Shown: positions 1-32,545 of the stretch, in pieces | Layout: each line of letters opens with the position of its first letter | Numbering within the stretch: position 1 is the stretch's first letter | Notes under the pieces: generated by a model | The model's input: the letters and a program-made list of their open reading frames with translations, nothing else | The model's database searches: none | Told to the model about the DNA's origin: nothing | Position numbers and translations under genes: made by a program | Assembly: GCA_030446435.1 (NCBI GenBank) | Contig: JASURT010000012.1 | Coordinates: 1 to 32,545, forward strand | Direction: 5' to 3' | Length of the DNA stretch: 32,545 nucleotides | Source: Candidatus Ozemibacter sp. | GTDB lineage: Bacteria; Muiribacteriota; Ozemobacteria; Ozemobacterales; Ozemobacteraceae

Positions 1-258
1 GTAATTTTTAAAGCTCATTGGGCCAAAGAAGGCGAAGATTATATTCCTCTCAACATGTGGGACCCACAATTAATGTATGAATGGGTTTATCGTATTTATG
101 ACCTGGCTGTAAAAATGCAGAGATCAGAAGGTAATTATCAGAAACTAAAAATTCTCGGCAAAAACTTTAAGTTCGTCAGAAGAGGAAACGCCCTGGGTTT
201 GTTTATCGACATCAGAGATTTACCTCCGGCAAATGATCCTATCTGGCAGGTTGATTAA
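1..258 (+). CDS. C-terminal part of an unknown protein (5' end outside window)
   Basis: The frame is open from the first base to the TAA at 256-258, giving at least 85 residues; the internal ATG at 55 is unlikely to be the true start because coding-like sequence continues upstream of it. The fragment is rich in Trp, Tyr and charged residues (for example HWAKEGEDY and WDPQLMYEWVYRIYDL) and ends in PPANDPIWQVD. There is no membrane segment, so it is probably a cytosolic domain. I do not recognise the family. A strong intrinsic terminator follows immediately. Confidence 0.6.
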   Translation, partial: VIFKAHWAKEGEDYIPLNMWDPQLMYEWVYRIYDLAVKMQRSEGNYQKLKILGKNFKFVRRGNALGLFIDIRDLPPANDPIWQVD

Positions 259-271
259 CCGTTAGTTTTCG

Positions 272-306
272 AAAAAGCCGCCGGCAAAAACCCGGCGGTT
301 TTTTTT
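272..306 (+). terminator. Intrinsic terminator, probably bidirectional
   Basis: The arms CCGCCGG (278-284) and CCGGCGG (292-298) form a perfect 7-bp GC stem around a CAAAAAC loop, extended by weaker A-T and G-T pairs. An 8-T run follows at 299-306. A-rich sequence at 272-276 gives a T run on the other strand, so the same hairpin can also end the minus-strand cyclase gene whose stop is at 313. Confidence 0.85.
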
Positions 307-312
307 ATTCCC

Positions 313-3216
313 CTACTCTTTTTTCTCTCTCAATTCAATCAGCTCGTAAATCGGAAATTCCCTACTTTTTCCTTTTAATGAGATTCTTTTTATGAATTTC
401 ATTCTGCCGGCACCTTTAAGGGCTCGAATGGTTGCCGGTCCAATAATTATATTGGTCTGAGGCTCTGCGATGTGCACATTTTTCAACCTGGCAGCAGTGT
501 TTACGGTATCGCCTATTACCGTATAGTCAAGCTTTCCATGGGTTTCACCGATGCGACCCGATATGACCATACCTGTCGACAAAGCCATTTTGGTTTCAAT
601 TCCCATTTCTGCCATACTGTCTTTTAGCTTGATAGCGGCTCGGCAAGCGCTTAGCGCGTGGGTGTCATCTTTCGGTTTTTTTGCTCTAAAAACCAGCATC
701 AGGGTCGTTTCAATCACCTTATCAAGAACGCCGGCGTTTTCTTCGGCGATTTTATCGCCCGCTTCAATAAACATTCCAAGCCTGCTCAAAAGAAGTTTGC
801 TGCTATTCTCTTTCAATTGTTGGTCGAAAAATTCTAGAGCAGCAAAAAGAATCGTTGCCTCGACCTTTTCTCCGCCGGGTTTCAGTTTTTGTTCGTCGAC
901 GCCACCAACAGCTTCAATTACATCTTTTGAAACGAATTGGCTGAGCTTTTCTTTTTGCGCGACGCCCAGCACCATTTCATCAAAAGCTTTTTTCATATCA
1001 CCAAATTCATTTTTGTCTTCTATTTCCGGGGTCGCCTCAAAATTCTGATCAGCAACTTTTTCTGCGGCCAGTGCCAGCTCTTGAATTGGTTGCAAATAGA
1101 TTTTTCGTATTATCTTCGCCAGAAAAATAAATTGTGCGAATAAAAAGGCAGGAACCAGAAATTTCAGTGCCCCGATCGCACTTTCTTCCGTTGGAACACT
1201 TACCTGTCTTGCTGCTACCAACAAAGGTGTTTTCGGAAAAACTTTTATGCCGAAGGTTTCAAGTTTCTGACCAGTTTTCTGCCAATACATAGACCGGTTT
1301 GTATCTAAAGCAATCTTCAGTCTCTGCTCAGGAATTGGCAATTTCAATTCGTTGAAAAGCTGAAGGTCTTCATTGTCACGCAGATAAAAAGAATATTCAG
1401 TGTATTCAGGAGCCAGGCCCGGCTTAAGTTCTTTCAAAAAGGCTTTTACAATTTCGAGTCTGTTGAATCTCAGCATCATGCAGCCCATATTTTTTCCTGT
1501 TGAATCATTCATTAGAGGAATTATTGAATATACGTTACGGGTTTTTGATTGTTCGAGACTGCCGAGTTTTCCGTTATTAGCTATAAGGGAACTTAAAAAA
1601 GTTGAATCGACAAGAAACTTTTCTTCGAAGAGATCAATGCCTTCTTCAAGATTATCAATATTTTTATATTCTTCTGCGCATTTAAAAGAGTTGAAAACCC
1701 CCTTGGCAAATAACCTTCGCAAAGAATCTTCTTCTTTTTCGAGGGGAATAAAATTGCTTTTGGGATTTTCAAAGCTTACAACTCTATCGGGGAAATCGAG
1801 ATACAATTCTTCTGCAAGGGAATTTTGCAAATTTCGGCTAATTAAACTCTCTATTTTGCCATGAGTAAGATTTTGCTGAATTTTTTCTGACAGAAGATAC
1901 GAAGAAAGCTGCAAATCTTCCTGAAAAAGATTAAATTTGTCCTGAATCTTTTCAAGCTTTCGTTGAAGAAGATTTTCTGCTTCGATTTCTATAGCCCTGT
2001 CATTTAAATCCTGCCAACTGACGTAAGACGTCAGCATTAAACCTGAAGGCATAAGCAAGGTCAGTAAGATGGCAAACGAAACCTTGGCTCTTATTCCAAG
2101 GTGCAGGTCAACGCCGAAAAAGAAAGCCCTGAGAAAGAAAAGAGTTCCGATCGCGACAAAAAAGACCTCGAACAGATAAATAAGCTGTTGATATTTTTTC
2201 AGCGGATGAATCAAAAAAGCCCTGTTCTTTGTAACAAGAATCAAAGGTAATCTTTTTCTTACTTTTGCCAGGCGTTCCGGATAAAAACCTCCCATTGATA
2301 TTATATGAGTCATGAGATTCTGAGGCATGGTTGTCCGCAACTGTAAGCCGGTTTGTGCAGAAGTAAAACCGGTAATTTTTTTCAATTCCAGAGTTTTGTC
2401 GTCATTCAGTTCAGAATCAAAAAACGTCACTTCGCGGCCAAGATTGCTTTTACCGGCCTTTATCGCAGATTGAACCACTCGCGTCGATGAAATGCTTCGC
2501 CCGCGAATCATAAAAAACAGACCGCTTTTTATGGATTTATTTTTGTCTGTAATTTTATAGAAGGGCTTGTAGTAGAAGTAAACAAATCCCCCAAGCTTTG
2601 AAGAAACTGAAACCATTGTCTTTTCAGGAGAACACGGAATCGGTGCAATCAGCCCGAAGATTCTCTGAAAAAAGAGGTCGGCATCTGCAACAAGCTTCTC
2701 TCTTGCAGCTTTGCTTTGAAATCTTTCAAGTTTCTTTTGATTTGAAGGATTCAAGGCAGGAAAAAGCGGCTGGTTATTGATTTTCATCAAAAGCTTCAGC
2801 GTAAAAAAATCAGATAATCGACCCAGTTTATCTGCCACCGACTTATCGATAAACCTGCTTTCAATCGAAGCAGTGTCATTTCCGTGTTCAATTACAAGCG
2901 TGGGCTTCAAACCGGTTTTTTTCTGCAAAAGTCTGGCGGCCTGCTCAGCATCAAGGTTGGCTTTTTTCGCAGATTCAGCAAAGAAAGCGGCAAATTCGCG
3001 ATTCAGATATTCTGGAATTTCAAGGTCTTTTTTGAAAATCAGGGCTTCGTTTATAAGTTCGTTGCGGGAAAGCTTTTCGTTACTTTTTTCAGCAAGCGAA
3101 AACATCATACTCAAAGTAGAATTCAAAAATAGAACAGGTAAAATAATCAGAAATAGCCAGGTTAGAAAAATAATCGGTCCCGATGGCTTGCGTTTGATTA
3201 TTACATTCCGGTCCAT
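313..3216 (-). CDS. Membrane class III cyclase-like protein lacking the metal-binding aspartates (C2-type half-site)
   Basis: This is a 967-residue protein. Membrane segments lie at about 16-36, 343-366, 373-395 and 680-705, so it has two extracytoplasmic sensor regions. A HAMP linker (about 700-755) and a class III nucleotide cyclase domain (about 785-960) follow. In the catalytic domain the first metal Asp is Ala793 (ILFAALEFF) and the second is Thr837 (DKVIETTLM), so neither metal ligand remains. The purine-binding pair Lys833 and Thr899 and the transition-state pair Asn906 and Arg910 (YTVIGDTVNTAARL) are all present with canonical spacing. Alone it should be inactive as a cyclase. It starts 3 nt after the stop of the upstream gene, so the two are probably translationally coupled. 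That neighbour keeps exactly the residues lost here, suggesting a heterodimer. Whether the product is cAMP or cGMP cannot be read from the sequence. Confidence 0.9.
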   Translation of the reverse strand: MDRNVIIKRKPSGPIIFLTWLFLIILPVLFLNSTLSMMFSLAEKSNEKLSRNELINEALIFKKDLEIPEYLNREFAAFFAESAKKANLDAEQAARLLQKKTGLKPTLVIEHGNDTASIESRFIDKSVADKLGRLSDFFTLKLLMKINNQPLFPALNPSNQKKLERFQSKAAREKLVADADLFFQRIFGLIAPIPCSPEKTMVSVSSKLGGFVYFYYKPFYKITDKNKSIKSGLFFMIRGRSISSTRVVQSAIKAGKSNLGREVTFFDSELNDDKTLELKKITGFTSAQTGLQLRTTMPQNLMTHIISMGGFYPERLAKVRKRLPLILVTKNRAFLIHPLKKYQQLIYLFEVFFVAIGTLFFLRAFFFGVDLHLGIRAKVSFAILLTLLMPSGLMLTSYVSWQDLNDRAIEIEAENLLQRKLEKIQDKFNLFQEDLQLSSYLLSEKIQQNLTHGKIESLISRNLQNSLAEELYLDFPDRVVSFENPKSNFIPLEKEEDSLRRLFAKGVFNSFKCAEEYKNIDNLEEGIDLFEEKFLVDSTFLSSLIANNGKLGSLEQSKTRNVYSIIPLMNDSTGKNMGCMMLRFNRLEIVKAFLKELKPGLAPEYTEYSFYLRDNEDLQLFNELKLPIPEQRLKIALDTNRSMYWQKTGQKLETFGIKVFPKTPLLVAARQVSVPTEESAIGALKFLVPAFLFAQFIFLAKIIRKIYLQPIQELALAAEKVADQNFEATPEIEDKNEFGDMKKAFDEMVLGVAQKEKLSQFVSKDVIEAVGGVDEQKLKPGGEKVEATILFAALEFFDQQLKENSSKLLLSRLGMFIEAGDKIAEENAGVLDKVIETTLMLVFRAKKPKDDTHALSACRAAIKLKDSMAEMGIETKMALSTGMVISGRIGETHGKLDYTVIGDTVNTAARLKNVHIAEPQTNIIIGPATIRALKGAGRMKFIKRISLKGKSREFPIYELIELREKKE

Positions 3217-3219
3217 TTC

Positions 3220-4131
3220 TCAGCCCTGTTTCGTTTCATAAATAACTTCGAAAATAGTTTGTCTTTCTGCCAGCTCGTTGAAACGTATTTTTTCCTGACA
3301 ATTGCTGGCAGTATTTGCACAGACCAGAATTTTGCTTAGAGAAAATTCTGCAGTCAGGCTTTCGAGTTCTTCTGCTTTTTTGACTGCTTTTCCCATGACA
3401 GAAAAGACCTTTCTACCGGTGTTAGAGCCAGAAATTGCAGTTAGAGCCTGATCGCTGACGATTCCTATGCCATTTTCCAGAATAAAACGATTCTGCTCTT
3501 TTCGCTGTTCATTAAGCTTTTTCAGGTTCTCTCGCATGGCAATAGCAGCTTTAACAGCTCTAAGAGAATGATGCTCGAGTTTATCATCCTGATAAAAAAT
3601 TGCAATTACCGCATCGCCGACAAACCTCTCTATAACACCTTTGTTTTCGACAATAGCCCGGCACATATGCGTAAAATATTCATTCAGGGTCAAAACTATT
3701 TCTTCGGGTTCATGCTTTTCGGTTAAAGAAGTAAAACCTCTGATATCAGACGCCAGAACTGCCATTTCGGCCTTTTCTATGAAAGAGTCTGACAGCTGAT
3801 GATTTTTTTTAATATTTTCGAACAACCTTTCTGAAACAAATTTTCTAAGGTTTTCTCTTTCATCAAGAGCTCTGGTCATATGATTCAAAGAATCGGCCAG
3901 CATTGAAAATTCATCAGTTTTTTCCATTTCGACCCTGACCTTGAAATTTCCGTTTCTGATTCTTTTAAAGAAGCCAATAAAGCCTGAAATGGGCTTTATT
4001 AAAAGTTCGCCGGTAAAATCACGAATCAGAAAAACACTGATCAAAGAAAAAATGCTTAAAACAGCTGGAAAAAAGCCTGCGATCCAGGCTATCCATTGAT
4101 CAGGGGCAAATTTGGATACTCCGGCAATCAA
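3220..4131 (-). CDS. HAMP plus class III cyclase-like domain keeping only the metal site (C1-type half-site); C-terminal half of a split gene
   Basis: The 303-residue frame opens at a TTG one codon after, and in the same frame as, the TAG at 4135-4137. It holds a membrane segment (about 14-36), a HAMP linker (about 40-95) and a cyclase domain (about 120-300). The metal aspartates Asp129 (LASDIRGFT) and Asp173 (RFVGDAVIAIF) are intact. The purine-binding Lys is Arg169, the Thr/Asp position is Ser244, and the catalytic Asn and Arg are Lys251 and Glu255 (SVMGKAVKKAEELE). This is the mirror image of the losses in the adjacent 313-3216 protein. With the upstream frame it makes a protein of about 989 residues, almost the length and architecture of that neighbour. 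The TTG could allow reinitiation after the stop. It is otherwise the 3' part of a nonsense-interrupted or readthrough gene. Confidence 0.8.
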   Translation of the reverse strand: MIAGVSKFAPDQWIAWIAGFFPAVLSIFSLISVFLIRDFTGELLIKPISGFIGFFKRIRNGNFKVRVEMEKTDEFSMLADSLNHMTRALDERENLRKFVSERLFENIKKNHQLSDSFIEKAEMAVLASDIRGFTSLTEKHEPEEIVLTLNEYFTHMCRAIVENKGVIERFVGDAVIAIFYQDDKLEHHSLRAVKAAIAMRENLKKLNEQRKEQNRFILENGIGIVSDQALTAISGSNTGRKVFSVMGKAVKKAEELESLTAEFSLSKILVCANTASNCQEKIRFNELAERQTIFEVIYETKQG

Positions 4132-4134
4132 TAC

Positions 4135-4137
4135 CTA
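4135..4137 (-). other. In-frame amber (TAG) codon splitting a cyclase gene
   Basis: The 684-residue frame ends ...YNENS, then TAG, Val and TTG; the downstream 303-residue cyclase frame continues in the same phase without any shift. In the paralogous neighbour the matching stretch (PLLVAARQVSVPTEES before the last membrane helix) is uninterrupted and aligns with VLIAGVSKFAPDQW here. The stop therefore lies inside one ancestral protein. TAG is an ordinary stop elsewhere in the window (for example at 313 and 29126). A point mutation, a sequence error, suppression or reinitiation are all possible. Confidence 0.85.
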
Positions 4138-6189
4138 GCTGTTTTCATTATAAACCCAGCGTGAAACAGTTCTGCTTTTGCCTGAAGATTTGGAAATTTT
4201 GCCAGAACTCGTTGAATTAACAGCCCTGTCCAGAAGCAGCTTTAAACCGGTATCTTCCCGTGAATTTTGCGGGTAACTTTTTACGATAGGTCCTTCAACA
4301 GAGCGCTCTGCGAGAGAAAACCTGTGAGTAAGAAATGGAGAGTCGTAATCGAGCAAAAAAGAAGGATTTCTGCCCAGTTGCTCAAAACAGTTACCAAATC
4401 TACTAATTGAAAACAAATGTCTGAAAGCAATAGCAAAGACAGGAGCACCATTTTGGGTTCTATCTGGTATTAAAGAATAATTCATTTTGTGAACATTGTT
4501 TATCTCAGCTATGTCTTTCGTATCCTGAGATTCAAGTGCAAGGTTCATACCTTCGAGATAATTTCGCGAAATTTCTTGGAGAAAACCATCAGCCAAACCA
4601 ACAAGTTCAAGCTCTCTTCGATTGTCGGCAATGCTCAAATCGAGCACACCAAGATTGTTAAGACATTTTACCGCAATCAATTTCGACATTCTTCGCGGCA
4701 CTTTATTTTTTTCATGTGCACTGAGAATTTTTGCAGTTCCGGTTATATCGTGGTAAGCCGTATCATCTACCAGTACATGCGGAATACGTTCTGACGCAGT
4801 AAAACCATTGAGCGAATTTTTGTTAAAATAGAGATAATCGCAAATTTCTTTTTTAACCTTTATTGATAGCAACTGTCTTCTTATTCTAAGGTCATCGATA
4901 TAAGATTTTATTTCAAAAAGTTTGCTGTCAGATTCTATTTCAACTTCTTTTTGGCCTGAATTTTCAATGTTTTCCAACAGCAGATCAGAAAAATAAGAAG
5001 TCAAAGCCAACGGAATCATGACTATAATACCGGCAATCAAAAGAAAACTTCCTCTCAATCCTGGCTCCCAGGGGAATCCGTACAGGCCGCAAAAAATAGA
5101 CGAGGCGAATATCAATAATATAAAAAGTCGGTTGATTAGATTCATTCGCTTTCGGCAAGCAATGATTTCCCGGTTTAAATCTTTCTTTGAAATGCTTACC
5201 TTAAGTAAAAAGTTGCTGATTTTTTCAGGGTTGGGATTCAAAAATTGCTCGGGGTAATCAGTCATAAAATTGGTCGGCAACGAAGAATAGCAAGCAAAAT
5301 CATGCTTAGATTCAACAAATTTCCCCTTCAAATCAGAAGAAAATTCTTTCAGGCCCCGATTAAACCTTTTATCTCCTTGATTAACCGCATTTTTAACCAC
5401 GAATTCGTGAGTTAACTGATCACTCGGCATGATAATAAAAAATCCACCAATGAATTTTTTTTCTGTTTGAAACGAGTCAGCGTAAAAATAAACCTTATTG
5501 CCGCCGACTCTCGACGTTGCTGCTTCGAAACAAATACCTCTTCCCCGCGGAAATTCTGACATGCCACTGAAAAAGTAACGCAGAAGGCTGTTTACACGAT
5601 TGCGATTGTCATCCAGAGAGACCTGTTTTCCGGCAAAAGAAAATTTCAGCACATTGTCAGAAAACTCTTTTGTCTCAGCGAGTTTAAAATCTGCAACATC
5701 AGCGACAAAGTAAGCAATGAGTCTGGTCAATCGGGCAATTCTGAAAACATCTTCACCGGCATATTCGTTTTTTGCAGAATGGTTTATATTTTGCCCCTGA
5801 AAGCCGACGCTGACAATATATTCGGGACTGATCCCCCATTTTTCTTCAAGAAAAGATCGAATTTTTTTTGCGGTATCGTTTTTGTAATACCCCGGATCAC
5901 TTTCAACCTTAAATTGACCATCTGATTTTTCCTGAATCAACCCAAGTTGCAAACTGGTTTCGTTAAAAATTCTTTCCAGAATTGATTTGTTTGAGAGAGA
6001 TTGCCTGAATGCGTTCATTTCTGACATTAAAGAAGATTCAGCCAGAGAAACATTTTTCTTTTCTTTTTCTTCTAAAACAGCAGAAAAATGCCATGTGGCC
6101 CAGCAATATGGAATAAGCAGAATAATGACTGCCCACAGCACATTTGACCAGTTTGTGTTTTCTTTTTTCATGGCCATTAAAAATATCAT
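4135..6189 (-). CDS. Membrane sensor half of a split cyclase-like protein
   Basis: This is a 684-residue frame with an N-terminal membrane helix (about 17-36), a long extracytoplasmic region to about 345, two further helices (about 350-370 and 380-400) and a second soluble region to the TAG. It has no catalytic domain. The layout matches the N-terminal 680 residues of the 313-3216 paralogue; the conserved stretch after the third helix (IPLALTSYFSD here, PSGLMLTSYVSW there) supports common descent. HAMP and cyclase domains follow in the same frame beyond the TAG. Sensor identity is unknown; I see no clear named fold. ATGs at 6189, 6177 and 6171 are all possible starts, and none has a good ribosome-binding site. 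The gene is divergent from the 6251 gene across 61 nt. Confidence 0.8.
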   Translation of the reverse strand: MIFLMAMKKENTNWSNVLWAVIILLIPYCWATWHFSAVLEEKEKKNVSLAESSLMSEMNAFRQSLSNKSILERIFNETSLQLGLIQEKSDGQFKVESDPGYYKNDTAKKIRSFLEEKWGISPEYIVSVGFQGQNINHSAKNEYAGEDVFRIARLTRLIAYFVADVADFKLAETKEFSDNVLKFSFAGKQVSLDDNRNRVNSLLRYFFSGMSEFPRGRGICFEAATSRVGGNKVYFYADSFQTEKKFIGGFFIIMPSDQLTHEFVVKNAVNQGDKRFNRGLKEFSSDLKGKFVESKHDFACYSSLPTNFMTDYPEQFLNPNPEKISNFLLKVSISKKDLNREIIACRKRMNLINRLFILLIFASSIFCGLYGFPWEPGLRGSFLLIAGIIVMIPLALTSYFSDLLLENIENSGQKEVEIESDSKLFEIKSYIDDLRIRRQLLSIKVKKEICDYLYFNKNSLNGFTASERIPHVLVDDTAYHDITGTAKILSAHEKNKVPRRMSKLIAVKCLNNLGVLDLSIADNRRELELVGLADGFLQEISRNYLEGMNLALESQDTKDIAEINNVHKMNYSLIPDRTQNGAPVFAIAFRHLFSISRFGNCFEQLGRNPSFLLDYDSPFLTHRFSLAERSVEGPIVKSYPQNSREDTGLKLLLDRAVNSTSSGKISKSSGKSRTVSRWVYNENS

Positions 6190-6250
6190 ATTTGCCGGGA
6201 TTTAATGTTAAAATTGATTCGAAAAACCTTTTAAGCTCAAGAGGGAAATT

Positions 6251-6826
6251 TTGAAGCAGCTTTTTACAAACCAATATTTCAAAGTATTTGTTATTGTTTT
6301 ATCTCTGTTGGTGTCGACCGTTATGGTTCTGAAAATTTCCGGGCGAAACTGGCTGGCACCAAGTCAGACATTAAAAATCTGGTATGGCGAAGCAAACGGC
6401 GCAGAAACCTCTCAGCACTTGCTTGATCCCTATAGTTTCACACACTTTCTTCACGGAGTTGTCATTTGCTGGTTTCTGCTTCTGATAGCCAGAAATATTA
6501 AAACTCAATGGGGACTCGTCTGCGCCATTGCTCTTGAATCAATATGGGAAGTCGTTGAAAATTCGGAAGCGGTTATACAGCATTATCGCGAAGCAACCTT
6601 CGCGTTAGGTTATTATGGTGACAGCATAATAAATTCATTAAGCGACATCGTTTTGTGTTCGACGGGTTTTCTGGTCGCATCAAAAATAGGTTTTAAAAAG
6701 AGTCTGGCCTTATTTGTGCTGGTCGAGATTTTTCTGATTCTATGGATAAAAGATAGCCTTGTAATTAATATTATAATGCTGATTTATCCGGTTCAAAGCA
6801 TTAAAACCTGGCAAATGGCTATTTAA
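6251..6826 (+). CDS. DUF2585 / UPF0314 family integral membrane protein
   Basis: The 191-residue protein has about five hydrophobic helices. Family hallmarks as I recall them are visible in order: SQHLLDPYSFTHFLHG, then ESIWEVVENSEAVIQHYR, then ALGYYGDSIINSLSDI. The many conserved acidic, His and Asn residues within membrane-facing segments resemble an enzyme or carrier, but the family has no established function. The start is TTG at 6251, supported by GAGGGA at 6241-6246. It converges with the SMR gene, leaving only 5 nt between stops, so no separate terminator fits between them. Confidence 0.8.
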   Translation: MKQLFTNQYFKVFVIVLSLLVSTVMVLKISGRNWLAPSQTLKIWYGEANGAETSQHLLDPYSFTHFLHGVVICWFLLLIARNIKTQWGLVCAIALESIWEVVENSEAVIQHYREATFALGYYGDSIINSLSDIVLCSTGFLVASKIGFKKSLALFVLVEIFLILWIKDSLVINIIMLIYPVQSIKTWQMAI

Positions 6827-6831
6827 AACCC

Positions 6832-7152
6832 TCAGTTAACGGTACAGATTTTCAATCCGATTATTCCTGAGATAACCAGGACAATGCTGACGACACGACC
6901 TATGGTAACTGCCTCTCCGAGAAAAACTATGCCGAAAATAACGGTGCCGATTGAACCTATTCCGACCCAGGCGGGGTAAGCAGTACCAACGGGCAGGCTT
7001 TTCAAAGCAACCGTAAGCAATCCGACACTGCCGACAAGTGAAACCAGAGTAATAATGCTGGGCCAGATTTTTGAGAAACCTTCAGTGTATTTGAGACCAA
7101 TTGCCCAGGTAATTTCAAGAAGTCCTGCAAGAACGAGAATGATCCAGGCCAT
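6832..7152 (-). CDS. sugE: Small multidrug resistance family exporter, Gdx/SugE-like (probable guanidinium/H+ antiporter)
   Basis: The 106-residue protein has four membrane helices, the standard SMR size. The essential membrane glutamate is Glu13 in GLLEITWAIGLKYT, a stretch typical of the Gdx (formerly SugE) branch rather than EmrE. The second signature, PVGTAYPAWVGIGSIG, is also Gdx-like. Family members work as dual-topology dimers in the inner membrane and many export guanidinium in exchange for protons. A purine-rich AAAGGGGTGGGG precedes the ATG. A well-formed promoter lies at 7197-7225, leaving a leader of only about 37 nt, too short for a guanidine riboswitch. Its substrate is inferred from family only. 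Confidence 0.85.
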   Translation of the reverse strand: MAWIILVLAGLLEITWAIGLKYTEGFSKIWPSIITLVSLVGSVGLLTVALKSLPVGTAYPAWVGIGSIGTVIFGIVFLGEAVTIGRVVSIVLVISGIIGLKICTVN

Positions 7153-7196
7153 CGCCCCACCCCTTTGCTGTAACTGAAAAGAATATTACTTTAAAG

Positions 7197-7225
7197 ATTA
7201 TAAACCAGCCAAGCTTTAATTTCAA
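7197..7225 (-). promoter_or_regulatory. Sigma70-type promoter of the SMR exporter gene
   Basis: On the minus strand TTGAAA (7220-7225) and a perfect TATAAT (7197-7202) are separated by exactly 17 nt. Transcription would start near 7190, about 37 nt before the ATG at 7152. Confidence 0.7.
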
Positions 7226-7340
7226 ACTTATCCCCAAAACCGAAAAAACGCGTTGCTGTTTACGGCAAAATCTTCGTGCCGGTATTTGCGCCGCTTACGC
7301 AACTTCGGCGTCTCCTGACTCTCTGAAAAACCTTCCATAA

Positions 7341-7397
7341 AAGCGCCGTCAACCGTCAGGATGACGGGAGACCTCGACGGTCTCCATGGATGGAGAC
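7341..7397. repeat. Cluster of overlapping inverted repeats in a 346-nt gene-free gap
   Basis: The gap 7153-7498 has no convincing gene. Apart from the two promoters it contains a run of short perfect inverted repeats: CCGTCA/TGACGG (7353-7358 and 7362-7367), GGAGACC/GGTCTCC (7367-7373 and 7379-7385) and GTCTCCA/TGGAGAC (7380-7386 and 7391-7397). The last two share bases, so they cannot form together. It may be a palindromic intergenic repeat unit or a structured leader upstream of threonine synthase; there is no T run to make it a terminator. Confidence 0.45.
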
Positions 7398-7461
7398 TCG
7401 TCGGAGCTTCCTATTTTCTCTGACAGAAGAAAAAAACTTAGACCTTGAAACCTGTGGGGAG

Positions 7462-7491
7462 TATAATTCTGGAAAATAATTAAAACAGGAG
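7462..7491 (+). promoter_or_regulatory. -10 box and ribosome-binding site of threonine synthase
   Basis: A perfect TATAAT lies at 7462-7467, but no good -35 box sits 16-18 nt upstream (the nearby TTGAAA is only 11 nt away), so an activator may be needed. AGGAG at 7487-7491 is 7 nt from the ATG at 7499. Confidence 0.4.
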
Positions 7492-7498
7492 AAACACA

Positions 7499-8725
7499 AT
7501 GAAAGTCACAACAATGAAATGCATGAAATGTGGAAAAGAGTTTCCGGTGTCACTCGATCGCTATGTCTGCGATGTTTGCGGCATCGAAGGTATTCTTGAC
7601 ATTATCTATGATTACAAATCAATAGAAATCAGCAAAGAAGAAATTGCCCAGAATCGTGACTATTCTTTGTGGCGCTATAAAAAAATGCTGCCCCTTGAAG
7701 AATCAGCGCCCGTTCCCCCTTTACAGGTCGGCTGGACCCCTCTTTACCGGGCAAGCAAAATTGAAGATCAGCTTGGTTTGAACAATGTATACGTAAAAGA
7801 TGACGGTCGAAACCCCACTGCTTCCTTGAAAGACAGGGCCTCGGCAGTTGGCGTTGCCAAAGCTATCGAAGCCGGCGCAAAAACTATTTGCGCAGCTTCG
7901 ACGGGTAATGCCGCAAGCTCGCTGGCTGGTTTCGCCGCTTCGGCAGGAATAAAAACCGTCATTTTCGTACCCAAAAGGGCGCCTAAGGCAAAAGTTGCCC
8001 AGTTACTGGTGTATGGCGCAAAGACCGTTATTGTAGACGACTCATACGACCGCGCCTTTGAACTTTCGGTAGAAATCACCGAAAAATTCGGTTTTTACAA
8101 TCGTAATTGTGCATACAACCCCTATCTGGTCGAAGGCAAGAAAACTGTGGCCTTCGAAATCTGGGAACAACTAGGTTTCGACGTTCCTGACAGGGTTTAC
8201 GTTTCCATCGGCGATGGATGTATTACTTCAGGTGTATACAAAGGTTTTTACGATTTAATGCAACTTGGTCTAACGGAAAAAATGCCGAGAATCATCGGCG
8301 TTCAGGCATCGGGCTGTAATCCAATTGAAGTAGCAATGAAAACCGGCGAATTCACGCCTCAGGAGGGAAATACCATTGCCGATTCAATCGCGGTCGGAGT
8401 CCCGCGCAATCGTCTCAAGGCTCTCAAAAGTCTGAAAGAATCGAATGGCGATTGTATTTCGGTTACCGACGATGAAATTCGCTCAGCTTTGCTTGAATTA
8501 CCCCGAGGCACCGGAGTCTTCGGCGAACCCGCCGGTGTAACCGCATTTGCCGGATTCAAAAAGCATGCGCTTGCCAAGGATATAGATTCAGAAGAAAAGG
8601 TGGTAATTATCAACACCGGAAACGGCCTGAAAGATATCGATTCGGCAATTTCTGTCTGTACAATGCCCACACCGGTCGCCTCGGACGTCGAAGCTGTGGC
8701 AGCACATGTAAAAACTCTGGTCTGA
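7499..8725 (+). CDS. thrC: Threonine synthase (PLP-dependent, zinc-ribbon type)
   Basis: This 408-residue enzyme converts O-phosphohomoserine to threonine. The N-terminus carries a four-cysteine metal-binding knuckle (Cys8, Cys11, Cys24, Cys27), as in the longer archaeal/plant-type branch. The PLP lysine is Lys111 in NPTASLKDRAS, and a glycine/serine phosphate loop (STGNAASSLAGFAA) follows. Late motifs include GEPAGVTAFAG and INTGNGLKD, normal for the family. It lies upstream of the one-carbon operon in the same direction, with a 116-nt gap that has its own promoter. Threonine could feed glycine by aldol cleavage, but no dedicated aldolase is seen here. Confidence 0.92.
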   Translation: MKVTTMKCMKCGKEFPVSLDRYVCDVCGIEGILDIIYDYKSIEISKEEIAQNRDYSLWRYKKMLPLEESAPVPPLQVGWTPLYRASKIEDQLGLNNVYVKDDGRNPTASLKDRASAVGVAKAIEAGAKTICAASTGNAASSLAGFAASAGIKTVIFVPKRAPKAKVAQLLVYGAKTVIVDDSYDRAFELSVEITEKFGFYNRNCAYNPYLVEGKKTVAFEIWEQLGFDVPDRVYVSIGDGCITSGVYKGFYDLMQLGLTEKMPRIIGVQASGCNPIEVAMKTGEFTPQEGNTIADSIAVGVPRNRLKALKSLKESNGDCISVTDDEIRSALLELPRGTGVFGEPAGVTAFAGFKKHALAKDIDSEEKVVIINTGNGLKDIDSAISVCTMPTPVASDVEAVAAHVKTLV

Positions 8726-8779
8726 ATCAGAGCTGCATAAGCCGCCGAAAAACCAGAGATTTTTGCCTTTAAAATAAGG

Positions 8780-8808
8780 TTGCCTTTAGTGTTTTGCGGC
8801 GTTATACT
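8780..8808 (+). promoter_or_regulatory. Probable promoter of the one-carbon/glycine operon
   Basis: TTGCCT (8780-8785) and TATACT (8803-8808) are spaced by 17 nt, matching four and five positions of the sigma70 boxes. The predicted start near 8815 gives a leader of under 30 nt before folD, so no glycine riboswitch fits between promoter and gene. Confidence 0.5.
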
Positions 8809-8841
8809 CAGCCTGAAAAATTGCAAATCAGGAGTTGTGAA

Positions 8842-9714
8842 TTGACTAAAATCATTGATGGAAAAGCCATTTCAGCCACAATAAAAGCCGAAGTAGCCGC
8901 TGAAGTTCAGCAGATGATCGAGGCCGGGAAACAGGCACCCGGATTGGCAGTCGTTCTTGTGGGCGAAAATAAAGCAAGTCAGGTTTATGTTTCGATGAAA
9001 AAGAAGGCTTGCGAAAAAGCAGGCATATATTCCCGCGAAATACAGCTGCCCGAAACGGTAACCATGAATGAGCTTTTGACAGAAGTTAAGAAGTTGAACG
9101 ATGACAGCCAGATCCATGGCATTTTAGTCCAGCTTCCGTTACCTTCTCATATCGATGAGCAAGAAGTTCTCAACCATATTGACCCGCGCAAGGATGTCGA
9201 TGGTTTTCACCCGATCAACGTCGGAAACCTCAGTCTGAAAATCGACGGCTTTGTCCCCTGCACTCCGCTTGGGGTAATGGAAATGCTCAAGCGCTCAAAC
9301 ATAGAAATTCAGGGAAAAAATGCTCTGGTTCTTGGGCGCTCTAACATTGTCGGTAAGCCAATGGCGATGTTGCTGACCAACGCACACGCCACCGTAACGA
9401 TTGCCCACTCCAAAACCCGTGACCTGGCAGAACAGATAGGTCGCGCCGATATTCTGGTCGCGGCCATCGGCCGACCAGAATTCGTTAAGGGCGAATGGAT
9501 CAAAGAAGGCGCGGTGGTAGTTGACGTCGGCATAAATTCAATCGATGACCCCAATTCGGCAAAAGGCTACCGACTGGTTGGCGATGTCGAATACGAAAGC
9601 GCTGCGGCAAAAGCCGCGCACATTACTCCGGTGCCGGGCGGAGTAGGCCCAATGACTATAGCAATGCTTCTTTCAAATACTTTGAAAGCAAAAAAGAAAT
9701 ATTACAATTCATAA
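8842..9714 (+). CDS. folD: Bifunctional methylene-THF dehydrogenase / methenyl-THF cyclohydrolase
   Basis: FolD interconverts 5,10-methylene-THF, methenyl-THF and 10-formyl-THF in the cytosol. I chose the TTG at 8842 because AGGAG (8830-8834) lies 7 nt upstream and the protein then begins (M)[11 protein letters not shown] like other FolD; an in-frame ATG at 8794 would add 16 unlikely residues. The 290-residue length is normal. Catalytic Tyr and Lys lie in [12 protein letters not shown]. Folate-site motifs VQLPLPSHI and [11 protein letters not shown], the nucleotide-binding [13 protein letters not shown] and the C-terminal [10 protein letters not shown] are all intact. It is the first gene of the glycine operon and links methylene-THF to the formate ligase three genes on. 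Confidence 0.95.
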
Positions 9715-9736
9715 AGGAATAATTGGAGAAACTGAA

Positions 9737-10894
9737 GTGGAATTAGATACCCTGTTAATGACCCCAGGTCCGGTTCATCTCGATTCAGACGTGCTGCTTG
9801 CAGGCGCCAGACCACTCAGCCATCATCGAACCAATGATTTTTCGCCGGTTTATGAAGACTGTGTTGCGAAGCTGAAGAAAATTTTTGGCACCAGCCAAAA
9901 ACTTTATCTTACGACCTCGTCGGGCACCGGTGTTATGGAAACAGCTATAGCCAACCTTTTTAATGAAGGCGAAACAGTTTTAACCGTCGACACTGGAATT
10001 TTCGGACAGCGCTTCAGCAAAATCGCCGAAGCTTTTCGTTTAAAAGTAATCACTTTAAAATGTGATGACGGCAAAAAGGTCAGAGTCGAGCAGATTGCCG
10101 AAGCTCTTGAAAAGAACCCTGAAATTTCAGGCATTACCGTTACTTTTAACGAAACTTCTACCGGCATCAGAAATGATGTAAAAGCCATCGGAGAATTTCT
10201 TAAAGATAAGGGCAAAATCTTTATCACAGACGGAGTTTCGGGCATTGGCGCCCTGCCCTTCAAAATGGATGAATGGCATATCGACGTTGCTGTTTCAGCC
10301 TCACAAAAGGGTTTTCTTACCCCCCCAGGCGTAGGTATGATTGCTTTGTCTGAAAAAGCCTGGAAAAAAGTTGAAACCGTAAAATGTCATGGCTACTACT
10401 TCGATCTGAAGCTGTATCGTGACAATCAGGAATTGCCGATTCCGGCCTACCCCTGGACCCCGGCCATCAACGTCATGTTCTCGCTTCAGGTAGCCCTTGA
10501 AAAGCTTGAAAGAACAGGCATGAACAACGTTTATGCCCATTATGAAAAGCTTGCCGGCGGCCTGAGAGCAGCGCTAAAGGCCCTTAACCTCAAGCTCTTC
10601 ACTGAAGAAGAAGCCTGCTCAAATGTTCTGACCGTTTTTTACACCCCCGAAGGAATCAGCCCCAAAGAAATCGTGGCTGAAATGCGCAGTCGTTATGGCA
10701 TTCTCATTGCCGCTGGTCAGGCGCAATATAATGACAAGGTTTTACGCATAACCACCATAGGTGCAATCGGTGAGCGCGACCTGATTGGCACAATCGGTTT
10801 GCTCGAAATGACTCTTGTGAAAAAAGGCTGTTTGAAACAAGCCGGAGCAGGGGTTGCCGCCATGATGGAATATTTTCTTAAAAACGAAAGGTAA
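9737..10894 (+). CDS. Class V aminotransferase (alanine/serine-glyoxylate aminotransferase family)
   Basis: This is a 385-residue PLP enzyme. It opens with the family motif LLMTPGPVHLDSDVL and HHRTNDF, with SSGTGVMETAI as the phosphate-cup region. The Schiff-base lysine is Lys191 in SASQKGFLTPPGVG. The closest named relatives are alanine-glyoxylate, serine-glyoxylate and serine-pyruvate aminotransferases; substrate choice cannot be read from the sequence. It lies inside the operon between folD and fhs, so glycine formation from glyoxylate, or a serine-to-hydroxypyruvate step, is likely. The start is GTG at 9737 with GGAG at 9725-9728. A soluble hydrogenase small-subunit label, often given to this family, would be misleading. 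Confidence 0.85.
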   Translation: MELDTLLMTPGPVHLDSDVLLAGARPLSHHRTNDFSPVYEDCVAKLKKIFGTSQKLYLTTSSGTGVMETAIANLFNEGETVLTVDTGIFGQRFSKIAEAFRLKVITLKCDDGKKVRVEQIAEALEKNPEISGITVTFNETSTGIRNDVKAIGEFLKDKGKIFITDGVSGIGALPFKMDEWHIDVAVSASQKGFLTPPGVGMIALSEKAWKKVETVKCHGYYFDLKLYRDNQELPIPAYPWTPAINVMFSLQVALEKLERTGMNNVYAHYEKLAGGLRAALKALNLKLFTEEEACSNVLTVFYTPEGISPKEIVAEMRSRYGILIAAGQAQYNDKVLRITTIGAIGERDLIGTIGLLEMTLVKKGCLKQAGAGVAAMMEYFLKNER

Positions 10895-10900
10895 ACAGTT

Positions 10901-12565
10901 TTGAACAATATTGAAGCCGAAAAAATAGATCAGATTCGACCTATTGAAGAAGTCGGGGCCGATCTTGGCCTGCTTCCTGAAGAAATCGAACCTTATGGTC
11001 GTTTGAAGGCCAAAATTGCTTACAGTGCTAAACAGAGAGTCAGCGAAAACAAAAACGGCAAACTGATTCTTGTTTCAGCAATGACACCGACCCCAGCCGG
11101 GGAAGGCAAAACCACAACCTGCATCGGCCTTGCCGACTCATTGCGCATGCTTGGTCGCAAAACTGCACTTTGCCTGCGTGAACCATCTATGGGCCCGGTT
11201 TTCGGCATCAAAGGCGGCGCAACCGGCGGCGGCAAAAGTCAGCTGGTTCCCATGGAAGAAATAAACCTTCATTTTACCGGCGATATTCATGCCATCACTT
11301 CGGCCCACAATCTGCTTACCGCATTAATTGCCAACCACATTAACCACGGAAACGCTCTTAGAATAGACCCCAAGGCTGTGCCGTTCAAAAGGGTGATAGA
11401 TATGAACGAACGCAGTTTAAGAAATATAGTGGTTGGCCTTGGCGCCGGTAACGGAGTTTCGAAAGAAACCGGCTTTGACATTACCGCAGCATCAGAAGTC
11501 ATGGCTATTTTGTGTCTTGCTGCAGATATAACTGATCTTAAACGCAGACTTGGTGAAATGGTGGTCAGCTTTGATGTTGATGGGCAGCCGGTAAGAGCCA
11601 AAGACCTGAAAGCCCAGGGTGCAATGGCCGCAATACTAAAAGAAGCCATAAAACCAAATCTGGTTCAGACTCGCTATTCAACGCCAGTTCTGGTGCATGG
11701 CGGACCTTTTGCCAATATCGCTCACGGCTGCAATAGTTTGATGGCAACGCAAATGGCGCTGAAACTTGCTGATCTGGTAGTTACAGAAGCCGGCTTTGCC
11801 ACTGACCTCGGCGCAGAGAAATTCTTCGACATCAAGTGCAGATATGGAAAACTTCGCCCGGATGCGGCAGTGATCGTTGCCACAATAAGAGCTCTTAAAA
11901 TGCACGGTGGCGTTGCAAAAAGTGACCTGAAATCCGAAAACCTTGAAGCGGTTAAAAAAGGATTTGAAAATCTAACGAAACACATCGAAAACATACAGAT
12001 GTTCGGGGTTCCGGCGGTTGTGGCCGTGAACAAATTTCATACCGATACGGATGCTGAGATAAACTGGGTTCTTGACCAGGTCAAAAAGCTTGGTTTCGAA
12101 GCCGTTGTTTCTGATATTTATGCCAATGGGCCAAAGGGCGGCATCGAATTGGCCGAGGCGGTAGAAAAGGCTATCGAAAGTGGTAAAAACGAATTTGATT
12201 TTCTCTACCCTCTTGAAATGCCTTTGATCGAAAAAATCAATGTTATTGCGCGATGTTGTTATGGTGCGGGCAGCGTAACCATCCTTCCCAAAGCCAAAAG
12301 GCAACTCGAAAAATTTGAAACCCTGGGCTATCGCCATGTACCGGTTTGCATAGCAAAAACCCAGGCTTCGCTTTCAGACAACGCCAAACTTCTCGGTCGC
12401 CCCAGAGATTTTGACGTGGTGGTTAGAGAAGCCAGATTAAGCGCCGGCGCAGGCTTCGTTGTGGCAATCGCCGGAGAGATTATGACCATGCCCGGTTTAC
12501 CCAAAGAACCGGCTGCAGAAATTATTGATATCGACGAAAACGGTCAGATAACCGGACTGTTCTAA
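10901..12565 (+). CDS. fhs: Formate-tetrahydrofolate ligase
   Basis: The 554-residue length is typical. The enzyme joins formate to THF with ATP, giving 10-formyl-THF, and is reversible, so it can also make ATP from formyl-THF. The nucleotide-binding loop TPTPAGEGKTT is near residue 64, followed by the family sequences REPSMGPVFGIKGGATGGG and GDIHAITSAHNLL. The C-terminus carries the usual MTMPGLPKEPAAE. The start appears to be TTG at 10901, 6 nt after the aminotransferase stop, with only a weak AAAGG upstream. With folD and glyA it forms a full formate-to-serine route. Confidence 0.95.
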   Translation: MNNIEAEKIDQIRPIEEVGADLGLLPEEIEPYGRLKAKIAYSAKQRVSENKNGKLILVSAMTPTPAGEGKTTTCIGLADSLRMLGRKTALCLREPSMGPVFGIKGGATGGGKSQLVPMEEINLHFTGDIHAITSAHNLLTALIANHINHGNALRIDPKAVPFKRVIDMNERSLRNIVVGLGAGNGVSKETGFDITAASEVMAILCLAADITDLKRRLGEMVVSFDVDGQPVRAKDLKAQGAMAAILKEAIKPNLVQTRYSTPVLVHGGPFANIAHGCNSLMATQMALKLADLVVTEAGFATDLGAEKFFDIKCRYGKLRPDAAVIVATIRALKMHGGVAKSDLKSENLEAVKKGFENLTKHIENIQMFGVPAVVAVNKFHTDTDAEINWVLDQVKKLGFEAVVSDIYANGPKGGIELAEAVEKAIESGKNEFDFLYPLEMPLIEKINVIARCCYGAGSVTILPKAKRQLEKFETLGYRHVPVCIAKTQASLSDNAKLLGRPRDFDVVVREARLSAGAGFVVAIAGEIMTMPGLPKEPAAEIIDIDENGQITGLF

Positions 12566-12584
12566 ATAAGGCAAGGAGTGAATG

Positions 12585-13673
12585 ATGAAGAAGACACCTC
12601 TCTGTTCGGTGCACGAAAAACTAGGCGCGAGAATGATTGATTTCTCAGGTTGGTATATGCCGGTTCAATACTCTTCAATTATCGAAGAGCATAACGCGGT
12701 TCGTGAAAACTCAGGTCTTTTTGATCTTTATCACATGGGCGAATTCTGGCTTACCGGAAAAGATGCCCTGAAAAACGTGCAAAAGATCGTTACCCAGGAT
12801 ATAGAAGCCATTTCAGACCGACAGATTGCTTATACCCCAATGTGTCGACCAGATGGCACAATCATCGACGATCTTCTGGTCTATCGCTGGAATGAATACA
12901 AATTTCTGCTCGTGGTTAACGCCGCCAATATAGATAAAGATTTTGCCTGGATCAAAAGTCAGCTTGAAGGCGAAGTTGAATTGACAAATGATTCAGACGA
13001 CACTGGTCTTATCGCTATTCAGGGCCCAAACGCTGAAGCTATTCTGCAGAAACTTACCCGCCAGAGACTTAAATCGATCAAATTTTACTGGTTTACTACC
13101 GGCAAAGCCGCCGGAGTGGAATGCATAATCAGCCGCACCGGTTACACCGGCGAAGAAGGCTTTGAGCTTTATTATCCCGCAGAAAAATCAGAAGAACTCT
13201 GGAACGCATTGATGGAAGCGGGTAAAGAACTCGGAATCAAACCAATAGGGCTTGGCGCACGTGATACGCTTCGTCTTGAAGCCAGACTGATGCTTTATGG
13301 CAATGATATTAACGATGAAACTACGCCAATCGAGGCTAACCTCAACTGGACTGTCAAATTTGCCAAGGGCGCGTTCAATGGCAGCGATGTCATGAAAGAA
13401 CAGAAAGAAAATGGCACCAAAAAGACAATCGTTGGTTTTGAACTTGGCAAAGGGCCGGCTGCCCGCCATGGCTACCCGATCATGAAAGATGGCAAAGCCG
13501 TTGGTGAAGTAACTTCAGGTACAATGTCCCCTACTCTGAAAAAAAATATCGGTCTTGGTTATGTGCCACCTGAACTAAGCAAAATCGGCACAAAACTGGA
13601 TATTGAAATTCGCGGAAAAAATTATCCGGCTACCGTAATCGAAACGCCGTTTTATTCAAGGAAAAGGAGCTAA
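12585..13673 (+). CDS. gcvT: Glycine cleavage system T protein (aminomethyltransferase)
   Basis: This roughly 362-residue protein transfers the aminomethyl carbon between lipoylated H protein and THF. Motifs: [11 protein letters not shown] at the N-terminus, [11 protein letters not shown], the folate-binding acidic stretch [11 protein letters not shown], and [12 protein letters not shown]. Two consecutive ATGs are available at 12582 and 12585; AAGGAG at 12573-12578 is 3 or 6 nt away respectively, so I prefer 12585. It follows fhs by under 20 nt and precedes glyA by 2 nt, consistent with one transcript. Confidence 0.95.
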
Positions 13674-13675
13674 GG

Positions 13676-14914
13676 ATGCAGAATTTAAAAATTGCTGATC
13701 CCGAAATTTTTGAAATCGTTGAACGTGAAAAACAGAGACAGATGAGCCAGATCGAGCTTATCGCTTCAGAAAACTTTGTTTCAGATGCGATTCTCGATGC
13801 AATGGGTTCTGTTTTAACCAACAAATATGCCGAAGGTTATCCGGCAAAGCGTTATTATGGCGGCTGTGAAGTCGTTGATGACGCTGAAAACGTCGCCCGT
13901 GAAAGAGTTAAAAAGATTTTTGGCGCAGACCATGCCAATGTTCAGCCGCATTCAGGCAGCCAGGCAAATATGGCTGTTTACCAGGCGGTAATGAAACCCG
14001 GCGAAACTTTCCTGGGCATGAATCTTTCAAATGGCGGCCATCTTACCCATGGCAGCCCGGTTAACTTTTCAGGTATTCTTTACAATGTAGTTCCCTACGG
14101 AGTTGACGATGAGAATGAAATGATCGATTACGATGCCTTAAGAGCACTCGCAGTTGAACATAAACCCAAAATGATCATGGCCGGTGCATCTGCCTACCCA
14201 AGAGTTATCGATTTCAAGCGTTTTCGCGAAATTTGTGACGAAGTTGGTGCGGTACTCTGCGTAGACATGGCTCATATTGCCGGTCTGGTTGCTGCAGGGC
14301 TTCATCCAAGCCCGGTTCCATATGCTGATTTCGTAACGTCCACTACCCACAAAACTTTGCGTGGGCCTCGTGGCGGTTTGATTCTCTGCAAAGAGCAGTG
14401 GGCCAAAGCTATTGACAAAGCAATTTTCCCAGGACTTCAGGGCGGACCTTTGATGCATGTAATCGCAGCCAAGGCCGTTGCATTCAAAGAAGCGCTCGAC
14501 CCATCTTTCAAAGAATACCAGCAGAAAGTTCTCGACAATGCCCAGGCGCTTGCCTCAGCACTGACCGAAAAAGGCTTCAGACTGGTTTCTGGTGGAACTG
14601 ACAATCATTTGATGCTGATCGATGTCAGAAACAAGAATATAACCGGTAAAGCCGCTGAAAAAGCCCTTGATAAAGCCGGCATAACCGTCAATAAGAACAC
14701 CATTCCGAATGACCCGCAGTCACCATTCGTAACTTCCGGACTGCGAATCGGCACCCCTGCAGTAACTACCAGAGGCATGAAACCTGAAACCATGAAAGAA
14801 ATCGCTGACCTGATCGACCAGGTTCTTTCAGATCACGAAAACGAAAGCAATCTCGCTGCCGTCAAAGAAAAAGTAAACAACATCTGCAGCAAATTTCCCT
14901 TTTATAAATTTTAA
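13676..14914 (+). CDS. glyA: Serine hydroxymethyltransferase
   Basis: This 412-residue PLP enzyme interconverts serine plus THF with glycine plus methylene-THF. The N-terminal signature [14 protein letters not shown], the [14 protein letters not shown] loop and the PLP lysine Lys226 in [14 protein letters not shown] are all present. The length is normal. AAGGAG (13664-13669), inside the end of gcvT, is 6 nt from the ATG, so translation is probably coupled. In this operon it is the step that joins the glycine system to serine. Confidence 0.97.
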
Positions 14915-14933
14915 GAAATCAGGAGAGAATAAA

Positions 14934-15293
14934 ATGAAATACACAAAAGAACACGAATGGGCGAATCTTGAAGGCGATACCGCAACCGTCGGCATTACCG
15001 ACTATGCTGCAAACCAGCTGGGCGACGTAGTTTTCGTCGAAATGCCCGGTGTTGGAGACAGCGTCGGCAAAGGCGATACCATCGGCACCATCGAATCAGT
15101 AAAAACCGTTTCTGATCTTTATTCTCCGCTGACAGGTGAAATCGTGGCCGTAAACGAAGAAATCGAAAGCAATCCTGGCCTGGTTAATGAAGATCCTCAT
15201 GGCAAGGGCTGGTTGATTAAAATTAAACTATCAGACCCGAAAGAAATGGATGACCTTCTTTCTGAAGCTGATTACAAAGCAATCTGCGAATAA
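14934..15293 (+). CDS. gcvH: Glycine cleavage system H protein (lipoyl carrier)
   Basis: The 119-residue protein carries lipoate on Lys57 (GTIESVKTVSDLYSP) and shuttles the aminomethyl group between P, T and L proteins. It starts directly with KYTKEHEWA, a few residues shorter than many H proteins at the N-terminus. AGGAG at 14921-14925 is 8 nt upstream of the ATG. No lipoate ligase or lipoyl synthase is in the window. Confidence 0.97.
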   Translation: MKYTKEHEWANLEGDTATVGITDYAANQLGDVVFVEMPGVGDSVGKGDTIGTIESVKTVSDLYSPLTGEIVAVNEEIESNPGLVNEDPHGKGWLIKIKLSDPKEMDDLLSEADYKAICE

Positions 15294-15311
15294 TTTCAGG
15301 AGACAATTCTA

Positions 15312-16658
15312 ATGGCCAATTATATTCCAAATACTCCTGATGAAGTTCAGGAAATGCTCAAGGCCATAGGGGTAAAAACGGTAGACGATCTTTTTGCCGA
15401 AATTCCGCCGGAATTGAAGCTGCAAAGCGAACTAAACATTCCCGCCGGAGTCAGCGAAGTTGAAATGGCGCGCGAACTTAAAGCTTTGGCCCGCGAAAAC
15501 ACCACTGTCGATGAGGCTGTTTGTTTTCTCGGTGGCGGAGCCTATGATCATATTGTTCCTGCTGTAATCGACCACATTCTTCTGCGTGGAGACTTCTTTA
15601 CCGCTTACACACCCTATCAGCCTGAAGTATCTCAAGGCACTCTTCAGGCAATTTATGAATATCAGAGCCTGATCAGTTCACTTACAGGAATGGATCAGTC
15701 TAACGCTTCGATGTATGAAGGTGCTTCAGCAACAGCAGAGGCCATCAACATGGCCACCGCCCAGACAAGACGCAAGCGTGTGCTGGTAATGCAAACGGTT
15801 AACCCTGAGTATCGTCGCGTTATCAACTCGCTTTGCCAGACCATGGGAACTGAAATCGTAAGTGTTCCGTTTGAAGACGGCACCATAGACCCTGGCAAAG
15901 TCGGCGAACTGATAAATAAAGAAACTGCTGCCATCGTGATTCAATATCCGAATTTCTTCGGTACTATTGAAGACATAGAGCGAATATCAGCCATGGCCCA
16001 CGAAAATGGTGCTCTGGCTATTGTTATTGCGAATCCGATCGCTCTTGGTCTGCTGGAAGCCCCGGGGAACCTTGGTGCAGATATCGTCACCGGTGAAGGT
16101 CAACCACTTGGCATACCCCTGAGTTTCGGTGGTCCGTATCTGGGATTTCTTGCCGCAAACAAACCTCTGCTGCGGCGTATGCCCGGCAGAATCGTCGGCA
16201 GAACCGTTGATATCGATGGCAAAACCGGTTTTGTTCTGACTTTGCAGGCACGAGAGCAGCATATTCGTCGCGAAAAAGCTAGTTCGAACATCTGTTCAAA
16301 TCAGGCTTTAATGGCTCTTAATGCGACCATTTACATGAGCCTGATGGGCAAAGATGGCATAAAAGAAGTTGCCGGCCAAAGCTTTCAAAAGGCTCATTAC
16401 CTGAAACGTGAACTGGCTGAAATCAAGGGACTTTCATTTCCATTCACCGGCAGTTTCTTTAACGAGCTGGTAATCAAGTTTCCCAATGCAAGAAAGATTC
16501 TTGGAAAAATGGCAAAACAGGGAATTTTTGCGGGAATACCGCTTGATAACTACTTCTCTGGCCTGAAAGATCATGTTCTTGTAGCCGTAACCGAAAAACG
16601 CAGCAAAGGCGAGATAGACCGCTATGTAGACATGTTAGGAGGGTTGATCAATGGCTGA
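15312..16658 (+). CDS. gcvPA: Glycine dehydrogenase (decarboxylating) subunit 1
   Basis: This is the 448-residue N-terminal-type half of the P protein, split as in many anaerobes, Firmicutes and Thermus relatives. Typical stretches are [36 protein letters not shown], and [20 protein letters not shown]. It lacks the PLP lysine, which sits on subunit 2; the pair forms an alpha2beta2 enzyme that decarboxylates glycine onto H protein or, in reverse, fixes CO2. AGGAGA (15298-15303) precedes the ATG. Its stop overlaps the next gene by 8 nt, indicating coupled, equimolar synthesis. Confidence 0.97.
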
Positions 16659-18102
16659 ACCTCTGATTTTTGATCTTTCGAAAGATGGCCGCCGCGGCTA
16701 TACCCTTCCTGAACTCGATGTTCCCGAAGTAGATCCGGCAGATCACATTCCTGCCAGGTTTCTGCGAAAAGAACTGAACATGCCTTCATTATCAGAAGTA
16801 GAGGTGGTAAGACATTTCACCCGACTGTCGCGGCTTAATCACAGTCTCGATGTGGGCTTCTATCCCCTCGGGTCATGCACAATGAAGTATAACCCAAAAG
16901 TGAATGAAGATATGGCGCGTCTGCCAGGGTTCGCTCACATTCATCCTCTTCAGCCCGAAGATACGGTTCAGGGCGCCTTAAAAATGCTGAGCAAACTTGA
17001 AAGCTATCTTTGCGAAATTACCGGCATGGATTCGATGACACTTCAGCCCGCTGCCGGCGCCCAGGGTGAATTGACCGGCCTTCTGATCATGCAGGCTTAT
17101 CACAGAAAAAACAACAATCACAAGACCAAGATCATCATTCCAGACAGTGGACACGGAACCAATCCGGCGTCATGTTCGATGGTCGGCTATGAAGTTGTTA
17201 ACGTCAAGTCTGACCCACGCGGTGGTGTCGACATGGAAGACCTGAAATCGAAACTTACCCCAGATGTAGCCGGGTTGATGATTACCAACCCCAATACTCT
17301 CGGATTATTCGATGAAAACATTGGCGAACTCGCTAATCTGATTCATTCTGTCGATGGCCTGGTTTATTATGACGGCGCGAATCTCAATGCCATCATGGGT
17401 TGGACCAGACCTGGCGATATGGGCTTTGACATTGTTCATCTGAATCTGCATAAGACCTTCTCTACCCCACACGGCGGTGGTGGACCTGGTGCAGGTCCGG
17501 TGGGTGTAAAAAGTCATCTTGAAGCATATCTGCCAAATCCAAGAATTCAATTCGATGGAAAGAAATACAAAGTTACCACCAAATGCCGCGAATCTGTAGG
17601 GCCGGTGCTTGCCTCTCTCGGAAACTTTCTGGTTCTCGTCAGAGCTTTTGCCTATATAACGGTTAATGGACGTGAAGGCCTGAAGGATATTTCTACTCAT
17701 GCGGTTCTGAATGCGAATTACATGATGCAAAGACTTAAAAAGACCTATAAATTGCCTTATGACCGTTTTTGCAAACATGAATTCGTGCTTTCAGGCAAAA
17801 CTCTCGGTGAATTTGGGGTTAAAACTCTCGATGTAGCCAAGCGTCTGCTCGACTTTGGCTTTCACGCCCCAACCGTATACTTTCCGTTGATCGTTGAAGA
17901 AGCGATGATGATAGAGCCCACTGAAACAGAAAGTAAAGGAACGCTCGACTGCTTTATGGAAGCGCTTGAAATGATCGCTGCCGAAGCAAAGGAAAATGCT
18001 GAAATTCTCAAGCAGGCTCCGGTTAAAACCCCGGTTCGCAGACTAGATGAAGCAACAGCAGCCAGAAAACCCGATATAAACTACTATCGAAAACCTGAAT
18101 AA
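16651..18102 (+). CDS. gcvPB: Glycine dehydrogenase (decarboxylating) subunit 2
   Basis: This 483-residue catalytic half of the P protein carries the PLP lysine Lys268 in [16 protein letters not shown]. Family stretches [18 protein letters not shown] and [11 protein letters not shown] are intact. AGGAGG (16637-16642) lies inside gcvPA, 8 nt before the ATG. It is the last gene of the operon and is followed at once by a terminator-like hairpin. The L protein (dihydrolipoyl dehydrogenase) is absent here and must be encoded elsewhere. Confidence 0.97.
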
Positions 18103-18108
18103 AAGCCG

Positions 18109-18154
18109 GCCGCTGCCTTGCTTGTCAAAATAGCCGGGCAGCGGCTTTGCTTTT
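18109..18154 (+). terminator. Terminator of the one-carbon/glycine operon
   Basis: GCCGCTGCC (18109-18117) pairs perfectly with GGCAGCGGC (18137-18145). The loop is long (19 nt) and the tail TTTGCTTTT is interrupted, so it is a reasonable but not ideal intrinsic terminator. It sits 6 nt after the gcvPB stop. Confidence 0.6.
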
Positions 18155-18176
18155 GACCTGAAAAGAATCTATTGGA

Positions 18177-19634
18177 ATGAATAAAAAAATAACTCTCCCG
18201 CAGCTTGAGTTTGATCTGCTGCGGGAGATTCTCTGTTTTACCGACAATTCTGAAAGCAATCAAATCTGGCTTGTAGGCGGCAGCATCAGAGATTTGCTTG
18301 CCGGATACGAAGCCATACCCGACCTTGACCTGGCCGTTTCATTCAACCCGGTGCCGATGGCTCGCGAATACGCCCGTCGTAAAAAAGCCGGTTTTGTAGT
18401 TCTTGACGAAGAACGACAGGTTGTCAGGGTTGTAAAAACGATTGATTCGCGTCATTACAACGTTGACATCGCAAGGTTCAGAGCCGAAGATATTGAATCT
18501 GACCTCAAAGCCCGTGACTTTACCATAAACGCGATGGCCGCAAGAATTCAACAGCCGTTGACCACTGCCGAGCTGGAAATTTTTGACCCTTTGAACGGTT
18601 ACGAGCATTTACGGCAAAAGCTTGTAATTCCTTGTTCTGATCAACTCTTTATCGATGATCCATTGCGTATGATGCGCGCTTTTCGTTTTGCAGCCCTTTT
18701 TCGCGCAGAATTTTCGTCTGAGCTTTTTCAGAAAATCATTGATGAAGCACCACTGCTCGAAAATGTTTCTGGTGAACGTATACGTGACGAATTTTTCAAA
18801 GTTCTGTCGGTTGAAAACAGTTCTTACTGGGTTTCGCAAATGGAAAAAACCGGGGTATTGCGCTTTTTTCTGCCGGAACTTGTAGACTGCAAAGGCGTTG
18901 AGCAAAATGAATGGCACCACCTTGACGTTTTTGACCACAGCCTTTTGACCCTTGAAAATCTTGAAAAGATTGAAAGCAGTGAACGCAAAGAAGACTGGTG
19001 GCCAAATTTTCTGGCCTATCTTGAAGAGCATGTTTCAGCCGGACGAAATTTCAGACAACTTCTTAAGCTTGGCTGCCTGATTCACGACCTGGGTAAGCCT
19101 GCCTGCCGCCATGAAAGCACCGAACAGGGTCGGGTTATTTTTCATGGTCACGAAATGGAAGGGGTGCGCCTGTGCAAAGAAATTGCCGAGCGTTTAAGAC
19201 TTTCCGGTAACGAACTGCATTTTCTGCAAAAAGTAGTTAAGAATCACATGCGACCCGGGGTAATTCTACAACAGGGAGTTTCAGAAAAAAGACTATTCAG
19301 ATATTTTGCCGAAACTGGTCGCGATGGACTGGGCATCGCCATATTATCTCTTGCTGATCGAATGTCTGCCCAGGGTTCACTTACCAGTGATGACCTCGAA
19401 GAATTTACAAATGGCATTTTTTCGATCATGAGCGAATTCTACAAGCAGATGAAAAAACCAAAGCGCTCACCACTTCTGAATGGCGCAGATCTCATAGCTG
19501 AATTGCAACTAAGACCCGGCCCAAAATTCAGAGAAATTCTGGAAGCTGTTGCCGAAGCTCAGTACACCGGCGAAATTACAACTCGTGACCAGGCCCTTGA
19601 GTTCGTCAAAAGCCTGGTAAACACGAATCAGTAA
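18177..19634 (+). CDS. CCA-adding / poly(A) polymerase family nucleotidyltransferase with HD domain
   Basis: This 485-residue protein belongs to class II tRNA nucleotidyltransferases. Visible parts: the nucleotide loop VGGSIRD (33-39), catalytic Asp49 and Asp51 in IPDLDLAV, RDFTINAMA, and DDPLRMMRAFRFA. An HD phosphohydrolase-type domain follows, with His303-Asp304 in HDLGKPACRHE, then HGHEMEG and a later NHMRPG. It probably adds or repairs the 3' CCA of tRNA; a poly(A)-adding or CC-only role cannot be excluded without the discriminating template residues. The ATG at 18177 lacks a strong ribosome-binding site. It converges on dapL with only 7 nt between the stops. Confidence 0.85.
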   Translation: MNKKITLPQLEFDLLREILCFTDNSESNQIWLVGGSIRDLLAGYEAIPDLDLAVSFNPVPMAREYARRKKAGFVVLDEERQVVRVVKTIDSRHYNVDIARFRAEDIESDLKARDFTINAMAARIQQPLTTAELEIFDPLNGYEHLRQKLVIPCSDQLFIDDPLRMMRAFRFAALFRAEFSSELFQKIIDEAPLLENVSGERIRDEFFKVLSVENSSYWVSQMEKTGVLRFFLPELVDCKGVEQNEWHHLDVFDHSLLTLENLEKIESSERKEDWWPNFLAYLEEHVSAGRNFRQLLKLGCLIHDLGKPACRHESTEQGRVIFHGHEMEGVRLCKEIAERLRLSGNELHFLQKVVKNHMRPGVILQQGVSEKRLFRYFAETGRDGLGIAILSLADRMSAQGSLTSDDLEEFTNGIFSIMSEFYKQMKKPKRSPLLNGADLIAELQLRPGPKFREILEAVAEAQYTGEITTRDQALEFVKSLVNTNQ

Positions 19635-19641
19635 CCGAAAA

Positions 19642-20850
19642 TTACCAGGCTTCGAGCCTTCTGACCGCTTCAACGAAATCTTCGCGATGGCCGAATGCCG
19701 AAAACCTGACAAAACCTTCTCCCGCCGGCCCAAAACCCGAGCCAGGGGTGGTAACAATCTGGCATTTCTCCAGAATCTCGGTAAAAACATCCCATGATTT
19801 TCGCCCGGGAAACTGCGCCCATACATAAGGGGCATTATCACCACCATAGATTTTAACACCCTTGTTTTTCAGGGCTTCTTTGATTATTCGGGCGTTTTCC
19901 ATATAAAAACTGATTTTATCGCGCATTTCTGCCAGACCTTCTTCCTCAAGAGCGGCCATTCCGCCGTATTGAGAAATGTTCGAAGCTCCATTGAAAATTG
20001 TGGTCATAACCCGGTTCCAGTCATTGCGAACCGGAGTTCCGTCATCGAATTTAAGCTGATCGGGAACAACGGTCCAGCCAAGTCTGACTCCGGTAAAACC
20101 AACCGGCTTCGAAAAAGAGCTTACTTCGATCGCCACTTCACGTGCGCCTTCTATTTCATAGATCGATTTGGGCAAAGACGGGTCGGCAATATATTCGCTA
20201 TAGGCTGAATCGAAAATAATAATCGAATGGTTTTTTCGGGCGAATTCAACCAGCTCTTTTAGCTGCTCGCGCGTAGCAACTGCTCCGGTCGGGTTGTTGG
20301 GTGAACAGAAATAAATAAGATCAGTTCTGGGCAAAGCTTTCAGATCAGGGAAAAAATTGTTCTCAGGGCAGCAGCGCATATAAGCAATGTCAGCGAACTG
20401 ACCCCGGGCTTCGTCAAAATCGCCTGTTACGCCGCTTATAACCGAACCATCGACATAGACCGGATAAGACGGATCTTGAACAGCAATGGTTACTTCGTTG
20501 CCAAACATGGTTTGTAATCGTCCAATATCACATTTTGCCCCGTCAGAAACGAAAACCTCATCGCCTTTTACAAGCCCCTTATAAAGCTTCTCGGCAATTT
20601 TTTCCCTTAATTCAGTTATGCCCTGTTCATCACCATAGCCGCTGTAACCTTCGATGGTACCAAGCCTGGCAACTTTTCCATGCAAACCATTTAAAATATA
20701 TGATGAAATCGGCTCGGTTGTATTGCCAATGCCAAGACTGATGATTTTTGCGTCAGGATTTTTCTTCAAAAATTCTTTTTTTCGTCTGTTTATTTCAGGA
20801 AAAAGATAGCCTGCCACGAGTCTGGCAAGATTTTTATTGCGCTTAACCAT
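19642..20850 (-). CDS. dapL: LL-diaminopimelate aminotransferase
   Basis: This 402-residue class I/II PLP enzyme converts tetrahydrodipicolinate straight to LL-diaminopimelate, bypassing succinylated or acetylated intermediates. DapL-type features include [11 protein letters not shown] near the N-terminus, [32 protein letters not shown], and the Schiff-base lysine Lys248 in [16 protein letters not shown]. The late [17 protein letters not shown] is also diagnostic. It follows lysA by 1 nt in a lysC-lysA-dapL operon, confirming a lysine/cell-wall role. No dapA, dapB or dapF is in the window. Confidence 0.95.
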
Positions 20851-20851
20851 T

Positions 20852-22114
20852 TTAAAATTGTTCCTTTTCTAGTTTTTCAAAATCAAGAGTTGCAAAGTAA
20901 TCATCGAGAGTTTCAGCCCTGCGAATTTCAAGCAGCGATCCGTTTTCTCTCAGCAGGAGTTCTGCTGATCTAAGCTGACCATTGTAATTGAAACCCATGG
21001 CATGACCATGTGCTCCGGTACTGTGAATAATGAGTATGTCACCGATTTCGAGTTCTGGCAACATTCGCTCTACCGCGAACTTGTCATTATTCTCGCACAA
21101 ACACCCGGTTACATCGTATTTGTGATCGCAAACCCGATCTTCTTTTCCCAAAACAGTGATGTGATGATACGAACCATACATTCCTGGGCGCATCAGATTC
21201 GCCATGCTGGCATCAACACCTGCGTAATCCCGATAAATCATTTTTATATGCCTGACCTTTGTTACCAGCCAGCCGTAAGGACCGGTAATCATGCGACCGT
21301 TTTCCATGACGATTTTTAGGGGGTGTAAATCATTGGCAACGATAAGCCGGTCATATTCAGCCTTGATGCCTGCCGAAACAGCATCAAGATCGATTTCTTT
21401 CTGCCCGGGGCGATATGGTATGCCGTATCCGCCGCCAAGATCGACAAATTCAATTTTCAGCCCGAGACGTTCTTTTAGCTCTACGACCAGCTCAAAAAGC
21501 ATTCTGGCCGTTTCAATGTGATAATCTTCATTCAGCTCGTTTGAAGCCACCATGGTGTGCAGCCCGAAGCGTTTCGCGCCCTTTTCTTTAGAAATTCGAT
21601 AAGCTTCGAAAATCTGCTCGCGAGTAAGGCCATATTTGGCTTCTTCTGGGTTTCCGATAATTACGTTGCCTTCCTTTAACGGTCCGGGGTTGTATCTGAA
21701 GCTGATCAGCTCAGGAAAACCAGCACAATTTTCGAGAAATTCTATGTGACTTATATCATCCAGGTTAACGATAGCGCCAAGGTTTGAGGCTTCGACGAAT
21801 TCTTCTGCGGGCGTGTCGTTTGAAGTGAACATAATGTTTTCTTCAGTTATGCCTGCCTTTTGCGCGAGAATCAGTTCAGAAAGAGAACTGCAATCTGCGC
21901 CCATGCCTTCTTCTTTAAGAATTTTCAGAATAAAAGGATTCGGCAGGGCTTTAACCGCAAAGTAATTTTTGAAACCAGGCATCCACGAGAAAGCCTTATA
22001 AAATTTTTGCGCATTTTTTCTAATCAGTTTTTCGTCATAGAGATGGAAAGGAGTCGGATGTTTTCTGGTAATCTGATCGATTTGCTCTGAGCTTAGCGGA
22101 AACTGGTTCAACAT
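20852..22114 (-). CDS. lysA: Diaminopimelate decarboxylase
   Basis: This 420-residue fold III PLP enzyme makes lysine from meso-diaminopimelate. The PLP lysine is Lys55 in [11 protein letters not shown]. The glycine-rich phosphate site is [14 protein letters not shown], and the substrate/PLP cysteine motif is [10 protein letters not shown]. It ends in the usual [21 protein letters not shown]. The ribosome-binding sequence AAAGGA lies about 10 nt before the ATG. It is the middle gene of the lysine operon, 34 nt after lysC. Arginine or ornithine decarboxylase relatives are less likely given the operon. Confidence 0.93.
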
Positions 22115-22148
22115 TTTTTTCTATTCCTTTGCAGATTTTGTAACCGAA

Positions 22149-23492
22149 TCAAAAGTCGGCCTGCGAGTTTTCAAAAAAAGCCTTGTGCAATGCTTTTATA
22201 CATTTTTCAGCTTCTGAATCATCAACGATAAAACTGATATTTACCTTTGAAGCCCCCTGAGAAATCATCTGCACATTTATGGCATTTTGCTTAAGAACTT
22301 CAAAGGTTTTTGCCATAATTTCAGACGAATGTCCCACGTTGCCGATCATGGTTACTATTGTTTTCTGGTTTTTTATTGTAACCCGCGCTACTTTTTCAAG
22401 CTCGGCACGTAAAGAGTCCATATCTCTAACTTTGCTGTCAAGGGTTACTGAAATACTGACTTCGCTGGTGGCAAGCATGTCTACCGAAACTTCCTGTTCA
22501 TCGAAAATCTGAAAAACCTTGGCGAGAAAACCATATTGCCCGAGCATTCTCGTTGAAACTATGTCTACCAGAGTTACATGCTTTTTAAAAGTTAGAACTC
22601 TCAGAAGTTCACTGTCGTTTTCGATATGGCTGAGAATAAGGGTTCCTTCATGATCCGGATTGTAGGAATTCTTTACTCTTACCGGAATATTTTTCGCCAT
22701 GGCCGGCAGAATAGAGCGCGGATGCAGAACCTTTGCCCCAAAATAAGCCAATTCACTGGCTTCTTCGAAAGAAACATTCTTAACCGGCTTTGCAGAACTG
22801 ACTATTCTCGGGTCAGTGGTAAGAATTCCGTCTACATCTTTCCAGACCTGAATTTCATCTACATTCAGGGCTGCCCCGAGAACTGATGCGGTTAAATCGC
22901 TACCGCCCCGCCCCAGAGTCGTAATGTTGCCATTTACATCCTTAGCGATGAAACCGGTTATCAAAGGCGTGTAAGCATAATCTGAACCGAGGTTACCAAG
23001 ACAGTCATTTATTCTATGGTAAGTTTCGTCAAGTATCTCGCTGTCGGTAAAATTCGAGTTGCTGGTAAAACCTATATCCCAGGCATCAAAAGCTTTTGCT
23101 TTTATGCCGGTCTGGCTTAGATAAGCCGCAATGATTCTTACCGCCAAACGTTCGCCAAAAGAAACCAGATAGTCTCTGGTTCGCAAAGACAATTCTTTTA
23201 TCAGCGAAACACCAGATAATAACCTGCAAAGCTCTTCAAGCAAAGGCTCTATGCAGCTTTTATCTACATTTAATTTTTCTGCTGCGGCATAGTGCGATTC
23301 TTTTATTTCATCGATCGAAATATTACCAACAAGAGCTTGTTCAACAGCATGTAAAAGCTTATCTGTGGTTTTGCCCATGGCAGAAGTAACAACCAGAGGC
23401 TTTTTATCGACAAAAAGCTTTATAATCTCTGCCACATGCTTTATTCGATCAGCATCAGCAACTGAGCTGCCGCCAAATTTCATAATTATCAT
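22149..23492 (-). CDS. lysC: Aspartate kinase
   Basis: Aspartokinase phosphorylates aspartate, the first step to lysine, threonine and methionine. I place the start at the ATG at 23492, giving 447 residues that open with MIIMKFGGSSVA. AAGGAG at 23501-23506 is 8 nt upstream, whereas the longer in-frame ATG at 23609 adds 39 unrelated residues. Kinase motifs VTSAMGKTTDKLL and TTLGRGGSDLTA are present, and two ACT regulatory domains occupy about residues 290-447, so feedback inhibition by lysine or threonine is expected. It is the first gene of the lysine operon. The Shine-Dalgarno sequence lies in a hairpin (23500-23517) and a structured leader lies upstream. Confidence 0.93.
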   Translation of the reverse strand: MIIMKFGGSSVADADRIKHVAEIIKLFVDKKPLVVTSAMGKTTDKLLHAVEQALVGNISIDEIKESHYAAAEKLNVDKSCIEPLLEELCRLLSGVSLIKELSLRTRDYLVSFGERLAVRIIAAYLSQTGIKAKAFDAWDIGFTSNSNFTDSEILDETYHRINDCLGNLGSDYAYTPLITGFIAKDVNGNITTLGRGGSDLTASVLGAALNVDEIQVWKDVDGILTTDPRIVSSAKPVKNVSFEEASELAYFGAKVLHPRSILPAMAKNIPVRVKNSYNPDHEGTLILSHIENDSELLRVLTFKKHVTLVDIVSTRMLGQYGFLAKVFQIFDEQEVSVDMLATSEVSISVTLDSKVRDMDSLRAELEKVARVTIKNQKTIVTMIGNVGHSSEIMAKTFEVLKQNAINVQMISQGASKVNISFIVDDSEAEKCIKALHKAFFENSQADF

Positions 23493-23499
23493 TTTTGGG

Positions 23500-23517
23500 G
23501 CTCCTTGAACCAAGAGC
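23500..23517 (-). promoter_or_regulatory. Hairpin that buries the lysC ribosome-binding site
   Basis: On the minus strand GCTCTTG, the loop GTT and CAAGGAGC form a 7-bp stem with one bulged G. The AAGGAG ribosome-binding sequence (23501-23506) lies wholly in the 3' arm. Folding would block initiation of lysC, so opening the stem could regulate it. No known riboswitch consensus, including the lysine (L-box) class, is recognisable. Confidence 0.45.
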
Positions 23518-23796
23518 TTTTTAAATTTGCAAACTCGAAAAACTGGTTTCGCAAGTTTTGCAGCGCCTTCGGGCAGCGTTAGTTTAACCGGGTTGCAGTC
23601 TAAAAACAACCGGTTTTTTCTAAAAGCTCAGCATTCCGTTGGCTATTTTCGTTCTCGTCAAAAAGCCGTCTTAAATGCCAGAAATCGAATATTAGGTATG
23701 CGCATTGAAAAAGAATTGCAGGCATGTCGAAGCATGCGCAAGGCAAAAACTGATTGTTGCCCTTTTCGAACCAGGCGATATGATCATCGCCGATAA
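23518..23796 (-). other. Gene-free, structured leader region upstream of lysC
   Basis: No credible gene lies here. Several short inverted repeats are present: GGCGAT/ATCGCC (23774-23779 and 23786-23791), GGCAA/TTGCC (23742-23746 and 23757-23761), GCATG/CATGC (23722-23726 and 23733-23737), and AACCGGGTTG with CAACCGGTT (23586-23595 and 23607-23615, one bulge). The last is followed on the plus strand by six T. A weak -35-like TTGACG (minus, 23656-23661) has no good -10 partner. The upstream terminator at 23797-23832 limits any lysC transcript leader to this segment. Confidence 0.4.
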
Positions 23797-23832
23797 GAAA
23801 AAAGAGAGCTGTCGTCTTTACAACAGCTCTCT
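23797..23832 (-). terminator. Intrinsic terminator for the two exported-protein genes upstream
   Basis: A perfect 10-bp stem (AGAGAGCTGT at 23803-23812 with ACAGCTCTCT at 23823-23832) with a 10-nt loop is followed on the minus strand by six T. It sits about 75 nt after the TAG at 23909, which fits the reading of the 24466 gene extending to that stop. Confidence 0.85.
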
Positions 23833-23908
23833 GAAGGGGGACGGTTTAATCAGAGCATCCAGATTTGCAGTAACCATGATTAACACTGATTCTTTTGCCC
23901 TGAAAATG

Positions 23909-24052
23909 CTATTTTTTATCAAGTTTCGGCAACACTTCGCCTAAGATCTTGATTCTTTCGAGATTTTTAACGCTGCTTGGCATTTTCTGTGCTTCAACGC
24001 CGATAACGTGAATCACTGCTTTTTTCCCCAGCTCTCTTTCCTTTTCACGTTT
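23909..24052 (-). other. Coding-like in-frame extension beyond a TGA codon
   Basis: After the TGA at 24053-24055 the same frame stays open for 47 codons to a TAG at 23909-23911. The residues continue the charged character before the stop (EEEAR, then KREKERELGKK) and run into an ordinary-looking stretch (AVIHVIGVEAQKMPSSVKN). The segment is probably the true C-terminus of the 24466 gene, cut by a CGA-to-TGA type change or a sequence error. Confidence 0.6.
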
Positions 24053-24466
24053 TCATCTGGCTTCTTCTTCGGCAAGAGCTGCAGCTTTAGCTTTTGCTAC
24101 CTCTGCTTTGAGTTCCGCCCTTGTAACTGCCGGTTCTTCTTTTTTTTCTGATTCTTGCTTGTCTTGAGTTTCGGCCACAGACTCAAAAGCTCTGATTGTT
24201 TTACTGATAGAGGTTTCGGCGATTAGTGTAACTTGTTCTTCGTGTGTTAACTCTTTTTCTTCAGCTTTTAATTCAAGCTGGTAGGTACCGGGTTCTTTCA
24301 GCTGAAGAATAAACGGGTCCTGGGTATTGATCGAAGCCTGTTTAACTCCGTTTACATATAAATCTGATTTTAATGCTGAATAAATTGTGATTTCAGCTTG
24401 CGCGTATACAGAAGATGAAATGATTATCAATATTAACACCATCAGAATCGTGCTGATTTTCTTCAT
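24053..24466 (-). CDS. Small exported protein with acidic C-terminal helix, possibly truncated
   Basis: The frame encodes 137 residues to a TGA. Residues 1-22 form a signal peptide ending SSSVYAQA. A small beta-rich domain follows (ALKSDLYVNGVKQASI then LKEPGTYQLELKAEEK), resembling PEGA-type surface domains in which a named attribute is displayed on a short strand repeat. The end (about 100-137) is a Lys/Glu/Ala-rich likely coiled coil. AAGGAGGT precedes the ATG at good spacing. The frame continues past the TGA to 23909, giving 185 residues if read through. The function is unknown; it probably pairs with the upstream exported protein gene (110-nt gap). Confidence 0.65.
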   Translation of the reverse strand: MKKISTILMVLILIIISSSVYAQAEITIYSALKSDLYVNGVKQASINTQDPFILQLKEPGTYQLELKAEEKELTHEEQVTLIAETSISKTIRAFESVAETQDKQESEKKEEPAVTRAELKAEVAKAKAAALAEEEAR

Positions 24467-24576
24467 AAATGCTGACCTCCTTATCTGTCATGATAAAGAC
24501 AGCATGCTCAGCGGACTTTTCAACCCGAAAAGCATGGTATGTTTTTTATGGAACTGTCGAAGCGATAGATATCAGG

Positions 24577-25098
24577 TTAAAACTTTGTATCTTTGGCCAC
24601 TTCAACGATTAGTTGTGTGTTTTTGGGTATCTCGATATGGTGCCCTCTGACAAAAGTTCCACCAATCAAACCAATAGGTCCTAGAAGCATATAACCTCCA
24701 AGTGATGCACCTGCAGCCAGACCTAAAGATTCGTTTGTCTTCACAGATTTCTCACCAAGCGTAATTGGTATTTCTTTTCCTCTGGTTGAACTTACAGTCA
24801 AATAACGCAATTTCAAACTGCCGTTTCGCCCAAAACGACCCGGTTTTCTTACTTTTTGCAGTTGTGCTCTGGCAACGGCACCCTTCTTGATAACGGTTCT
24901 AGAACCGATCTTAACACTTTCCACGACTGTAAATTTTACCATTTCTCCTGTTTGACTAGTCTTTGACGAAAGGTTTTCTTCAAGATTCAATCGAACCAGA
25001 GTTCCGGCGGGTATTATCAACTCAGCCGCACCAATACAGACAGACTGAATAATAAACATCAAAAGGCACAGAATTCTTGTTTTCTGATTAACTCTCAT
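24577..25098 (-). CDS. Exported protein with beta domain and glycine-zipper segment, function unknown
   Basis: I take the ATG at 25098 (173 residues) because GAGGAGG lies just upstream and a signal peptide follows directly (residues 1-24, ending CIGAAE); the in-frame ATG at 25158 adds 20 unlikely residues. The mature part begins IPAGTLVRLNLEENLSSKTS, a pattern in which a default value and export-linked beta barrel recur, with a second IKKGAVARAQL strand. A glycine-rich hydrophobic stretch (about 127-150: LGLAAGASLGGYMLLG) resembles a glycine zipper that may insert in the outer membrane. I do not know a function. Confidence 0.7.
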   Translation of the reverse strand: MRVNQKTRILCLLMFIIQSVCIGAAELIIPAGTLVRLNLEENLSSKTSQTGEMVKFTVVESVKIGSRTVIKKGAVARAQLQKVRKPGRFGRNGSLKLRYLTVSSTRGKEIPITLGEKSVKTNESLGLAAGASLGGYMLLGPIGLIGGTFVRGHHIEIPKNTQLIVEVAKDTKF

Positions 25099-25316
25099 TA
25101 TTGCCTCCTCATAACATCTATTTATTAATAAATTTAACCCGACCCACAATAAAGTCAAAATTGAGCAATCAAAAATGGCAAAACAACAGCCTGAACTTTC
25201 CCCGATTCAATTATCATTAAAGGTTTTAGAACAAAATCATGGCATTGCCTGAAGTTTTAGTTTAAACTTGAAAAAAATAAATTTACGGGGATACAGACCT
25301 AAAAGCAGGAAAGATC

Positions 25317-26582
25317 ATGCACAAAAAAAACTCTTTAACGATTCATATTCTTATCGGTCTTGTTCTTGGGGCTTTGGTAGGAATTGCCACCTCTTATTTA
25401 CCAGAAGGTTCTTTGCGTGATGTCTGGCTGATCGAAGGAATTTTCGAGCTTGTGGGCAGTATGTTCATAAATGCTATAAAGTTGCTTGTCATTCCTTTGG
25501 TTTTCATATCTCTGGTTTGTGGCGTCAGTGCACTTGGCGACATCACGCGCCTGGGGAGAATCGGCGGCAAAACCATGGCTTTCTATCTTATTTCTACAAG
25601 TATTGCCATTGCGCTCGCACTGATTGTCGCGCAGCAGATAAAGCCCGGTTCCGGCCTTGACATGACTAAACTTGTCGAACAGCAACCCAGCATTAATGCT
25701 CCGCAATCATTGGTTAAAACCCTGCAAAAAATCGTTCCGGAAAACCCTTTTATGGCAATGGCAGAGGGAAACATGCTTCAGATAATTTTTATGGCTCTTC
25801 TTGTTGGAATCGCTGCAACTATGTCTGGAGAAGCAGCAAAGCCCGTTTTAGATATTTTTGAATCTGCCAACGAAGTAATCATGAAAATGGTTGTGATTAT
25901 TATGTATTTTGCGCCCTATGGGGTATTTGCATTGATTGCGAAAACCTTTGCTACTGTGGGCTTCGATGCAATGCTGCCTTTGATAAAATACACAATAACG
26001 GTTTTGCTAGTGCTTTTGCTTCATATCACAGTAGTTTATATGCTGGCTCTAAGAGGCCTGGGCAAACTTGACCCGATAAAGTTTTTTAAGAATTTCTTGC
26101 CCGCAATGAGCGTAGGCTTCTCTACTGCGAGCAGCAGCGCCACCCTGCCAATAACTATTGAAACCGTCGAAAAACGTTGTGGAGTTTCAAAAAGTGTTGC
26201 TTCTTTTACTCTTCCGCTTGGGGCAACGATTAATATGGACGGCACTGCGATCATGCAGGGCGTGGCAGTGGTTTTCATCGCCCAGGTTTACCAGATAGAC
26301 CTTACTCTTGGGTCATTTTTAACCGTTATTCTTACCGCAACTCTTGCATCGATCGGCACCGCCGGGGTTCCCGGAGTTGGTCTCATAACTCTGGCAATGG
26401 TTCTTGAATCGATAAATCTGCCTGTTGAAGGCATAGCCTTGATCATTGGAATTGACAGGCTTCTCGATATGTCACGCACTGCAGTCAACATCTCGGGCGA
26501 CGCGGTTTGTACTTTACTCGTAGCCAAATCCGAAAAAGAGTTCGATCTTGAAATTTACGAATCAGATAATACTGATGATTGA
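25317..26582 (+). CDS. Acidic amino acid/dicarboxylate:cation symporter (DAACS/EAAT family)
   Basis: This 421-residue inner-membrane carrier has the usual eight helices and two re-entrant loops. The loop 1 serine motif STASSSATLP, the sodium/substrate motif TINMDGTAIMQG and the helix 8 motif are intact. In helix 8, Asp384, Arg387, Thr388 and Asn391 (DMSRTAVN) correspond to the GltPh residues that hold aspartate; the arginine argues for an acidic substrate such as glutamate or aspartate rather than serine. Proton or sodium coupling is not decided. AGGA (25307-25310) precedes the ATG. The gene stands alone, with no clear promoter and a 101-nt gap before the cyclase. Confidence 0.9.
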   Translation: MHKKNSLTIHILIGLVLGALVGIATSYLPEGSLRDVWLIEGIFELVGSMFINAIKLLVIPLVFISLVCGVSALGDITRLGRIGGKTMAFYLISTSIAIALALIVAQQIKPGSGLDMTKLVEQQPSINAPQSLVKTLQKIVPENPFMAMAEGNMLQIIFMALLVGIAATMSGEAAKPVLDIFESANEVIMKMVVIIMYFAPYGVFALIAKTFATVGFDAMLPLIKYTITVLLVLLLHITVVYMLALRGLGKLDPIKFFKNFLPAMSVGFSTASSSATLPITIETVEKRCGVSKSVASFTLPLGATINMDGTAIMQGVAVVFIAQVYQIDLTLGSFLTVILTATLASIGTAGVPGVGLITLAMVLESINLPVEGIALIIGIDRLLDMSRTAVNISGDAVCTLLVAKSEKEFDLEIYESDNTDD

Positions 26583-26683
26583 GATTAAAAGTTTTTCGAA
26601 AATTTCAGGGCTTTATAAAAAACTAATTTTGTGTTTTACTGTTTAAAGGTATTTCCGCCTGAATTAGTTATTGTAAAGATTAA

Positions 26684-28285
26684 ATGAAAAAATATTCTGT
26701 CGCAAGTAATAGATTCTCACTGTTAAAATCTGATTTATTCTGGATAATAGTTTTTCTTTGCCTCGGGCTTGCCGGGCTTGACTATTATAATTTTACCAAG
26801 CTTGGCGAATTCGTAGTTGCCATACATAGCCTTGTTGCCGTTTTAGTTCTATTGGTATCGGCTTTACTTGTTGAAGAAAACTATTTCTTCTGGGCAATAA
26901 TAATTTTGTTTCCTAACACCGCTTTCATGTTTTATTTAAGTCTTGGGTCAGGTTCTTTCAAGCCTTTTATGTGGGGTTTTCTGACCGAAATGATTATTGT
27001 TCTGATGATGACTCTTTTTCAGTGGCGTCTGCACAAATCATTCATTTCAGAAGAAGCTTTCGGCAAGATGAAAACTGAGTTAAGAGACCACAAAGACAAC
27101 AGTCTTTCAAGAATACTTTACTTCAGCCTTATCGGTTGTCTCAGAGATCGAAACAAAATTATTTCTCAGGCTTATCATGTTCTTGAAACCTGCTTTAAAG
27201 CAGATTCTGCAATGCTTTTTCTTGCCGACCACGAAAACAACGTCCTTGTTCCGTCTCCCAAAAGAGGCGACAGGTTCGCCAAAAATATTCAACCAATTAT
27301 GGTAAGCCCTGACTTCTGGGAAAAAGCCGCTTATGATCCTGAAAAAGGCGTTCTGAATGTAATTAACGGACAAGCGACCTTGCCCTCTTTAAGAGAGCTT
27401 ATTCCCCAAGCCAATCTCGATGCCCTGGCAGCTATGCCCGTCAGCTCAGGCAACCGCGTTATTGGTTTGATAGCAGTAATCAGACAAAAACCCGAAAACC
27501 GACATTACCTCGAACCCTCTCTTTTTGTAACCTTTGCTTACGTACTCGGTTCATCTCTCGAGAATTGCGCTGTTCACGAATTCCGAAAAAAGATGCTCGA
27601 CAGTGCTGAGAAAAAGTCAGAAATGATCAGAAATGCCTTCGGAAAATATGTTTCCGATTCAATAGTCGATGAATTGATTAACAATCGTGAAATGGCTGGT
27701 CTAGGAGGAAAGAAAAAGAAAGTTTCTATTCTTATGGCCGATCTTCGCGGTTTTACGGCACTTGCTTCGGTTATGCCGATCGAGCAGCTTGTGCCAATTT
27801 TGAATTCATGGTTTGAAATTGCCACTCATCTAATTCTTAGAAGTAACGGCACCATCGACAAATACATGGGTGATTGTGTGATGGTAATTTTTGGCGCCCC
27901 GATCGAGAAAGCCGACGATGTTCTCAGATCAGTTTATACAGCCTTCAGACTTCAGGAAAAATTCACGGAATTCAGAAAAACCATTGAATTACCTGAAGGT
28001 TATGATCTTGGCCTGGGAATCTCTATCAGCACAGGCACTGCCATTGTAGGCAACTTCGGTTCTTCAAACAGAATGGAATACACCGCTATCGGCGAAACGG
28101 TAAATCTTGCTGCCAGACTCGAAAAACTGGCTGGAGCTGGTGAAATTGTGGTTAACGAAAATACTTTCGGTCAGATTCCGCAGCATAAATTCAGATATGA
28201 AACCGAATCGAACGTACCTATTAAAGGCATTGCCAATCAGACAGTCTATCGTCTGAAAGAAGTTCTGCGCAGTCAACGCAACTGA
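26684..28285 (+). CDS. Membrane adenylate/guanylate cyclase with GAF sensor and complete active site
   Basis: This 533-residue protein has four predicted membrane helices within about 18-115, a GAF-type sensor at about 140-300, a short coiled transducer (AFGKYVSDSIVDELI) and a class III catalytic domain (about 340-525). The full residue set is present: metal Asp353 (MADLRGFT) and Asp397 (KYMGDCVMVIF), purine-site Lys393 and Thr467 (EYTAIGETVNLAARLE), and Asn474 and Arg478. It should be active as a homodimer with two sites. The Lys/Thr pair is that of class IIIb adenylate cyclases, some of which are bicarbonate-sensitive. It has no good ribosome-binding site. It converges with the TspO gene with 4 nt between stops. 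Confidence 0.9.
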   Translation: MKKYSVASNRFSLLKSDLFWIIVFLCLGLAGLDYYNFTKLGEFVVAIHSLVAVLVLLVSALLVEENYFFWAIIILFPNTAFMFYLSLGSGSFKPFMWGFLTEMIIVLMMTLFQWRLHKSFISEEAFGKMKTELRDHKDNSLSRILYFSLIGCLRDRNKIISQAYHVLETCFKADSAMLFLADHENNVLVPSPKRGDRFAKNIQPIMVSPDFWEKAAYDPEKGVLNVINGQATLPSLRELIPQANLDALAAMPVSSGNRVIGLIAVIRQKPENRHYLEPSLFVTFAYVLGSSLENCAVHEFRKKMLDSAEKKSEMIRNAFGKYVSDSIVDELINNREMAGLGGKKKKVSILMADLRGFTALASVMPIEQLVPILNSWFEIATHLILRSNGTIDKYMGDCVMVIFGAPIEKADDVLRSVYTAFRLQEKFTEFRKTIELPEGYDLGLGISISTGTAIVGNFGSSNRMEYTAIGETVNLAARLEKLAGAGEIVVNENTFGQIPQHKFRYETESNVPIKGIANQTVYRLKEVLRSQRN

Positions 28286-28289
28286 TATT

Positions 28290-28751
28290 TCAGGGATTAA
28301 GAATTTTATAGGCCGCGTTCAGATAAAAGGCAAAACATAACCAGGCTAAATAAGGCAAAAGAATCAACCCTGCGATTCTATTGATTTTCAGGAAATTCCT
28401 GATTGTTAGAATCACTGTAAAAATAAGAGCGGCCAATACTATAAGCGCAACTCCCGGCATTTTTGCGCCAAAAAAGACCGGAGTCCAACAGGCATTTAAA
28501 ACAAGTTGAGTAAAAAAAGCGCGCAGCCCTCTTTTTCTGGCTTCAGTTTGCGGTTCTGAATAAACCTTATCAAGCGAAAGGCCCATCAAAAGATAAAGAA
28601 AAGTCCAGACAGGCCCAAACACCCAATTTGGCGGATTCAGAAAAGGTCGGTTCAAACTTGAATACCAGGCTCCGGGTTTGACAAAAACCCCGCTTAAAGC
28701 TGGTAAAAAGCTTATAAATAAACATTTGCCAAGCTGTAAAACCCTGCTCAT
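28290..28751 (-). CDS. tspO: TspO/MBR family tryptophan-rich membrane protein
   Basis: The 153-residue protein has five membrane helices. Family marks: WYSSLNRPFLNPPNWVFGPVW, the LYLLMGLSL stretch, LNACWTPVFFG, and the C-terminal PYLAWLCFAFYLNAAY. Bacterial TspO binds or degrades porphyrins and responds to light, oxygen or stress, depending on the species; the role here is inferred from family only. It is the third gene of an operon after a glycerophosphodiesterase and a small membrane protein, separated by 31 nt. Confidence 0.88.
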   Translation of the reverse strand: MSRVLQLGKCLFISFLPALSGVFVKPGAWYSSLNRPFLNPPNWVFGPVWTFLYLLMGLSLDKVYSEPQTEARKRGLRAFFTQLVLNACWTPVFFGAKMPGVALIVLAALIFTVILTIRNFLKINRIAGLILLPYLAWLCFAFYLNAAYKILNP

Positions 28752-28782
28752 GTTTTATACCTAGTTTTTTATTCTGAACGAA

Positions 28783-29103
28783 TTATCTGGCAAGCATCAT
28801 GGCCAGGCCGATAAGCATTCCAAATTCGATTGCAGCCATTACAAGAAGACATAAAAAAACTGCGATCTGATTCAGTCCATATTTATTGTAGAAAATGTGG
28901 TAAAAATAAATATAATGAACTGGAATCCGGTAACCTGCCATTCTTATTGCCAACCCGCCAACATTGGCGATGGCACAATGCTTGAAGCTCTCAGGATAAT
29001 CAGGTAGATCAACATCAAGATCACCGGCCATTTTTTCAACAAGAATCTTGAAAACAAGAGTGTCGATGCCAAGCACCATAATAAAAACGAGAAAATGAAC
29101 CAT
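28783..29103 (-). CDS. Small three-helix membrane protein, unknown
   Basis: The frame encodes 106 residues with hydrophobic helices at about 2-20, 57-72 and 82-104. The middle loop carries charged and His/Tyr-rich residues (IPVHYIYFYHIFYNKYGLNQ). TAAGGAGAGG directly precedes the ATG, a convincing ribosome-binding site. It lies between the glycerophosphodiesterase (22 nt) and tspO (31 nt), which suggests a shared transcript. No family recognised. Confidence 0.7.
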   Translation of the reverse strand: MVHFLVFIMVLGIDTLVFKILVEKMAGDLDVDLPDYPESFKHCAIANVGGLAIRMAGYRIPVHYIYFYHIFYNKYGLNQIAVFLCLLVMAAIEFGMLIGLAMMLAR

Positions 29104-29125
29104 ATTCCTCTCCTTACTCTTTAAA

Positions 29126-30097
29126 CTACTTTTTAAATTTTTTCTTTAAAAATTTCGCGGTCACATCAGGGAAATCCGAAAATATCCCATCTATTTTTAT
29201 CTTTTTAAATAGTACGTTTAAAAGCTTGTCAGAGTCAAGAGAAAAAGGCAAAGAATCGACGCGGAAAGTGTAAGGATGCACTACCAGATCTTTTTGGTGA
29301 GCAAGTTTTACCATGTCCGAAATCACTGGTTTCCCATCTGGCTTAATTTCAGTAATAATCTGTTTGATTGAAGGCCCGATCCCATCAGCGTATTTGGCAA
29401 CCTCATTCAGATCGGTATCTTCTTCAAGCAGTTGAACCAGAGCAAGTTCTGATTTAAGTTCTGCTCTAATGCGCTTAAGTTCTTTGGCATCGAAGCATTG
29501 CAGATAACATTTGTCTTCTTTGGTTTTATAACCAAATTCATTTAAAATAAACAAAACAATCTTCGAAATATCATGCCCTTCTTTTCGGTGCCATTCCGGC
29601 TCTTTGATTTCCGGGTAAATTCCAATATCTTTGCCGGTTGACTTGTTAAGTCCCTGAATCATCTCAAGCTCTTCTGCAAGCGTAGAAATTCTAAACTCAG
29701 ACTTATAAAGGGGGAACCTCTTTGGAAAAACCGGCAAGCCGGTTTTCAAATCTATTCTTTCATTGACCTGCAGGGTTTTTATTTCCGCAAGAGTGAAATC
29801 AAGAGCGTAAAACCTGCCATCTTTTCTTTTACGTTCCGGAAATTTGCGGGCAACATCCGTAACTGTATCGAGATGTATATCGTGAATTATTATGGGTATA
29901 TCGTCGGCAGTCAAAACTATATCCTGCTCTATGTAGTCCGCCCCCTGGCCGTAGGCCAAAGCTTTGGCAGCAAGCGTGTGCTCAGGAAGATAACCACTTG
30001 CTCCACGATGAGCGATATTGATTGGCAGCAAATTTTGAGCAGATAGTTGAAAATTTAAAAGACTAAAAAATAAAATTACCAGAAAAAATTTATTCAT
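29126..30097 (-). CDS. glpQ: Exported glycerophosphodiester phosphodiesterase
   Basis: The 323-residue protein starts with a signal peptide (about 1-20, ending FQLSA). Its TIM-barrel has the family residues: His-Arg in NIAHRGASGYLPEHT, the Glu-x-Asp metal pair in DYIEQDIVLTADD, and the catalytic His in IIIHD. Later PEIKEPEWHRKEG and a final DGIFSDFPD complete the GlpQ pattern. It hydrolyses glycerophosphodiesters to glycerol 3-phosphate outside the cytoplasmic membrane. AAGGAGGATGAT precedes the ATG. It heads a three-gene operon and is divergent from clpP over 140 nt. Confidence 0.9.
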   Translation of the reverse strand: MNKFFLVILFFSLLNFQLSAQNLLPINIAHRGASGYLPEHTLAAKALAYGQGADYIEQDIVLTADDIPIIIHDIHLDTVTDVARKFPERKRKDGRFYALDFTLAEIKTLQVNERIDLKTGLPVFPKRFPLYKSEFRISTLAEELEMIQGLNKSTGKDIGIYPEIKEPEWHRKEGHDISKIVLFILNEFGYKTKEDKCYLQCFDAKELKRIRAELKSELALVQLLEEDTDLNEVAKYADGIGPSIKQIITEIKPDGKPVISDMVKLAHQKDLVVHPYTFRVDSLPFSLDSDKLLNVLFKKIKIDGIFSDFPDVTAKFLKKKFKK

Positions 30098-30237
30098 ATC
30101 ATCCTCCTTAACGCCTCATATACTTACTTTACCATTCTAAAGGCACTTATAAAACAAATATGTAACAAACCTCTTTTATTCAGACCACATACAGAGTAGA
30201 ATCAAACTATTCAAATTCAGCTTCGGAGAGATAGTTA

Positions 30238-30870
30238 ATGAACAAACAACTTTGGAAATCAGTCATAAGAACCAGAAACAACGACGAAGAAGAAGAGCCG
30301 AAAGAAGAAAAAGAAGAAAAGAACTCTGAGATCAATGAAGTGGTAGAACAAAAGCTGCTAGAAAACCGCCAGATTTTTCTCTGGGGAGCGGTTGAAGATG
30401 AAACCGCCAAAGATATTGTTTCAAAGTTACTTTATCTTGAAAATACCAAGCCAGGCGAAGAAATTACTTTTTTCATCAACAGCCCGGGAGGGGTAATTTC
30501 TTCCGGAATGGCAATCATAGACACAATGCATTTGATAACATCACCGGTTAAAACCGTTTGCATGGGTCTGGCTGCATCGATGGGTTCACTGATTCTATCT
30601 GCTGGCGCAAAAAACAAAAGACTGGTTTTCCCCAATGGAAAAATCATGATTCATCAACCCAGTGTTGAATTTCTTTATGGACAGGCAACCGACCTCGAAA
30701 TCCAGGCTAAAGAAATAATAAGAACCCGTGACGTCGTGGCCTCGATGCTCGCAAAGAATTGTCATAAGTCAAAAGATAAAGTTCTAAAAGATCTAGACCG
30801 TGATTACTGGATGAATGCAGAAGAATCAATTAAATACGGAATTGTCGATGATATTTACAAAATTAAATAA
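30238..30870 (+). CDS. clpP: ClpP-type serine protease with acidic N-terminal extension
   Basis: This is a 210-residue protein. The triad is present: Ser114 in CMGLAASMGSL, His139 in KIMIHQP and an Asp in the DRDYWM stretch (Asp187 or Asp189). The oligomer-forming FFINSPGGVISSGMAI and GQATDLEIQAKEI are normal. The N-terminus is unusual: residues 14-32 are almost all charged (DEEEEPKEEKEEK), and the conserved ClpP opening with its propeptide and YDIYSRLL helix is missing. The axial entry loops, which contact the ATPase, are thus changed. No clpX or clpA is adjacent. The start is ATG 30238, with GGAG at 30225-30228 and a possible -10 TAGAAT at 30197-30202. It is probably a second, specialised ClpP. 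Confidence 0.88.
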   Translation: MNKQLWKSVIRTRNNDEEEEPKEEKEEKNSEINEVVEQKLLENRQIFLWGAVEDETAKDIVSKLLYLENTKPGEEITFFINSPGGVISSGMAIIDTMHLITSPVKTVCMGLAASMGSLILSAGAKNKRLVFPNGKIMIHQPSVEFLYGQATDLEIQAKEIIRTRDVVASMLAKNCHKSKDKVLKDLDRDYWMNAEESIKYGIVDDIYKIK

Positions 30871-30922
30871 CCCCTAGGAAATTAGAAATTCATCTATTTC
30901 CAAGGAAATGTCATCTATTCCC

Positions 30923-30970
30923 AAAACCCGGTCACTAAGGCTCTGTCAAGAGTGCAAAGTGCCGGGTTTT
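30923..30970. terminator. Bidirectional terminator between clpP and the UPF0316 gene
   Basis: AAAACCCGG (30923-30931) and CCGGGTTTT (30962-30970) form a perfect 9-bp stem, extended by CAC/GTG (30933-30935 and 30959-30961) with one bulge. T runs occur on both strands, so it can end both converging transcripts. The long loop (23 nt) makes it less typical. Confidence 0.6.
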
Positions 30971-30990
30971 GATTTACTCTTTAAAGCCTC

Positions 30991-31031
30991 GCGCCAGGGC
31001 AGTTGTGCCCTTTCATTTGCACCTTCGGCGC
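30991..31031. repeat. Nested inverted repeat in the clpP/UPF0316 gap
   Basis: AGGGCA/TGCCCT (30996-31001 and 31006-31011, loop GTTG) is nested in GCGCC/GGCGC (30991-30995 and 31027-31031). No gene covers it. It may be a palindromic intergenic repeat unit; I cannot tell its copy number from this window. Confidence 0.4.
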
Positions 31032-31069
31032 GTAGAACGTTTTCTCGGCCTATGGAACAGTCTGAAATT

Positions 31070-31639
31070 TTATTTTTTCTTGAAAAGAGCCCGCCAACCC
31101 GTCGCAGGTTGCAAGGTTGCAAATCTCTGCCTTTTATTCACATCTACCGATTCTGTTACGTAATAAGCCTCGGGTTCTATTTCCCTGGCTTTTTTCATAA
31201 TTTTTGGAACTTCCTTTTTCTTACAAACAATTTCAAGCTCGGTTACATGGCTTTCACCGCTGTCAGATCCACGAAATTCGAGAACCCGATATCCCATTCC
31301 CCTCATTTTATTGGCGATATCACTGCTGGGGTCAAAACATATAATACGCAAAAGGGTATTACCAAAAGAAAGCTGCTTCTCAAGAAGAATACCGGCAACA
31401 TTACCGCTCGCATAACCGAGGGCGTAAAAAATTCCGATAACCGGATTCCCATTGATTTCCTGAAGAACTTTCGAGATGACTACAAGCCAGATACTGACTT
31501 CTAAAAAACCAAGTATGAAAGCGGTTATGATTCTACCGTTAACAATGCTGATAATTCTAATTGTTCCGATTGAAACATCGAGTATTCGGGCGAAAAAAAT
31601 TGCAATTCCGGTGAAAATGATATTTGCGTCCATATTCAT
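31070..31639 (-). CDS. UPF0316 (DUF2179/DUF5698) membrane protein
   Basis: This is a 189-residue protein. The N-terminal three-helix part carries the family stretches FFARILDVSIGTIRII and ITAFILGFLEVSIWLVVIS, then the glycine-rich IGIFYALGYASGNVAGILLE. A soluble C-terminal domain of about 90 residues follows (CFDPSSDIANKMRGMGY..., then CKKKEVPKIMKKAREIEP), resembling a DUF2179-type domain known from YitT-like membrane proteins, and may bind a small ligand. The function is not established. ATGs at 31639 and 31633 are possible; neither has an ideal ribosome-binding site. Confidence 0.8.
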   Translation of the reverse strand: MNMDANIIFTGIAIFFARILDVSIGTIRIISIVNGRIITAFILGFLEVSIWLVVISKVLQEINGNPVIGIFYALGYASGNVAGILLEKQLSFGNTLLRIICFDPSSDIANKMRGMGYRVLEFRGSDSGESHVTELEIVCKKKEVPKIMKKAREIEPEAYYVTESVDVNKRQRFATLQPATGWRALFKKK

Positions 31640-31735
31640 GAATGATTGATACCTTAATTTTTTTTGGGGTTAAAAAATTAGCAAAGAACAAGTATTCTTA
31701 GATTGTACACATAAATATATCTAAAAAGGAACAAT

Positions 31736-32380
31736 ATGAAAATATTAAAAGGAAGCCCCATCTGTTTAATTGGATTTATAACCATTTTCCTGCTTTTTAC
31801 CGGGCCGGCAGAAGCAGGTGACCCAAATGGAGTCTGGTCATCATCTACCGGTTCTGTTGTTAAAATTTGGGCCAATATGCAGCAATTACAAATTACCGTA
31901 TCAAACCAAAACGGTTCCTGGAATTACCGTGGTTGGTGGACAAGATTTGGCGACTATTTCAGCTATGAGGTCCCGGGAGCCGGGGTATGGAATGGGGCCT
32001 TCGCTAACAATAACAGCAATGTAATTTATGTAAAAGACCCAAAGGGTCAGACCTACACCTGGACCAGAGGCGCTAAAAAACAGTTTTACAGCAACAATGG
32101 AAACAGAAGCCAGCAAACACAACAGGTGAACATAAATGGCGTCTGGCAATCAAATTCTGGCAATGCGTTCAATGTCTCAACAAAAGGTAACCAGGTCTTT
32201 GTAACCATAGTAAGGCCTGACGGTAGTAGAATTCAGGGCCTTGGAAGATGGATCGTTAAAGGTTCAAAATTTGATTATTCCATAACTGGGTATGCTGGCC
32301 AGGCAATTTGCACAATTAAGGATGCCAATACAATCTATGTTAATTTTAACGGCCAGATAACAACCTGGTATAGACGATAA
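31736..32380 (+). CDS. Exported protein of two tandem beta repeats, unknown
   Basis: The 214-residue protein has a signal peptide (1-27, ending PAEA). The mature part is a duplication: residues 31-111 (NGVWSSSTGSVVKIW through QTYTWTR) and 133-213 (NGVWQSNSGNAFNV through QITTWYR) align end to end, joined by a Gln/Asn/Ser linker (112-132). Each unit looks like a small all-beta fold rich in aromatic residues, perhaps a carbohydrate-binding or lipocalin-like unit; this is inference only. AAAAAGGAA precedes the ATG. A palindromic repeat begins right after the stop. Confidence 0.75.
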   Translation: MKILKGSPICLIGFITIFLLFTGPAEAGDPNGVWSSSTGSVVKIWANMQQLQITVSNQNGSWNYRGWWTRFGDYFSYEVPGAGVWNGAFANNNSNVIYVKDPKGQTYTWTRGAKKQFYSNNGNRSQQTQQVNINGVWQSNSGNAFNVSTKGNQVFVTIVRPDGSRIQGLGRWIVKGSKFDYSITGYAGQAICTIKDANTIYVNFNGQITTWYRR

Positions 32381-32426
32381 CGTAGGGGCAGCGATTTGTG
32401 GGGGCGATTCATGAATCGCCCCTACG
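32381..32426. repeat. Palindromic intergenic repeat unit
   Basis: A perfect 22-bp palindrome (32401-32422, centred on TTCATGAA) lies inside CGTAGGGG (32381-32388) and CCCCTACG (32419-32426). Elements of the form GTAGGGGCGATTCATGAATCGCCCCTAC are common in many bacterial genomes as dispersed repeats. It starts at the base after the stop of the 31736 gene and lies between that gene and the 5S terminator. Confidence 0.75.
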
Positions 32427-32452
32427 TATGTGGTAAAGACGGCCTGAAATGG

Positions 32453-32485
32453 AAAAGACCCTGTAGATTTCTCTACAGGGTCTTT
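32453..32485 (-). terminator. Terminator of the rRNA operon
   Basis: A perfect 14-bp inverted repeat (32454-32467 and 32472-32485) lies directly downstream of 5S rRNA. On the minus strand the loop is GAAA, a stable tetraloop, and T residues follow the stem. Confidence 0.85.
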
Positions 32486-32487
32486 AT

Positions 32488-32545
32488 AGACCTGGCGGCG
32501 ACCGACTCTCCCACGGAGCTGCCCCCGCAGTACCATTGGCGTCTT
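32488..32545 (-). rRNA. rrf: 5S rRNA, 3' part (continues beyond the window)
   Basis: The minus strand reads CCAATGGTACTGCGGGGG, then CCGTGGGAGAGTCGGTCG and CGCCGCCAGG, the conserved loop D/E region and helix I 3' strand of bacterial 5S rRNA. The 5' half lies outside, so an rRNA operon enters from the right. The mature 3' end is uncertain by a few bases. Confidence 0.9.

Follow-up and report, generated by a model that had tools for sequence, protein, structure and literature searches.

Two adjacent class III cyclase domains lie near one end of the window, a stretch of 32,545 nucleotides from Candidatus Ozemibacter sp., and the active-site residues missing from one are those kept by the other. 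The locus raises the question of whether these are decaying duplicates or the two halves of one enzyme. Based on the residues of the pair and on their conservation among relatives, we consider it very probable that the locus encodes an obligate heterodimeric membrane receptor cyclase in which one site is active and the other dead. The two subunits are termed C1-type and C2-type, and their parts are as follows.

313 to 3216, minus strand: C2-type subunit, 967 aa (HAMP and PF00211 matches, hydropathy, AlphaFold2)
322 to 879, minus strand: C2-type cyclase domain; Lys833, Thr899, Asn906, Arg910 and Lys948 present, metal sites lost (Ala793, Thr837)
373 to 375, minus strand: Lys948 of the xKGK motif, kept in C2 and absent from the C1 domain
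970 to 1095, minus strand: HAMP domain of the C2 subunit, residues 708-749
3217 to 3222, minus strand: C1/C2 junction; C1 stop TGA, then GAA, then the C2 ATG, the genes in frame and 3 nt apart
3220 to 6189, minus strand: C1-type subunit gene, 988 codons in a single frame with one internal TAG, a full-length paralogue of the C2 gene
3220 to 4131, minus strand: 3' part of the C1 gene, a 303 aa frame with TM4, HAMP and the C1-type cyclase domain
3235 to 3777, minus strand: C1-type cyclase domain, the metal half (Asp129 and Asp173 of the 303 aa frame), with Asn replaced by Lys251, Arg by Glu255 and Lys by Arg169
3862 to 3966, minus strand: HAMP domain of the C1 subunit, residues 56-90 of the 303 aa frame
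4135 to 4137, minus strand: in-frame TAG of the C1 gene, between the second sensor region and TM4
4135 to 6189, minus strand: 5' part of the C1 gene, 684 aa, with three TM helices and two extracytoplasmic sensor regions, without a Pfam family

One set of active-site residues divided between two domains

Both domains score above the PF00211 cut-off of 21.9 bits (37.7 bits for the C2 domain and 47.4 bits for the C1 domain) and are thus class III nucleotidyl cyclase domains by this measure. The residues quoted in the initial annotation, namely Ala793, Thr837, Lys833, Thr899, Asn906 and Arg910 of the 313-3216 protein and Asp129, Asp173, Arg169, Ser244, Lys251 and Glu255 of the 3220-4131 frame, were all read correctly, and an HMM alignment to class III domains places them at the expected positions. 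The whole site set (two metal Asp together with Lys, Thr/Asp, Asn and Arg) is present only in the pair jointly and in neither domain alone. A seventh position is divided in the same way, with the xKGK Lys present in the C2 protein and lost from the C1 domain.

The C2 subunit runs from TM1 through an extracytoplasmic sensor of about 310 aa, TM2/TM3 and a second extracytoplasmic sensor of about 290 aa to TM4, HAMP and the cyclase domain, and its AlphaFold2 model has a mean pLDDT of 81.6. Homology between the C1 and C2 sensor arms extends over 633 columns (E 6e-35). The sensor regions matched no Pfam family, and every one of the top 50 listed Foldseek hits to the full-length C2 model was a cyclase. 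The modelled sensor has a PAS/Cache-like alternation of strands and helices, which may serve as a lead to its fold. Elsewhere, the genome encodes 11 cNMP-binding domains.

The stop codon in the C1 gene

The 3220-4131 frame is in frame with 4135-6189 on the minus strand, a single TAG lies between them, and the joint frame of 988 codons aligns end to end with the intact C1 genes of relatives, which have ordinary residues in the column of the TAG. As the frame is continuous across the TAG, the "two genes 3 nt apart" are two full-length paralogues of 988 and 967 codons, one of them with a stop. The earlier description of tandem paralogues therefore stands, as does the 3 nt spacing, but the 3220-4131 segment is the 3' end of the C1 gene and not a gene of its own. 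Likewise, the suggestion that each arm has its own extracytoplasmic sensors is in line with the two sensor regions of each full-length subunit, except that in the window the C1 sensor is cut off by the stop. A recoded TAG was rejected, because both the C2 gene and 29126-30097 of the window terminate in TAG, and the family uses this codon as a normal stop.

Because of the internal TAG, the copy of the pair in the window may be broken or wrongly assembled, with the C1 sensor severed by the stop codon. It is also conceivable, though improbable, that the window copy is a true three-piece machine, in which the 4135-6189 sensor protein works together with C2 and with a TM4-HAMP-C1 protein restarted at TTG 4131, given that the stop sits at a domain boundary right before TM4 and the TTG start lies one codon on. 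However, no convincing ribosome-binding site precedes this TTG, and the intact C1 relatives continue through the TAG position with ordinary residues. Moreover, the assembly is a draft of 259 contigs with other broken frames, so that an assembly error or a recent nonsense mutation is likelier than a three-piece machine.

Complementary loss across the family

We surveyed one GTDB family of Candidatus Riflebacteria, that of the window itself, for tandem cyclase pairs, using an alignment as the query, which gave matches where a single C2 protein had given none. Domains were classed as C1-type if both metal Asp are kept and Asn/Arg are lost, and as C2-type if Asn/Arg are kept and at least one metal Asp is lost; Lys and Thr were not part of the definition. 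The complementary pattern is found in 70 non-overlapping adjacent pairs from 25 genomes, with two adjacent same-strand exceptions, these being counts of paralogues that are not phylogenetically independent. Among 150 array domains, 73 keep the metal residues and have lost Asn/Arg, 75 show the reverse, none has lost both halves and two look canonical, and hence 148 of the 150 lack one half of the set that a homodimer would need in every domain. Scattered substitutions were looked for among these 150 domains and none were seen. The residues outside the class definition are also unevenly distributed. Lys and Thr, like Asn and Arg, are kept in 75/75 C2 domains, and in C1 domains Lys is kept in 41/73 and Thr in 31/73; the xKGK Lys (as Lys or Arg) is kept in 67/75 C2 domains versus 3/73 C1 domains. 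At C23 of the same genome (L014), a domain in the C1 position retains Asn and Arg, although its purine Lys and xKGK motif are gone, and therefore not every C1 has lost all positions.

In one whole genome held out for a census, 19/19 pairs are complementary and 21/25 single domains are canonical. A search for lone pair members found, in the first sample, only cases at a contig or locus edge, next to a broken frame or with the partner outside the fetched piece of the array, and, in the held-out genome, two short fragments standing alone. Outside the family, sampling of other Riflebacteria families and of other phyla gave 120/120 canonical domains, with metal Asp and Asn/Arg kept, and in this sample the division thus appears restricted to one bacterial family. 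Two candidates were set aside: the "FULL" tandem neighbour at L259 is a chance HMM match to an apparent FHA-domain protein and not a cyclase, and the "C2" at L025 is a canonical domain truncated at the N-terminus. A few broken copies occur elsewhere in the family (L076, L113 and L024), and the pair nearest to that of the window, at L059, is intact.

Reading frames of the unfused pairs overlap or lie no more than 60 nt apart in 54/56, and in 14 of the 70 pairs the two halves are fused in one chain of 1,797-2,483 aa, in the order sensor/TM-C1-sensor/TM-C2 and with the same partition of residues. Partners co-diverge (Mantel r 0.78 versus a permutation maximum of 0.135), and swapping partners within genomes gives at most 0.61; this within-genome co-divergence predicts that partners are specific for each other. 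Trees built without the active-site columns need three to four changes for C1 and for C2, and in AU tests neither a single C1 clade (p 0.33) nor a single C2 clade (p 0.16) is rejected.

A proposed mechanism and its alternatives

We propose a two-subunit machine in which four TM helices and two extracytoplasmic sensor regions per subunit are coupled through a HAMP relay to a class III cyclase domain, and in which C1 and C2 associate head to tail. The single productive site at the interface would take its two metal Asp from C1 and the ATP-selecting Lys/Thr, the transition-state Asn/Arg and the phosphate-binding Lys from C2, while the second interface site would be dead on both sides. The HAMP domains would then carry signals from up to four sensor regions to one cAMP-making site, and in relatives the same machine would also exist as a single 4TM-C1-4TM-C2 chain. 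The earlier proposal of a two-protein membrane cyclase with one active and one vestigial site is thus favoured by the conserved partition, the fusions and the co-divergence, but "two-protein" is too narrow in view of the many single-chain fusions.

A heterodimer of this kind might instead make cGMP or another cyclic nucleotide, since the Lys/Thr pair does not always predict specificity in bacteria, and Cya2 (2w01, named a guanylyl cyclase in its entry) is a top sequence match of the C1 profile. We regard this as unlikely, because every C2 domain carries Lys and Thr, the pair that usually selects ATP in class IIIb. Less likely still is a heteromeric receptor whose cyclase domains are scaffold or allosteric modules with another output and form no cyclic nucleotide. 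Degenerate cyclase domains can, in principle, act as regulators; a loss of catalysis, however, would not preserve precisely the residues of one complete site across the pair, and cNMP-binding proteins are present in the genome. Finally, that tandem duplicates are losing their cyclase function and that the window shows a clean split purely by chance, as the internal stop of its C1 gene and the few broken copies might suggest, is strongly disfavoured and very improbable, since the losses are complementary in 70 family pairs and in all held-out pairs, no array domain has lost both halves, the two complementary classes are nearly equal in number, the C2 residues are invariant, and the pairs co-diverge and fuse; the initial annotation was right to doubt random decay.

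Comparison with known class III cyclases

A close parallel to the proposed heterodimer is found in the mammalian transmembrane adenylyl cyclases (AC1-AC9, class IIIa pseudo-heterodimers), in which C1 likewise supplies two metal Asp and C2 supplies the Lys, the purine residue, Asn, Arg and the phosphate Lys, giving one active and one dead site between two membrane halves. The single-chain TM-C1-TM-C2 order is shared by the 14 fused relatives, the window pair being two genes. In AC5, AC8 and AC9 it is the C1 half that the C1 profile matches best, and in AC5 and AC8 it is the C2 half that the C2 profile matches best. An AlphaFold2 model of a natural fusion, of moderate confidence (pTM 0.50), has human AC5 as its top Foldseek match over 1,236 columns; its TMq against AC9 is 0.28, and single-domain matches reach at most 0.17. 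In contrast to the mammalian enzymes, with six TM helices per half and no HAMP, the Riflebacteria halves have four TM helices, large extracytoplasmic sensors and HAMP; the purine position of C2 is Thr (75/75; class IIIb-like) rather than the Asp of class IIIa; and the halves are often two separate genes, with many paralogues per genome.

The bacterial homodimeric membrane class III cyclases (CyaB of P. aeruginosa, 3r5g, and mycobacterial Rv1625c/Cya) share the catalytic fold and motifs, and CyaB ranks among the best matches to both domain types, in sequence as well as in structure, but these enzymes are homodimers with two equivalent complete sites, whereas the Riflebacteria domains hold one half each. 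Soluble guanylyl cyclase alpha/beta is an obligate class III heterodimer encoded by separate genes, a property that the Riflebacteria pairs would share as putative heterodimers, although soluble guanylyl cyclase is eukaryotic, makes cGMP and has unrelated sensor domains. The same likeness and differences hold for the chytrid RGC/NeoR rhodopsin-cyclases, which are guanylyl cyclases and also obligate class III heterodimers from separate genes (PMC8815786, PMC12264004).

Implications

Descriptions of the split-site arrangement have so far come from animal adenylyl cyclases, and according to a 2022 review no fused dimeric class III cyclase is known from bacteria; among open papers we found none on Riflebacteria cyclases and none on bacterial heterodimeric class III cyclases. 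We think it probable that bacteria independently evolved the plan of the animal adenylyl cyclase, in that a receptor cyclase was duplicated and divided into C1 and C2 halves, was kept as tandem pairs, was fused in part of the Riflebacteria family and was amplified to about 20 paralogous pairs in one genome, every pair integrating several sensors onto a single catalytic site. Should the Riflebacteria pairs prove active, the review's statement would fall and they would be a second, bacterial occurrence of the asymmetric design, as separate genes and as fusions, making it testable why evolution abandons one of two active sites. Such pairs would be genetically simple two-gene asymmetric receptors for studying the regulation of transmembrane adenylyl cyclases and as two-input cAMP sensors, and the many natural pairs of the family, fused and unfused, could then be compared to learn how signals are integrated, how specific the partners are for each other and what part the dead site plays.

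The cyclase genes of the window

The cyclase pair occupies the following reading frames.

313-3216, minus strand: open frame, 967 aa protein, C2
3220-4131, minus strand: open frame of 303 aa, 3' part of C1
4135-6189, minus strand: open frame of 684 aa, in frame with 3220-4131, 5' part of C1
4135-4137, minus strand: single TAG separating the 303 aa and 684 aa frames

The initial annotation treated 3220-4131 as a gene of its own, but it is in frame with 4135-6189 across one TAG and is part of a 988-codon C1 gene. Joining the 684 aa and 303 aa frames yields these 988 codons in the layout of the 967 aa protein, and the joined frame can be aligned along its full length to intact C1 genes of relatives, where ordinary amino acids fill the stop column. 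A special meaning of TAG was rejected, as it is an ordinary stop here and also terminates the 967 aa gene. Because of this alignment and the ordinary nature of the stop, the window reads as two full-length paralogous receptor cyclases in the order C1 then C2, with a premature stop in C1. A genuine three-piece split of this copy is possible; the TAG is likely to reflect either recent nonsense mutation or an error in the assembly of the source genome (259 contigs, 84% complete).

The two domains had been described as having lost complementary halves of one active site, and every residue cited for both was correct on re-reading; alignment to class III domains of known structure places the cited residues at the positions of the metal Asp pair, purine Lys/Thr, and transition-state Asn/Arg. 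The roles of these positions in class III cyclases are well established. One more position is split likewise: Lys948, within the xKGK motif of C2, lacks a counterpart in the C1 domain.

Elsewhere in the window, 26684-28285 (plus strand) encodes a third, unpaired cyclase of 533 aa with a complete canonical domain (DDKTNRK) and a weak GAF-like match. A one-carbon/glycine operon (8794-18102, plus strand) encodes FolD, a class V aminotransferase, formate-THF ligase, GcvT, SHMT, and a GcvP divided between two genes. None of the window ORFs examined was identified as gcvH. Immediately upstream of the cyclase pair, the 106 aa protein of 6832-7152 (minus strand) looks from its sequence like a transporter of the small multidrug resistance (SMR) type.

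Distribution of the residue split

The source is a Candidatus Riflebacteria genome; HGW-Riflebacteria-1 and Candidatus Rifleibacterium amylolyticum are among its named relatives. It has 36 PF00211 matches, many as tandem pairs ~3 kb apart, and across its GTDB family the number per genome ranges from 8 to 87; five genomes (G012, G011, G004, G021, and G016) have 61 to 87 each, a cyclase complement that is very large by bacterial standards.

Seven key positions were read per domain in all fetched loci with an HMM built from the cyclase domains of the source genome, P. aeruginosa CyaB, and Spirulina CyaC, giving 299 domains after duplicate removal. By this reading, those from the window's family comprise 78 C1-type domains (metal Asp kept, Asn/Arg lost), 81 C2-type (the reverse), 19 canonical, and one that is neither. 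Sampled domains were canonical in other Riflebacteria families (53/53) and in other phyla (67/67). Outside Riflebacteria the scan was a sample based on peptide patterns surrounding the Asn/Arg motif and the Lys motif, which C1-only proteins could escape. The complementary pattern is conserved in related genomes: among 150 tandem-array domains, 73 retain the metal Asp but lack Asn, Arg, or both, 75 show the reverse, two look canonical, and none has lost both halves (Fisher 6e-41, descriptive only since the domains are related). Lys and Thr, which played no part in defining the classes, are kept by every C2 domain (75/75) and vary freely in C1, where 41/73 and 31/73 domains keep them.

One of the canonical-looking domains (L096) is a canonical cyclase neighboring a complementary pair. 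The other (L014; source genome contig C23, 5382-8330) occupies the C1 place of a pair and keeps Asn and Arg, with the purine Lys replaced by Arg and the xKGK motif lost; its C2 partner lacks both metal Asp, and the C1-position domain is possibly an intermediate.

Once the pattern was fixed, all 63 PF00211 matches of one other well-covered genome (G004) were taken, and pairs not yet seen were fetched. All 19 tandem pairs, 12 of them new to the analysis and seven already in the first sample, consist of one C1 and one C2 (four fused), and 21 of 25 single domains are canonical, the other four being divergent or fragmentary.

Pairing, gene order, and origin

We counted 70 non-overlapping C1/C2 pairs in 25 genomes, 56 as separate genes, whose open frames overlap or lie ≤60 nt apart in 54 cases, and 14 as single chains (1,797-2,483 aa) arranged sensor/TM-C1-sensor/TM-C2. 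Most pairs run C1 then C2 and 12 run C2 then C1 (L077, L097, L107, L092, L093, L112, and others), a statement partly built in, as order in long arrays was decided by script from the His subtype. In these 12, the first metal position of C2 is His and the second is still Asp; this subtype may represent a split that arose separately. In L148 (2-9713) the frames run C1, C1, C2, which could be a three-subunit array or reflect a partner beyond the fetched stretch. In L015 (source genome contig C246, 5685-9853) the C1 frame extends ~300 codons into the next arm with the C2 domain then in another frame, and this C1-C2 gene appears to be broken by a frameshift.

Distances among C1 domains parallel those among the C2 domains they pair with (Mantel r 0.78, permutation maximum 0.135), and swapping partners within each genome lowers r to a mean of 0.43 (maximum 0.61). 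Homology between C1 and C2 extends to their extracytoplasmic and membrane parts (633 profile columns, E 6e-35), which indicates that the pair arose by whole-receptor duplication. When the active-site columns are omitted, C1 and C2 still separate for the most part in the trees (3-4 changes versus 63-65 in shuffles), and the split may have had either one origin or a few. Two short canonical cyclases of the family, L094 (371 aa) and L114 (400 aa), fall among the split domains in the trees and are candidates for a homodimeric sister lineage.

Comparison with mammalian adenylyl cyclases and a hypothetical mechanism

The C1 profile matches the C1 half of mammalian AC5, AC8, and AC9, and the C2 profile matches the C2 half of AC5 and AC8 and the C1 half of AC9, matches that partly reflect the kept residues themselves. 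For a natural single-chain fusion (L079), the slice from C1 to the end was modeled with AlphaFold2 using 15 aligned fusions (mean pLDDT 75, pTM 0.50). Its best PDB match is human AC5 (1,236 columns, E 4.5e-16), and its query TM-score against AC9 is 0.28, roughly double the values for single-domain matches (CyaB, for example, 0.15). Our reading is that both modeled domains superpose jointly, arranged like mammalian C1:C2; we attribute the large overall rmsd (29-36 Å) to the unrelated membrane part. We infer that the Riflebacteria pair works like the mammalian membrane enzyme, but it is not a member of that family, given its four rather than six TM helices per half, its HAMP domain, which the mammalian enzyme lacks, and Thr rather than Asp at the purine position. 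A 2022 review describes fused dimeric class III cyclases as unknown from bacteria, and our searches of the open literature turned up neither a heterodimeric class III cyclase from bacteria nor any work on cyclases in Riflebacteria.

The assembly, catalysis, product, and signal of the pair are put forward here by inference. In the simplest reading, C1 and C2 would form an obligate heterodimer with one working site, to which C1 would supply the Asp pair and C2 the Lys/Thr/Asn/Arg/Lys set. The Lys/Thr pair invariant in C2 points to ATP as the substrate and cAMP as the product, and the source genome encodes 11 cNMP-binding domains. Such a heterodimer would be regulated by up to four extracytoplasmic sensor regions through two HAMP relays.
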